Shown one piece after another: positions 1 through 64,000 of a DNA stretch of 64,000 nucleotides. A program made the position numbers and the translations under genes. Under the pieces are notes generated by a model. That model had not been told where the DNA came from and ran no database searches. It was given only the letters and a program-made list of their open reading frames with translations. Every line of letters begins with the position of its first letter. The first letter of the stretch is position 1. Source of the DNA: Romanomermis culicivorax (lineage: Eukaryota > Nematoda > Enoplea > Mermithida > Mermithidae); the NCBI GenBank assembly GCA_963922205.1, contig CAWUHX010000297.1:115001-179000 (forward strand), written 5' to 3'.

Positions 1-1325
1 GAAAATGGTTGGGGTTCATAAGCGCAAACGGCCCATAACAGCGAATGAGCCCATAAGAGCGAACGGCTCATAAGCGCGAAAACAGCATATGCTCTAGCGT
101 GTCCTATCTTTTCTGCTGTGAAAGGCTCATAAGCGCGAAAGGCTCACAAGCGCGAAAAATTTGTCCTATCTAATTTGAAGGAACTTAAGGTACAGTGTGT
201 TTTAGCAAGAGTCCCATTAGCATTCGTGCTAGTGAAGAAATATTTCATTAGTACAGCTAGCACGGTTGAAAAATGTTACTTTGTTTGCGTAAAACTAATG
301 TTTAGGCTTGTTAATTCTGATAAACTGCTTCTATTGTATAATCAACTCATTAAATGATGCTTGATGTTGGTAACTTCAAAAGGAATAAGGCAGTCATCTG
401 GTTCTAATTAAATTAGCTCATTCTTATTACGCACTTGGTTAGTAAACCGACAAGTTCAGGGGTTAGTTTCTAAGTAAAACTTTTAGGAATCACTAGTCAT
501 GCTCTGTTGGGATAAAATTTAATGTTTTTATTGTATCTGGAACTGCGCTTCAACTAGTTCTTTCTCACTATTACTAATTTGTGTAAACTTAGGACATGCC
601 AAAACAGCTGTTTTTGAATTATTAAAGTAGTGTTCAATAGGTTAGAATCGAATACGATTCAGATTCGAGCCACAATCGTTCACTAAGCAAAAGTGATGAA
701 GACAATGAGGAGATTGACGAAGTTTTTATTTAGGAAAATGACGATTTTGATTTTTCACCATCATTTTGTGATATCTTCAACTTTCTTCTCGAACTTTTTT
801 AAAATTTCTGTCTTTCGCACAATGCTAAAAAACCCTGTTATTGTATGCTAATGTTTAAACTCTGCAGTCTCCGATTTAATTTGTGCTAACGTTTAAGATT
901 TTATTTACCCTAAAAAATTAACAAAAGTCGTTTTCATTCAATTATCGGTCATAACCACCCGTGACTTTGTACAACAAGATGCCGAACATGGCGTAGATAC
1001 CTGTGATACAGATACCAAAATCCATGATTTATATCACTGATCTATCGAAACTGAACCATAGAGTGAAATTTTTGAATGTATTTTTGTTTTGCTGAAGCTC
1101 TTAGTTGTATTTTTTAGTTTCTATTTCTAACTCAAAAGGACGGGGCTTCATTAGCATATTATACGCCTTTTTTCACAGGCAGTTTTAATATGATAGGGTA
1201 GAAATAAAGTTTTCGCGCTTATGAGCCTTTCGCGCTTATGAACCCTTCTGTGTTTTCGCTCTTATGGGCCTTTCGCGCTTGTGGGCCCTTTCGCGCCAAT
1301 GGGCTGTTCGCGCTTATGGGCCATA
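1..1325. mobile_element. Candidate transposon with inverted arms of an 18-bp subrepeat
   Basis: Positions 1-156 hold degenerate copies of an 18-bp unit like AAGCGCGAAAGGCTCATA. Positions 1213-1325 hold the same unit reversed (CGCGCTTATGAGCCTTT). Two inverted arms about 1.05 kb apart suggest a DNA transposon or MITE with subterminal repeats; the left end may lie outside the window. The interior is AT-rich. Positions 660-732 hold a short acidic open frame (about 24 codons, rich in Ser, Asp and Glu) that could be a transposase remnant. No catalytic motif is visible. The structure is seen; the transposon label is inferred. Confidence 0.5.
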
Positions 1326-1636
1326 CCCATCGAAAATGACAACGTTTAAATGTCGACGTGCGTACCCACTGATACTTCAATACCATTTTTGATATAATTT
1401 TCAGACTGCAAAAACCTGTAGTTATACCAGTCGTAATATGGTTTTCATCGACTTTTTGGAAAATCATACACGCTGGAAGCAATCACTGAACAGACAAAAA
1501 GTCAATATTATTGTGCACATAGCGGAGTGAAAATTGCAAAAATTTCTGGATAGCATAGTCGCCTAATGACACGGAGACCCATCATTTTTATTTTATTTCA
1601 TTCCTACTGCATGCATGATTTTTAGTGTTTGGTAGA

Positions 1637-3255
1637 ATGAAAGCTGCTCTCACATTCATGTTTTGTGTTCTTGTTTTTGCATACGAAGACTACTTGTCGG
1701 CAGCATCACCTATCGAAAGTGCAAATTCTGATTTATCGAGTGAGCGCAATTTTTTCATTTGTTTACTCCTGAATTAATTCAACTGCGTTCAATTTTTGAT
1801 TAATTTTCAAATAATTTTTCATTTTCTCTTTTTTCAATTAATCTCATTTTCTCTCATTTTTATTTTTAATTTTGTTCCTTTTTTTATTTTTATTCTTCTT
1901 TTTATTCCCTTCTTATTTTGTTATTCTGGTTTTATCTTTCTCCTTTCTTTCAATTTTCTTTTGTTGTTTTTTCTTTTCATTTTCGTTTTTATCTTTATTT
2001 TGCATTCTTCTTTTTATTCTATGATTCCACTTTTTCATCTTTTTATTCTTCATTTTATTTGTTCTGTTTTATTTTTGTTTTTTCTTTATCCTTTACTTTT
2101 CCTACATTTTCTTCCTATTTTTCTATTTATTTCTATTCATCTTTTTCTCTGTCTTTGTCTTTGTCTTTTCCTTTTTTCTCTTTTTCTTGTTTACTCCTTT
2201 TTTCCTCCGTTTTTTCTTTTGATTTTTTTTCGTTCTCGCTTTTTTTATCCTTTTGTTGTTCCATTTTTTATTTTTTCTCTTCAATCTCTTCAATCTGTTT
2301 CACCTTACTCATTTTTTATTTTGTCTTTTTCATTTTTTATTTTTTCCTTTCCATCTTATATTTTTATTTTTTCCCAGTTTTTTTTGTATGATTGATTCTA
2401 TCTTTTTGTTGTTTTTTTAATTCCGCTTTTTATTTTATTTTCTTATTGTTATTTCTTTTTTCCTTTCATGTTCACTTTTCTATTTATTTTTCTGATTTTT
2501 ATTTCCATTTTTTCTTATTTAATAAATTTTTCTTTCTATTTTTGCTTATTCATAAACTGTTCAACCATTTTATTAATTGCTAACTAAATTACAGGAAGTG
2601 AAGAAACGTTCAAACATTTGCTGAATGAATTTAATAAGAAACCAAAACGTCAAAAATCTGAAATTATCGCCCCAGAGGCTCAAAGACAACCTCAGTACGA
2701 CCACGAATTGGAGTTCGAGCAAGCGCTGAGTCAACTATTGGCCAACGGTACACAGATTTTCCACGTGGATTTGATGGGCAATAAGGAGAACAAAGGTCAA
2801 AAAAACAATTTTACCGACATTGAACTAACAATTGGTAAATGTTGATTTTGATTCCTTACAATTCATGGAAATTCAACAATTTCAAAATTTTTGAGTTCCA
2901 TTGAAATTTTGAGTTCAATTTAATCATTTTCTTCGGCAACATTTTTTCATCTGAATGTTTACGTTTGAACCTTCTAACTCTGCGATCTGATGTTTTATCG
3001 AAAATATTTATGAAAATATTGCAAGAAATGATGAAATTTAAAGATCCTCTCCTATGAGATCAAACTCGTTCAATGCATTCAAATGGTCAAAATGTTCAAC
3101 ACGCTCATCGTATATTTGAAATGTGATTACATGTTTTTTTTGATTACGCATAACTTTTTACAGGTTCACAAATACGCCATCATTTAACATTCGCTACACT
3201 AAGATCACAGAATCAAAGGAGAATGAAAAGTACATCATCATCAAACAATGAATGA
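1637..3255 (+). CDS. Small secreted protein, three exons (secreted protein 1)
   Basis: Exons at 1637-1739, 2595-2834 and 3164-3255 join in frame (both introns phase 1) and give about 144 residues ending at TGA 3253-3255. Donors are GTGAGC and GTAAAT; both acceptors end TTACAG. The first exon begins MKAALTFMFCVLVFAYE, a typical signal peptide with a hydrophobic core, so the product should be exported. The mature part is charged, with a KKPKRQK basic stretch that could be a processing site and an LLANGTQIFHVDLM segment. A poly(A) signal follows about 280 bases downstream. I recognise no domain. The 47801-49744 gene has the same plan and may be a paralogue. The start is the first ATG before the hydrophobic core. 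Splice signals and phases agree, so the model is fairly secure; function is unknown. Confidence 0.72.
1790..2590 (+). repeat. T-rich low-complexity tract inside intron 1
   Basis: Some 800 bases of TTTTT, TTTTC and TTTAT fill most of the first intron of secreted protein 1. Long frames that translate as Phe/Leu/Ser/Ile strings are composition artefacts. The tract runs into the exon 2 acceptor, acting as a greatly extended polypyrimidine stretch. Confidence 0.85.
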
Positions 3256-3536
3256 CTCACTAGTATTCACGGAATGTATTGATCAATTAAATTATTTTTT
3301 CTCTATTAGGCTAAATAAAAAATTTGCGTTTCAACCCGCTGTTGCATTATTCGTAGCTTCAAGCATCTATGTTGCCAGTTCAAACCCCACTTTCAACAAA
3401 TCTCCAAATCCTTCATATGGTAAACTGTAACGGCCTACACCTGACAAATGATTCGGGAAGAATGTACTACAAGACTACCAAATTTTACTTCAAAGCAAAA
3501 CCGGGAAAGATTGAGAAAATCATAGTTGGGTGCTGA

Positions 3537-3542
3537 AATAAA
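3537..3542 (+). promoter_or_regulatory. Candidate poly(A) signal of secreted protein 1
   Basis: AATAAA lies about 280 bases after the stop codon of the upstream gene on the same strand. Confidence 0.45.
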
Positions 3543-4268
3543 CTGCTGGCTGAAGTGACCTAGTGATGAACCAACATAGTTTTTTAAAGATTAAATCCGC
3601 ATGTATCATATTGAGCTGAGCAAATCTATTTGGTCATATTATGGAATGTGACGGACTCATAAAAGGTCATGAGACCACAAATTTATCAACTATTTTATAG
3701 CCTCATCTATTCAGTATCATTATGATCTGCTTACAGTCCGAAATCCTCAGTCCCGTGCATCACTTTTAATAGCCTTATATGCCCATATGCAATGTGTGTG
3801 TAGAAAGCGATACACTGGGTAGTGAGGATATTGAAAGTACGCCCAAAGCTTTCACAGGTAAAATTCAACTTCCAAGTAGAAAGTATGCCTTAGTGGGTTT
3901 GTCCTGTATTCTTAAAAAATATTTTTTAAAAACACCTGAGGGTCATAGAATCCAATGATCCAGCGGTATTACTCACTATTTTACAGAACTTTCACAAAAA
4001 ATTTTGTTCGGGACACAATTTTTACATATTGGGGACGTTTTTTCCGATGATTCCATATGCTTAAGCATTGTTTTCGGGACATGGTTTTCATTGCTTCAGG
4101 ACACATTTTTTTACCAAATGCATGGAAAATCTGGTAAAAAATGTTTTAGGGATAGATATCGGGTCATTAGTTTTAACATTTGAGGTGTACTTTCTACATT
4201 GAGGTCGAATTTCACCTGTTGAAGCTTCAGGCATACTTTCTAGATCGAAATCGAATTTTAAACATTAA

Positions 4269-5438
4269 GGGCCGTATTCACAATCGCGTGTTAAGTCAAC
4301 ACGGTGTTAGGACATAACACGGTGTTGGCTAACAGGGTGATCGAGCTTACACCGTGTCAAGTATCACCTCGTATTCACAATAGCGTGTTAAGTCCGTGTT
4401 AGCCAACACCATGTTACCACCGTGTTACTTTCATTATCAACGTGTTACTTCTGTAACAGGGTGGCAGAATAAGCTCAAGCATGTTTTTTAATATGAAAAA
4501 GGATATAACAGAAAAAAATAACATTGTGGTCAATGTCAACAAGGTTTTTCAACAATGCCAGCGTTTTTCAGTATGTGATATTTGAGTTTGAACAGTCATT
4601 TGATGAGCAGTAAATTTTCATAAATAAAACTTATGATTTTGTATTAACCTGAAGTGCTGAAAGAATCGCATGATTTCGACCAGAAGTTTCTAATTGATCC
4701 TGGAGAAGCGTAATCAAGTCTCGGGCACCATTTTTCGACAATTTGTGTCTTGATTTAAAGGTAACGTCATCGTAGCCCTCAAATGGATTAGCCCTATCGC
4801 GAAAGTGACGAATAGGATGTACTATTTCTTCACTTTCATCAAGACGATCCAATAGGTCAATAATATCCATGACAATTGAAAAATTAACAAACAGACTACT
4901 AACATGCGGCTAACACGCGAAGGCTGACAGAGTGTTAAATTTTGGCTAACACGGTGGTAACACAGTGCTAAGTTTTATCCCCATATTCACAATCGCGTGT
5001 TAGGGTCGAAAAATGGAAAAGTTAGCATGGCGTTCTAAACCTGCCCCCTACCAGTTTTAGCAGCGTGTTAGCAGTAGTCTGTTTGTTAATTTTTTCAATT
5101 GTCATGGATATTATTGACCAATTGGATCATCTTGATGAAAGTGAAGAAATAGTACATCAAATAAAAACTTCTGGTCGAAATCATGCGATTCCTCCAGCAC
5201 TTCAGGTTAATACAAAATCATAAGTTTTATTCATGAAAATTGACTGCTCATCAAATGACTGTTCAAACTCAAATATTACATACTGAAAAAAGGTGGCAGT
5301 GTTGAAAAACCTTGCTGACATGGATCACAATGTTATTTTTTTCCTTTTATATCCTTTTTCATATTAAAAAACATGCTTGAGCTTATTCTGCCACCCTGTT
5401 ACAAAAGTAACACGGTAATAACGAAAGTCACACGGTGG
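4269..5438. mobile_element. PIF/Harbinger-like insertion nested in the fold-back element
   Basis: A 1.17-kb insertion splits the fold-back right arm and is flanked by TAA at 4266-4268 and 5439-5441, the 3-bp TWA-type target duplication expected for PIF/Harbinger. Internally it is an inverted duplication: 4418-4905 is repeated in reverse at 5060-5438, each arm carrying part of a transposase 5' exon and the GTAACAGGGTGGCAGAATAAG block. The left 150 bases carry repeated TATTCACAATCGCGTGTTA-type motifs, seen again at 4980. No full transposase is left. Simple terminal inverted repeats at the extreme ends are not clear, so the outer ends may be eroded. Confidence 0.6.
4631..4870 (-). pseudogene. 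Harbinger-type transposase N-terminal fragment
   Basis: A 79-codon frame starts MDIIDLLDRLDESEE and contains RDRANPFEGYDD followed by FKSRHKLSKNGARDLITLLQ. This resembles the N-terminal region of HARBI1/PIF nucleases (RDRxNPFExYDDxxFxxRxRLSK). The DDE catalytic core is absent, so this is a fragment only. A shortened mirror copy with the same start is on the + strand at about 5104-5223, where the middle part including the NPFE motif has been deleted. Family assignment is from motif memory and was not checked by alignment. Confidence 0.6.
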
Positions 5439-5710
5439 TAACACTTTCTACACCCTCCCCCCCCGTATCCCATCCCCCACATGTTTAACGAAATTCGAGT
5501 CATATTTTATCATCGACTACACTTTCTACGCTCCCTGTATCACCCCCACATGTTATACAAATTTGGATCATCGGCTATACTTTCTACACCCTCTGAATGG
5601 CCCAGCACAGTTAAGGTGATATACGTTGATGTCTATGTTTTGTACAGGGGTGTCTTTTTTGTACCCTCTTTATGGGCCCATATAATTGCTGCCTATAATT
5701 AAATAGGAAA

Positions 5711-6643
5711 TAGAGTGTGTAAGTTGTATAAGAATTATACGTGAGACTATGATAATTCAAAATTACAACTTATAATGTATTGTTTCATGAGGAAAAAACA
5801 AAAAGAAGAGAACAAGAAAGAAGAAAATGAAAGAAAGCAGGGACAAAAGATGAAAATGTGAAAACATACATAAAGGATAACATAAGCGCACAAAATTTAA
5901 TGAGCTTGAACCTAGCAAGGATCTTCCAATGCATCTGACTATGGATGGATTTTCTGTCGATTGCAAAAAAGGGCAAGAAGAGCCACGTGTCCCATTTTAG
6001 CTTAACTGTACTTAAACAAATGAAATGCTTTATAGTGTGGAATCAATGGATCCCTTTTCAACGTGAGATGTTCTACAGTCAACAAACTTCTAAAAAGTCG
6101 AAACTGTTCAAAACTTTTATTTCGCGCCACCAGCAAAGTCACTTAAAATAGATTTAAAACGTCTATATCATAATCGGGACAGGTTTTTTGGACTACTCAT
6201 GTAGAATATCTACAACGTCAGCTGTAAGACATTATAGATAGTACACGATCCAGTTAATGTCTATAACGTGTCTCGTTTTTGGATCGAAAAATTAAGTTGC
6301 TTCCGCCATCTTTCGAATTGTAATGAAACTTTTTCCTGCTCTCCTTGTCTTTGTAGACTGAAATTTTTTTTCAGTTTTTAGGAATTTTGAAAAGTGAGCC
6401 TAAAATTGGAAAATAAGAAAATCAAATGAAAAATAATTGAAATTTTAAACAACTGAATTTTAATTTTAAATGAATATTGTAAAGTTTTTTACATTATCGA
6501 CAATTGAATATTTTAGTTTTTTTATATTTAGATTATCTTCCTTCAGGGATTATTTTTAATGAAATACTCATAATCATTATCAAAAATAGTTAATTCAAGG
6601 ATGCCGATGATTCGTACGTCATAGTTCAAAACCCATCAACAAG
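5711..6643. other. Intergenic stretch before the channel gene
   Basis: AT-rich DNA with a purine-rich patch at 5790-5850. Frames here are short and compositional. It should contain the promoter and 5' leader of the TRPA gene, but no TATA-like or other site stands out enough to call. Confidence 0.4.
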
Positions 6644-9600
6644 ATGTTGAAAAATTCGCGAAATTTGTGGCTATCGAATGATAAAAAAAGAGCGAAATCT
6701 GATGCCGGGTTAGGAGACATCAAGAATCGTGGAGTGTCCATCACGTCGTTTTGTAGTCTGGATATGGGCGCCTTGGACAACACCCGCCTGTATTTTGACG
6801 TAAGGATGATTGCTGTGTGCAAAATCTATTTGACCTATTGTCAGACTAATATTTACGTAATTGGAATTTTATGATAAATGATATTTTATAATTTAATGAT
6901 ACGTAATTGGAATTTTATGATGTTTTAAGCAAAAAACTATACCAAGTTTGTTAATATTTCTTACACTTTACCCTAAACAGTATGGAATCTTACTGATAAA
7001 TTCACAACTGGTATGTTTCAATAATTTACAAAGGATAAATAACTATTGGAAAAATTTGAATATGTGAATTAGATGTAAATATGATTTGAGGATCGCATAT
7101 TTTAAATTCTGATTGTCATTTCAGGCCTGTAAACAAAACGATATTGCCGCTATAGAAACTTTGTTGTTTCGAGATTCATCTTTAGCTAATGAAAAAGATG
7201 CTAACGGTTGGTCCGGCTTGCATTTTTCGGCGAAAAATTCATGTAAACTAATAGTCAAATTGCTGCATTCTTACGGAGCTGGTAAGAAAACCGGAAAACA
7301 CATTTTGTCTTATTTCCGCAAGTGAATCGACAATCGCGAACTCAAAAATTTCAAAAATCAAAATGGAACCTAGGTTTTGTTGTCGCGACATCTGCTATTT
7401 CAATTAAATGAATAACAGTAAAATCTATTATAGCTTGCACTTTTCTTTGGTTTAGACATAAATTTCGGAAACGAAAATGGTGACACACCTTTGCATGTTG
7501 CTGTTGAATCTGGAGATCGAGAAATAGTAGCCTTTCTCATTTCGTTAGATGCCTCGGCTACCGTAGTCAACGAAAAGGGCATTTTTCCACTCTTGAAAGC
7601 CATCCTATTAAATAAATTAGACGTCGTTGTGGTAAGGATTATTTTCCCCAGAATTCATAGTTAAGTGAATTAAAGTAATTTTCCCTATTAAGAAACTATT
7701 GACGGTGTATTGAAATGAGTTTTATCAGCTTAGGTTTCCTAGTAAAATCTCCTTCTATGTCATGAACTCTATTTTTTTTGTTTGAAAAAATCCTGATGCA
7801 TGACTTCAATGGCTTTGTATTTTTTATTCTTCACATCAAGCACTAATTTTCAGGCACTCCTATCTAATCTTAGTAATATCAACGTCAATCAAGTGGACAA
7901 AAGCAATTATTCGGCATTGCATTGGGCGGCTCAACTCGACCACTCGGAGTGCGCTAGTATACTCCTGAAATATGGATGCAACATTGGCGCTCTCTGCAAT
8001 CTGAAATATACAGCCCTTCATTGGGCGGCCAAATGTTCGGCTAGTCGAACATTGGAAGCTATGCTTCAATATGGTAATTCAGAGAGAGACGGTGTCCTGT
8101 GCCCAAATCCACATCGCCAGCATATCAGAAACATGACGCTCAGTGAGGAGCTCGAACCCTCAACCTTCTGTCTACAAGGCAGACACGCTACCAACTGTGC
8201 TAACCGATCCATTATGGTGGTTCAGAAATTGTGGTTATAGTCGTGGTCGCGAGTGCAGGGAATGTGGTGTGATAAACACCTGGATGCACAACTAAAACAA
8301 AAGAAATAGACCATACACAAAAAATTGTTGCATGCAGGGTGTTATCATAAAATAAGGGGATCAAAAATATGTTAGTTAACAGCCAACTTTCTGTTTTCAC
8401 AAACTATTCTCCACCCTATGGTAAATTAGAGATTTATGTCTTATGCAAGTTATATATGTATAACTTGCTTCTATATATTTCCAAAACAGACTGCAGTTCA
8501 AATTTTCATTGTGTCCATTTTTCAGAAGAAGCTCGCCGATGCTTGGAAATACCAGACCGCGAGCTCAATACTGCTCTACACTTGGCAGTTGACAGCGGTC
8601 AATTGGAGTCTGTGCTCATTTGCTTAAAACATGGAGCTAAAGTGGACGCCAGGCAGGACCACGGGTCGACAGCCCTGCATCTGGCGGCTAGTCAAGGCCA
8701 CTTGCTGATCGTACGAGCCCTACTGGACAAGCGAGTCGCCGCAGAATTCGAAGCTACAGACATTCTTTCGATCAAAGACTTTTCGGGAATGACTCCTTTG
8801 CATAGGGCGGCCATGTTCGACCACTGGGACGTTGTACAGTACCTCGTGGAAAAGGTTTATTTTTTCAGCTCATAAATCCCAAGGAACTACAACTAGCAAT
8901 CAGTTTGCATGACTTGAGTTGCCAATGCTAAACAGTGCTATGTCTCGAGGCATGCTAAAATTGCTTTAACCATGTTGAAAAAACTGCGCTGAAATGGCTG
9001 GTCTCATGTAGCTTATGTAGATCATAACTTCAAATGTCAAGCTTTAACAAACTACTCAAGTAAAAATTTGCTTTCAGAGACCCGAGACAATGGACCTACT
9101 GGACAATGAAAACAAGAACCCACTCTTAGCTGCGGCAGTCAGAGGGGCCACTGAATCGTTCAAAATATTACTAAATGCTGGATCCAATCTTTGCCAAAGA
9201 GGTGAAATTTAGTATACCAATTGGTGTGAATTCACATTGAAATTTTTTGCCATAAAAACGTTGTAAAGTTTCAAAATTATCTTCATGATATGTCGCATTG
9301 GTCGAATAATTGAAAATTCAACAAATTCATTTTCAAAATATAGACATAACTGGCCGTAACGTTCTGCATCATTTGGTAACGTATGCGAACTTTGACGCCG
9401 ACACGCCGGCCATCTTAAAAAAGATAACCGGTTCTTGCGGAATTGAATTATTGAATCAGAAGGACATCTTTGGTTGCACCCCCTTGCATGCGGCAACTAA
9501 GCAAGGCAGCATAAAGTTCACAGAGGTGTTTGTCGGCATGGGAGCAGCTTTAAATTCTAAAGATCTCGAATATCAATCACCTTTGCACTTTGCAGCAAGG

Positions 9601-12600
9601 TATATGAATTTGTTGGAAATATTTACACAATTTAATTCATTTAATTCATTCAATTCTTTTAATTCATTCAATTCTTTTAATTCATTCAATTAATTTAATC
9701 CATTTAATTCACTTAATCCATTTAATTCATTTAATTCATTTAGTTCTTTTGATATTTTTATTTCATTCAATTCATTTGATTCATTTTATTAATTTAATTA
9801 ATTTAATTAATAATTTAATTAATTTAATTAATTTAATTAACTAAATTGATTTAATTAACTAAATTGATTTAATTAATTTAATTAATTTAATTAATCGAAT
9901 TCATTTAATTAATTTAATTAATCGAATTCATTTAATTAATTTGATTAATAATTCAATTAATTAAATTAATTCAATCAATTTAATTAATTTAATCAATTTA
10001 ATTAATTTAAATAATTTAATTAATTCAAATAATTTAATTAATTTAAATAATTTAATTAATTTAATTCATTTAATTAATTTAATTCATTCAACTTATTTAA
10101 TTAATTTAACTAATTTAATTCATGAAATTCATTAAATTCATCCATTTAATTCATTAAATTCATTAAATTCATTAAATTCATTAAATTCATTAAATTCATT
10201 TAATTCAATTCATTTAATTCATTTAATTCATTTAATTCATTGAATTCATTTAATTCATTCAATTCATTTAATTCATTTAATTTATTTAATTCCTTCAAGC
10301 CATTTAATTGATTTAACTCTTTTAATTCATTTAATTTATTTGATTCATATAATTTATTCAATTGATTTAATTCATTTATGGTCTGTTTTCATTGAAATGC
10401 CTCTAAAATACAGAGCAGAAAGCAAGAACTATTTTATATTTCTACGATTTTCAGCTAAATCATAAATCCAATATGACAGAAACTTTGTGGGCATACTCAA
10501 CTAACCCGCATCAATTTTTGATTGAAAAATCTTATTGTAAAAGCTGTTTGTAAAAGATTTTGAGCACAGTACTGATTCGTGTGATTTTTCAATTTAGAAG
10601 CATTTTGTAAAATACGAACTATAGCCTATTTACTTGATTTAGTCCATTCAGTTCATTTAATCGACAATTCATCACAGCATTTCCACAAGCTCCCATTTAT
10701 TCATGTCATTAAAAAAAACATAGTAATACTGTAACACCAAAACTCGTTCAATATTGAACATCATGGCAAAAATCTGTTGAGAATCATAAATAAATTCGGA
10801 AATAGCTTATTATTTACTTAGAAACGGTCGTCTCAAAACTGTGCTTCATTTATTGGCCATATCTTCGGGACAGTCGATTATCAACGAATCAGATTCGAAT
10901 GGCAAAACGGCAGTTATGTTGGCCTGCGAAAATGGCCACCCAGAAGTTGTGAAGCTGTTGCTCCAACGAGGAGCCATGATAAACAGGTGCCTATAGAGTG
11001 TTCTATAATCTCGATCACTATATCTGCTATTTGCTTGATTAATGCAGAGATTTCACTGGCCGAAGCGTCGTCCACTTGGCAGCTATGAATGGTCATTTGG
11101 ATGCTTTAACCGAGTTATTGACCTTCCATTCAAATTTGTTGGACCAAAAATGTTGCCGCGGTGTAAGTTTATTTTTTCAGGAGAGGAAATCATGAAATAT
11201 CGCAGGTGCGCTGGGTCAGTTTTTCTGATAGAGTTAGAGTTACACACAAAGCTTATAGGTTAGATGTAGGGACTTGCATTGGCTGGACAAGTGTGGTCTG
11301 GTGCAGCATGACCAAATTAGTGCCATGGCCCCAATTTTACCCAGACCAGCAAGAGACTGGGTCCCCAGGTGTGTCTTGTCTGATGCCCAAATCCACATTG
11401 TGGGCATATTGGAAGAACAATGCTCAGTGAGGAGCCTGAGTTGTAGGCTTGTTGTATGCCCAAATTAATGTGGCCTGCATGTCAGAAAGGTAACACTTGG
11501 TGAGGGGCTCGAACCCTCAATCTTCTGCATACAGGGCACTCGTGATATCTAACTGTGCTAACAGAGCCAAGCGATTGGTTCGGAACTTGTGTTGTAGTGC
11601 TGCTGGTGAGTGTGGGGCATAACATGTTACTGCGTTCTGCATGCACCACTACAAAGCCTTCAACCGCTCAAAGAGGAAAGGCCCCTGACATTGTCACCAA
11701 TGTCATACGCCCGATTCAATGTTACTAGCATGCAATCCAACTGGGCTAACCGATGTCAGGGGGATGGTTTTGAAATTGTGGTTGTAGTAGTTTAGGTGCA
11801 TGCAGAGTGGGTCACGTAAAGGAAAGCTGGATGCACCGCTACAACAGGTGAAGCCCACTGATTTTTTCTAGCCCAAGTCCCGCCTAACTAGCTTGCGGGT
11901 TGAAATTTTTTTACTTCTACTCCAGTTTACGGCCTTACATTATGCTGCAGCAACTAATCAATACAAAATCGTCGAATTTTTGCTATCGAGAAAAGCTGCT
12001 TATTTGCGGGACAATGAAGGCAAAACGCCCATGAATATTGCCATTGATCGGAAAGCAACAGAATCTGCCATCACAATGATTAAACACGAAAGGTAAATTT
12101 CGAGTATAAGAAAAATGTTCAACCTCCTTCATGCTATTTAGCTCAATTTTTTTCTAAAACAGGTGGCACGAAATCATGTCAGCTTGCAATAGTCTTGACA
12201 GTTCAACAATGATCATGCTGATCAAATTTTTGCCTGATGTGGCTGAGGTAACACGGCTATCTTTTCTATTAACATACTGTTCTGTTCAACAAAACTGTAC
12301 AAGTTGTTGATGTAACTCATGCAGCAATTTTCTTTTATGGAAAATCATTTTATGGCGTATTGAATAGCCCAAAGCCAGCTGTGTTATTTTACACATGTCA
12401 TTCTTCCCATTAGATCTTATTTACACTAAAATTTGCATAAATTTACTCAATAATATTACGTATGAATATAAATTATCAATTGATCAGACATAAGGCGTGG
12501 AAATTTGTCTGGTATTTCTGAGAACCTTTTACCTGTTACCCACTTCGATGTTCAATATTATATGTGCCTGAATTTAAGCAAAGTTTGAAAGGCTGCAACT

Positions 12601-15600
12601 TAGTTTTAAAAGTTAGTTCTGAGAGAAGCATACGTGACCAATAATAAGGGGCAACATGAAATGTAACAAACTTCAAGTTCTGAACAAGGAATTGAAGGTC
12701 AGTTTACAATGCAATGTGTATTGTTCACCCACCATTGTTCAGTTTCGAGGCTGGAGGGATGTTTGTAGTGGACATAGTCTTTCTAAAAGACTATGCAAGT
12801 TGGCCAAAGTTTATGTCAAAAGCAATCATCGTGTTATGTTTATATCTCCGGTTAGGTCGACAGACGTCAGCAATGTGACTATAGGCTGTCACTCAAAAGA
12901 GTTTCTTATAAGTAAAGGTCAGTACAGTGCAACAGTTCTCTATCAGAGTAGACACGTCCAGCTACTCCATAAGCTATGTTACAGCAACTGGAATCCAACA
13001 AAGGGTTGCAATAGAAAAGTGTGCAGGGTTTCCCCAACCTGCTTTCTACAGGCTCTGCTTAAAACTGGAAACTCAATGCTTGACATCTGTGAAGGGAGAG
13101 GTCTTCCAAGGGTAATTCCAATTGGCTTCCACTTTCACTTAAAAGGCGAGTAATAAATAACAATAAATATGTAAATAATAATGTTGTGACGTCCCCATTT
13201 CGAAGTTACCACAATAACAACATGCAACAAAAACAATGTTGGGAAAGAAGAATGAATCACAATCCTTCAAATTTAGTATATCCCCAACATCAGAAACTGC
13301 ATCAGGGCTAATATTTAAATGTTGTAAACCTCTCGATTTGACAATAAACCAACACTCATTTCAAAGACAAATGCTAATATACTGTATATTAGTATAGAAC
13401 GTATAACAAGGAGTTTTTTCCATCTCTTTTCGAGACCAAATCTTCATCCCAAGCCTATTCAGTTTCTCACTAACTGATCATAAGCATCACATAAAATATG
13501 CTCAGACCATATTTTGGCATCTCCTCTGTGAAGCTATGGGAATTTCTTGCACACTGTAACTCACCCTAGCCAGGATCTGCTACAGATCAGATTTTCAATC
13601 CAATTTTCTTTGACTGATCCTTCTCATGATTATCAATTGGTTGAAAATTGTCGAGCTCTGAGAGTGTCAGTTTAGAAATTCACCAGAACTGTATCAGTTG
13701 ATGTACTTGTTGAAAGAGAAATTTGCCCATATTTCTAACTGCTCCTCTCAGTTGAAAATTAAGTTTCACGTTAATAAAAGGGCTCATCAATCAGTTTTTT
13801 ATGGGTTATTTCCAGGCATGCAAGGTCTCATAACCATACATGCACATAGGGGGTAGGGGGGTCTACCCCCCCCTACCCCCTATGAGCATGTATGGTTATT
13901 TGGATAATTTACTCAAGCTGCAGCTTAAGATGAGGGTTAAATTTATATGTTATGCATTTGGCCAATGTTATAACTAGAGACTGGATTTCAAAGTTTAGAA
14001 CACCAGCAGATTAAGTGTTGAAAAAGTTGCAAATAATTTTCAAATTAGGTGCAATATTAGGGGCAAAAAATCTCTTTGTTTAATCTCAGTTTACAATCAC
14101 ACTAAAAATAAGGTACACAAAAGATACCCATGTAAAAAACATAGGCATGTATACCACCTTAACTGTGCAGATTGATACAGGAGATGTAGAAAGTATTGTA
14201 ATATATAGTGATACAGGAGGTGTAGAAAGTATTATAGTATGATCTGAATTCGTATGAAATGCAGAGCGATACAGGGTATGTTGGAGGAACACCCGAAGCA
14301 TGATGTAGAAAATACACCAGAGGCTTTTCACCTTGATGGAGTAAGTATGCTGAAGCTTTTGGACTCTTCAGAATCTAATTATTTTGCAGGCTTACTTGTT
14401 TCAGGATACGTTTTTCATTGATTCCCTATGCTTAAGCATTGTTTTAAGGATGCGTTCTTCATTGTTTTTTCTCATTTTTCATTGAATAAAAAAAACGTGC
14501 CTCAAACTTGAATCAATGAAAATGTGTTCTAATTCTAAAGAGTTGAAAAGCTTTGATGTACTTTCTACATGCAGGTGAAAGCTTCACGCGTAAATTCTAC
14601 ATGAAGTTCCATACATAGTTTCTACATCAATGTTGAATTTCAAACATTAAAGCCTTGGGCGTACTTTATGCACCCCTTGTTTTGCCTGGCACCTCATATG
14701 AATTTGGATCATATTACATTGCCCACTATACTTTCTACATCCTCCGGATCATTCAGCACCCTTAAGGTGGTATACTTTGATGCCTATATTTTGTACATGG
14801 GTATCCTTTATGAACCCCCTGTACAGGCCCATTTAACTGCTCACGAATTTCTTTACAATCAAAATGGAAAGTAAAATAGCATTTTATTCATTAACAAATT
14901 TAGTACATTCTAGTGTCAACTTTGTCTATGGGCAGACAAAATTGATATGAACAATGAAAAAGAGTGCTGTATGTCAGCAGATACCAAAGGTGCATGCAAA
15001 GTTTTTGAACAAAGTTCAGGTTTTTTCAGTAGCAAACAACTCCACATCAAGATTTTGAACTAGGCTTGAATTAAAATTTTTTCCTGCACATCTGAACAAG
15101 TACAGTGCTGCATCAGTGTATATCTTCCATTGTCCTTCTTTTCTCAGACCATGAGCTACCATATTAAATTTAATCTGACTACCATTATATTTGATCAGTA
15201 AATGGTAAAACCTACTTTTTTAAATTTTGAGTGAGTTGGAAGTTTAAGTTACCAAATTTTAAAAAAAAACATTACGTGCAAGTAGGTCTCAGAACCAAAA
15301 GAGTGCAAAAAAGAGCAATCAAAATGCATAAAAGATGACCAAAGGCACTTATTTTTATAATTTTTATGCTTATGGAACATTTTTGATTCAAAAGGAAATA
15401 TACATGCATCACCTAAAAATCTAGTTTCTAGTTATGACGTAAGTTAAAGTGCAAGTTATTTTGCAATTCAGATGTGACTTAGATCTTTCATACAAAAGTT
15501 CACTCTCATCTATGTTTTCAGATCGTTTTGGATCAAAGTATAACTATGTCAAAAGAAAATCCTAGCATTGTCGACTATTGGGTTAGACTTTTTAAAACTG

Positions 15601-18600
15601 AACTAATGATTCTGAAATTAAAGAATACTTTCTGCAGCAAAAGTTTGATTTTGGTTATATTATGGATTTCAATGGTGGAAAGCAAATCGGTAGTAAAGAT
15701 CAAACAAAACGTCTAGTGCCCGAATCTGAACCAGCTTTGTATACATTAAATGTAAGTTATGCAATGAAACGTGACTATGTCTGAGTTCCACATTACAGTA
15801 GTTTGATTCATTTTTCTCTTTTTAAGACTATGGTTAAATGTGGTCGAGTGCAACTTTTGACCCATCCATTGACAATGAATTACTTGTCTCATAAATGGTA
15901 AGAAGACAATTATTTTCCTTCGACAATCACTTCATCAAGTTAAATGTTAACAGGTTCACATATGGCATTTGGATTTTTCTATTCAATATAATAAGTTACT
16001 TATGTTTTGCTATATTTTTCACATACGGAATTTTGTTGTGGCATCAACAAATGAGGAACATTAGTTCGAATTACACAATGGAAATCCAGGTAAAAATAAT
16101 CATTTAAAAGTATTACTGCTGTCTTTCACTGCAACAGAATACAATAATTACAGTAAAACTGGTGCTAGTAAGATTTGAACCCTTCTCACTACAGCCACTG
16201 TCTCCTAACAGTGTTATGTTTAAGTCTCTGCTTAGGTCAAAAAACGTTAGCAATATAACTAACGAGTTGATCAGCTTGTATGCAACTAATTGCTGTAGGT
16301 CACTCAAAGGAGCTTGGAATGTGTAAAGGGCTGCTGCAGTGCAACAGTTCTTTAGGAGAACTAAACACAACCTTCAGTCACTACTCAGTAGCTGGAATCC
16401 AACAGCTTTCACCCAGAAAACTCTCAGGGTACTTCAGGGAACCTTACCCAATGGTCCTCATAAAGGTGGGCAATGTGAGATGCTGCAGCAGAATGGATAA
16501 ACACTAATTTGACAGCCGAACTTTACTGGCGTAAAACAACAATAACAGAAAATAAATGGTGGCGGCTCGCACAAAATAAACTAAATTATGAAAATGATCA
16601 TAAAATGTTACATATAGCCTTTTAAAGGCCGTCGTGTCCAGACAATGAGGCCATCTCCCCATCTTCACATTTTTATGGATGGGCTGCTTGCTACTGTAAG
16701 TGCATCCCCAACAACAGCTGCCAATGAGTTAACTGTTATGTTTAAAAGCTTTGCTTATGTCAAACAACACAAGCAATATGACTAGAAAGGGCTAGTGGCT
16801 TATACCCAACTAATTACCATAGGTCACTCAAAGGAGCTTCCTATTGATAAAGGGCTGATACAGGGCAACAGTTCTCTAGAACATTCGGTCGCTAATTAGT
16901 AACTCAAATGACACAAACTTGCAATCAAAAAGCAATCCGGGTTGCCCCAGATTCTTCTTGCAGGCTAACACAAAATATTAGAAATTCACTAAAATAATAT
17001 CCAGAAAGACCAGAGGCCTGCCCTGGTAGGGAATACAGTAAATATACATTTATGTAATTTTATTTATTTATGTAAATGAGGCTAGGGCTGTCGACTGTCT
17101 GTTTATTGGGTGGAACAGTACAAATATAAAAGTCGATGAAAGGGACTCATACTAGACCAACAAGAATTAGGATGACTTCTACTGTAAGTACATCCCCAAC
17201 ATAACAGGTGTTTATATGTCAGAGGATGGGGTATAGATAGACCTCCAGTAGTTCGGACCAAAGATCTCATAGGCATTTCGGAAAACTTTTGAAGGAAGTC
17301 TCTATTTGGTTCCAGAATGGAGCAGAACCATAAGAACGTTCAAAAATATGAGCTTATACGTTTGTTGACTGCATAGTCGACCGCCCTTGATACCCTGAGA
17401 TTTCTGAAGCTGCCTATATCTTTGGGGACACTCTTTATTATGAGACTTTGTATCACTAGCTAACACGAGAAGAACATTATAAATTAACAAACAACTGTGC
17501 CTTTCTGTGCTATTTTAAATTCCTTTTATTGTTAAAAAAGATGCATATCAATGAGGTGAAAGCCTGGGGACTTAGTGTTACAATCTTGGTGGCAGTAGTG
17601 AGACAGTGACTGTAGCAGGACTTTCACATGCTGTTTGATTAGTGACGATACAGAGTTGCCTAAACATACTTTGGTGGCTATATTCGGACAGTGGCTATAG
17701 TGGGATGGTGGCTATTGTGATATGGTGGCTATTGTGATATGGTGGTTGTAGCGAGACACAATCTAAGATTTGTACATTATATCACAAGGACAGCATTCTA
17801 TTGAGATTAATTGTGAATATGTTTTTCATAGAATGTGGCAAGTAAAATTTAAATTTAATTGGCAATAATGTAAAAAATTTATCTTATGAATGGAAATTAG
17901 TGAACTGACTCGACTAATCTTTGCTGCATTCAATTTTTATCCTCTCGCTTAGATTTTAGGTAGTTGCTGAGATAGTTTTAACAATTTTGTCCATAGTTTA
18001 CATGCGGCGATGCCAAGTTAAAGTTTTGTTAAAATCTAGTCAAGGTCTGAGGAGCTTTTCCCTTCCGCTAATAATACATTACCTGAAAAGATCACTCTTT
18101 ATATTACTAAAACTTCAGGGTGAACCGCCGCCTATAAATCTCACCATTTATTGTCGAATCACGTTAATTCTACTATTCACATTTTCGCTAATCTGCATAC
18201 TGAAAGAAATTTTCCAAATATATTGCAACGGCAGAGCATACTTTTCCGATTTGGTTAACTACGTCGAATGGGGTCTGTACGTGAGCGCTATCATTTTTTG
18301 TGCACCCCTTTTTTCGTCGCAACCAACCGTGCAATTTAATTGGGCGATCGGTAGTTTGGCATTATTTTTAACTTGGTTCAACATCCTTTTCTTCCTGCAG
18401 AGGTAATTCTATAATCCTTGATTTTAGCAGTAGAAAAAACGTATTGATATGAAATAATGCAAATTTTTCTGATCGTTAGAAGCATATGAATAATGATGTA
18501 TAAGCAGACTCTTATGTATGAAGTTGATGCTCTCCTCAACTGAAGTTAACATTTGGTCTATATGTCGAAATGAGACCTGGGTTAATTAGAGGATGAAGGG

Positions 18601-21600
18601 ACCCAATTAGCCACTCCACCTTCACTGGACAAATCCTGAGGTAGAAATAGGGGCAACAGTTTCATCTGTCAAAGTCTCAACAATAAATCACCAGATTCAG
18701 TTCACTAGAACTGTGAATGATATTCCAACTCTCTGAGCTTGAAGAACTTCGAATCAACGGGTAATATGGAGAAGTCGGGAAGAGAATCGGGTTGTGAATG
18801 TACACTTGCAAGGCCACGGTCCTCCCATGATCTAAGCTCTAACCTGCATTCATTTTGCTGTGAGATAATAATCAAATGTCTGAACAGTGAGGTACACTAT
18901 ATTTCCTGGCAAGTCGCTTCAAAGAATACAATGTAAAAATAATCAATAATAAAATAGCCATGCAGGCTGCTCTTCTTTCATCAATAAACAATAATGACCA
19001 AAAACAAGAACACAGGGACCTTTAATGCACACTGTCCATGAAAACTGGGGTCACTGCAATCCGCTTCGACTTGCAGGCTAATCTGCATGTGCATCCCCGA
19101 CAAGTTGGAAGTAGATGCCCTAATAGGTGGAGCATCTTTAATCCCTTGAGTTTCAACTGGGTTGAAACTTCTAGCGGTGGTTTCTGAGGTGGAAGGTTCA
19201 ACCGAAAATGAGAATATTATGAACTAAAAACGCCAGCTCAAATGGCTAAAGCTTCAATTTCTCAGCATGAGTGTAGACCAGATTTTTACGTGTAAAACAT
19301 CGACAGATTATGTGCAGAAAAACGTGCAAAGAATTTTCAAATTAAGTGCAATATTAGATGCAAAAAATCTCTCCATTTAACATGAATCTACATCGCTAAT
19401 TTCATTACAATCAACATAGAAAGTAAAATAGTATATTTGTTCTAGTAGAAACTTATTAAAAGACATAATATGCATTATTTTCGAGCATCAAATTATGTCA
19501 ACGGTAAGAAAAAATTGATTTGTACAATGGAAAGAGTGCTGTATGTCAGCAGACACCAAAGGTACATACCAAGTTTTGGACAAATTTCGGGTTTCTTAAG
19601 TAGTAAACAACTCCGCATCAAAGTTTTGAGCTAGGCTTGAAGTGAACTTTTCTTCTGCACGCAGCTGTGTATATCTCCTATTAACCTTATTTTCTCAGAC
19701 AATGAGCTTCAATATTACAGTTATGTACTATCAGTATATGGTGAAACCTGCTCATTTTGAAAATTTTCAGTGAAATGACAATTTTAGGTGCAAACTTTTA
19801 GAAAATTCTGCACAAGCTGCAAGTGGGCCTCAGAACACCAAAAAAGGTGCAAAAAGGTACAATCAACATGCATACAGAATGAGCAGAAGCACTTATTTTT
19901 GTCATTTTTAGGCTTCTTGAACATCCTCGATTCAAAAAAATTTATGTGCACCACCTAAAAATTCGGTCTCTATCTATTTCTTTCAGTGTACAATAGAGAC
20001 ACAATCGATTATCATTTTTGAGCATTCATGTAATGGGGCCATGAGGCTCAGGGGGGAGTACTGGTGACTCTTTTGTCTTAAGAACCGTAAAAAATGTATT
20101 CATTGTACAAGGTGGCTTGAAAATTGAAATTTGTGACTATTTTTGTTCGGAAATTGGCATTTTTCAGTGTAAAATAGGGCAGCCCTATGGATAGCCATAG
20201 GACTTGCGAATCCTTTTGGGGTGACCCAATATCTAGCCATATGACGGATTATTTCTGGCGGGGAGGATCCTTCCATCACACAGCATGCCCCTTACTACTA
20301 CCACTACAAACACAATTTTCAAACCATCCACGCGGCTCGGTTAGGGCATTTGGGTAATGTATACGCCTTGTTTGTAGGGAGTCGAGGGTTCAAACCTCTC
20401 ACCCAGCTTTATTTTTCTGATGCACAAGTCATATGGATTTGGGTATAGAAAATGAGAGTGAGGAATTGGTTACTAATTGCCGACCCTATCTAACTCACAG
20501 TAACAGCAAGAAATGATGCACTTGTGTGTCGTTCAGTCTCTCCTTTCAAATAACTTTCGAAATTAACACAAAAAAGCAAATGCAAATGTTTCATGCTACA
20601 ACAGAAGAGCCTTATCTTAGGTTCTCGACTTCGCAGTCTTACGGCATACTGTATCCTAATAGTCATCTTCTTGATTAAGCTTCTTTTGCCGGAAAATCAT
20701 TTGAACACTGCTCATACTATGTACAATCAACAGTCAGTTTATTTGGTAGCCTATCGTTTCAGGTTGGATCGCATTGGAATATATATTATCATGTTTCGTC
20801 AAGTGCTGGGTACCATTTTCAAGGTTTTATGCGTATTCAGCTTTTTGTTCATTGCTTTTGGATTGGCATTCTATTTATTGATGTGGCACAAAGTAAGGGA
20901 TATGGCATGCTTGAGATGAGATTGGGGACCAGTAGTTGAAACTCCGGCCGTTCACACCCGAATCTTGCACTTTTTAATTTCAATTTTTACAATTTCAAAT
21001 AAAACTTAAGATTTTAAATTGAATATCAAATTGGATTTCGAAAAATTGAATATAGCTTCAAAAAATTAAAATATAAAGAAATTAAAATATATTAAATTAA
21101 AGTGAAAAATCAGATCCAGAAAAGGAATAATTTCAATTCCAATATGAATCAAATTATAGATTTAAAAATTTAGTAAGTAATCAACTGAAAAAAATTGTTT
21201 AATTACAAAAAAAATTTTGAACTGAACAAAATTCAAAATTTAATTTTAGTTAAATTTTTAATCAAATTTAAAACTAGACTAAATTAAACTTGAAGTTAAA
21301 CAATTTTTCAATTTTTTCATTTTCATTTAATTAATCATTTAACATTTATAATTTGATATATAGTTCAATTTAATTTATTATTCCCAATTTTCAATTCAAT
21401 TTATTCTTCCCAATTTTCAATTCAATTTATTTCAATTTTGTGTAGTTTAAATTTTCCATAGTGTAAGTTGAGTTATTGTTAAATTTCTGAATTTAATATT
21501 TTCAGTCCTTAAAAATTCAATTGAAAATAGAATTCAAAATCGTTGTTCAGAAATTAATTCAATACTTATTTAAAGATTTAATTCAAAATTTAATTTAAAA

Positions 21601-24600
21601 TTTGATTTAAAATATTTGAAATTTGATTTAAAATTTAATTTAAAATTTATTTTAAAATTCAATTCAAAATTTAATTCAAAATTTAATTCAAAATTTAGTT
21701 TAAAATTTAGTTTAAAATTCAGTTTAAAATTATATCTAAAATTATATTTAAAACTCAATTTAAAATTCAATTTAAGATTCAATTTAAAATTTAGTATAAT
21801 ATTTTTTTCTCAATTTCTTTTAATTTTCACTCAATAAATAAATCGATTTGTGATTAGATTTATGGTATAATTTAATTTATTCCTGCCTAATTTTTTGTAG
21901 TTTGAATTTTTTAGAGTATGATTTGCTTAACAGTTTATTTTTCAAATTTAATATTTCAAATCTTTAAAAAATCAATCATTTCAAGAATTTTTTTTCTGAA
22001 TTTAATTTAACATTCAATTCAAAATTTAATTTGAGATGTAAATACTTTTTCAATCTTTTTCATTAATTAATCATTTGATATTTATAATTTATAGTTTAAT
22101 TTAATTTATAGTTTAATTTAATTTATAGTTTAATTTAATTTACAGTTTAATTAAATCTATAGTTTAATTTTAATTGTTCTCTTCAAGTTTCAATTTAATT
22201 CATTTTAATTTTTTGTAGTTCCAATTATTCAGAGTATAACTTGAGTTATTGTTTAATTTTTGACATTCATATTTTCAGTCCTTAAAATTCAATTCAAAAT
22301 TTTTGTTTAAAATTTAGTTTGACATTAAATTCAAAATTCAATTAAAAATTCCATTGAAAATTTAAATTTTATTCGAATTCTAGTTCAAAACTTGTATCTT
22401 TCTTCAATTTTTTTATAATTTGATAATCAAACTATTGAATGCTCGAAAATTTACAGGAACTAATTTTTATCTAGGAAACTGATAGCTTTTCGACACCATC
22501 TTCTTCCATCTTACAAAGCATCATGTTTACTATGGGCGAATTTGAATTTTCCCAAAATTTCATCGACCCATACGTCAATGGTCGTTTGATCTACAAGAAT
22601 TATACGCACGCTTTCTTGATTATTTTCGTGGTTCTATCATCCTTACTGCTCGTCAACTTATTAGTAAGAAATTCCCATTTTAAGTAGGAACATGTCGTTT
22701 TTCTTGAAACTTGCGGGGTACAAATGGCAGTGATCTACAATATTTCGAAGAATTGAATAAACTTATAATTTAGTTCTTATATGTTATAGCATAAGATTTG
22801 TTATAACATGGGATATGTTATGATATATCATATGTTATAACATGGGATATGTTATGATATATCATATGTTATAACATTGAACATGTTATGAGATGGGAAC
22901 GTGAGATATGCTATAATGTAGGATATGTTATAACATGGGATACGTTATAATTTAGGATATGCTATAATATGGCATGTGTTATAACATGGGACATGTAATA
23001 AAATTGGATATATTATAGCGTGAGATATATTATAATGTTGAATATGATATAATGCAGTATATGTTATAAATTGAGACATGTATTAAAATAGAATATGTAC
23101 TAAGATGACACATAATACAATAACGTTGAATATGATATAAGGTGATATCTATTATAAAATGAGATATGTAGTGACATATGATAGTTTATAGCATGGAATA
23201 TTATATAACGTGGGATATGCTATAACGTGGTATGGAATATGTTATAATATGGAATATGCTATAGCATAGGATATTTTATAACATGGGATAATGTTATAAC
23301 ACCGGGAATGTTTTTTTGTAGATTGGCTTATCAATCGACGATATCAAAGAAATTCAGCGTAATGCCACTTTAAAGAGGTTAACCATGCAAGTTGACTACC
23401 ATACGGACATTGAAAAGCGGTTGCCCAAAAGTTATTTGCACCGCTTAAATGTATCATCACGAGTTTTAGTTGTTCACCCTAATCGATGTTCCAAACGACT
23501 CATTCCATCAGTAAGAGCTTTATCACAGAAGTATCCAAAAATTAATTTAGTAAATCAATAATTTTCTCGCGCAAAGATTCATCATTAATGTTGTTCAAGT
23601 ATTCCTGCTACAGTAATCATTTAGGATAAAGTATATGGCCTTGAGCTTGTGAACATTCCCATTCAGAAACATATCTTTCAATTATTTTCAATTATTCATT
23701 TAATTCATCAAATTCATTTAATTCTTCAATTTATTTAATTTCTTCAATTTATTTAATTTCTTCAATTTATTTAATTAAATTAATTCATTGAATTCATTTC
23801 AATCCTTCACGTCCTTAAATTAATTTAATTAATTTAATTCATTTAATTCGTTTAATTCATTTAATTCATTTAACTCATTTAATTTATTCAATTCATTTAA
23901 TTCATTGAATTCATTTGATTAATTCAATTTATTTAATTCAATAAATTCATCCGATTCATTTATTTCACCTTCTTTGTTCAATTAATTTAATTAATGTAAT
24001 TTATCCAATTCATTCAATTCATTAACAGAAAGTTTTCCAAAAAAAATCCTCTCACAGCTAGGAAGACCATTGAATTTTTCCATTTAATTTACTGACTTAT
24101 CTGTAAAAATAATGAGGAGCCTATGGTTCACACAGGGTCACTGTAGTTGGGCGAGTACCGCGTTTTACGTCACAAAATAAACACAGTGACCACTATGCTT
24201 AAGTTACATAATGGATGGCATAAAAAACAAACAAAGGAAATATTTAGCAGACTGAAAAAGCCTACTCACGATTTTACCCATGAAAAATCATGTATTTTTT
24301 AATTTTTCACAAAAAATTTTGAAATTTCTGTACAAGCCTTTAAAATTTTCCAGGATAAGTTGTTCTGTACTCTGAAGCTTTTGGATATATATGCAACACA
24401 CCAAACAAACAGTCTATCTAAAGAAACGTTGATCGTGAAACTATGATCCGGAAACTTTGATCATGGAACTTAATCATGAAACTTCGATCATTAAATTTTG
24501 ATTATAAAATTCCACCATGAAATTCTTATGACGAAACTTTGATCATCAAACTTTGATCATGAAATTTTGATCATGAAACTGTGATCATGAAATTTCGATC

Positions 24601-25695
24601 ATGAAATTTTGACCATGAAATTTCGATCACTAAACTTTGATCATGAACTTTTGATAACGAAAGTTTGATAATGAAACTTAAATCATGAAACTTGTTTCAT
24701 GGTGAAAGTAATTAAGAAATTTTCACCATGAAACTTTATCACGAAACTTTGGTCAGGAATCTTTGATCATGAGAGTTTGCTTATGAACGTTTAATCATGA
24801 AAAATTGATCATGAAACTTTGACCATGAAGTTTTGACTATGTAAGTTTTATGATGAAACTTTGATCATCAAACATTGATCATGAAATTTTGACCACGAAG
24901 TTGCGATCACAAAACTTTGATCATGAAACTTTGATCATGAAACTTTGATCACGAAACTTTAATAATGAAAAATTGATCATGTAACTTTAATCATGAACCC
25001 TTGACGTTGTAAATTCAATCATGAAATTTTGATTGTGAAACTATGATCATGAAACCTTGACCTTGTACGTTCGGTCATAAAACTTTGATCAAGAATTTTC
25101 GATCATATAGCTTTAATCACGAAACTTTCTTCATGGAGGTTTGTTTAATCACAAAACTTTGGAACTTTGTTCATTAATCCGCCTTTCTAATTGAAAAAAT
25201 TTTCAAGCTTGAATTATTTTTGTGCAACATGACCATTTTGTCAACCATGTGAAACATGTGGAAATCAAAAAGTGTCTCATTTTTAGATTCAGTCCATTTT
25301 TGGTCGGAAATATCAATTGGTTGAGCGATCATTCGAAATCAGTGCTAATAATGATGATCAGGTTGCTGAAACTGTAGAAAAGAAGGTTGAAAAGAAGTAA
25401 GTGGATTGTTTTACAAATTTTCTTGTGAAATGCTCTTCATAAGGCTCATGAAGTATTTTCTTTGATCTCTTACTTGTTTTTTGGTCGAAACTCAAAGTTG
25501 AGCATTTTCATGATGAAGTATGAATTCAAATAAGCTTTGTTATATTTTTTAAGGTTATTGCACATGCAAAATCAGATGGATAATGTGCAGAGTTTACTAA
25601 GTCTGATCAGTCAAAAATTGAATATTGCTGATGAATCATTTGATCGATCTGCGATGAAAGTTAGAGAAAGGGAAGCAATAGTTGATAGTAAATGA
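6644..25695 (+). CDS. TRPA-type ankyrin-repeat cation channel, 21 exons
   Basis: Twenty-one exons join with consistent phases into about 1,124 codons, close to the usual TRPA1 length (about 1,100-1,200). Exons: 6644-6799, 7125-7281, 7456-7631, 7854-8073, 8526-8854, 9078-9201, 9344-9599, 10822-10986, 11048-11162, 11926-12092, 12163-12247, 15522-15581, 15638-15751, 15827-15897, 15954-16089, 18119-18402, 20763-20892, 22475-22663, 23322-23510, 25287-25396, 25554-25695. All introns are GT..AG. The ATG at 6644 is the first after an in-frame stop at 6608. Order: short N-terminus, about 16 ankyrin repeats, linker, six membrane helices with a pore loop, TRPA C-terminus with a coiled-coil-like tail. 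Members are tetrameric plasma-membrane Ca2+-permeable channels sensing irritants, heat or force; which stimulus applies here cannot be read. No stop or frameshift interrupts it. Exon 5 has a weak donor (GTTTAT). Confidence 0.9.
7125..12247 (+). CDS. Ankyrin-repeat exons (2-11) of the TRPA channel
   Basis: Repeated TALH/TPLH signatures mark the ankyrin units: SGLHFSA, TPLHVAVESGD, SALHWAAQLDH, TALHWAAK, TALHLAVDSGQ, TALHLAASQGH, TPLHRAAMFDH, TPLHAATKQGS, SPLHFAAR, TAVMLACENGH, VVHLAAMNGH and TALHYAAATNQ. I count about 16 units including weak ones. This domain forms the cytoplasmic solenoid of TRPA channels. Exon borders fall inside repeats rather than between them. A CC pair sits at the end of exon 9; whether it matches the electrophile-sensing cysteines of TRPA1 cannot be decided without an alignment. 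Confidence 0.9.
8085..8350 (-). mobile_element. tRNA-derived SINE, copy 1
   Basis: On the minus strand, TAGCACAGTTGG (8191-8202) matches the pol III A box exactly, and GGGTTCGAGCTCC (8147-8159) is a B box with one extra base. The anticodon-arm-like segment is closest to a CTT (Lys) loop, which is uncertain. The body contains a segment that reads ATATGCTGGCGATGTGGATT on the minus strand. It lies in intron 4 of the TRPA gene. Confidence 0.65.
9620..10385. repeat. AT-rich tandem repeat TTTAATTCA / TTTAATTAA
   Basis: About 760 bases of tandem 9-10-bp units (TTTAATTCAT, grading into TTTAATTAAT and back) fill most of intron 7 of the TRPA gene, starting about 20 bases after the exon 7 donor. Confidence 0.9.
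11380..11860 (-). mobile_element. Cluster of truncated SINE copies
   Basis: Three damaged copies of the same tRNA-derived family lie in intron 9 of the TRPA gene. 11382-11440 is a body fragment. 11455-11650 includes GGCTCGAACCCTC and GTGCTAACAGAGCC (reversed B and A boxes). 11695-11860 includes GGGCTAACCGATG and the 5' GTGCATGCAGAGTG part. Confidence 0.55.
12830..13145 (+). repeat. Dispersed repeat family 'GTCACTCAAAGG', copy 1
   Basis: This block shares TGTTATGTTTA, a GTCACTCAAA(A/G)G core and GCAACAGTTCTCT with 16200-16480 and 16730-17020, all in the same orientation in introns of the TRPA gene. Its open frame is not conserved between the copies, so no protein is called. Confidence 0.55.
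13830..13899. repeat. 70-bp GC-rich palindrome with G runs
   Basis: ATAACCATACATGC and GCATGTATGGTTAT close a hairpin whose inner arms are ATAGGGGGTAGGGGGG and its near-complement CCCCCCTACCCCCTAT. The G runs could also form a quadruplex. It stands out in AT-rich intron 11 of the TRPA gene. Confidence 0.85.
13970..15475 (+). repeat. Dispersed repeat shared with 19250-19990, split by a fold-back insertion
   Basis: Segments 13970-14089 and 14862-15475 match, in order, the single block 19250-19990. Shared words include AATTTTCAAATTA, AGTGCTGTATGTCAGCAGA, GAGCTAGGCTTGAA-like and TTTTCTCAGAC. The interruption at 14090-14861 is the fold-back element. The family is unknown and no coding capacity is seen. 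Confidence 0.6.
14090..14861. mobile_element. Fold-back element, copy B, with 10-bp flanking duplication
   Basis: The left arm 14100-14345 (reversed blocks GTAGAAAGTATT, ATACAGGAG) and the right arm 14555-14850 (TACTTTCTACAT, CCTCCGGATC) are inverted. The centre contains ATGCTTAAGCATTGTTTT as in copy A. TTTACAATCA occurs at 14090-14099 and 14852-14861, consistent with a 9-10-bp target duplication of the kind made by Foldback/MULE elements. Confidence 0.6.
15522..25695 (+). CDS. Linker, membrane and pore exons (12-21) of the TRPA channel
   Basis: Exon 14 has the TRPA pre-membrane signature (GRVQLLTHPLTMNYLSHKW). Exon 15 gives helix S1. Exon 16 (QIYCNGRAYFSDLVNYVEWG, then two hydrophobic helices and LFFLQR) covers the S2-S4 region. 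Exon 17 (RIGIYIIMFRQVLGTIFKVL) covers S4-S5 and S5. Exon 18 holds the pore loop with TMGEFEF, an acidic filter as in other TRPA proteins, then S6 ending LLLVNLL. Exon 19 begins IGLSIDDIKEIQRNATLKRL, the conserved post-S6 TRPA segment. The last two exons form a helical, charged tail ending at TGA 25693-25695. Confidence 0.9.
16200..17020 (+). repeat. Dispersed repeat family 'GTCACTCAAAGG', copies 2 and 3
   Basis: Two direct copies, 16200-16480 and 16730-17020, share TGTTATGTTTAA, TAGGTCACTCAAAGGAGCTT and GCAACAGTTCT with each other and with 12830-13145. They lie in intron 15 of the TRPA gene. Confidence 0.55.
17021..18118. other. Rest of TRPA intron 15
   Basis: AT-rich non-coding DNA. Positions 17570-17770 have short imperfect repeats of GTGGCTAT(A/T)GTG. 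Nothing else was recognised. Confidence 0.4.
18700..18960 (+). repeat. Dispersed repeat shared (inverted) with 49880-50110
   Basis: GGTAATATGGAGAAGTCGGG and the following TGTGAATGTACACTTGC-like stretch match the reverse complement of 49920-50070. The minus frame there reads MGNIEKLGRKLSCKCRL and the frame here MEKSGRESGCECTLARP. This could be part of a repeated coding element; it lies in intron 16 of the TRPA gene. Confidence 0.45.
19250..19990 (+). repeat. Dispersed repeat, undisrupted copy
   Basis: An undisrupted counterpart of 13970-15475 in intron 16 of the TRPA gene. Because it lacks the fold-back DNA, it shows the pre-insertion state. Confidence 0.55.
20275..20460 (+). mobile_element. 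tRNA-derived SINE copy in + orientation
   Basis: CGGTTAGGGCATTTGGG (A-box region) and GAGGGTTCAAACCTC (B-box region) are followed by the SINE body TTATTTTTCTGATGCAC and GGATTTGGGTAT, shared with the copies at 26.4 and 27.2 kb. Confidence 0.6.
21540..21805. repeat. Tandem repeat AATTTAAAATTTA
   Basis: About 20 degenerate units of roughly 12 bases (AAATTTAATTCA, AAATTTAGTTTA) in intron 17 of the TRPA gene. Overlapping open frames on both strands reading Lys-Phe-Asn-Leu strings are artefacts of the unit. Confidence 0.85.
22785..23312. repeat. Tandem repeat of ATGTTATAACATGGGAT type
   Basis: About 30 imperfect units of 16-17 bases, each containing the palindromic core TGTTATAACA. The array fills intron 18 of the TRPA gene and ends about 10 bases before the exon 19 acceptor. 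Confidence 0.85.
23690..24030. repeat. Second TTTAATTCA tandem tract
   Basis: The same 9-10-bp unit as at 9620-10385, here in intron 19 of the TRPA gene. Confidence 0.8.
24420..25175. repeat. Tandem repeat AAACTTTGATCATG (14 bp)
   Basis: About 50 degenerate 14-bp units, each with the palindrome TGATCA followed by TGAAACTT, fill most of intron 19 of the TRPA gene. Confidence 0.9.
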
Positions 25696-25745
25696 TACAT
25701 TTTACGGTCGGTACGGTTGTATTGCATCTACTTCGCTGAAATGAA

Positions 25746-25751
25746 AATAAA
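25746..25751 (+). promoter_or_regulatory. Poly(A) signal of the TRPA gene
   Basis: AATAAA lies 50 bases after the TGA stop codon of the channel. Confidence 0.6.
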
Positions 25752-25799
25752 GTTACTTATAATTTGGAAATTTTAGTCTCTTTTTCCTACGGCTGGAAA

Positions 25800-26100
25800 G
25801 GCAGGCATTACATAGCTGTGTGTTTTAAAAAGTGCCCACTTCAAATGAGAGGCGAAAAACTCGGGTGTACTTTCTAGATCAAGGTGGAACTTTACACGTC
25901 GAAGCTTCGGTCATACTTTCTAATCCCCCTGTATCACACTGCACATTATACAAATTCATATCATATCACACTGTCAACTATACTTTCTACACCCCTGTAC
26001 AGCACCTCACAGTTATGGCGGTATGCTTTAATGCCTACGTTTTGTACACAGATATCTTTTGTGTATATACTCTACGGGACTGAATAACTACTCCCACTTC
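25800..26100 (+). mobile_element. Fold-back family arm, copy C
   Basis: GTACTTTCTAGATCAAGGT, GAAGCTTCGGTCATACTTTC and CTATACTTTCTACACCCCTG match the right arms of the fold-back elements at 3780-5710 and 14090-14861. Only one arm is recognisable here. Confidence 0.55.
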
Positions 26101-26104
26101 ATAG

Positions 26105-26310
26105 GAATGGGATTCTTTGGGTGCTTCTTGCCGCCTACGGGGCAATATTCCACAGGCTAGCTTCTGCCTGATGAGCAGGACTTGTTCATCTACCTACTTC
26201 ATAAATAGAATAGGCCCACCTCACCATCCACTGCAGCTTCCTGCCAAGATGCTGAGTGGGCCGGGCGAGAAGGGTTCCAAGCTTGCCTACCTAATTTATC
26301 GACCCTGTAA
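26105..26310 (+). repeat. Dispersed repeat shared with 48530-48730
   Basis: ATTCCACAGGCTAGCTT, GACTTGTTCATCTACCTAC, TCATAAATAGAATAGG and CAAGATGCTGAGTGG recur with small changes at 48580-48690 in the same orientation. Family unknown. Confidence 0.6.
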
Positions 26311-26399
26311 GGATGGAAGGCTGTTTCTGCCTATGGCCAGCAACAGAAGTCTGAGAGCGTAACCTGGTTCTAGAGTACATCCACCTGTTCATCAACCAG

Positions 26400-26600
26400 C
26401 ATGCCCTGCACACAACACCTCTACTACAACCAAAATTTCCGGACCACCCACGTGGCATGGTCGCGCATGTGCCTTCTATGCATCTATGCAAGAGGTTGGG
26501 GGGTCAAGATCCTCACTGAGCATTATTTTTCGGGTGCACTGGATATGTGGACCTGGGCATACGACATTTTTGACCATCCAGGACCCTTCCTCCTTGAACG
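26400..26600 (+). mobile_element. tRNA-derived SINE copy
   Basis: GGGGGTCAAGATCCTCACTG (B-box region), GCATTATTTTTCGGGTGCAC and GGGCATACGACATTTTT match the SINE body seen at 27.2-27.4 kb. The A-box half is badly degraded. Confidence 0.5.
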
Positions 26601-27214
26601 CATGAAGGGTGTTGTAATGGTGTTTCTGGAGGCTGTCTTGCACACACCACCACCACGACAACTGTTATATTTGAAATGAATGAGGGGTTAAAGATCCCCC
26701 AGGCCATTACCTGTCCTAGTCCGTGAGTTGGAAAAGAATGGAGAGTTGGCAGGAGAGATAACCATTTATCGTCCTTAATGCACGTGTTTCCTACCATCCA
26801 CACTTACCCGAAAAGGACTTAAACTTAAGTACAAAACCCGCAAATAATGATCCAAATTAGCAAGCCTTTGGTTTCCTAATTTGAACCTACCCAAGCTTAT
26901 TTAAGAAAGTGGAGACGTTTCTCCTATACATGTTTACCTAATGAAAACACACTTTCAAAAACCAAAAACGAAAACACACTTTCAAAAACCAAAATACAAA
27001 GGGGCGTGGTTATACAGAAGTTTCGCCCGTGCTGGGAATGGCGAAACCAATACGAATAATAATAAAAAAGAAAAAACTCACACGCACACCTGCCGAATCC
27101 ACTTCCCTCAGTAAACAGCCTGGAATGGTCTACTATGCTCAATCCAAATCGTACCTGCAGGCGCTTCTTCGAAAACGACAAACAATTACGAAATTGTACA
27201 GAAATCGGCGGAAA

Positions 27215-27380
27215 ACACACTACAACACAACCACAACTTCCAAACTGCCTGTGTGGCTCCTTTAGCGCAGTGAGTGGCCCAACTCCCTTGTATACAGAGG
27301 GCTAAAGGTTCGAGCCCCTCATCGAGCATTATTTTTCTATGGAGCTGGCCACATGGATTGGGGCATACGACATTTTGTGA
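27215..27380 (+). mobile_element. tRNA-derived SINE copy, best preserved in + orientation
   Basis: TTTAGCGCAGTGAGTGG (A-box region) and AAGGTTCGAGCCCC (B box) are followed by GAGCATTATTTTTCTATGG and GGATTGGGGCATACGACATT. It lies 265 bases left of the LTR element. Confidence 0.65.
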
Positions 27381-27642
27381 ACAATCGAATTTCCTGATTT
27401 TCCAGCTTCCAATCAATTGAAGGTCTGGATGATGAAGCAACAAAACAGTTCGACACCATGATGTGACAAATTATACTAATAAGCAAATTTATTTATGAAC
27501 AGGAAAAAGGAACGATCTTTTACATATAAAACAATCATCTACACACACAGGAAAGAAGCATATATCTGAGTAAAATTTTGAATATGCAAATATGATGTAA
27601 ACACGATTCTGGAATCTGATGTTGTGCTGCATTGTCATTATG

Positions 27643-27646
27643 CAGT
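27643..27646. repeat. Target site duplication CAGT (left)
   Basis: CAGT directly precedes the TGTAACG terminus of the left LTR and recurs directly after the right LTR. Confidence 0.8.
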
Positions 27647-28555
27647 TGTAACGACCAGATTTGTGTGAGGTACTTTACTTCTAACCAACGGTCGCTATGG
27701 CGGGAACGAAAAGGGGCGCGGGCGGTACAATACGAGGCGATACGGCTTTACAATAATCGACGGCTGCTTTAGACGTCGATACGACAACAATACAAAACGC
27801 GTCTCGATTTATAATACGAACGGGGGCCTCGGTTTAAGTTGCTTTCGTACAATTGGCCGCTTGCAAATATATAAAAACGGACGGGGCGAGCGCGGAAGTC
27901 GAAAAATATAAAACCACAAGAATAATTAAAAATCAAGCTTTGCTTCTTCTTTTATATGGCGTTTTTGGCAACTCCCTGGGCGTCGCGGGAGGTCGAGCTT
28001 CTGTCCATCTTCTTCCGCCAATCGTCGTTTCCTGCTACGCTTTTTATGCTTTTCTTAGTTATGCCTTTCTAACGCTTTCCTGGTACTGTATGCTTTTTGT
28101 GCTTCGCTTGCTTTCTACGGTGGGCTTGGCCACACCTCTGTGCTTCTGTGCATGCTTCCTGTATCGGTTTCTCTGTATACACATGTTTTGTGGGGCCGCC
28201 GCTACCATTACACTTGAGACTACTGTCTGGCTGAGCTTCTACGTATTTTACTGTGTGCAGGTGTTGTTTACGATTTTTACGGGGGGGATTACTGTAGCTG
28301 TGGAATGTGTAGTTTAGTGTAGGTTCTAGGGGAACAGCTGCCGTTTGTGCAAATTAATTAGGGCATCTTAATTGGGCTACGAGGGTGTGAACGGATCAAA
28401 ATAAAGTACTTCACATAATTTTGTAGGAATGTTTGGGTGTGAATCCCAGACCCCCTTGAGACAATAAAATGCGAAAAATGAAATAATATCTAATAAATGT
28501 CTATCACATACAGTATGCTACATATTTACAGTACTGCTCTAGCAGGTACGTTACA
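27647..28555 (-). repeat. 3' LTR (left copy)
   Basis: 909 bases bounded by the perfect inverted termini TGTAACG and CGTTACA. Relative to the minus-strand genes this is the 3' LTR. On the + strand it holds TATATAAAA near 27868 and a long antisense frame with several hydrophobic segments (27853-28317). Both LTRs keep the frame, though this one has no ATG start and is probably chance. Confidence 0.9.
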
Positions 28556-28567
28556 TTTCCCCTCCTT
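28556..28567 (-). promoter_or_regulatory. Polypurine tract
   Basis: On the minus strand AAGGAGGGGAAA abuts the LTR start TGTAACG, the expected place for the plus-strand DNA primer. Confidence 0.8.
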
Positions 28568-28587
28568 GCGGAGTTGAATGTCCTCAT

Positions 28588-29811
28588 TCAAGGCTTTGGA
28601 GGTTGAGGAGGGGTGGGGGCAGTTTCGATGGGTGCTTTCCGAGGGCAGAAAGGGGTTGTCTCGTTAACATGTACTGTAAATGTAATATTCTTATGGGGGT
28701 GTTTGAGGGTAACGTTGGGGTACATGAAATTTTTAACTGTATAGGGCCCGTTTTGGCGAGGGAGGAATTTTGGAGTCAGCCCTTGTTTACACGAATGATT
28801 TTTGTAAAGAATCAGATCACCTGCCTTGTAATGTATGTTCTGAGCATGCTTGTTATACTGACGGGTATAGTGGTCCTGAGCTTTTTGTAAACTTTTCTGC
28901 ATGGTTGAGAGTGCTTCTGTAAAATGCGATTTTACACGAAGGGTGTAATCGTCTAAATCAACCATGTAGGACGTGGGGAAAAAATTTAAGGCTGCGTCTG
29001 ACGGCAGATTAGCTTGCCTACCGTGGAGTAATTCAAACGGGGGATACAAAGTGCTATCATTTTTATGAATGTTGATCGAAAAAACAGCATAGGGTAGATA
29101 AGTATCCCAATCAGTGTGATTTGAATTGATGTACATGCGGATACGGGTGGCTAGGGTCTGGTTGCAACGCTCAACTTCCCCATTGGCAATGGGATGGTAT
29201 GGGGTAGTATGAATTTTCTGAGTATTGCATAAACTGGTGATCCGTGAGAAGAGATCGGATACAAAATCAGAGCCACGATCACAATGGATGATTTTTGGGG
29301 ACCCATGACCGCAAACAATTTTGGTTAAGAATAGCTTGGCAATAGTGGCTGCAGTGATGTCAGGGGTCGGGAATGCCTCTACATACTTTGTGAAATAGTT
29401 GATGAAAAGGACAATGAATCGGTTGCCGTCTTCAGTGAGGTGTAATGGTCCCATGCAATCAACACCGACTCTATCAAATGGGCCAGTCGGCTGAATTGGT
29501 ACCAGATTTGCATGTAATTTGTGCTGGAGGGCTTTCTGTGTCTGGCATGGGTGGCAAGTTTTGCAGTAACATTTGATATCACGGCTCATTTTGGGCCAAA
29601 AATATTTTTGTCTGAGCAAGTGTAAAGTTTTTCGGGCAGCAAAATGACCTGTGAATTTGCTGTCAGGATGTGAGGCAATGAGTTGCTGGACCTGTGACTT
29701 GGGAATGTATAGTTTTGCTTGTTTGTCGACTATACGGATGAGGATGTTTTGATGCACTGCGAATTTGATCAGGGTAAGGGGGTGTTTTTGGGCGATTTTT
29801 GCTAAAATACT
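28588..29811 (-). pseudogene. Integrase of the LTR element
   Basis: Inserts the cDNA into the genome. The zinc-binding region has the motif GHFAARKT, QKYFWPKM and CxxC (CKTCHPC), but the first His-containing part looks altered. The catalytic core has Asp in VDCMGPL, Asp in HCDRGSDF and Glu in NGEVERCNQTL, so the DDE triad is present. The C-terminal part has a basic region, then a Pro-rich tail ending at 28588. The frame opens at 29811 but is offset by one nucleotide from the RNase H frame, consistent with a single-base lesion near 29811. It directly precedes the polypurine tract. Confidence 0.85.
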
Positions 29812-30413
29812 TTGACAGTTGGATCAGTACGTTGGAGTTCGGCAAAATTTTTTTGTTGCTCTTCTTGTTCAGTTGCTTCGGCCTCAAGAACAGAATTTAT
29901 GGTGGATATTTCAGGGTGGGTTTCTAATTGCTCGATATCAAAGGATTGCTTTGCTGTCTGTGAGAGGAATCGAGAAACTGCATCTGCGTTGCGGTTAGCA
30001 GTGCCTTTCTTAGGTCGAATGTCTAGCTGAATACCGGAGAGGGCTAATCCCCAACGGGCAATGCGAGGGGACGGGTTTTCCTTTTGTAAGACTGCCTGGA
30101 CTGCTGTATGGTCAGTGTGTACAATAACATGTTGCTGGAAAAGGTAGGGGCCGAAATACTTGACAAACTCAACTACTGCAAGGGTTTCCAACTCAGTGAT
30201 CGGGTAGTTGCGTTCTGCGGGTTTCAATGTGCGGCTCCCAAAAGCAATGGGGCGATACTGACCTGTACTGTCTAACTGACTGAGAATAGCGCCGATTCCG
30301 AGTTTTGAGGTGTCAGTTTGCAGAATAAACGGTTTTATGAAATCGGGATGCTTTAGTATTGGGGCATGAATGAGTAATTCTTTTAGCTTGGTGAATGCAT
30401 TTTGTTGTTTGGG
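29805..30413 (-). pseudogene. RNase H region of pol
   Basis: The frame reads PKQQNAFTKLKELL at its start, then LQTDTSKLGIGAIL, ITELETLAVVEFVKYF and VHTDHTAVQ, which are typical of Ty3/gypsy RNase H. In retroelements it degrades the RNA template. The frame is shifted against the RT frame at about 30413. The RT connection segment expected between YYRRFI and PKQQNAF is missing, which suggests a deletion of a few tens of bases plus a shift. Confidence 0.8.
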
Positions 30414-32100
30414 ATGAATCTTCGATAATACGAGGGTAGGCTTAGGAATGACTTAACTTCTTTTGAGCTTTTGGGTGTGGGTATGTCACAGATGGCCTGT
30501 ACCTTATGGAGGTCTGGTGAAATGCCTTGTTGAGAAATGACGTGGCCTAAGTATTGGACTTGGGGCTGGTAGAATTTGCATTTTTGTATAATTAGTTTAA
30601 GGCCTGCTTGTGAGAATCGGGCAAGAATAGTGTCTAAATGTTCCAGCATTTGGGCATGGGAGTCTGCGAATATCAAAACATCGTCGAGATATACAAGGCA
30701 TGTGTTCCATTGGAGTCTGGAAAGGATAACATCCATTAACCTTTGGAATGTGGCTGGGGCATTGGTGAGACCAAAGGGGAGGTAATTGAACTGATACTGG
30801 CCGGCTGAGCAGTTAAAGGCCGTTTTTTCTCTGTCTGCTTGTGCTATGGGAATGGAATAATATGCATTGAATTGGTCGAGGGAAGTAAAATATTTCATTC
30901 CATGTAGGGTGTCTAGAATTTCTTCTATACGGGGCAAGGGGTAGGTATCTTTTTTGGTTACTTTATTTAGACCTCGAAAATCAATGCATAAACGATGGCC
31001 TCCGTCTTTTTTTGGGACTAAAACTGCGTTGATACACCATGGAGAATTGCTCTGGCTTATGACACCTGCTGCTGCGAGTTGCTCAACCTCTGCTTGTATG
31101 ATTTGCTTTTCTTTTGGGGAAGTCGGATAAAGTTGTCTACGTATGGGTTGGGATCCATTGGTGTCAATTGTATGTGAAACGAGGGTGGTTCTACCTATGT
31201 CCATTTTGGATTTAGCATATAATGTAGGATACTTCGATAGGGCGCGTAGGAGTTGCATTTTCTCGGTTTCTGTTAGGTCACTGGAGGTTAAATTGACATT
31301 TTCTTTTAACCATGTGAATGTACCAAAACGGTTTGGCTGGTTTTTCGTTGAGGAGGTTACTTTAGTGGAAGCATCTTGTTTTGGGAAGTAATATGAGACT
31401 GTACCGATGCATGTTCCAGGGTAAAGAGTTTGGGCTCTGTCCTGTAAGTTTAAGACTGATATGCGTATGCGACTGTTTTGATTTTCGGAGACACAAGCTG
31501 CGAAATGGACTTTGGGATTCTGTTTGGGTTTCGGGGTGAATTCAAGCTGTTTGACCTGTAAGTACGATTTGGGCAAGGGGACAGTAAATTCAGTTACTGT
31601 ACGGGGTGGTAATTCTAATTTCTCGTCTAAATAAGTTCCACCGCGGGTCAAAAGAGGGCTATATTCTAGGCCATCACAGGGTAGTATGACATTGCCGAAT
31701 TTGACCTGGGACTCTTGATTGTCGATGGTATATTCCGAAAATCGACTAAGAAAGTTTTTGCCTAGAAGGATGTCTGCTGTGCAATCTTTTTGGACATGAA
31801 CCATTATTGTTTCCTGGATTGTTTGGGCTGTCACTGTGACAAAAGTGGTTCCTACAAAGTGAATCGGGAGATTATTGGCTGCTTTTGCTTGGACTAGCCG
31901 GGGTTTCACGTCTAACTGCAAAATTTGAGCAATCCGCGAATCAATGAGTGAGTAGACTGCACCAGTATCAATCATGCCTTTTGTGATTAATTTGCCGTTA
32001 AGTGTGATTGGAATATGAGGGGTATGTTTCTCAGGTACATTTTGGGGCGGCTTGTTTGACGCAGATTGGTGAATTTGATTAATGAGTTCGATTGCAGGAG
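30383..32100 (-). pseudogene. Aspartic protease and reverse transcriptase of pol
   Basis: Protease: GMIDTGAVYSLIDS near 31975 is the DTGA active site of retropepsins. Reverse transcriptase: the palm is marked by LVPKKDGGHRLCIDFRGLNK, FTSLDQFNAYYSI, FNYLPFGLTNAPATFQRLMD, and YLDDVLIF, whose YLDD is the catalytic box. This is clear Ty3/gypsy-type RT. The ATG at 31975 lies inside the protease; the same frame is open upstream through the glycoprotein tail, so the protease is joined to env rather than to gag. The frame ends early at 30383 because of a lesion after YYRRFIP. Confidence 0.88.
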
Positions 32101-34426
32101 TTTGGGGGGTATCAATATCGACAAGGACGTATTTCTGCTGCGTTTGTGCCCCACGACGATTAGCTAATTCTAAGAGAGCATGGCCGAATGATGAGGGAAT
32201 GGTCTCATGTAGATGTCTGTTGTTTGATGGTATTTTGTATGTATGTTCGTCTGTGGCATGATGCTTGGAAGAAGGGAAATATTTTCTGAGAACGAGAAAA
32301 GAATAAAAGACGCCTGCAATAACTACAGTAATAATGGCTAGATTGATACTGATCTGCAGAGGTCCTTTGAGTAAATTGTTTAATCAGTCTGTGAGACTTT
32401 GGGTGGTACCGGTTATTACATGTTCTATGCCTTGACCAGCGGGAGAGAGGGTATTTCCGAGTGCTTGGCCAATGCCTGAGATCATGTTGTAAACTGTATC
32501 GGAATTGAGAGACATTTGGGCGGTGTAATTGACGAGTTTTTTAACAACGTTTTCGAGTGTGTGAGTTTTGTAAATGTATTGTTTCAAAAAGAGTAAGTTG
32601 GTTGAAATAGTTGCAAGTTGATCATGAAAAATGGCAAGTGTATTAAAAAGGAAAAGAGAAAAATTTTGGTTCCAGACAATTTCTAAAGGTAAATTTGTGA
32701 CATGCGGGGATCCTGTTTCACTGACCCATGTATTATTCTGTTTGTAAAGGGCTACATGCATATGATGGCAGTCAACGGTTTGTGAAAAAGGGGTCAAATC
32801 CTTGCCTCCTGGATTCGAAAACATGAGTTTGGTTCCTACGAGAATGGGCAAAAGTTTGTAGTATGTTTGGTTGATTTTGTGGTTGTAAAAGACTTTGGAT
32901 GCGTTTACCTGCTTGCAGGGCCAGACTGTGAGGGCTTCTCCTGTGAATTCTCCTATGATGTCTGTTCGCTGTAGGAATGCACGCGCTCCAAGGGTTGCAT
33001 CAAGACGCAAAATTTGCTATATGAGATCAAGGTGACGCTGTGCCTGTCTGCATAAGTCATTCCATATGTTCTTGAAATTTTGAATTTCGAATTCCTGGAT
33101 TTTGTCTGCTAGATAATTTAGTTTCGCGTTAATGGGTTCAAAATCATCAAAATCGTAGAGTGTAGTATGGGTTTCGTTGGTTTTTGGGGTAAAAAATGCA
33201 TTACGATGTGGTGTGCTTTTGTCTAATTGTACAATAATGCCTTGTTTGGTTAGAATGCTGTCTTGGATTTCTGGGCAATTGGGGTTCGAAAAGAGTGTGT
33301 TTTTAACCGAGAATGCACCTTGTAGTTCTTCTATTATCATGTGGGTTTGTGTGAGTTCGATGATATGTGTGTTTTTGTATTCGAAGATGCATAAGTTTTC
33401 AAATGCTGTTTCATTCCAGATAATAGATCCGTCGGCTGTGACACAATGACCTGATGTTGGTTTGCATGACCCCAGGTCACCTAATGTACCTGTCATAGAT
33501 TTTCCATTCCAAGATGCTATTTGTCCTATTTCTATGATGATGTTAGTGACCAAGGTACAGTGGTTTGTACAACACCAAGTGTATTCTACGCTTAGGGAGT
33601 TGTTTGTTGACCAAAATCCTGGTTGGGTTTTGTATAATTTTTGACCGTTGTGTTCTTTGTCTATAACGATTGCCTTACAAACATGCGGGGTTAGATTTTC
33701 CATTTCGGTTTGGTCGAAGACAATACCTTTTGAGCCAAAAAATTCTGTATTAGTACAAGTTTTCCGTTTGCAAACACTGCATTTGTATGCATCTGTAATG
33801 TGGGGCTTAGTGGAAGGGATATAGATTTTTCCGAATGTCTGTACGGGTTTGTCTACTGTGGAAGGGGGCATGCATGATACAAGTTTTGGTATGCTGACTG
33901 AGTGACGGCTCAATGAAGTTCCACATATCTGAAATTGGGCACTACACGATGTGGGGATTATTATACAAAGAAAAATACAAAATATTGGCCAATAGAATGT
34001 TTTAGTGGAGGCGGCAGGGCACTGTGTTTTTTCGCTCTGATCGATTTGGCATGGCGAGTGTTGTCGTTTTGCGATTTTGAGCTGGGGGGTTGGCCGGTTT
34101 GAAATCTGAACATTCTGTAAAACTTTAGAAGTTGCGTCATGGGATGGGGTTTGGACTTGCTTACTTGTGGGGGTTGGTAATAGTGTTTGGCGGGGGTGGA
34201 ATTGGTAGGGTTCGGGAGTCAGGCTGTGTGAAAGAGACAGTATGTTGCGCCCTGCTTTTGATGGGGTTTTGGGGGTGGTGGGCGGCGTGGTGTCTTGCTT
34301 GCGGGGGATCTTGTAGCCTACGGGGATGGTGGGCCGCGATTTTTCGATTTTTACGGCTTCAGGCGTTGGGGGGTGGTGACATGGCGCACCAATCCGGTAC
34401 GTCCAGGTCAAGAACGTATTCATCAC
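32100..34426 (-). pseudogene. Envelope-like glycoprotein between gag and pol
   Basis: A single frame with two in-frame stops, TAG at 33017-33019 and TGA at 32384-32386. The N-terminal 150 codons are Pro/Thr-rich, followed by a hydrophobic signal-like segment (FYWPIFCIFLCIIIP), a Cys-rich ectodomain with several NxS/T sites (for example NNSL, NETA) and, past the second stop, one hydrophobic helix (about 32345-32300) with a basic stop-transfer end. This is the layout of a class of viral-type membrane fusion glycoproteins captured by LTR elements. I cannot assign the donor virus family. The frame starts in a +1 overlap with the end of gag and runs on into the protease. Confidence 0.72.
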
Positions 34427-35741
34427 TACGGCGGTGGGTAGTGGGCATAATGGTTCCTAAAGTAGTCTGAGGGCTGTTAGTTATGGTGGGTAATTTTGAG
34501 TAAAATGCGGGGTCATCAATGTCCATGAGGGGTTGGGGTTGCCTGTACTCAATGCAATTTTGAATATTACGACTCTGTTGATTCCGACAGTACCTGCTTG
34601 TATGACCTCTCTGCTTGCATATAAAACATTGAAAATTGGAGTAGGGTTTGGAAAGGCAGTTATCAGATCTATGTCCTGTTTGGGAGCAGTGGATGCATCG
34701 GCTTTTACAATCACGCGTACTGTGATTATTACGGAAACAGATTTCACATGATTTTCGGGTGCCTGCTGATTTACAATTACGAGCTACGTGTCCAATTTGT
34801 CCACACTGGAAGCATGTGGGTTGCCTGGGGCTGGTATTGTTCCTGTAAGCATTATTCCTACTGTAAGTGCTGTTACTGAAATTGTTGTTGCTACTTTGTT
34901 GTGGGGGTTGAGGTTTTTGTTTGATTTGCAACTGTAAATCTTTTACCTGTTGTTCTAACTGATGCCAAAGATCCTGTTGATCTGTATTTTTGGTTAGGGA
35001 AAAGATGGGTTCGGGTTTTGGGGGTATAAATGGAAGGGTGTTGGACTTTAACTCATTTCTAAGGATTTGCTGTTCAATGTAGGCTGCTTTGTCTGACATT
35101 TCTTTTAGAGTTGCGAACCTTCTATACTTAATTGCTTCCCTGATTTCGTTTTGCATGCCTTCTACAAAGAGGGGTTTTATGATCATTTCTCGTGCGTCTG
35201 TGTTAAAGTTAGGGTAGGTGAGGGTTGCGAGGTGTTCTAGATCAAATAAGAATTCGTTTACTGTTTCTGAACGCTTTTGTTTTCTTTCGCTTAAAAATTG
35301 TTGATGTAGCTCATTATCTCGATTGTTTGGGAAAAATGCCTGTTATGCGACTTTATACTGCTCGTATGTGTGGGGAGGGTTTTCAGAATTTGCTAAACTT
35401 TTGGATTTTGCTAACGCAGCTCCTCCTAAATGAATTTCTAAACATGCCAACTTTAATTGTAGGTCTGTATCTTTCATGCCTTGGAGTGCCATGAATTTTT
35501 CTAATCTTTTGTTCCATTCACCAAAATGTTGGGTCACGCCGCCCGTGAATACTGTAGGTTTCGCGTAGAAATTATTTGCCATGTTATTACAAATGTTTGC
35601 TGTTCTTAGATCATCTATTAGGGTAGGGTTTACTGTATTCTGATTCAATTGTGTGCATAGGGTACGAAAATGTTCTGAAAATAAATCGTTTATCTGTTCT
35701 CTAATGATGTCTCCTAAATGATCTTGCGTTTGGTGGGTCAT
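34359..35741 (-). pseudogene. Gag with zinc knuckles
   Basis: The frame starts at ATG 35741 (MTHQTQDHLGDIIREQINDLF region) and is interrupted once by an in-frame TAA at 35343-35345. Capsid-like helical sequence is followed by three or more CCHC-type knuckles (CFQCGQIGHVARNC, CIHCSQTGHRSDNC, CFICKQRGHTSRYC), plus a CEIC unit. Such knuckles bind genomic RNA. It ends at 34359 in a +1 overlap with env. A C6 run with CCC CCC A lies near the end and could serve frameshifting; this is inference. Confidence 0.82.
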
Positions 35742-35983
35742 TCTTGGTTTACGTTGGGATTTCTGCTTAAATGCTTCAATTTTGCTTCATGCTGTATTCG
35801 TTTAAATGTAGCACTTAATGTTTTGTTGGAGGGGATTTCCAGTTTGCTTTCTACGAATACTGTCTTACTGTAGGAAATGATTACTACTGTATTATCTAAT
35901 GCTTCTAAATGCCCGGATAAGAGTACACCTAATTGGGAGCAGGGAGTTCCAGTGGTTAACGGTATGGTACGGTCACCAAAATA
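35738..35983 (-). other. ATG-less open frame upstream of gag
   Basis: A frame open from the LTR end to 35738 stops in TGA that overlaps the gag ATG as ATGA. It contains no ATG. The sequence looks protein-like (TVVIISYSKTVFVESKLEIP) rather than low-complexity. It could be a relic or an alternatively reached reading frame; coupling of its stop to the gag start is possible but unproven. Confidence 0.35.
35966..35978 (-). promoter_or_regulatory. Primer-binding site candidate
   Basis: Five bases after the 5' LTR the minus strand reads TGGTGACCGTACC, complementary to a tRNA ending GGTACGGTCACCA. A similar tRNA-like end (GTATGGTCACCA) occurs at 53622-53633. Confidence 0.55.
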
Positions 35984-36897
35984 TGTAACGACCAGATTTG
36001 TGTGAGGTACTTTACTTCTAACCAACGGTCGCTACAGCGGGAACAAAAGGGGGCCTGGGGGGTACAATACGGGGCGATACGGCTTTACAATAATCGACGG
36101 CTGCTTCAGACGTCGATACGACAACAATACAAAATGTGTCTCGATTTATAATATGAACAGGGGGCCTCGGTTTAAGTTGCTTCCGTACAATTGGCGGCTT
36201 GCAAATATATAAAAACGGATGAAGCGAGCGCGGAAGTCAAAAGATATAAAACCACAAGAATAATTAAAAATCACGCTTTGCTTCTTCTTTTATACGGCGT
36301 TTTTGGCCACTCCCTGGGCGTCACGGGAGGTCGAGCTTCTGTCCATCTTCTTCCGCCAATCGTCGTTTCCTGCTACGCTTTTTATGCTTTTCTTAGTTAC
36401 GCCTTTCTAACGCTTTCCTGGTACTGTATGCTTTTCGTGCTTCGCTTGCTTTCTACGGTGGGCTTGGCCACACCTCTGTGCTTCTGTGCATGCTTCCTGT
36501 ATCGATTTCTCTGTATACACATGTTTTGTGGGGCCGCCGCTACCGTTACACTTGAGACTACTGTCTGGCGGGGCTTCTACGTATTTTACTGTGTGCAGGT
36601 GTTGTTTACGATTTTTACGGGGGGGGGGGATTACTGTAGCTGGGGAATGTGTAGTTCAGTGTAGGTTCTAGGGGAACAGCTGCCGTTTGTGCAAATTAAT
36701 TAGGGCATCTTAATTGGGCTACCGGGGTGTGAACGGATCAAAATAAAGTACTTCACATAATTTTGTAGGAATTTTTGGGTGTGAATCCCAGACACCCTTG
36801 AGACAATAAAATGCGAAAAATGAAATAATATCTAATAAATGTCTATCACATACAGTATGCTACATATTTACAGTACTGCTTTAGCAGGTACGTTACA
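35984..36897 (-). repeat. 5' LTR (right copy)
   Basis: 914 bases with the same TGTAACG..CGTTACA termini as the left LTR. It should drive transcription of the minus-strand genes; the minus strand has TATTATAAAT-like sequence in its 3' half. Differences from the left LTR cluster in the first 260 bases. Confidence 0.9.
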
Positions 36898-36901
36898 CAG
36901 T
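36898..36901. repeat. Target site duplication CAGT (right)
   Basis: Direct repeat of the 4 bases before the left LTR. Confidence 0.8.
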
Positions 36902-37760
36902 AATCGGCCGCAATTTCGAAAATGAAGGATCGAATTGATCTTGATTCATGAATAAATATTTATTTTACAGTGGAGAGAATTATCTCTTTTGTGATGTCAG
37001 TGAATAATTGCATATTACACTTTTTGATAGAGTTTAAAGTGTCGAAAATGGGCCGCCAAAATTGAAAAAATTTTGTTTAAAGGCACTCCACAGCACCTTC
37101 CCATCGGTTGCTGCAGAATTTTATTTCCTTATTTTATAGCTCATGCATTCTCACTGAGTTGGTAAAATTTTTAAGATTTTTGTACCTTTGGGGAGCTACA
37201 CAGCTTCGAAGCAGGCATACTCATGAAAATCACTCATAAGTCTCTGCATTCTCTAGGTGGTTATTGATATGTCTATTATCTGCACCATAGAATCATCAAA
37301 TAACCAACAGACTATAGTGTGATGTACTAATTGTTCCACAAACGAATATTTTACACCCTGCAAAAAAGTTTTAACTGTCGAAAATGAGAAGAAAAAATGA
37401 AACATTCTGTTTATGGGCACATCCTTAAACCAGGATGCTCAGGAATGTTATCTTTTTATTCTTTAGTTCATGCATTCCTACAATAGCTGCAAAAGTGACA
37501 TATCGTCGTGTACCGTTTTGGCAGCTTTAGATATCTGCATACACCGCACTGTCATTCAAATGTGTTTTTGAATCCGGTGTAAATGTCCAATCAATAAAGT
37601 TCTGCGAACACCGGATGCGTCTTTACCCAATGTATCATAAGAAAAAATGTGACTTGAAATACTGATAAAGTTTCATTCTAGGTTTGATGGTTTCTGAACA
37701 AAGTGCTTTAAATGATTAATCGAAAACTTATTAAATTGCAGAAATTCAGTGATTTTTTGA
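36902..37760. other. Unassigned intergenic DNA
   Basis: AT-rich, short frames only; no repeat or RNA motif recognised. Confidence 0.4.
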
Positions 37761-37766
37761 AATCCA

Positions 37767-38051
37767 TTAACAGAAGAACGACAAGCGATATTCAAATACT
37801 CTTTGCTTTGTTGGAAAGGCATTGCAATCTACTATCATTTGCTTTATTTTCTTCTGACTAACATCACGTGTTGCGAAACAGGGTTCCTTCGACTGTAAGG
37901 CACATTCGCACAGCTTATAACATAGGCCGAAGTCAGACAGCCGACATTTACTTTGTAACATTAAACTCGCAGCTTCAATTTTTTCCGGTCAAATTACCGA
38001 AAAGATAAATTTTTGTCGCATCTCTTCTGAGGCATCTTGTTGCGCAACCAT
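37767..38051 (-). pseudogene. Possible coding remnant beside the satellite
   Basis: A frame starting at ATG 38051 (MVAQQDASEEMRQKFIFS) meets a TGA near 37991 and then stays open for 74 codons (PEKIEAASLMLQSKCRLSD and CFATRDVSQKKIKQM segments) to TAA at 37767. The amino-acid makeup is protein-like (Cys, Lys, Arg, no simple repeats), unlike its AT-rich surroundings. No family recognised. It could be a transposon-domesticated fragment or a decayed exon. Confidence 0.35.
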
Positions 38052-38139
38052 TCTAAATTGATCGATGAAATTCTACGAGTGATTCGACTCGCATCTTTTC
38101 TTTTTATTCGTCTAATCTGAACGTTTTGATCGTTTTCAT

Positions 38140-41100
38140 TTTCATATATTTGATATTTGATATTTTTGATATTTGATATTTTTGATATTTGATATTTTCG
38201 ATATTTGATATTTTTTATATTTGATATTTTTGATATTTTTGATATTTGATATTTTTGATATTTGATATTTTTGATAGTTGATATTTTTGATATTTGATAT
38301 TTTTGATATTCGATATTTTTGATATTTGATATTTTTGATATTTGATATTTTTGATATTTGATATTTTTGATATTTATTTGATATTTTTGATATTTGATTT
38401 TTTTGATATTTGATATTTTTGATATTTGATATTTTTGATATTTGATATTTTTGATATTTGATATTTTTGATATTTGATATTTTTGATATTTGATATTTTT
38501 GATATTTGATATTTTTGATATTTGATATTTTTGATATTTGATATTTTTGATATTTGATATTTTTGATATTTGATATTTTTGATATTTGATATTTTTGATA
38601 TTTGATATTTTCGATATTTGATATTTTTGATATTTGATATTTTTGATATTTGATATTTTTGATATTTGATATTTTTGATATTTGATATTTCTGATGTTTG
38701 ATATTTTTGATATTTGATATTTTTGATATTTTATATTTTTGATATTTGATATCTTTGATATTTGATATTTTTGATATTTGATATTTTTGATATTTGATAT
38801 TTTTGATATTTGATATTTTTGATATTTGATATTTCTGATGTTTGATATTTTTGATATTTGATATTTTTGATATTTTATATTTTTGATATTTGATATCTTT
38901 GATATTTGATATTTTTGATATTTGATATTTTTGATATTTGATATTTTTGATATTTGATATTTTTGATATTTGATATTTTTGATATTTGATATTTTTGATA
39001 TTTGATATTTTTGATATTTGATATTTTTGATATTTGATATTTTTGATATTTGATATTTTTGATATTTGATATTTTCGATATTTGATATTCTTGATATTTG
39101 ATATTTTTGATATTTGATATATTTGATATTTGATATTTTTGATATTTTTGATAATTGATATTTTTGATATTTGATATTTTTGATATTTGATATTTTTGAT
39201 ATTTGATATTTTTGATATTCGATATTTTTGATATTTGATATTTGATATTTTTGATATTTGATATTTGATATTTTTGATATTTGATATTTTTGATTATTTG
39301 CTATTTTTAATATTTGATATTTTTGATATTTGATATTTGATATTTTTGATATTTGATATTTTTGATTATTTGCTATTTTTAATATTTGATATTTTTGATA
39401 TTTGATATTTTTGATATTTGATATTATTGATATTTTTGATATATTTGATATTCTTGATATTTGATATTTTTGATATTTGGTATATTTGATATATTTGATT
39501 GTCTTGATATTTGATATTCTTGATATTTGATATTTTTGATATTTGATATTTTTGATATTTGATATTTTTGATATTTGAAATTTTTGATATTTGATATTTT
39601 TGATATTTGATTTTTTTGATATTTGATATTTTTGATATTTGATATTTTTGATATTTGATATTTTTGATGATATTTGCCATTTTTGATATTTGATATTTTT
39701 GATATTTTTGATATTTGATATTTTTGATATTTTTGATATTTTTGATATTTTTGATATTTGATATTTTTGATATTTGATATTTTTGATATTTGATATTTTT
39801 GATATTTGATATTTTTGATATTTGATATTTATGATATTTGATATTCTTGATATTTGATATTTTTGATATTTGATATTTTTGATATTTTTGATATATTTGA
39901 TATTCTTGATATTTGATATTTTTGATATTTGGTATATTTGATATATTTGATTATCTTGATATTTGATATTCTTGATATTTGATATTTTTGATATTTGATA
40001 TTTTTGATATTTGATATTTTTGATATTCGATATTTTTGATATTTTATATTTTTGATACTTGATATTTTTGATATTTGATATTTCTGATATTTGATATTTT
40101 TGATATTTGATATTTTTGATATTTGATATTATTGATATTTTTGATATTTGATATTTTTGATATTTTTGATATTTTTGATATTTTTGATATTTTTGATATT
40201 TGATATTTTTGATATTTGATATTTTTAATATTTGATATTTTCGATATTTGATATTCTTGATATTTGATATTATTGATATTTGATATTATTGATATTTGAT
40301 ATATTTGATATTTGATATTTTTGATATTTTTGATAATTGATATTTTTGATATTTGATATTTTTGATATTTGATATTTTTGATATTTGATATTTTTGATAT
40401 TCGATATTTTTGATATTTGATATTTGATATTTTTGATATATGATATTTTTGATTATTTGCTATTTTTAATATTTGATATTTTTGATATTTGATATTTTTG
40501 ATATTTGATATTATTGATATTTTTGATATATTTGATATTCTTGATATTTGATATTTTTGATATTTGATATTATTGATATTTTTGATATTTGATATTTTTG
40601 ATATTTTTGATATTTTTGATATTTTTGATATTTCATATTTTTGATATTTGATATTTTTGATATTTGATATTTTTGATGGTATTTGATATTTTTGATATTT
40701 AGTATATTCGATATATTTGATATTCTTGATATTTGATATTTTTGATATTTGATATTTTTGATATTTGATATTTTTGATATTTGGTATTTTTGATATTTGA
40801 TATTTTTGATATTTGATATTTTTGATATTTGATATTTTTGATATTTGATATTTTTGATATTTGATATTTTTGATATTTGATATTTTTGATATTTTTGATA
40901 TTTATTTGATATTTTTGATATTTGATATTTTTGATATTTATTTGATATTTTTGATATTTGATATTTTTGATATTTGATATTTTTGATATTTGATATTTTT
41001 GATATTTGATATTTTTGATATTTGATATTTTTGATATTTGATATTTTTGATATTTGATTTTTTTGATATTTGATACTTTTGATTTTTGATATTTTTGATA

Positions 41101-44100
41101 TTTGATATTTTTGATATTTGATATTTTTGATATTTGATATTTTTGATATTTGATATTTTTGATATTTGATATTTTTGATATTTGATATTTTCGATATTTG
41201 ATATTTTTGATATTTGATATTTTTGATATTTGATATTTTTGATATTTGATATTTTTGATATTTGATATTTTTGATATTCGATATTTTTGATATTTGATAT
41301 TTTCGATATTTGATATTCTTGATATTTGATATTTTTGATATTTGATATTTGATATTTTTGATATTTTTGATAATTGATATTTTTGATATTTGATATTTTT
41401 GATATTTGATATTTTTGATATTTGATATTTTTGATATCCGATATTTTTGATATTTGATATTTGATATTTTTGATAATTGATATTTTTGATTATTTGCTAT
41501 TTTTAATATTTGATATTTTTGATATTTGATATTTTTGATATTTGATATTATTGATATTTTTGATATATTTGATATTCTTGATATTTGATATTTTTGATAT
41601 TTGGTATATTTGATATATTTGATTATCTTGATATTTGATATTCTTGATATTTGATATTTTTGATATTTGATATTTTCGATATTTGATATTTTTGATATTT
41701 GATATTTTTGATATTTGATATTTTTGATATTTGATATTTTTGATATTCGATATTTTTGATATTTGATATTTTCGATATTTGATATTCTTGATATTTGATA
41801 TTTTTGATATTTGATATATTTGATATTTGATATTTTTGATATTTTTGATAATTGATATTTTTGATATTTGATATTTTTGATATTTGATATTTTTGATATT
41901 TGATATTTTTGATATTCGATATTTTTGATATTTGATATTTGATATTTTTGATAATTGATATTTTTGATTATTTGCTATTTTTAATATTTGATATTTTTGA
42001 TATTTGATATTTTTGATATTTGATATTATTGATATTTTTGATATATTTGATATTCTTGATATTTGATATTTTTGATATTTGGTATATTTGATATATTTGA
42101 TTATCTTGATATTTGATATTCTTGATATTTGATATGTTTGATATTTGATATTTTTGATATTTGATATTTTTGATATTTGATATTTTTGATATTTGATATT
42201 TTTGATATTTGATATTTTTGATATTTGATATTTTTGATATTTGATATTTTTGATATTTGATATTTTTGATATTTGATATTTTTGATATTTGATATTTGAT
42301 ACTTTTGATATTTGATATTTTTGATATTTGATAATTTTGATATTTTTGATATATTTGATATTCTTGATATTTGATATTTTTGATATTTGGTATATTTGAT
42401 ATATTTGATTATCTTGATATTTGATATTCTTGATATTTGATATTTTTGATATTTGATACTTTTGATATTTGATATTTTTGATATTTTTGATATTTTTGAT
42501 ATTTTTGATATTTTTGATAATTGATATTTTTGATATTTGATATTTTTGATATTTGATATTTTTGATATTTGATATTTTTGATATTCGATATTTTCGATAT
42601 TTGATATTTGATATTTTTTATATTTGATATTTTTGATTATTTGCTATTTTTAATATTTGATATATTTGATATTTGATATTTTTGATATTTGATATTTTTG
42701 ATATTTGATATTTTTGATATTTGATATTTTTGATATTTGATATTTTTGATATTTGATATTTTTGATATTTGATATTTTTGATATTTGATATTTTTGATAT
42801 TTGATATTTTTGATATTTGATATTTTTGATATTTGATATTTTTGATATTTGATATTTTTGATATTTGATATTTTTGATATTTGATTTTTTTGATATTTGA
42901 TACTTTTGATTTTTGATATTTTTGATATTTGATATTTTTGATATTTGATATTTTTGATATTTATTTGATATTTTTGATATTTGATTTTTTTGATATTTGA
43001 TATTTTTGATATTTGATATTTTTGATATTTGATATTTTTGATATTTGATATTTTTGATATTTGATATTTTTGATATTTGATATTTTCGATATTTGATATT
43101 TTTGATATTTGATATTTTTGATATTTGATATTTTTGATATTTGATATTTTTGATATTCGATATTTTTAATATTTGATATTTTCGATATTTGATATTCTTG
43201 ATATTTGATATTTTTGATATTTGATATATTTGATATTTGATATTTTTGATATTTTTGATAATTGATATTTTTGATATTTGATATTTTTGATATTTGATAT
43301 TTTTGATATTTGATATTTTTGATATTCGATATTTTTGATATTTGATATTTGATATTTTTGATAATTGATATTTTTGATTATTTGCTATTTTTAATATTTG
43401 ATATTTTTGATATTTGATATTTTTGATATTTGATATTATTGATATTTTTGATATATTTGATATTCTTGATGTTTGATATTTTTGATATTTGGTATATTTG
43501 ATATATTTGATTATCTTGATATTTGATATTCTTGATATTTGATATTTTTGATATTTGATATTTTTGATATTTGATATTTTTGATATTTGATATTTTTGAT
43601 ATTTGATATTTTTGATATTTGATATTTTTGATATTTGATATTTTTGATATTTGATATTCTTGATATTTGATATTTTTGATATTTTTGATAATTGATATTT
43701 TTGATATTTGATATTTTATATTTTTGATATTTGATATTTTTGATATTTGATATTTTTGATATTCGATATTTTTGATATTTGATATTTGATATTTTTGATA
43801 TTTGATATTTTTGATATTTGATATTTTTGATATTTGATATTTGATATTTTTGATATTTGATATTTTTGATATTTGATATTTTCGATTATTTGCTATTTTT
43901 AATATTTGATATTTTTGATATTTGATACTTTTGATATTTGATATTTTTGATATTTGATAATTTTGATATTTTTGATATATTTGATATTCTTGATATTTGA
44001 TATTTTTGATATTTGGTATATTTGATATATTTGATTATCTTGATATTTGATATTCTTGATATTTGATATTTTTGATATTTGATACTTTTGATATTTGATA

Positions 44101-47100
44101 TTTTTGATATTTTTGATATTTTTGATATTTTTGATAATTGATATTTTTGATATTTAATATTTTTGATATTTGATATTTTTGATATTCGATATTTTCGATA
44201 TTTGATATTTGATATTTTTGATATTTGATATTTTTGATTATTTGCTATTTTTAATATTTGATATTTTTGATATTTGATATTTTTGATATTTGATATTTTT
44301 GATATTCGATATTTTTGATATTTGATATTGGATATTTTTGATATTTGATATTTTTGATTATTTGATATTTTTGATATTTGATATTTTTGATATTTGATAT
44401 TTTTGATATTTGATATTTTTGATATTTGATATTTTTGATATTTGATATTTTTGATATGTTTGATATATTTGATATTCTTGATATTTGATATTTTTGATAT
44501 TTGGTATATTTGATATATTTGATTATCTTGATATTTGATATTCTTGATATTTGATATTCTTGATATTTGATATTTTTCATAGTTGGTATATTTGATATAT
44601 TTGATATTCTCGATATTTGATATTTTTGATATTTGATATTTTTGATATTTTTGATATTTTTGATATTTTTGATATTTTTGATATTTTTGATATTTTTGAT
44701 ATTTGATATTTGATATTTTTAATATTTGATATTTTTGATATTTGATATTTGATATTTTTAATATTTGATATATTTGATATATTTAATATTCTTGATATTT
44801 GATATTTTTGATATTTGATATTTTTGATTTTTGATATTTGATATTTTTGATTTTTGATATTTGATATTTTTGATATTTGATATTTTTGATATTTGATATT
44901 TTTGATATTTGATATTTTTGATATTTGATATTTTTGATATTTGATTTTTTTGATATTTGATACTTTTGATTTTTGATATTTTTGATATTTGATATTTTTG
45001 ATATTTGATATTTTTGATATTTATTTGATATTTTTGATATTTGATTTTTTTGATATTTGATATTTTTGATATTTGATATTTTTGATATTTGATATTTTTG
45101 ATATTTGATATTTTTGATATTCGATATTTTTGATATTTGATATTTTCGATATTTGATATTTTTGATATTTGATATTTTTGATATTTGATATTTTTGATAT
45201 TTGATATTTTTGATATTCGATATTTTTAATATTTGATATTTTCGATATTTGATATTCTTGATATTTGATATTTTTGATATTTGATATATTTGATATTTGA
45301 TATTTTTGATATTTGATATTTTTGATATTTGATATTTTTGATATTCGATATTTTTGATATTTGATATTTGATATTTTTGATAATTGATATTTTTGATTAT
45401 TTGCTATTTTTAATATTTGATATTTTTGATATTTGATATTTTTGATATTTGATATTATTGATATTTTTGATATATTTGATATTCTTGATATTTGATATTT
45501 TTGATATTTGGTATATTTGATATATTTGATTATCTTGATATTTGATATTCTTGATATTTGATATTTTTGATATTTGATATTTTTGATATTTGATATTTTT
45601 GATATTTGATATTTTTGATATTTGATATTTTTGATATTTGATATTTTTGATATTTGATATTTTTGATATTTGATATTCTTGATATTTGATATTTTTGATA
45701 TTTTTGATAATTGATATTTTTGATATTTGATATTTTATATTTTTGATATTTGATATTTTTGATATTTGATATTTTTGATATTCGATATTTTTGATATTTG
45801 ATATTTGATATTTTTGATATTTGATATTTTTGATATTTGATATTTTTGATATTTGATATTTGATATTTTTGATATTTGATATTTTTGATATTTGATATTT
45901 TTGATATTTGATATTTTTGATATTCGATATTTTTAATATTTGATATTTTCGATATTTGATATTCTTGATATTTGATATTTTTGATATTTGATATATTTGA
46001 TATTTGATATTTTTGATATTTGATATTTTTGATATTTGATATTTTTGATATTCGATATTTTTGATATTTGATATTTGATATTTTTGATAATTGATATTTT
46101 TGATTATTTGCTATTTTTAATATTTGATATTTTTGATATTTGATATTTTTGATATTTGATATTATTGATATTTTTGATATATTTGATATTCTTGATATTT
46201 GATATTTTTGATATTTGGTATATTTGATATATTTGATTATCTTGATATTTGATATTCTTGATATTTGATATTTTTGATATTTGATATTTTTGATATTTGA
46301 TATTTTTGATATTTGATATTTTTGATATTTGATATTTTTGATATTTGATATTTTTGATATTTGATATTTTTGATATTTGATATTTGATATTTTTGATATT
46401 TGGTGTTTTTGATATTTGATATTTTCGATTATTTGCTATTTTTAATATTTGATATTTTTGATATTTGATACTTTTGATATTTGATATTTTTGATATTTGA
46501 TAATTTTGATATTTTTGATATATTTGATATTCTTGATATTTGATATTTTTGATATTTGGTATATTTGATATATTTGATTATCTTGATATTTGATATTCTT
46601 GATATTTGATATTTTTGATATTTGATACTTTTGATATTTGATATTTTTGATATTTTTGATATTTTTGATATTTTTGATAATTGATATTTTTGATATTTGA
46701 TATTTTTGATATTTGATATTTTTGATATTTGATATTTTTGATATTCGATATTTTCGATATTTGATATTTGATATTTTTGATATTTGATATTTTTGATTAT
46801 TTGCTATTTTTAATATTTGATATTTTTGATATTTGATATTTTTGATATTTGATATTTTTGATATTCGATATTTTTGATATTTGATATTGGATATTTTTGA
46901 TATTTGATATTTTTGATTATTTGATATTTTTGATATTTGATATTTTTGATATTTGATATTTTTGATATTTGATATTTTTGATATTTGATATTTTTGATAT
47001 TTGATATTTTTGATATGTTTGATATATTTGATATTCTTGATATTTGATATTTTTGATATTTGGTATATTTGATATATTTGATTATCTTGATATTTGATAT

Positions 47101-47600
47101 TCTTGATATTTGATATTCTTGATATTTGATATTTTTCATAGTTGGTATATTTGATATATTTGATATTCTCGATATTTGATATTTTTGATATTTGATATTT
47201 TTGATATTTTTGATATTTTTGATATTTTTGATATTTTTGATATTTTTGATATTTTTGATATTTTTGATATTTTTGATATTTTTGATATTTGATATTTGAT
47301 ATTTTTAATATTTGATATTTTTGATATTTGATATTTGATATTTTTAATATTTGATATATTTGATATATTTAATATTCTTGATATTTGATATTTTTGATAT
47401 TTGATATTTTTGATTTTTGATATTTGATATTTTTGACATTTGATATTTTTGATATTTTCGATATTTTTGGTATTTGATATTTTTAATATTTGATATATTT
47501 GATATATTTAATATTCTTGATATTTGATATTTTTAATATTTGATATTTTTGGTATTTGATATTTGATATTCTTGGTATTTGATATTTTTGGTGTTTGATC
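38140..47600. repeat. 9.4-kb satellite of a 16-bp GATATTTTT/GATATTT unit
   Basis: The array alternates GATATTTTT (9 bp) and GATATTT (7 bp). Variants such as GATAATT, GATATTC and a GATTATTTGCTATTTTT marker recur, and blocks of variants repeat as higher-order units. The sequence has almost no G+C beyond the GAT guanines. On the minus strand the 16-bp unit has no stop in any frame and gives a 16-residue peptide period of the KYQKYQISKISNIKNI kind; such frames are artefacts. Both edges degrade gradually into unique DNA. Confidence 0.97.
44236..44765. repeat. Higher-order block of the satellite, first copy
   Basis: This block, with its marker variants (GATATTGGATATTTTTG, TTTTTCATAGTTGGTATATT, GATATGTTTGATATA), recurs almost unchanged 2,559 bp downstream (46795-47350). 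The second copy has a longer run of GATATTTTT units near 47200-47280. Confidence 0.85.
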
Positions 47601-47800
47601 TCTTTGATGTCTGAAACTTTCACTATATAGACGACAAAATCAACAAACACTATGTCCCAATAGCTCAATTCTAGCTGGTAACAGGCAGTATCAACAGTCA
47701 TGCTGAGTAAATAGTTATCTTTTTTTAGTGTCCTCGTACATTGGCATTTTGCTTCAGTCCACCAACATACTAGTTTTCAGAATCAAGTTTGTTTCGTATT

Positions 47801-49744
47801 ATGTATTACATTGCTGTGCTTTTCGTGTTCACCACAGTATCATCAATTCATGTTCAACTGAATAGGACGGATTCAGGTAAATTCAATATCGTAATATAAC
47901 AATTTTCCCAAAATATCACTTATGTGTGGAAAGGGTCTATCTGAAAATTGATCTGCATAAACTGAATGAGCTAGATAATTCAAGTTTTGCCCTCAAGATA
48001 GCATGTCTGCTGTATTTTCAAGCCTTAAAATTTCTGATTATAGCTACAGTATATGAAGAAAATGACTTTTTTAAATTTTTGCTGCTAACTTGCACCCAAT
48101 TTTCTTTAGCCAAGAAAGCATGTTTTACAGTACTACATGGTCTTATAAATTTTGTTTGGTAACATACAGCATTCAACCCACTGGATTGATGTGTCAGCCA
48201 ATTCATGAGTTCTGAACTCAGTCTTTTTTGTTGAGTCCTGGTTAGGATATTTACACCTACCTCGACATGGGTTATTAGGGGCACAGCTCCAGTGCCGCCC
48301 ACAAAGCTTTTTTACCCTAGTGACTGTACCAGGGGCCCCCTGCTGCTCCAAGCGGAGAGGGGTGTTGTATGGTAACATACTGCAATACGCCTATTAGACT
48401 GATATTTCAACCGATTCACAAGTTCCAATCCAGCCATTTTTGTTGAGCCTTGTGGCAATGGTAACACCTACCTTGACATTGGCCACAGCTCCGGCATCTC
48501 TCAGGAAGCCCTTCAACATAAAAGGCCAGCTTGTGTGTGAGGCGCCCTTTCATTGCTTTTGCAGCCTAGTGGATGCCACATTCCACAAGCTAGCTTAAGC
48601 ACGACTTGTTCAGCTACCTACCTCATAAATGGAATAGGTTTACCTCCTCATTTGCAGCACGTCACACCCAAGATGCTAAGTGGACCCAGCCCATGAACAC
48701 TCCAAGCCTGCCAACACAATTAATGGACCAGGTAGGCCAGTTACTTTTTCAAAAACATCCTGTACGTCACTGGCACTAACTCTCCACTATTGACTGATGT
48801 CCAAGTAAGTGTGGCCACCCTATGGTTCAACAAAAATTGCTTGGTTTGGAACGTATGGATCGGATGAAACCTTAATCCTCCAGGTGGAATCTTTAACATT
48901 ACCGTGCAAAATTCCTCAACACTTGGAGCAACACGAAGCCCCTGATATGGTCACTAGTATTGAAGGGCTTATTGGATAATGCCAGAGCTGTCCCACTACT
49001 GATCTATGCCGGAGTGGGTGCAACCAACTTGACAAGAATAGCTGGGTTTCAAGCACATGGAGAGGATGAGACATCAGGTGGAGTGACTTCTGGTAACGAC
49101 TCAGCGACTATATTTTATCTTAAATTGATCACGTGCTTTGGCGCACTGAGAATTCAATGCATATTGTCCTGAAAAATTCATTCTACATTTTGTTCTTCAA
49201 GACAATGATGAAGTTGAAAAATTATTGGCGGAATACAAGTCACAGGGGATACAGGTCATTCATCGTAGATTCATGGATAAGAATAGCACTATGCACACTA
49301 ACGACGAGTTGATCAAGCCCAGAGAAGCAATGCTCGGTAATACTGATTGCAGAAGTCTATTATCCTCTCTTTCTACCATGAACTTTAGAGTAACTGTAAT
49401 TTTACACTACCATTAATACCAAGAACTGCAAAAAAGTCTAAGCACTCCATTATTTTTGACAGCAATTTTACTAAAATTAACATTTTTCTTAGCTAATTTC
49501 TTTTTTTTCAGCTTCTGCAAGGCATATAGCCACTGTTGAACATCGCATCAAACTGTTGCTTCTCAAATGTAAGATGAAAGCCTATTGAGAGTAAATTTAA
49601 GATAGCATTCAAATGAAGTTCCTGTAAACGACAAGCGGATTGACTCTGATTTTTGAAATCTTATGCAATTTTTGTGCAACAGATTTTCCTGAAAAAAAGG
49701 CCTCCATGGTAGATCATGAGGAACGAACATCGACAACTAATTGA
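47801..49744 (+). CDS. Small secreted protein, four exons (secreted protein 2)
   Basis: Exons 47801-47876, 49202-49336, 49512-49568 and 49683-49744 join in frame with all three introns in phase 1 and give 109 residues. Donors are GTAAAT, GTAATA and GTAAGA; acceptors end TTCAAG, TTTCAG and AACAG. Exon 1 starts MYYIAVLFVFTTVSSIHVQL, a signal peptide followed by an N-glycosylation site (NRT). The rest is charged and helical (EVEKLLAEYKSQGIQVIHRR, then RHIATVEHRIKLLLLK). AATAAA at 49800 lies 55 bases after the stop. The signal-peptide start, phase-1 introns and a G|xxxRHxxT exon-junction motif resemble the 1637-3255 gene. The function is unknown; the model rests on matching phases only. Confidence 0.68.
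48160..48520 (+). repeat. Imperfect tandem pair in intron 1 of secreted protein 2
   Basis: 48160-48310 and 48370-48500 share TAACATAC(A/T)GCA, GATTCACAAGTTC/AATTCATGAGTTC, TTTTTGTTGAG and CACCTACCT(C/T)GACAT. Two diverged copies of an unknown repeat. Confidence 0.5.
48530..48730 (+). repeat. Dispersed repeat shared with 26105-26310
   Basis: ATTCCACAAGCTAGCTTAAG, GACTTGTTCAGCTACCTACC and CAAGATGCTAAGTGGACC correspond to the copy near 26.2 kb. Confidence 0.6.
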
Positions 49745-49873
49745 TGGATAGAGGCAATTGTATGAACATTTTCTTTATGTCGTGTAGACTTATGTTTCGA
49801 ATAAACTATTAGCTTGTTTCCTATTCAAAGTACTGTCATGGATGAACATTGTCTATCTTAGAACTTATGCGAG

Positions 49874-50119
49874 TTAGCCTAAAAGTTGATGCAAATTTGC
49901 ATGGAAGATGAGCATAAATTGTCCATTGTTCTGCATTTTAGTCATTTGTGAGTGCAGCTTATTACCTCGATTTCTAGATTGCCCGCCTCCTTTACGAGTG
50001 AGTCTACATTTACAACTCAATTTTCTTCCTAACTTCTCGATATTACCCATTGATTGGAAGTCTTGCAGTGCGGACAGTGTTAAGATCATGTGTAGTTCAA
50101 GTGAAGTGAAGCAGGTCAT
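49874..50119 (-). repeat. Dispersed repeat with a short open frame
   Basis: The inverse of the copy at 18700-18960. The minus frame contains MGNIEKLGRKLSCKCRLTRK followed by a Gly/Arg-rich stretch. Possibly a fragment of a coding repeat; family unknown. Confidence 0.4.
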
Positions 50120-50267
50120 TGGATTGTGAAATGTTTTGAGGACTTACTGTACATTGGATATATTCTCCACACTTCCAAATGCTTATCAAATTCCCCAATC
50201 CATTTAGTGAATAATTCCGGAATCGTGGTTGTGGTATGTGGGGGTAGGCCGCTTTATTAACAGCTGA

Positions 50268-50411
50268 ATGCCCAACTATAACACTAAGGAGAAAGAGGCA
50301 AAATGGTTGTGTTGTTTTTCCACCGATTCACGCACATTTCGTAATAATTTGGCAACAAGCAAAAGTTGCGTACAAGCTCAGACTCAGTCTGATTTAGCAG
50401 ACCATTTTGAG
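50268..50411 (+). CDS. Possible unassigned exon
   Basis: A 48-codon frame starts MPNYNTKEKEAKWLCCFS and ends at a donor-like GTAATT (50412). TTAACAG lies just upstream at 50256-50262. The composition is protein-like. No partner exons were found nearby, and no function can be given. Confidence 0.25.
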
Positions 50412-51640
50412 GTAATTACTGTTACCATATTCTATCAATTAAGGTGTTTACTATATATTCGCTTGCATAAGTTTCATTTTTGCATCACAGGGTTAGTTAC
50501 TCTTTCAACTGAAGTTAGTCTTGGTCCGTAAGTCGGAAGAATTGTTCCTGATTTCCGAAACTAAATGAGGTTAATTGTTGATGAGTAATAGAGACAATAA
50601 AAAATGTACTCAAGTAAAATTGAGAAACTAAATTTAAAAAATTTTAAAAATGTACAAAAGAACGAAAAACGAGAATATTTCAACGAAACAGCACCACGAC
50701 CAGAGTGGTTGATCAAATTCAAGTTTGGACAAAGCGTCAAAAATTTTGCATTCTTCTGCATTCAAAATTATACAGTAAACTAAAAGTCCAGGAGCGCACA
50801 AATAACACCTTGCTCTTCAAACTCATGGCACTTAGTTATGAAATAAAATCAACTATGCGTCCTCGTTGCTCCTCACTTTCGCTCCTCTCTTTGTCCGCCT
50901 CACCTTTTCTACCGATTCTAACAATTTTTTTTCCTCTGTCCTTCTTATCTTTCTTTTGATTTTTCAATATTTTGTATGTTGTATTTTTCTTTTCGCTCTT
51001 TTCTTTGTTTTTTGTTTCTTTCTCTTTCCTGTAATTATCTTTCCTGTCTTTATCTTTCCTGTCCTTATTGTTTACTCTTGTTCTTTTCTCTACTTGGCGT
51101 TTGAGTTGATTGTTTATTATCTCTCTGTGTCGTTTTTATGATATGTTGTCTTTTTACTATCTACAATAAAAATTTTGCATCAAATTTTAAACAAATAAAT
51201 GTAGAATGTTTTATTTTTGAGACACACTACTTGCATGATTCAATCATGTGAAATGTGTAGATTACTGTAAGCCTTTAGTAGCCATACTGGATTCGGGGAC
51301 ACAAAATATGCACCAAGTGCCTGTAAGTAAAAAGCGCATAGTGAGCACGGACATCTTCGCAGCTCACGTGGGGCGTTGATATTGTCAGGCTTGGGAAAAA
51401 ACAGTCGGCTTACCTTTAAATTTTCAAAAAGTACGACTAAAATGATCCTAATACAATATCGATAATGATAATATTTTCCTTGCTTCCTCTGTTTACGGGA
51501 AGTCGAGGTTTTCTTATCAATCACGTGAAGTTTTACCCAGTTTCATGATCGGTATATTTTTGCACCGAAGTATTTGTTATCCCTGATATCTGTATTATTT
51601 ATCTTTTTTTCCATCTGCTTTTATTTTTTTATTACAACAT
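50412..51640. other. Unassigned stretch with pyrimidine-rich tract
   Basis: 50870-51130 is C/T-rich on the + strand and gives Phe/Leu frames by composition. The remainder is AT-rich without recognisable genes. Confidence 0.4.
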
Positions 51641-51749
51641 GATGTCGAATACATATACAATAATACAAAAACACAACAACAATAACATAGTATGCGATAG
51701 TAAACGTGGTCGTAGAGGAAAACTAATCACAGTAAAAAGTTATCTCTGG

Positions 51750-54660
51750 TCAATTTTATTATCCCTTTAATAGATTATACATGATTTCATATGTTGATTT
51801 AGAAATTTTCTCATGTTGCAGGAGTCTTAGTTCACACATGAGGAAGTTTAACCAGTGCTGATGTGACACTTGCTTTTCTTCAGTTCGTGTTTTATAAATG
51901 AAGAATTTTTTCAGAATTATTAATATGTTAATGACCTGATTCATCTGTTGTTATACCTAGGATGTTTTTATGGTTTCTGTTATTGTAAAGTTCACTAGTT
52001 CTCTTGCCCTTTTTTGTAGTTCATTCCAAATGAATTTTACTACCATGCACTTAGATAAACAGTAGATATATCATCCAATTCTAAGTTGCAATAGATGCAT
52101 TTGTCCTCCGTTTTTATCCTGTATCTCATCATTAAATTTGGTGTCACCAATATTCTGTCTAGAATTTCGAACTGAAATTGTCTGTATTTATTGCCCATAT
52201 TTAATATTTTGAAAATGTTCCAAGAATCATCATATTTTATTGTGGCTGGTATTTGTAACTTATCTTTTCATTTTAGCTAACATGGGATCGAAGTCCGCTT
52301 ACTGATTATGATTGATTTTTTTGTTTTCTATTGCTTCCATTTCAGAAAATTCCATCAAGTCTGCTTCCACTCCAGGAAATTTCTTCAATTCTTCACTATT
52401 ATCAAACCAGTGAGATAGGATATTACACCGATTTTACACAGTTTTCGAAAGAAGTTTTTACTTGATTTTAGAAATCTATTATTGCTGATCTGCTGTAGCT
52501 CAACCTGTGTTGGTGAGGTAGTAATATCGTAAATATTATTAGTAGGGATATATTTGACTGTATCCAATAGTGGAGCATAAAAGAGTGGAAACTCGGTATC
52601 CAACAATTCTGTTTGGAAATTTGCATTGATCACATTTTTGATTCCACCTACTCTTTCCAACTTCTGCAATTTCACACTACGCCATTTCCTTGATTATCTA
52701 ATATCCTTTTTATCCATTTTGCTTTCAGTGATACAATACATGCTCTGACACTTTTTTTCTACCCCTGTCATGATCCTGAGTAAGAATCTGATTTTTTATT
52801 TTTGCCTTCCTATCATTCCAGAGAAAGTTTTCAAGTAGGATTTTTAGAATTTTGAAGACACATTGATCCCCAAATAAATTTATTGTGCTGCAGTTGAGTT
52901 TTGACATGATCAGAAAGTTCCAAATAATTATCTTTCCATAAAATGTCAGATATCTTTTTTTGCGTGATTCACATTCTATAACTTGCATTTTTCTATTTTA
53001 TTTCCAAAATTTTTTGCCTATGGTATATCTTTATCATAGGAGAGATTATTCCAAGCATATTTAAATTTTTGACCCTTTTTTTCTGTTTTTTCTTAGGCCT
53101 TGCATTTGAGTCTTTTTGAGGTTAATTTTCAATCCTGACACCCTGTAAGCTATTTCCTGCTTAGCATATTCTATGTAAGCATCACTTTCTGCCAATAGGA
53201 ACGCATCATATGCATATAGACTAAGCTCATGCTGTTGATTGTGAAAGATGCGCGGAGGGTGGGAGGAAAGTAGGAGGGCCAGTTCGCGATTGTCTGGAAT
53301 AGGCCTCGGGTACTGGCTGGTAAAGCAATACTAATCGGTAATCGAAAATAACAGGCGTATGGTGGGAGACCTGTCAACATCAAACGACTTCTTTATTTTC
53401 TAACAAAACGAACACTAAACTATTTTTGCCTTTATGGCCAATAATCACAACCAAAGGTATGCAAAACAATAAATGAAACAAAATATTATGTGCAGGAATG
53501 TATTTATTGTGAATGTGTATTAATAAAATCAAGTTCACTGTAGTTAATAATTATGAATAGTATCGGTTTAGCTAAATGTGTGGTATACTATACAAGCAGA
53601 AGATTCCAGGTTCGACCCCTGGTATGGTCACCAGTGAAAGATGCGCAGAGGGTGGGAGGAAAGTAGAAGGACAAGTTCAGGGTTGTCTGAAATAGGCCTC
53701 GGGTACTGGCTGGTAAGGCAATACTAATCGATAATCGAAAATAACAGGCGAATGGTGGGAGACCTGTCAACATCAAACGACTTCTTTATTTTCTAACAAA
53801 ACGAACACTAAGCTATTTTCGCCTTTATGACCAATAATCACAACCAAAGGTATGCAAAACAATAAATGAAACAAAAACAAAATATTATGTGCAGGAATGT
53901 ATTTATTGTGAATGTGTATTAATAAAATAAAGTTTACTGTAGTTAATAATTATAAATAGTATCGGTTTAGCTAAATGTGTGGTATACTACAATTGTTCAT
54001 GTGTAAACCTTTATTAATACTAGAAGCTCTCAGTTTGACTGCCATAATTTCCATAGCACAGATGAACAGATATGGAGAAATAGGGCAACCTTGCCTAATT
54101 TCTCTTCTGAGTTCAGATCGCTTTGTGCTATATCCCGAGTTCATTACATCACCATTGGCCTCCTTTTATAATGTATTTATCCAAAAGCAAAATTCTGAAA
54201 CAATATTAAAATTCTTCAAAGCTGACATCATGAAGTACCTGTCAAGGAAGTCAAACGCTTTCTCTGTATCTAAAAATACTAAATATCCTGAACCTTCACA
54301 TGAATTTTGGTCACAGTATTCTATAATACCAAGGAGATATGGAATACCCCCAGCAACGTATCGATCAGGCATAAAGCCATGCTGATCTTGGTTCACAATA
54401 TCTTTTATACATGTTTTTGAGCGATTTGCTAGAGCTTTGGCTAAAATTTTGTAATCAATATTTAAAAGAGAGATAGGTCTCCAATTTAATAAAAATTCTG
54501 TATTTTTGCCTGGTTTTTAAATCAATGTGATTATACTTTGTCTCTGATAATGTGTCACTTGTCCAGTTTCCAGAGAATATTTTAAAGAAGAAATGAGTAG
54601 GTTTTTGACTGAATTCCAGAAAGATTTATGAAAATTCACTGTTAAACCATCATCACCAGG
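51750..54660 (-). pseudogene. Broken LINE (L1/Tx1-like non-LTR retrotransposon)
   Basis: On the minus strand fragments in changing frames give, in order, PGDDGLTVNFHKSFWNSV (54660-54600), DQHGFMPDRYVAGGI and YLVFLDTEKAFD (54390-54260), YAYDA (near 53210, in place of the catalytic YADD box), IIIWNFLIMSKL and FLWNDRKAKI (52920-52800), and a CIYCN-containing C-terminal region (about 52100). This is the linear order of a non-LTR reverse transcriptase. The endonuclease domain is missing (5' truncation), stops and frameshifts are frequent, and a direct-repeat insertion (53241-53989) splits it just upstream of YAYDA. It is inactive. L1 versus Tx1 clade is uncertain. Confidence 0.75.
53241..53989. 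mobile_element. LTR-like direct repeats flanking a tRNA 3'-end-like sequence
   Basis: Copy 1 53241-53590 (350 bp) and copy 2 53634-53989 (356 bp) are near-identical direct repeats starting GTGAAAGATGCGC and ending GTGGTATACTA. The 43-base spacer 53591-53633 contains CCAGGTTCGACCCCTGG (a T-arm) and ends GTATGGTCACCA. On the minus strand this reads as a primer-binding site starting TGG directly at the repeat edge. It may be an LTR element collapsed to LTR-PBS-LTR, or a tandem tRNA-derived SINE. It is inserted in the LINE. Confidence 0.6.
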
Positions 54661-55463
54661 GGCCGGTTTCATCAATGTGGAGTTATCGGTATTCCTGATG
54701 TGCCTTCGAAACCGACTTTGAGGAGCCCAAATATACGATTTCAAAATTTATTTGTCCCAAATATTTTCAATCATGTTGATTCAATGACCGACCTCAATTT
54801 TTTTACCGTATGATTTATTTTTTTACATTGAAATGATTCCTTTTTCAACATAAACATTATTTCTTTCGGAATTAAGTTGTAATTTGATTTATTCAGATCA
54901 AGATATTCTTGATTTCTTTTTCCAGAATGCAGGCTGAAACTTGCTTTCATTTTGGAATTGGAATGCAACTAGGACTCTGCGTGTCTGAAAGATGCGAAAA
55001 TATATTTTTTGGGATGTAGTTAACTGATGAAAAGTATATTCAATTTCATATTTTTGTGTTTTTTTATGTTACACATCACACAGAGCTGAAAGTTGGCCAG
55101 CGGATTCTATTAGTCCTCAATAATTTATGTTTGAAATGTTGTACGGTAAAACCGTCATGTAATGGATCGTGAAGACAGTAATTTTTTGTCATATTTAAAT
55201 TTACAAAGATCTATGAAGAAGCGACTATAGTAGACCTTCTTGAATTCAATAGTATGATTTCGGAATCCATATTTGCATAACATAACTGATGTAATTGGCT
55301 GGACAACTTAGGTACAATACAACAATCGGGCTGTTGACCACATCGCGGTCGTTATTAAAAGCTTAAGAATTCACGTTCAAATCAAGATATTACACATTTA
55401 GAATATGATTTCGACTCTGGTCTTTTCTTGCAATGCCTGAAGAAACAAAATTATATGTTAAGA
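54661..55463. other. Junction and unassigned DNA between the LINE and the nuclease gene
   Basis: The LINE sequence stops where GGGGCCGGTTTCATCAA begins (54657-54673), a motif like the ends of the MITE at 56211-56782. A minus frame 54968-54771 is open but unrecognised. The rest is AT-rich. Confidence 0.4.
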
Positions 55464-57912
55464 CTAGTGTAAAAAGGTTACATATAGTTTTCCTAACCTC
55501 TTTACTCTGTCACGGTGAACGCCCAGCATCCATCGACTTTTAGGGAAGATTTCGTAACCGACCTGTCTCTCAAGATCATATGTAGACGTTGACGGAAAAT
55601 CTTCCAAATTTTTTAGATTCCTCAGACGAACTTCTTCATCTTCCTTATACTGTTTATTTTCCAATTGAACGATTTTCATGTCTTCAAGACCTTTCAAGTC
55701 ATTAATGAACAGTACAACTTTGAAGAAGTGGGTCGGTACAGCAATACCACTATTGCTCAATAGATTGTATTTCATTGTGTATTCCATTGTTCTATCGTGA
55801 CGAGGACTGAAGAAATCACAGAGGCTGAATTAATTTTCTTAACCAGTGATTTTTTTATTAGATACACCGGTAGAGAAGAAAATCTTTGAGGTTATACCAA
55901 ATCTTGATCAACCTTCAATCATCTTTAATCCACTCAAAAATGGAGTTCAGTAATTTTAGAATATATTTTTGTCGATTGAAATGCAATTTGTTTCGTTATG
56001 GAAGGAAAAAGCCATTATGTGGTGGGATCAAACACCCGAGGTGAAACTGTCATTCCCTCACACCAACGCATGGTCGCCAGACGTAAAACAACAAAAACTT
56101 TTTGCATGAATTTTCACGTTTTGTTTCTCATCCAACGAATGTTGCCGCATGCTCAGCTACTGTTTTTTATATGCCTCTCGCTCTCTTGAAAATTACCATA
56201 TTTACTGTACAGGGACCGGTTTCATCAAAGGACTTGAGCTCCAGCTGAGTTGCAGCTTAAGCTGTAGCTTAACTCTAAATGTAATAACATTGCCGTTGAG
56301 GTGTAGTTCAGCTATAACATAACTCCTAAACAGAAAATTTATCGGGAAGCTTAAGTTACAGCTGAGCTGCAACGGCAATGTTATAACAAACAGAGTTAAC
56401 CTACGGCTCAAATGCAGTTTAACTATCTCGATATGTTTTGTGAGTATCACTTGAGATGTAACTGAGCTGCAGCTTAAGCTGTAGCTGAACTCTATATGTT
56501 ATAACATTGTCGTTAAGTTGATGTTAAGCTTTAGCTTAACTCCTACACGCAAAATGTATTGGGAAAGTTAAGTTACAGCTGAGCTGCACCTTAACGGTAA
56601 TGTTATAACATACAGAGTTAAGGTACAGCTCAACTGCAGCTTAACTTTCCCGAAAGGTTTTGTGAGTATGACTACAGATGCAGCTGAGCTGCACCTTAAC
56701 GGCAATGGTATAACATACCTGAGTTGAGTCACTCAACTACATAACCTTAGCTTTATTTAATCTGTTTGATAAAACTGGCCCTATTTGTTTAACTTACCTA
56801 CAACTCAAGCTAATATTACTTACATGTAGAGCGGTCCGGTCATGATGTACATTTTTTCATATTCACTATTCCGAAAATCTGATAGAATAACTTTTTCTAA
56901 ATTTGCCCAAACGTGCCGGTTAAATCTGTCGAATTGTGGCGCAACGTTCATCATTGTGAACGTTTCTTTGTAGGTGTCTTCTTCTTCCTTGTGGAAAAGA
57001 GCGGGTGCCAGGTGACCTCGGTCGTATTTCTGTAATTTTTAGGAAAGCAGTGCGTAACATTCTTTCGTACTAAGAATGTAATTTTTCCAGAAATGCTTGT
57101 AAATATCAAGTGTGGAAAGCACGAACTACTGCATATTATTATTTTTTGCTGAATTAAATGCAACAGAAAAATGTCAATCTGTAAGCCTACTCAAACTGAG
57201 TAAAAATCATCAAATAAAAAGAACTGTGAACGACCTTGAGAGGGGTCTTTCAATTCAAAACATTTTACAAAATTTATCTAGAGCTTTTGACCTTGCCTGG
57301 AAACCTTCCTATTCTCAAGCACTGCATGATATGTATTAAAAAACATGATTTGAAGTCCTATTAACATCTCCGACCTCCACTATATTTGTGTTTGCATTTG
57401 CAGTTGTATCTCTCTTTTCGAAACTTGTTGCTTGGTTGGCCGAAAAATCATTGACCTTCATTCGATTTCTCTAGCTCACTATAAGTCCTATTAACATCTC
57501 CGACCTCCACTACATTTGTGTTTGCATTTGCAGTTGTATCTCTCTTTTCGAAACTTGTTGCTTGGTTGGCCGAAAAATCATTGACCTTCATTCGATTTCT
57601 CTAGCTCACTATAAGCCTTTAACGAAAGCTTTTTAAAAACACAGGTACCCAAAGAAGAAAAGAAAATTCCACAAAGTTTTCCCCAAAATTTTAGAATTTA
57701 ACACTGGATGACAATCAAATATTGGATGAAAGTTGTAGGCGATTAGACTCACGCTATTTTTGTCAAGATAACATGCAGTAGTTGGATTGAATGGCATCGT
57801 CATGGCTTCTGTCAACACAAATGTCATATCGTTAGCTTCTCGTCCTATGTCTGACTCGACTATTCTTTTGTATCGTTCACGATCCATGTACTCTATTACC
57901 CAGTCGGATACC
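55464..57912 (-). CDS. EndoG-family DNA/RNA non-specific endonuclease, partial model (gene A)
   Basis: Three exons on the minus strand: 57912-57753, 57029-56824 and 55806-55464. Exon 1 reads VSDWVIEYMDRERYKR, matching the WVxExL strand of EndoG. Exon 2 opens KYDRGHLAPA, the DRGH catalytic motif with the general-base His, followed by TMMNVAPQ (metal-binding Asn) and YIMTGPLYM. Exon 3 continues IPRHDR and AVPTHFFKVVL, and ends after ELERQVGYEIFPKSRW-like sequence. Donors GTGAGT and GTAAGT and the acceptors CATAG, TTACAG and TTCAG are good; phases agree. Members cut DNA and RNA and may be mitochondrial or secreted; upstream exons and hence the targeting signal were not found. A donor-like GTAAAG near the end of exon 3 leaves the C-terminus open. 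Catalysis looks intact. Confidence 0.8.
56211..56782. mobile_element. MITE with GAGCTGCAGCTTAAG subrepeats
   Basis: Ends are AGGGACCGGTTTCATCAAA and the near-complement TTTGATAAAACTGGCCCT, an imperfect 18-bp terminal inverted repeat. The interior has alternating direct and inverted copies of GAGCTGCAGCTTAAGCTG and GTTATAACAT blocks. No coding. It sits in intron 2 of the gene A model. The target duplication is not clear. Confidence 0.65.
57354..57613. repeat. Perfect-looking 130-bp tandem duplication
   Basis: 57354-57483 is repeated at 57484-57613 with one visible difference (CACTATATTT versus CACTACATTT), so it is recent. It lies in intron 1 of gene A. Confidence 0.9.
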
Positions 57913-58826
57913 CTATGAAGGATGTAAAAAATTAATTCTAAAAAATGACTGTTTCCCGAAAACTTTTGAAAACGGTGATGCTTATATTGAAATTTGAAAC
58001 TCATAAATTCTAGCCACATTATATACTGAACATCTTATGTATAGCAGTATTCATCATTTTTTGAGTAGGGCTCCCGTATTGTCGAAGATTGCAGATTCAT
58101 AAAACTTCAAAAATAATGAGCAAGTGAAATCATCGAAAAAATTTGTTTTGCTAGCGTATAAATTCAAGGAACTTCGAGAATATTGATGAAATTGTATAGT
58201 AAAGCCTAAAAGTTATGTTTCGTTCAGCTTTGATGTGACGTTCACCGTTGATTAAACCCATTAGGAATCTAAATCAAATCAATACTTAGATTCTGATTTG
58301 CCGGCCAAATTATATTTATTATCGATATTATCATTAAAAATTCAGTTTTGTTGTATAGCCATGTGCGTTATTTTTATTTTTAGACTACTCTTTGTTTCAT
58401 ACAGCCATGAGGAAGACCAGAAAAAAATTACGTGCACATTGTTTTTCTGAAATTTGTTTGACACCAGCCATAGGCCTGCTGTAGCGGTTTAAAGCTTGAT
58501 AGGGTTAGCGGGCTTAGTGTCCCCCAATCGGTTTAATACCACGTCAAAATTATTACAGGCGTATTAAACACGACGTGTGTGATTCTCCAACTTAGTCCTG
58601 GTGGTGAATGCTCCAGCAGAGAGAGATCTTACAGATTCTTGTGGTTGAAATTCGCGATGAAATTGGTGAAAACTTGCACCGTGTGATCGGCTAATCTCAA
58701 TTCGTAATTTTCACGTTTTATCGTTTTATCTGCCGGTTTTTTTCCTTTTCTTGGCGAATTTGTGTTTGTTATTTCACACACGGCCTGAAATTTTGTACGT
58801 ATTAAACGTGTTCATCTGGTGCATCT
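57913..58826. other. Upstream of gene A exons; nothing firm
   Basis: The missing 5' exon(s) of the gene A nuclease should lie here or further right. No segment with a matching phase-2 donor and an EndoG N-terminal motif could be identified. Confidence 0.3.
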
Positions 58827-58954
58827 ATGCAACTACGCACCGCTTTCATGTTCTTGACAGTCTTCACTTGCTGTTTAAAAAAACGTTGGATGGACAAAAG
58901 TTTTAACAATATTGATCTAGAAATTCGTCGTATTTTCTCAAAATTCAGAATACA
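58827..58954 (+). CDS. Signal-peptide-bearing first exon (secreted protein 3, tentative)
   Basis: ATG 58827 starts MQLRTAFMFLTVFTCCLKK, a signal-peptide-like N-terminus, then SFNNIDLEIRRIFSKFRI and a strong donor GTAAGT at 58955 (phase 2). The 62610-62676 exon on the same strand has the right phase and a stop codon; joined, they would give a protein of about 64 residues. The intron would then span antisense exons of the gene B nuclease, which makes the pairing doubtful. It resembles the other two secreted genes in plan only. Confidence 0.4.
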
Positions 58955-59641
58955 GTAAGTAACTGTACTTATTTCTTAGTTTCAAAGTTATTCTGAGACA
59001 TCTTATTTTCACAAGAATGGTTAATTACATACTGTTTACTGTTTGATTTGGTATAATAAGACCATTCTGCAACGATGTCAGGTTGAAACTTGAAACCTAT
59101 TCAAGGTTCAAAAATGACTTTGGATTTTCGAAATTTTTGTCTTGTTACCTGGACTGAGTTGTACTCATGTATTAACTCTAAATCCCTGATTTTTTTTGTC
59201 AAACTCTGCTTTATCATCTCAACATTAATTGATCAGTAATAAACGAACCTTGCTGTCCAATTGATCAATGCAGATTTTGACAAACTCTTTTTCGAGAGAA
59301 TCTTTTCCCGTTTGAGAGTTAGATTGCAGTCATTAGAGCCATCTAGAAAACCTTCCATATTTCTGGTAGTTTTCCAATATCTTTTGCAATCATTCAATTT
59401 TGTTTAAAATATGGACAAGTAAAAAAGTGATATGAGTTAAATTCAGGATTAGAATTCAGTTCCCTGAAAATAAACTGCAGAGCAAAAATTTTTAGAAATT
59501 TAGAACAAGGAGTTTATCTTCATATTGCCTCTCAACAGGGAACAAAACTTGATTTCCTGAACATAGATCTTTTAAGCTTATTTTGTCAAATAACACGATT
59601 TCCAAACAATTGCATTTCGAACTGTCTGAGCCAATTACAAT

Positions 59642-62600
59642 TTAACTCACTTGACATTGTTTTTCCACACGAGTCCGATATTCCGTGATAAACCTTTTCA
59701 ATTCATTTTGGAAGATAAAAACGCCAGCATGTCTTTCTAATTCGTGCAAAGACGACCAAAAGTAATTGTGCGTTTCTGTATTACCTGTACGAATGTTTTC
59801 ACGTCCGTTTGTTGGCACGACGAACATAGAAAGATACGTTTTGCCGCCCTGATCATACTTGAATACTTTATAGAGCGCATCGGGGACAGAAAAACCCGCT
59901 GCGATTTTGTATTCCATCGAATCTGAACTCTTTCTGCATCTTTCAGTGCCCTTCAATGGCTCTAGTTTGTAGAAACCGGCCTCGCTGTTACGAATTCGTT
60001 TATGTTCCGATTTTTCATTGATAGATCTAGAGCAGCAGCAAGAAACGTAACGAATAGAGTCTTAGAAGTCCTTTTCTAGGATGCTTTTACAGTAGATTTT
60101 TACCCGTTTCCATGATATGCTTGAAAATAATAACTCTGGATTAGAAAGTTAGCAGTACCTTACATCTTTATGATTTTCCACTAAACTATATCCAAAAATT
60201 TGGTTGTGTCCATATTCCTCGAACGTCCCTTTTCTACGAATGTCCCGATTCTCCGAAAGGTCCTATTCCCCGAACGCCCCCAATTCCCCGAACGTCCCCA
60301 TTTCCCGAACATCCCTATTCCCCGAACGTCCCTATTCCCCAAATAATGAATATTTTCCCGTTTTCCCAAACAATGCATTAATCTCTATTCCCCGAACGTC
60401 CCGTTTCTCCGAATAATAGGGATTGGACGGATCCACTCCAGAATCGGATCTGGATCTAGAAAACTGCAATCGTCGGATGCGAATTCTAAACAGCAGATCC
60501 GACCGGATCAAGATCGAATTCGGATCCTGTATATAGTATATATGTAATCGTGTATATACGTTTCATTTCTCAGAATCAAATTGTATGAATTCATGTTTCT
60601 TAGCAGTTCAAGAGTTATTAATCATTAAAATGAGGAGAAAATTGAAGCAAGAGCTCAAAATCTCTAGACTTGGCTTTTTACAAACGTCTACCTGCACTGC
60701 GCAGGAATGAGTGAAGAAATTGTGCGCTGAAGAATTTTTTCCTGTTCCAAATAAATATAAATTTTTAACATTTTCATACGGATTTTCAATCAGAGAATGA
60801 CTGTAAAGTAAAGGGAGATTGTGATAAGAAGCAATGATTCCATGTTCATCGCAATAGGAAAATTTCATTAACATCAAAAAGTGGGATTCGACCATTTCAG
60901 TAAATGCGATTTCCGCTGCTTCATTATGTAAATGGATGTCGTTTGACAAAAGTCTTCCATAGAGTAACAAAGTTTTTTTACTCCCCTTCTTTTGTGAGTC
61001 AGATTGCGATCGGGCAATTTAGGCTGGGACGGGGTTTCCGAAATTATGTCTATTTAGTTCAGCGTTAGCTTGAAATACTTGTGAAAAATGAAATCCAAAA
61101 CAAATGTGATTGTTTTGCTGGAAACATGCAAACTGAATAGAGTTGATCTTACTGTATCCATACTATAGCATGTTTCTACATATTGCTTGTAAATCACGAA
61201 GGTGAAACAAATTGGCTCTATCGTCGCAACTGTTTGTACAAAGTTGGGAGTTTATTGTGTATGTTCCCAAATTTTCTTGTGTATCCCCATTCCGCGAACG
61301 TCTCTTTTCTCCGTATGTGCCGATTCCCCAAAAGTCCCGTTTCCCTGAAGAATGCTTTAAATCAAACATGAATTTTCCCTTCTCCCCGAAAGTACTTATT
61401 CCCCGAAATTGTCGAATCCCGTTTCCCCGAAAATAGATGAATGCTTTTTTTAGATTGCACATTGCTAATTGCCAATTTTTCTTGGAAATATTGTAGATTG
61501 TATATTCCCCCGGTTCAAAAGAAAATTTTTCCACGAAACTTCGCACAAAATTCCCACCGTAAAATAGATTAGTGTAAATGTCGTTCAAGTTTGAATTATT
61601 GTCAAAAAATAAATTACTAAGATCTTGTTGTTAACTTTGTTATTCGATGGAAGGATATTGTCAAGCGACATTTATTCTCATGAAGCATCGGAAATCGTAA
61701 TTACGGAAATGTGAAAGTGTGACGAATTCCGCTTTTTTATTTTAATGGAATTTTCCTATTGCGATAAACATGGAATCGTTGATATAGCTAACGCTCTTCA
61801 TTCACTAATACAATAATTTTCCGGCTCAAAATCTGAACCGAACGTAAATTATGTTTATTTACATTTTTTTGGGAAAAGGATAAACTTCTCCAGTGCAGAA
61901 TTTCTTCAATCATTTCTGTGCGGTGCAAATATTGCAAATAAGTCTAGTCTAAAGACTTTGAGCTCGCTTCAATTTGCTCCTCAGTTCAATGATTAATAAC
62001 ATTTGAATTGCTAAGAAAAAAATTCATACGACTTGATTCTGAGAAATTAACATATATACACGATTACATATATACTATATACTATATACAGTATCAGGAT
62101 CCGATCTGCTGTTTTGAATATCCGACGATTGAAGTTTTGTATATCCAGATCCGGATCCCAAGTGGATGGGTCGCATCCTTAATAATCGGCGAATCGGGAC
62201 GTTCAGGGAATATGGACTAATGCATTTCTCGGTGAAATAGGAATTTTGTTCATTTTCCAGGGAATCGGGACATTCGGGGAAAACGGACATTCAGGAAATA
62301 AGGACACAATCAACTTTCCTATTCGACCATAACATCGGGACTGGTCGCAATATCTAGACCATCTAGCAATATCTAGTCTCAATTGTATTGTTCGACCTGA
62401 TGTTTCATGTGGAAACTTATAAAGGTATAAATTTTAGTGATACCACATTATTTCATTATCTGTACAGTAAGGCTAAGATAGCGTGTGAAAATCGCAACAG
62501 AAACGAGCTTTAAGTGAGGAAATGACCCTCGAACTGATAGAATTTGAAGAATTTAAAATAAAGATCTGCAAAATGAAAAGAATTCGATAAAATTCTTTTC

Positions 62601-63041
62601 ATTTTGCAGCGTGAATTTGGATATCAAACAACACGAGCTGGCCCGAGCAAAACGTATCTGTGCCAAACTTCCATAGCAGTTTTCCTTGAAATGTTCCTAA
62701 AAGAGGAGCTGCTTACTTTTTTCAAATTTTTTTGTTGAACTACCCGTCGCAAAAGAAGCGAATTTCGAATGGAACTGATATACATAGTACGAGTACTAGT
62801 GGTGGTCAGATGAAAGATGTTACCTGTACACCTACCTGAACAATACCCCGGTGCAGACCTGCAGATTTTTCACTTTCGCCGATCTTTGCTTTGCCAAATC
62901 GCGTATAAATTTGTTGATCTCGTTCCAAACCATTTTTTCATGATCAGTCATTTTGACTAACACATGATTACTATGCTTGAGCAAATTTTTTCTACCTTTC
63001 TTGTGATTTTCGTAAGGTATAAGTGGTAGCAATTCGTAGTC
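59642..63041 (-). CDS. EndoG-family paralogue lacking the catalytic motif (gene B)
   Basis: Two minus-strand exons, 63041-62836 and 60026-59642, join in phase (206 bases, phase 2). The first reads DYELLPLIPY where gene A has DRGHLAPALF, then WNEINKFIRDLAKQRS and NLQVCTGVLF. The second contains SVPDALYKVFKYDQGGKTYL and ELERHAGVFIF, the conserved second half of the fold. The exon equals gene A's exon 2 in length and phase, which supports tandem duplication. The general-base His is Leu and the metal-binding Asn position is His, so nuclease activity is unlikely. Upstream exons lie outside the window or were missed. The end is uncertain: stop at 59642, or a GTGAGT donor at 59650 leading to a short exon near 59340. 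Confidence 0.72.
60204..60985 (-). repeat. Left arm of a diverged inverted repeat with coding content
   Basis: Reads on the minus strand as the counterpart of 61625-62310. Shared words in order include GATTCCATGTT(C/T)ATCGCAATAGG, GAGTTATTAATCATT-like, TTGATTCTGAGAAAT, TATACACGATTACATATATACT and GGATCCG. It contains the open frame 60970-60608 and ends in a CCCCGAACGTCCC minisatellite. Confidence 0.7.
60218..60410. repeat. GC-rich minisatellite, unit like ATTCCCCGAACGTCCCT
   Basis: About ten degenerate 17-20-bp units. Related arrays are at 61285-61440 (same strand) and 62185-62310 (reversed). Confidence 0.85.
60608..60990 (-). pseudogene. Unrecognised open frame in the left inverted-repeat arm
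   Basis: About 120 codons including LLYGRLLSNDIHLHNEAAEI, FSYCDEHGIIASYHNLPLLY and NLYLFGTGKNSSAHNFF. The right arm has a related but broken frame (LFDGRILSSDIYSHEASEI, then a stop, later FSYCDKHGI), so the protein sequence, not only the DNA, is shared. A donor-like CAG|GTAGAC occurs near 60692. It could be a captured gene fragment or a lineage-specific gene. Family unknown. Confidence 0.4.
61160..61600 (-). other. Open frame and second minisatellite between the inverted arms
   Basis: 61285-61440 is a short CCCCGAAnGTCCC array. On the minus strand 61600-61445 is open and protein-like (FYGGNFVRSFVEKFSFEPGE, YTIYNISKKNWQLAMCNLKK), lying upstream of the 60990-60608 frame, so the two could be exons of one small gene. 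No motif recognised. Confidence 0.35.
61625..62310 (+). repeat. Right arm of the inverted repeat
   Basis: The reverse-oriented relative of 60204-60985 by many shared words. Its coding frame is interrupted after ITEM near 61708. It ends in GGGACATTCGGGGAA-type minisatellite units. Confidence 0.65.
62566..62609. repeat. Perfect 19-bp inverted repeat with 6-base loop
   Basis: CTGCAAAATGAAAAGAATT, then CGATAA, then its exact complement. The right arm ends TTTTGCAG, a splice-acceptor sequence on the + strand; the mirror arm gives the same acceptor on the minus strand. Confidence 0.9.
62610..62676 (+). CDS. Possible terminal exon after the hairpin
   Basis: Following TTTTGCAG, the frame VNLDIKQHELARAKRICAKL ends at TAG 62674-62676. 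Its phase fits the donor at 58954 of the signal-peptide exon. It lies antisense within the gene B region, so this remains tentative. Confidence 0.3.
62677..62835. other. No feature seen
   Basis: Intron DNA of the gene B model with no recognised element. Confidence 0.3.
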
Positions 63042-63363
63042 CTACAATATAGAACTATTGGCCAGATTGACTTGACGATAGTTTTTGCGGTTGGTCATTT
63101 TTGGTCTTATGAATCAAGGTTTTCAAAGCAGCGGTGTCATTGTGTTAAAAATTGGCCAAGATTTTTCGGTTCAACTATTTTCTTCATTTACTTGTTATAT
63201 AAGAGATTCATATCATCTGGTGAACCATGCTGTGAACTCCCAGTCACTAAAATTTACTCTGTTATTCAATAACACGAAAATGAATATTTTCAGTTGGAAA
63301 TTATAGTTTTTATACATTTAATATTCATTATATTTTTTGAACGACCACAGAAAATTTTAGAAA

Positions 63364-63546
63364 ATGTTACAAAAATTCTTTAGAAATAGAAAATTTTTCT
63401 TCCAGGAGCTGGTCTGGGTAGTGAACAAAAAGTTGTGTGGAATTGTGAATAAACTATATAACAGTGTTTCTAGATTAAATGAGCGATATTTAAAGCTGGA
63501 AAAGTTGATTATAATATTGGCACAAACTACTAACAAGCCATGGTGA
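63364..63546 (+). CDS. Possible small frame or exon, helical product
   Basis: ATG 63364 opens a 60-codon frame. TTCTTCCAG at 63397-63405 is also a good acceptor, so coding may start at ELVWVVNKKLCGIVNKLYN. The C-terminal half (SVSRLNERYLKLEKLIIILA) is a predicted amphipathic helix. It ends at TGA 63544-63546. No family; no partner exon identified. Confidence 0.25.
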   Translation: MLQKFFRNRKFFFQELVWVVNKKLCGIVNKLYNSVSRLNERYLKLEKLIIILAQTTNKPW

Positions 63547-64000
63547 AAGATGTGGATGATGTAGATGCAGATCAGCAAGATCAAAACTGTGACATCAAAA
63601 GCAGGCGTGCATTAGAATGTGTAGCCTCAATCAGACAACGAAGTCCTCATCGAAGATGTTGAAGTAGTCTTGCCAAACTCGTTGAGTTTCTCACATGTAT
63701 CCACGAACTAATTTTTGGTGTATTGAGAGGGCCAAAGAGGCGTTTTTCTGACAAATTTCAGAAGCATTCTCGAATATGCTTTTTTTCGCAGCAAAATTGT
63801 GATACACGAATTTTATCTCCATTTTGACTCTTGAGGGTGTAAATCAGGAAGTGTGCCTGATTTTATTTTTGAGGGAATGCTTCCCACCAGAAACTAGTCC
63901 TTCTACACACGATCCGTTTGAAAACTTTTATAAAAATGGTTATTTTTCGAAGCAACAAACAAAAAAATGAAAGTTTCCCCACATTGCGGAAGCGGAAGGT
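63547..64000. other. Window end, unassigned
   Basis: 63541-63663 on the + strand is open and acidic (KDVDDVDADQQDQN) to a TGA, without splice partners. The rest is AT-rich with nothing recognised. The 5' exons of gene B should lie to the right of the window or in this stretch. Confidence 0.3.

What the first reader, a model, noticed from the sequence alone, without database searches (positions are those of the whole stretch)
28588..35741. LTR retroelement with envelope gene between gag and pol
The order read directly on the minus strand is gag, glycoprotein, protease, RT, RNase H, integrase, then polypurine tract and LTR. In Ty3/gypsy elements and retroviruses that carry env, it normally follows pol. 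Here only 32 bases separate integrase from the LTR, and the Cys-rich, signal-bearing, single-pass glycoprotein fills the gag-pol gap. I know of no described family with this order, but cannot search.
Basis: partly seen in the sequence, partly recalled or inferred. Interest (0 to 1): 0.85.

Follow-up and report, generated by a model that had tools for sequence, protein, structure and literature searches.

The report
Retroelement lineage with gag-env-pol order
A virus-like jumping gene, probably in a parasitic nematode, belongs to a large and partly young family that carries its envelope gene between the capsid gene and the copying-enzyme genes in one continuous reading frame, an order that our literature searches found only in giant planarian elements.

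Summary
A complete LTR element (27647-36897, minus strand, 4-bp target duplication) reads gag, glycoprotein, protease, RT, RNase H, integrase, LTR. The window copy is decayed: three in-frame stops, three frame changes, LTRs 4% apart. The order is not peculiar to it. The host genome (359 Mb, unnamed) holds at least 80 siblings at 92-93% identity in PR-RT, 55 of 80 in one open frame of 2,450 residues or more. Of the first 20, all read gag-env-PR-RT-RH-IN-LTR, 14 in a single frame, and 7 have identical LTRs. Env is constrained like gag and pol (dN/dS 0.13-0.14 against 0.12-0.13). Env also precedes RT in 8 of 9 more divergent relatives found through Env and 20 of 20 found through RT; Env and RT diverge in step. 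Env matches the Monjiviricetes fusion-glycoprotein family. But the order is in print: giant Burro elements of planarians (PMC6431247). This is a compact, diverse lineage of that rare kind, probably in a nematode; that Env tethers Pol is inference.

The parts
35984..36897 (-). 5' LTR (914 bp)
   Evidence: 873 of 909 ungapped columns identical to the other LTR, 5 gap columns; TG..CA ends
27647..28555 (-). 3' LTR (909 bp)
27643..27646 (.). target-site duplication CAGT, left
36898..36901 (.). target-site duplication CAGT, right
35961..35978 (-). candidate primer binding site, starting TGG 5 nt inside the 5' LTR; tRNA not assigned
   Evidence: sequence; inference
34359..35741 (-). gag: N part and four CCHC knuckles (34814-34587); in-frame stop at 35343-35345 in this copy
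   Evidence: upstream of env in 20 of 20 siblings (gagN 92-95%, gagC 93-95% identical)
34001..34456 (-). Pro/Ser/Thr-rich linker between nucleocapsid and signal segment (env frame); its frame differs from gag in this copy, not in the 20 siblings examined
33935..34000 (-). hydrophobic signal-like segment opening Env
   Evidence: same segment in 17 of 20 sibling linkers (3 not anchored by my pattern)
32354..33934 (-). Env ectodomain; one stretch PF24664-like; stops at 33017-33019 and 32384-32386 in this copy
32276..32353 (-). Env membrane segment, in frame with protease
   Evidence: 7 of 7 siblings
31976..32275 (-). Env tail / spacer into protease, no ATG in the frame before 31975
30383..31975 (-). 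protease (DTG at 31969) and reverse transcriptase (YLDD at 30691)
29802..30452 (-). RNase H (frame change against RT in this copy)
28588..29823 (-). integrase with HHCC-type zinc motif and GPY motif (28749); frame change against RNase H in this copy
28556..28570 (-). polypurine tract abutting the 3' LTR
   Evidence: sequence

Best explanation
The window holds an old, decayed copy of an endogenous retrovirus-like element of the Ty3/Gypsy type. Its lineage took up a glycoprotein of the negative-strand RNA virus (borna/nyami/chuvirus) type and encodes it inside one Gag-Env-PR-RT-RNaseH-IN polyprotein. Shown: the order; a single frame in many siblings; an internal signal-like segment after nucleocapsid; an Env membrane segment about 100 residues before the protease active site (no ATG between them in the window copy); purifying selection on Env equal to Gag and Pol; recent insertions; env before RT in divergent subfamilies. 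Inferred: full-length RNA is translated as one chain; the internal signal sends Env into the ER and signal peptidase frees Gag on the cytosolic side; the Env membrane segment leaves PR-RT-RH-IN on the cytosolic side, tethered to Env, so that Env carries Pol into budding particles where the protease frees it. The particles are probably infectious from cell to cell.
For: Pfam domains and order. Complete element with 4-bp duplication. From 34241 to 30642 the env/pol frame has 2 stops while the other two have many; the 136-codon stretch from the second env stop to the first ATG of the pol frame is open in 25 of 5000 shuffles. A metagenome relative, P0121, aligns across the position of the first env stop. 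Genome: 80 siblings, open frame of 2,450 residues or more in 55 of 80; the Env piece finds 149 others, 61 of 149 in such frames. Order in 20 of 20 siblings, all pieces tested in one frame in 14 of 20; env end, envB, TM-tail and PR-RT collinear in one frame in 7 of 7. dN/dS gag 0.12, Env 0.13 and 0.14, TM-tail 0.16, PR-RT 0.12, IN 0.13. LTR pairs identical in 7 of 20, 4-bp duplications in 14 of 20. Divergent lineages: of 9 at 44-67% Env identity, gag upstream in 9 and PR-RT downstream in 8; env upstream of RT in 20 of 20 further places, in frame in 18. The 11 env-bearing RTs put in a tree form one clade; env and RT identities correlate, Spearman 0.94.
Against: No RNA or protein data; topology and processing are inference. 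Only one stretch of Env matches PF24664; the piece before it (33017-34426) matches no Pfam family and had no protein hit, and the fold prediction failed (pLDDT 38). No NPGP (2A) motif and no R-X-K/R-R site in the five linkers inspected, so how Gag is freed or made in excess is open. Six of 20 siblings have a frame change, 88 of 149 env-bearing siblings lie in shorter open frames, and one of seven TM-tail pieces has a stop. C150's place in the RT clade has support 0.41 only. Splice signals that could alter expression exist.
Confidence: 0.68

Rival explanations
1. Env lies in a removable intron: the full-length RNA gives Gag-Env-Pol or Env, while a spliced message joins gag to protease and gives Gag-Pol.
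For: The second-best donor (34164) and second-best acceptor (32286) of the window element flank env; Cer1 of C. elegans uses host splicing for its cerv message (PMC10309623, passages).
Against: In the window copy that pair does not join the frame open at the donor to the pol frame; an acceptor as good arises in 97 of 2000 shuffles of the 520-base region. Siblings were not scored for splice sites. The frame through env stays open in many siblings.
Confidence: 0.12
2. Env no longer serves entry but acts inside the cell, as a membrane anchor for assembly of Gag and Pol.
For: The Env-Pol fusion would put Pol on the membrane; nothing here tests fusion activity.
Against: The ectodomain pieces are kept under dN/dS 0.13-0.14 with family-level similarity to viral fusion proteins, more than an anchor alone would need.
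Confidence: 0.15
3. A one-off chimera: the glycoprotein was inserted into gag-pol in this copy only.
Against: 20 of 20 siblings and the divergent relatives share the layout. Inside the element one search found only a 30-base, 73% repeat pair and a 21-base imperfect palindrome, no nested terminal repeats.
Confidence: 0.01
4. Gag and Env-Pol are separate products linked by a programmed frameshift in the gag/env overlap seen in the window copy.
For: Gag and env frames overlap by 98 nt in the window copy.
Against: In 20 of 20 siblings the gag pieces and the first env piece share a frame with each other, and in 17 of 20 also with PR-RT, so the change belongs to this copy.
Confidence: 0.04

Closest known systems
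Burro / GYPSM1 elements of planarians (Schmidtea, Dugesia), PMC6431247
   Same: Gypsy-like; gag with CCHC knuckles; env in frame between gag and protease in one polyprotein; env hits mononegavirus fusion glycoproteins (section 7).
   Different: Burro exceeds 30 kb with a polyprotein of about 4,900-5,100 residues and extra domains (BCL2-like, BIR, ankyrin, MATH, dUTPase-like). Here the window copy is about 9.3 kb, sibling open frames are most often 2,484-2,486 residues, and only gag, env and pol domains were found.
Errantivirus / Metaviridae (gypsy), ICTV profile PMC7879559
   Same: LTRs, PBS and PPT positions, PR-RT-RH-IN order, GPY motif in integrase, RT nearest Ty3 among solved structures.
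   Different: ICTV places Env downstream of integrase; here it is upstream of protease.
Anakin BEL/Pao element of mosquitoes, PMC7642597
   Same: LTR element that captured a chuvirus-type glycoprotein (passages).
   Different: BEL/Pao pol, not Gypsy. The passages I saw do not state the env position in Anakin.
Atlas virus of hookworm (Belpaoviridae), PMC9094657
   Same: Nematode element with one polyprotein of 2,828 residues that includes an Env related to those of a negative-strand RNA virus family (passages).
   Different: Gag-Pol-Env order with Env last; class II phlebovirus-type Env.

Membership tests
Metaviridae / Ty3-Gypsy | two LTRs, PPT next to 3' LTR, short target duplication | tested here: met
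   4-bp duplication also in 14 of 20 siblings
Metaviridae / Ty3-Gypsy | pol order PR-RT-RH-IN | tested here: met
Metaviridae / Ty3-Gypsy | RT closest to Ty3/Gypsy; GPY/F motif in integrase | tested here: met
   4ol8 Ty3 RT best PDB hit, E 1.2e-60; GPY motif. That GPY/F is a hallmark is stated in PMC12440569 (part 2 of 5)
Metaviridae / Ty3-Gypsy | Env, where present, downstream of integrase (ICTV) | tested here: not met
   integrase ends 32 bases before the LTR; env upstream of PR in the window and siblings
Burro-type (env in frame between gag and pol) | env between gag and PR in one polyprotein | tested here: met
   (open frame in DNA; the protein itself was not observed)
Burro-type (env in frame between gag and pol) | giant size with BCL2/BIR/ankyrin/MATH domains | tested here: not met
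   about 9.3 kb; no such Pfam match on the seven window ORFs scanned
Burro-type (env in frame between gag and pol) | RT/Env common ancestry with Burro | not testable with these tools
   no Burro sequence was held
Monjiviricetes fusion glycoprotein (PF24664) | profile match over curated cut-off | tested here: met
   35.1 bits against 27; sibling piece 45.8; 68 of 68 scored places in the genome over cut-off, 0 of 14 control genomes
Monjiviricetes fusion glycoprotein (PF24664) | fold of the ectodomain | tested here: inconclusive
   model pLDDT 38; no Foldseek match at E <= 0.001, best a bornavirus G at 0.044

The most novel reading that the evidence does not exclude
Gag-Env-Pol in one chain is an old, stable third genome plan for enveloped retroelements, shared by nematode and planarian lineages, in which Env's membrane segment rather than Gag delivers Pol into the particle, so Gag:Pol stoichiometry is set by membrane topology and signal-peptidase cleavage instead of frameshifting.
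Probability: 0.28. Interest if true: 0.87.

Novelty: new variant of a known kind. Interest (0 to 1): 0.72.

Why it matters
Apart from one report on giant planarian elements, the descriptions of LTR retroelements that I saw put env after pol. A compact, diverse, partly young lineage with env inside the polyprotein frame shows that the plan is viable and was kept while the lineage diversified (RT down to about 51% identity to the window's; Env down to about 35%). It makes questions testable: how Gag, Env and Pol are separated, whether Env carries Pol, and how often negative-strand RNA virus glycoproteins turn retrotransposons into enveloped viruses.

Tried and rejected
Siblings in IMG/VR: 5 scans and one of genome contigs gave no confirmed locus. 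The env N piece had no hit at E <= 0.001 in 5.8 billion proteins; solved-structure searches of the env pieces gave one hit at E 0.48 and none. NCBIfam and PHROGs gave nothing useful for Env. Structure prediction of an env piece failed (pLDDT 38), so one search is not used as evidence. Splice-out of env: scored on the window copy, not supported; the splice weights there are recalled approximations. Among the 120 listed Pol homologues (of 168) none lists PF24664 in its precomputed domains; 17 of 120 have a protease motif with at least 60 residues upstream, and two of these (P0032, P0044) have a hydrophobic stretch there that I judged not Env-like by eye. That search could not see proteins longer than 1,165 residues. 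Troyka was considered and dropped: no env (PMC12440569, outline and parts 1-2 of 5). A contrast set of env-free relatives was wanted: (P0001 as query) lists 50 matches, several in the same clade; upstream DNA of 15 of them was asked for and not given, so no env-free control was examined.

Full report
WHAT IS THERE. On the minus strand of the window lies a complete LTR element, 27647-36897. The two LTRs (909 and 914 bp) agree in 873 of 909 ungapped columns, begin TG and end CA, and are flanked by the same 4 bases, CAGT. A polypurine tract abuts the 3' LTR and integrase ends 32 bases before it. Reading 5' to 3' the domains are: Gag with CCHC knuckles (four by motif), a proline/serine/threonine-rich linker, a hydrophobic signal-like segment, an ectodomain (14 Cys in the 305 residues after that segment up to the first env stop; 3 and 5 glycosylation sequons in the two env pieces), a membrane segment, a tail of about 100 residues, aspartic protease, RT, RNase H and integrase with a GPY motif.

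THE GLYCOPROTEIN. The piece 32384-33010 matches Pfam PF24664 Monjiviricetes_fusion (E 5.2e-9, over the curated cut-off) and PF06208 Borna virus G (1.7e-5, below its cut-off). A protein search with the stop-to-stop form of that piece found two relatives at E <= 1: P0121, a metagenome fragment, 55% identical over 84 residues and itself a PF24664 match (E 4.3e-12), and P0122, a Romanomermis culicivorax protein 81% identical over 54 residues. P0121 aligns to both env pieces of the window, so they are one protein in that relative.

THE FRAME. The env frame runs on, without a frame change, through the membrane segment and tail into protease and RT; from 34241 to 30642 it has two stops while the other frames have many. 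There is no ATG in that frame between the membrane segment and the protease active site, except the one at 31975 that adjoins the active site, and the 136-codon stretch from the second env stop to that ATG is open in 25 of 5000 shuffles. The window copy is nevertheless broken: stops at 35343-35345, 33017-33019 and 32384-32386, and frame changes at gag/env, RT/RNase H and RNase H/integrase, in keeping with LTRs 4% apart.

SIBLINGS. The own-genome search answered first (359,112,060 bases, 595 contigs; 81 scored of 8,550 candidates). Besides the window copy it lists 80 matches of the PR-RT piece at 92-93% identity; 55 of 80 lie in an open frame of at least 2,450 residues, most often 2,484 or 2,486 (counted). 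The env piece finds 149 others (150 scored of 3,072 candidates), 61 of 149 in such frames and 88 in shorter ones. In the seven sibling loci first fetched, the end of env part A, env part B, TM-tail and PR-RT lie in one frame at the same spacing, 7 of 7. For the first 20 listed siblings I fetched an upstream and a downstream piece each: 20 of 20 read gagN-gagC-start of env ... PR-RT-RNase H-integrase-LTR, and in 14 of 20 all these pieces share one frame; the other six have a frame change somewhere. Env part B was itself seen in 14 of these 20 (seven, seven more among the places); in the other six I saw only the start of env, at the same distance from PR-RT. In 20 of 20 gag and the start of env share a frame with each other, so the gag/env frame change of the window copy is decay of that copy, and the family is built as a single Gag-Env-Pol chain.

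AGE AND SELECTION. In the same 20 siblings the LTR pair is identical in 7 and 98.3-99.9% identical in 13 (in C42 and C61 the alignment covers only 782 and 586 bases, and in C70:1168379 and C383 it runs past the LTR end); a 4-bp duplication is found in 14 of 20 (one of the six without, C577, lies at a contig end). Between the window copy and siblings mean dN/dS is 0.12 for gagC (n 20), 0.13 for the end of env part A and 0.14 for env part B (n 7 each), 0.16 for TM-tail (n 7), 0.12 for PR-RT (n 7) and 0.13 for integrase (n 19; shorter matches were dropped). Siblings are close to one another, so these are nearly one comparison repeated; the point is that env is as constrained as the rest. The signal segment is present in 17 of 20 linkers (three were not anchored by my pattern) and the membrane segment in 7 of 7 (one of the seven TM-tail pieces has a stop, and one of the 17 linkers has one; in these seven the only Met of the TM-tail piece is residue 133 of 136, a few residues before the protease active site).

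DEEPER RELATIVES. A PF24664 search of the genome scored 68 of 2,320 candidates, all over the cut-off, with 0 of 14 control genomes ringing. I examined 10 of the 68, chosen for differing match ranges and frame lengths. One, C16, belongs to the window's own family (env core 91% identical). The other nine have env cores 44-67% identical; gag lies upstream in 9 of 9 and PR-RT downstream in 8 of 9 (C36 ends after the membrane segment). Gag, env and the start of PR-RT are in one frame in C147, C150, C382, C337, C18 and C201, though C18 has a stop between env and protease and C201 a shift between protease and RT; C1a and C1b, like C16, have shifts. An independent search with P0003, the metagenome RT nearest to the window's and carrying no env itself, scored 61 of 8,989 candidates; in the top 20 an env core lies upstream of RT in 20 of 20, in the RT frame in 18, at 61-69% identity to one divergent core (C150) and 35-39% to the window's env piece. 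Gag was not checked for these 20. In an RT tree of 130 tips (FastTree) the 11 env-bearing RTs placed there (the P0003 set was not among them) form one clade with no metagenome tip inside, support 1.0 without C150 and 0.41 with it; P0003 joins next (0.919). Env and RT identities rise and fall together (10 lineages, some near-duplicates, 45 pairs, Spearman 0.94; 1 of 2000 label shuffles reaches it). Env has thus most likely travelled with RT since before these lineages split.

HOW IT MOST LIKELY WORKS. Shown by sequence: a single frame, internal signal-like segment, ectodomain, membrane segment, then enzymes, under selection. Inferred from topology: translation of full-length RNA gives one chain; the signal sends Env into the ER, signal peptidase separates Gag, and the enzymes stay on the cytosolic side of the Env anchor until the protease cuts them free in the particle. 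This resembles the way alphavirus and flavivirus structural polyproteins are laid out (recalled, not tested). How Gag is made in excess, if it is, remains open; no NPGP motif was seen in the five linkers inspected.

WHAT IS KNOWN. ICTV states that Metaviridae Env, where present, lies downstream of integrase (PMC7879559, whole text). [quoted passage not shown] Capture of such glycoproteins by LTR elements is known from mosquito BEL/Pao Anakin (PMC7642597, passages), and a 2023 survey found no clear capture of Jingchuvirales glycoprotein by Gypsy elements (PMC10084718, passages). A nematode single-chain element, Atlas virus, has Gag-Pol-Env (PMC9094657, passages). Ten searches of the paper library (listings, with passages of a few papers) showed me no nematode gag-env-pol element; Chary and Hayashi 2025 on envelope-carrying retrotransposons is not held (citation seen) and could contain one.

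LIMITS. Counts from the genome are lower bounds because only the best candidates are scored. Only one stretch of Env has family-level similarity. The host is inferred. No expression data.

VERDICT. Real, conserved and partly young; a new, compact and diverse variant of a rare published architecture, not a first.

Noticed in passing
window 38125-47590: A 9.4-kb array of a 16-base unit (TTTGATATTTTTGATA), GC 0.14-0.16 and GC skew 0.6-0.8 over 40001-48000, starts 1.2 kb beyond the 5' LTR.
   Followed up: no
window 27838-28317 and 36176-36664, + strand: Both LTRs hold an open frame of 159-162 codons antisense to the element, with hydrophobic stretches; chance not tested.
   Followed up: no
window 7797-8875 and 17960-18406, + strand: Ankyrin-repeat exons and, 9 kb on, an open frame with several hydrophobic segments and no Pfam match, perhaps one TRPA-like channel gene (recalled likeness).
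   Followed up: no
G000 C122:531119/539528, C2:2953815/2962216, C26:1370791/1379182, C180:404/8769/17134, C293:389439/396896/404349: Copies in tandem at about 8.4 kb (7.5 kb in C293) spacing, as if neighbouring elements share an LTR.
   Followed up: no
G000 C122:531119-532693: One sibling lies in an open frame of 3,612 residues, over 1,000 longer than the usual 2,486.
   Followed up: no
P0032, P0044: Two metagenome Pol proteins have a hydrophobic stretch ending about 27-36 residues before the protease motif; not Env-like by eye.
   Followed up: partly
window 57353-57623: Two tandem copies of a 130-base unit, 97% matches.
   Followed up: no
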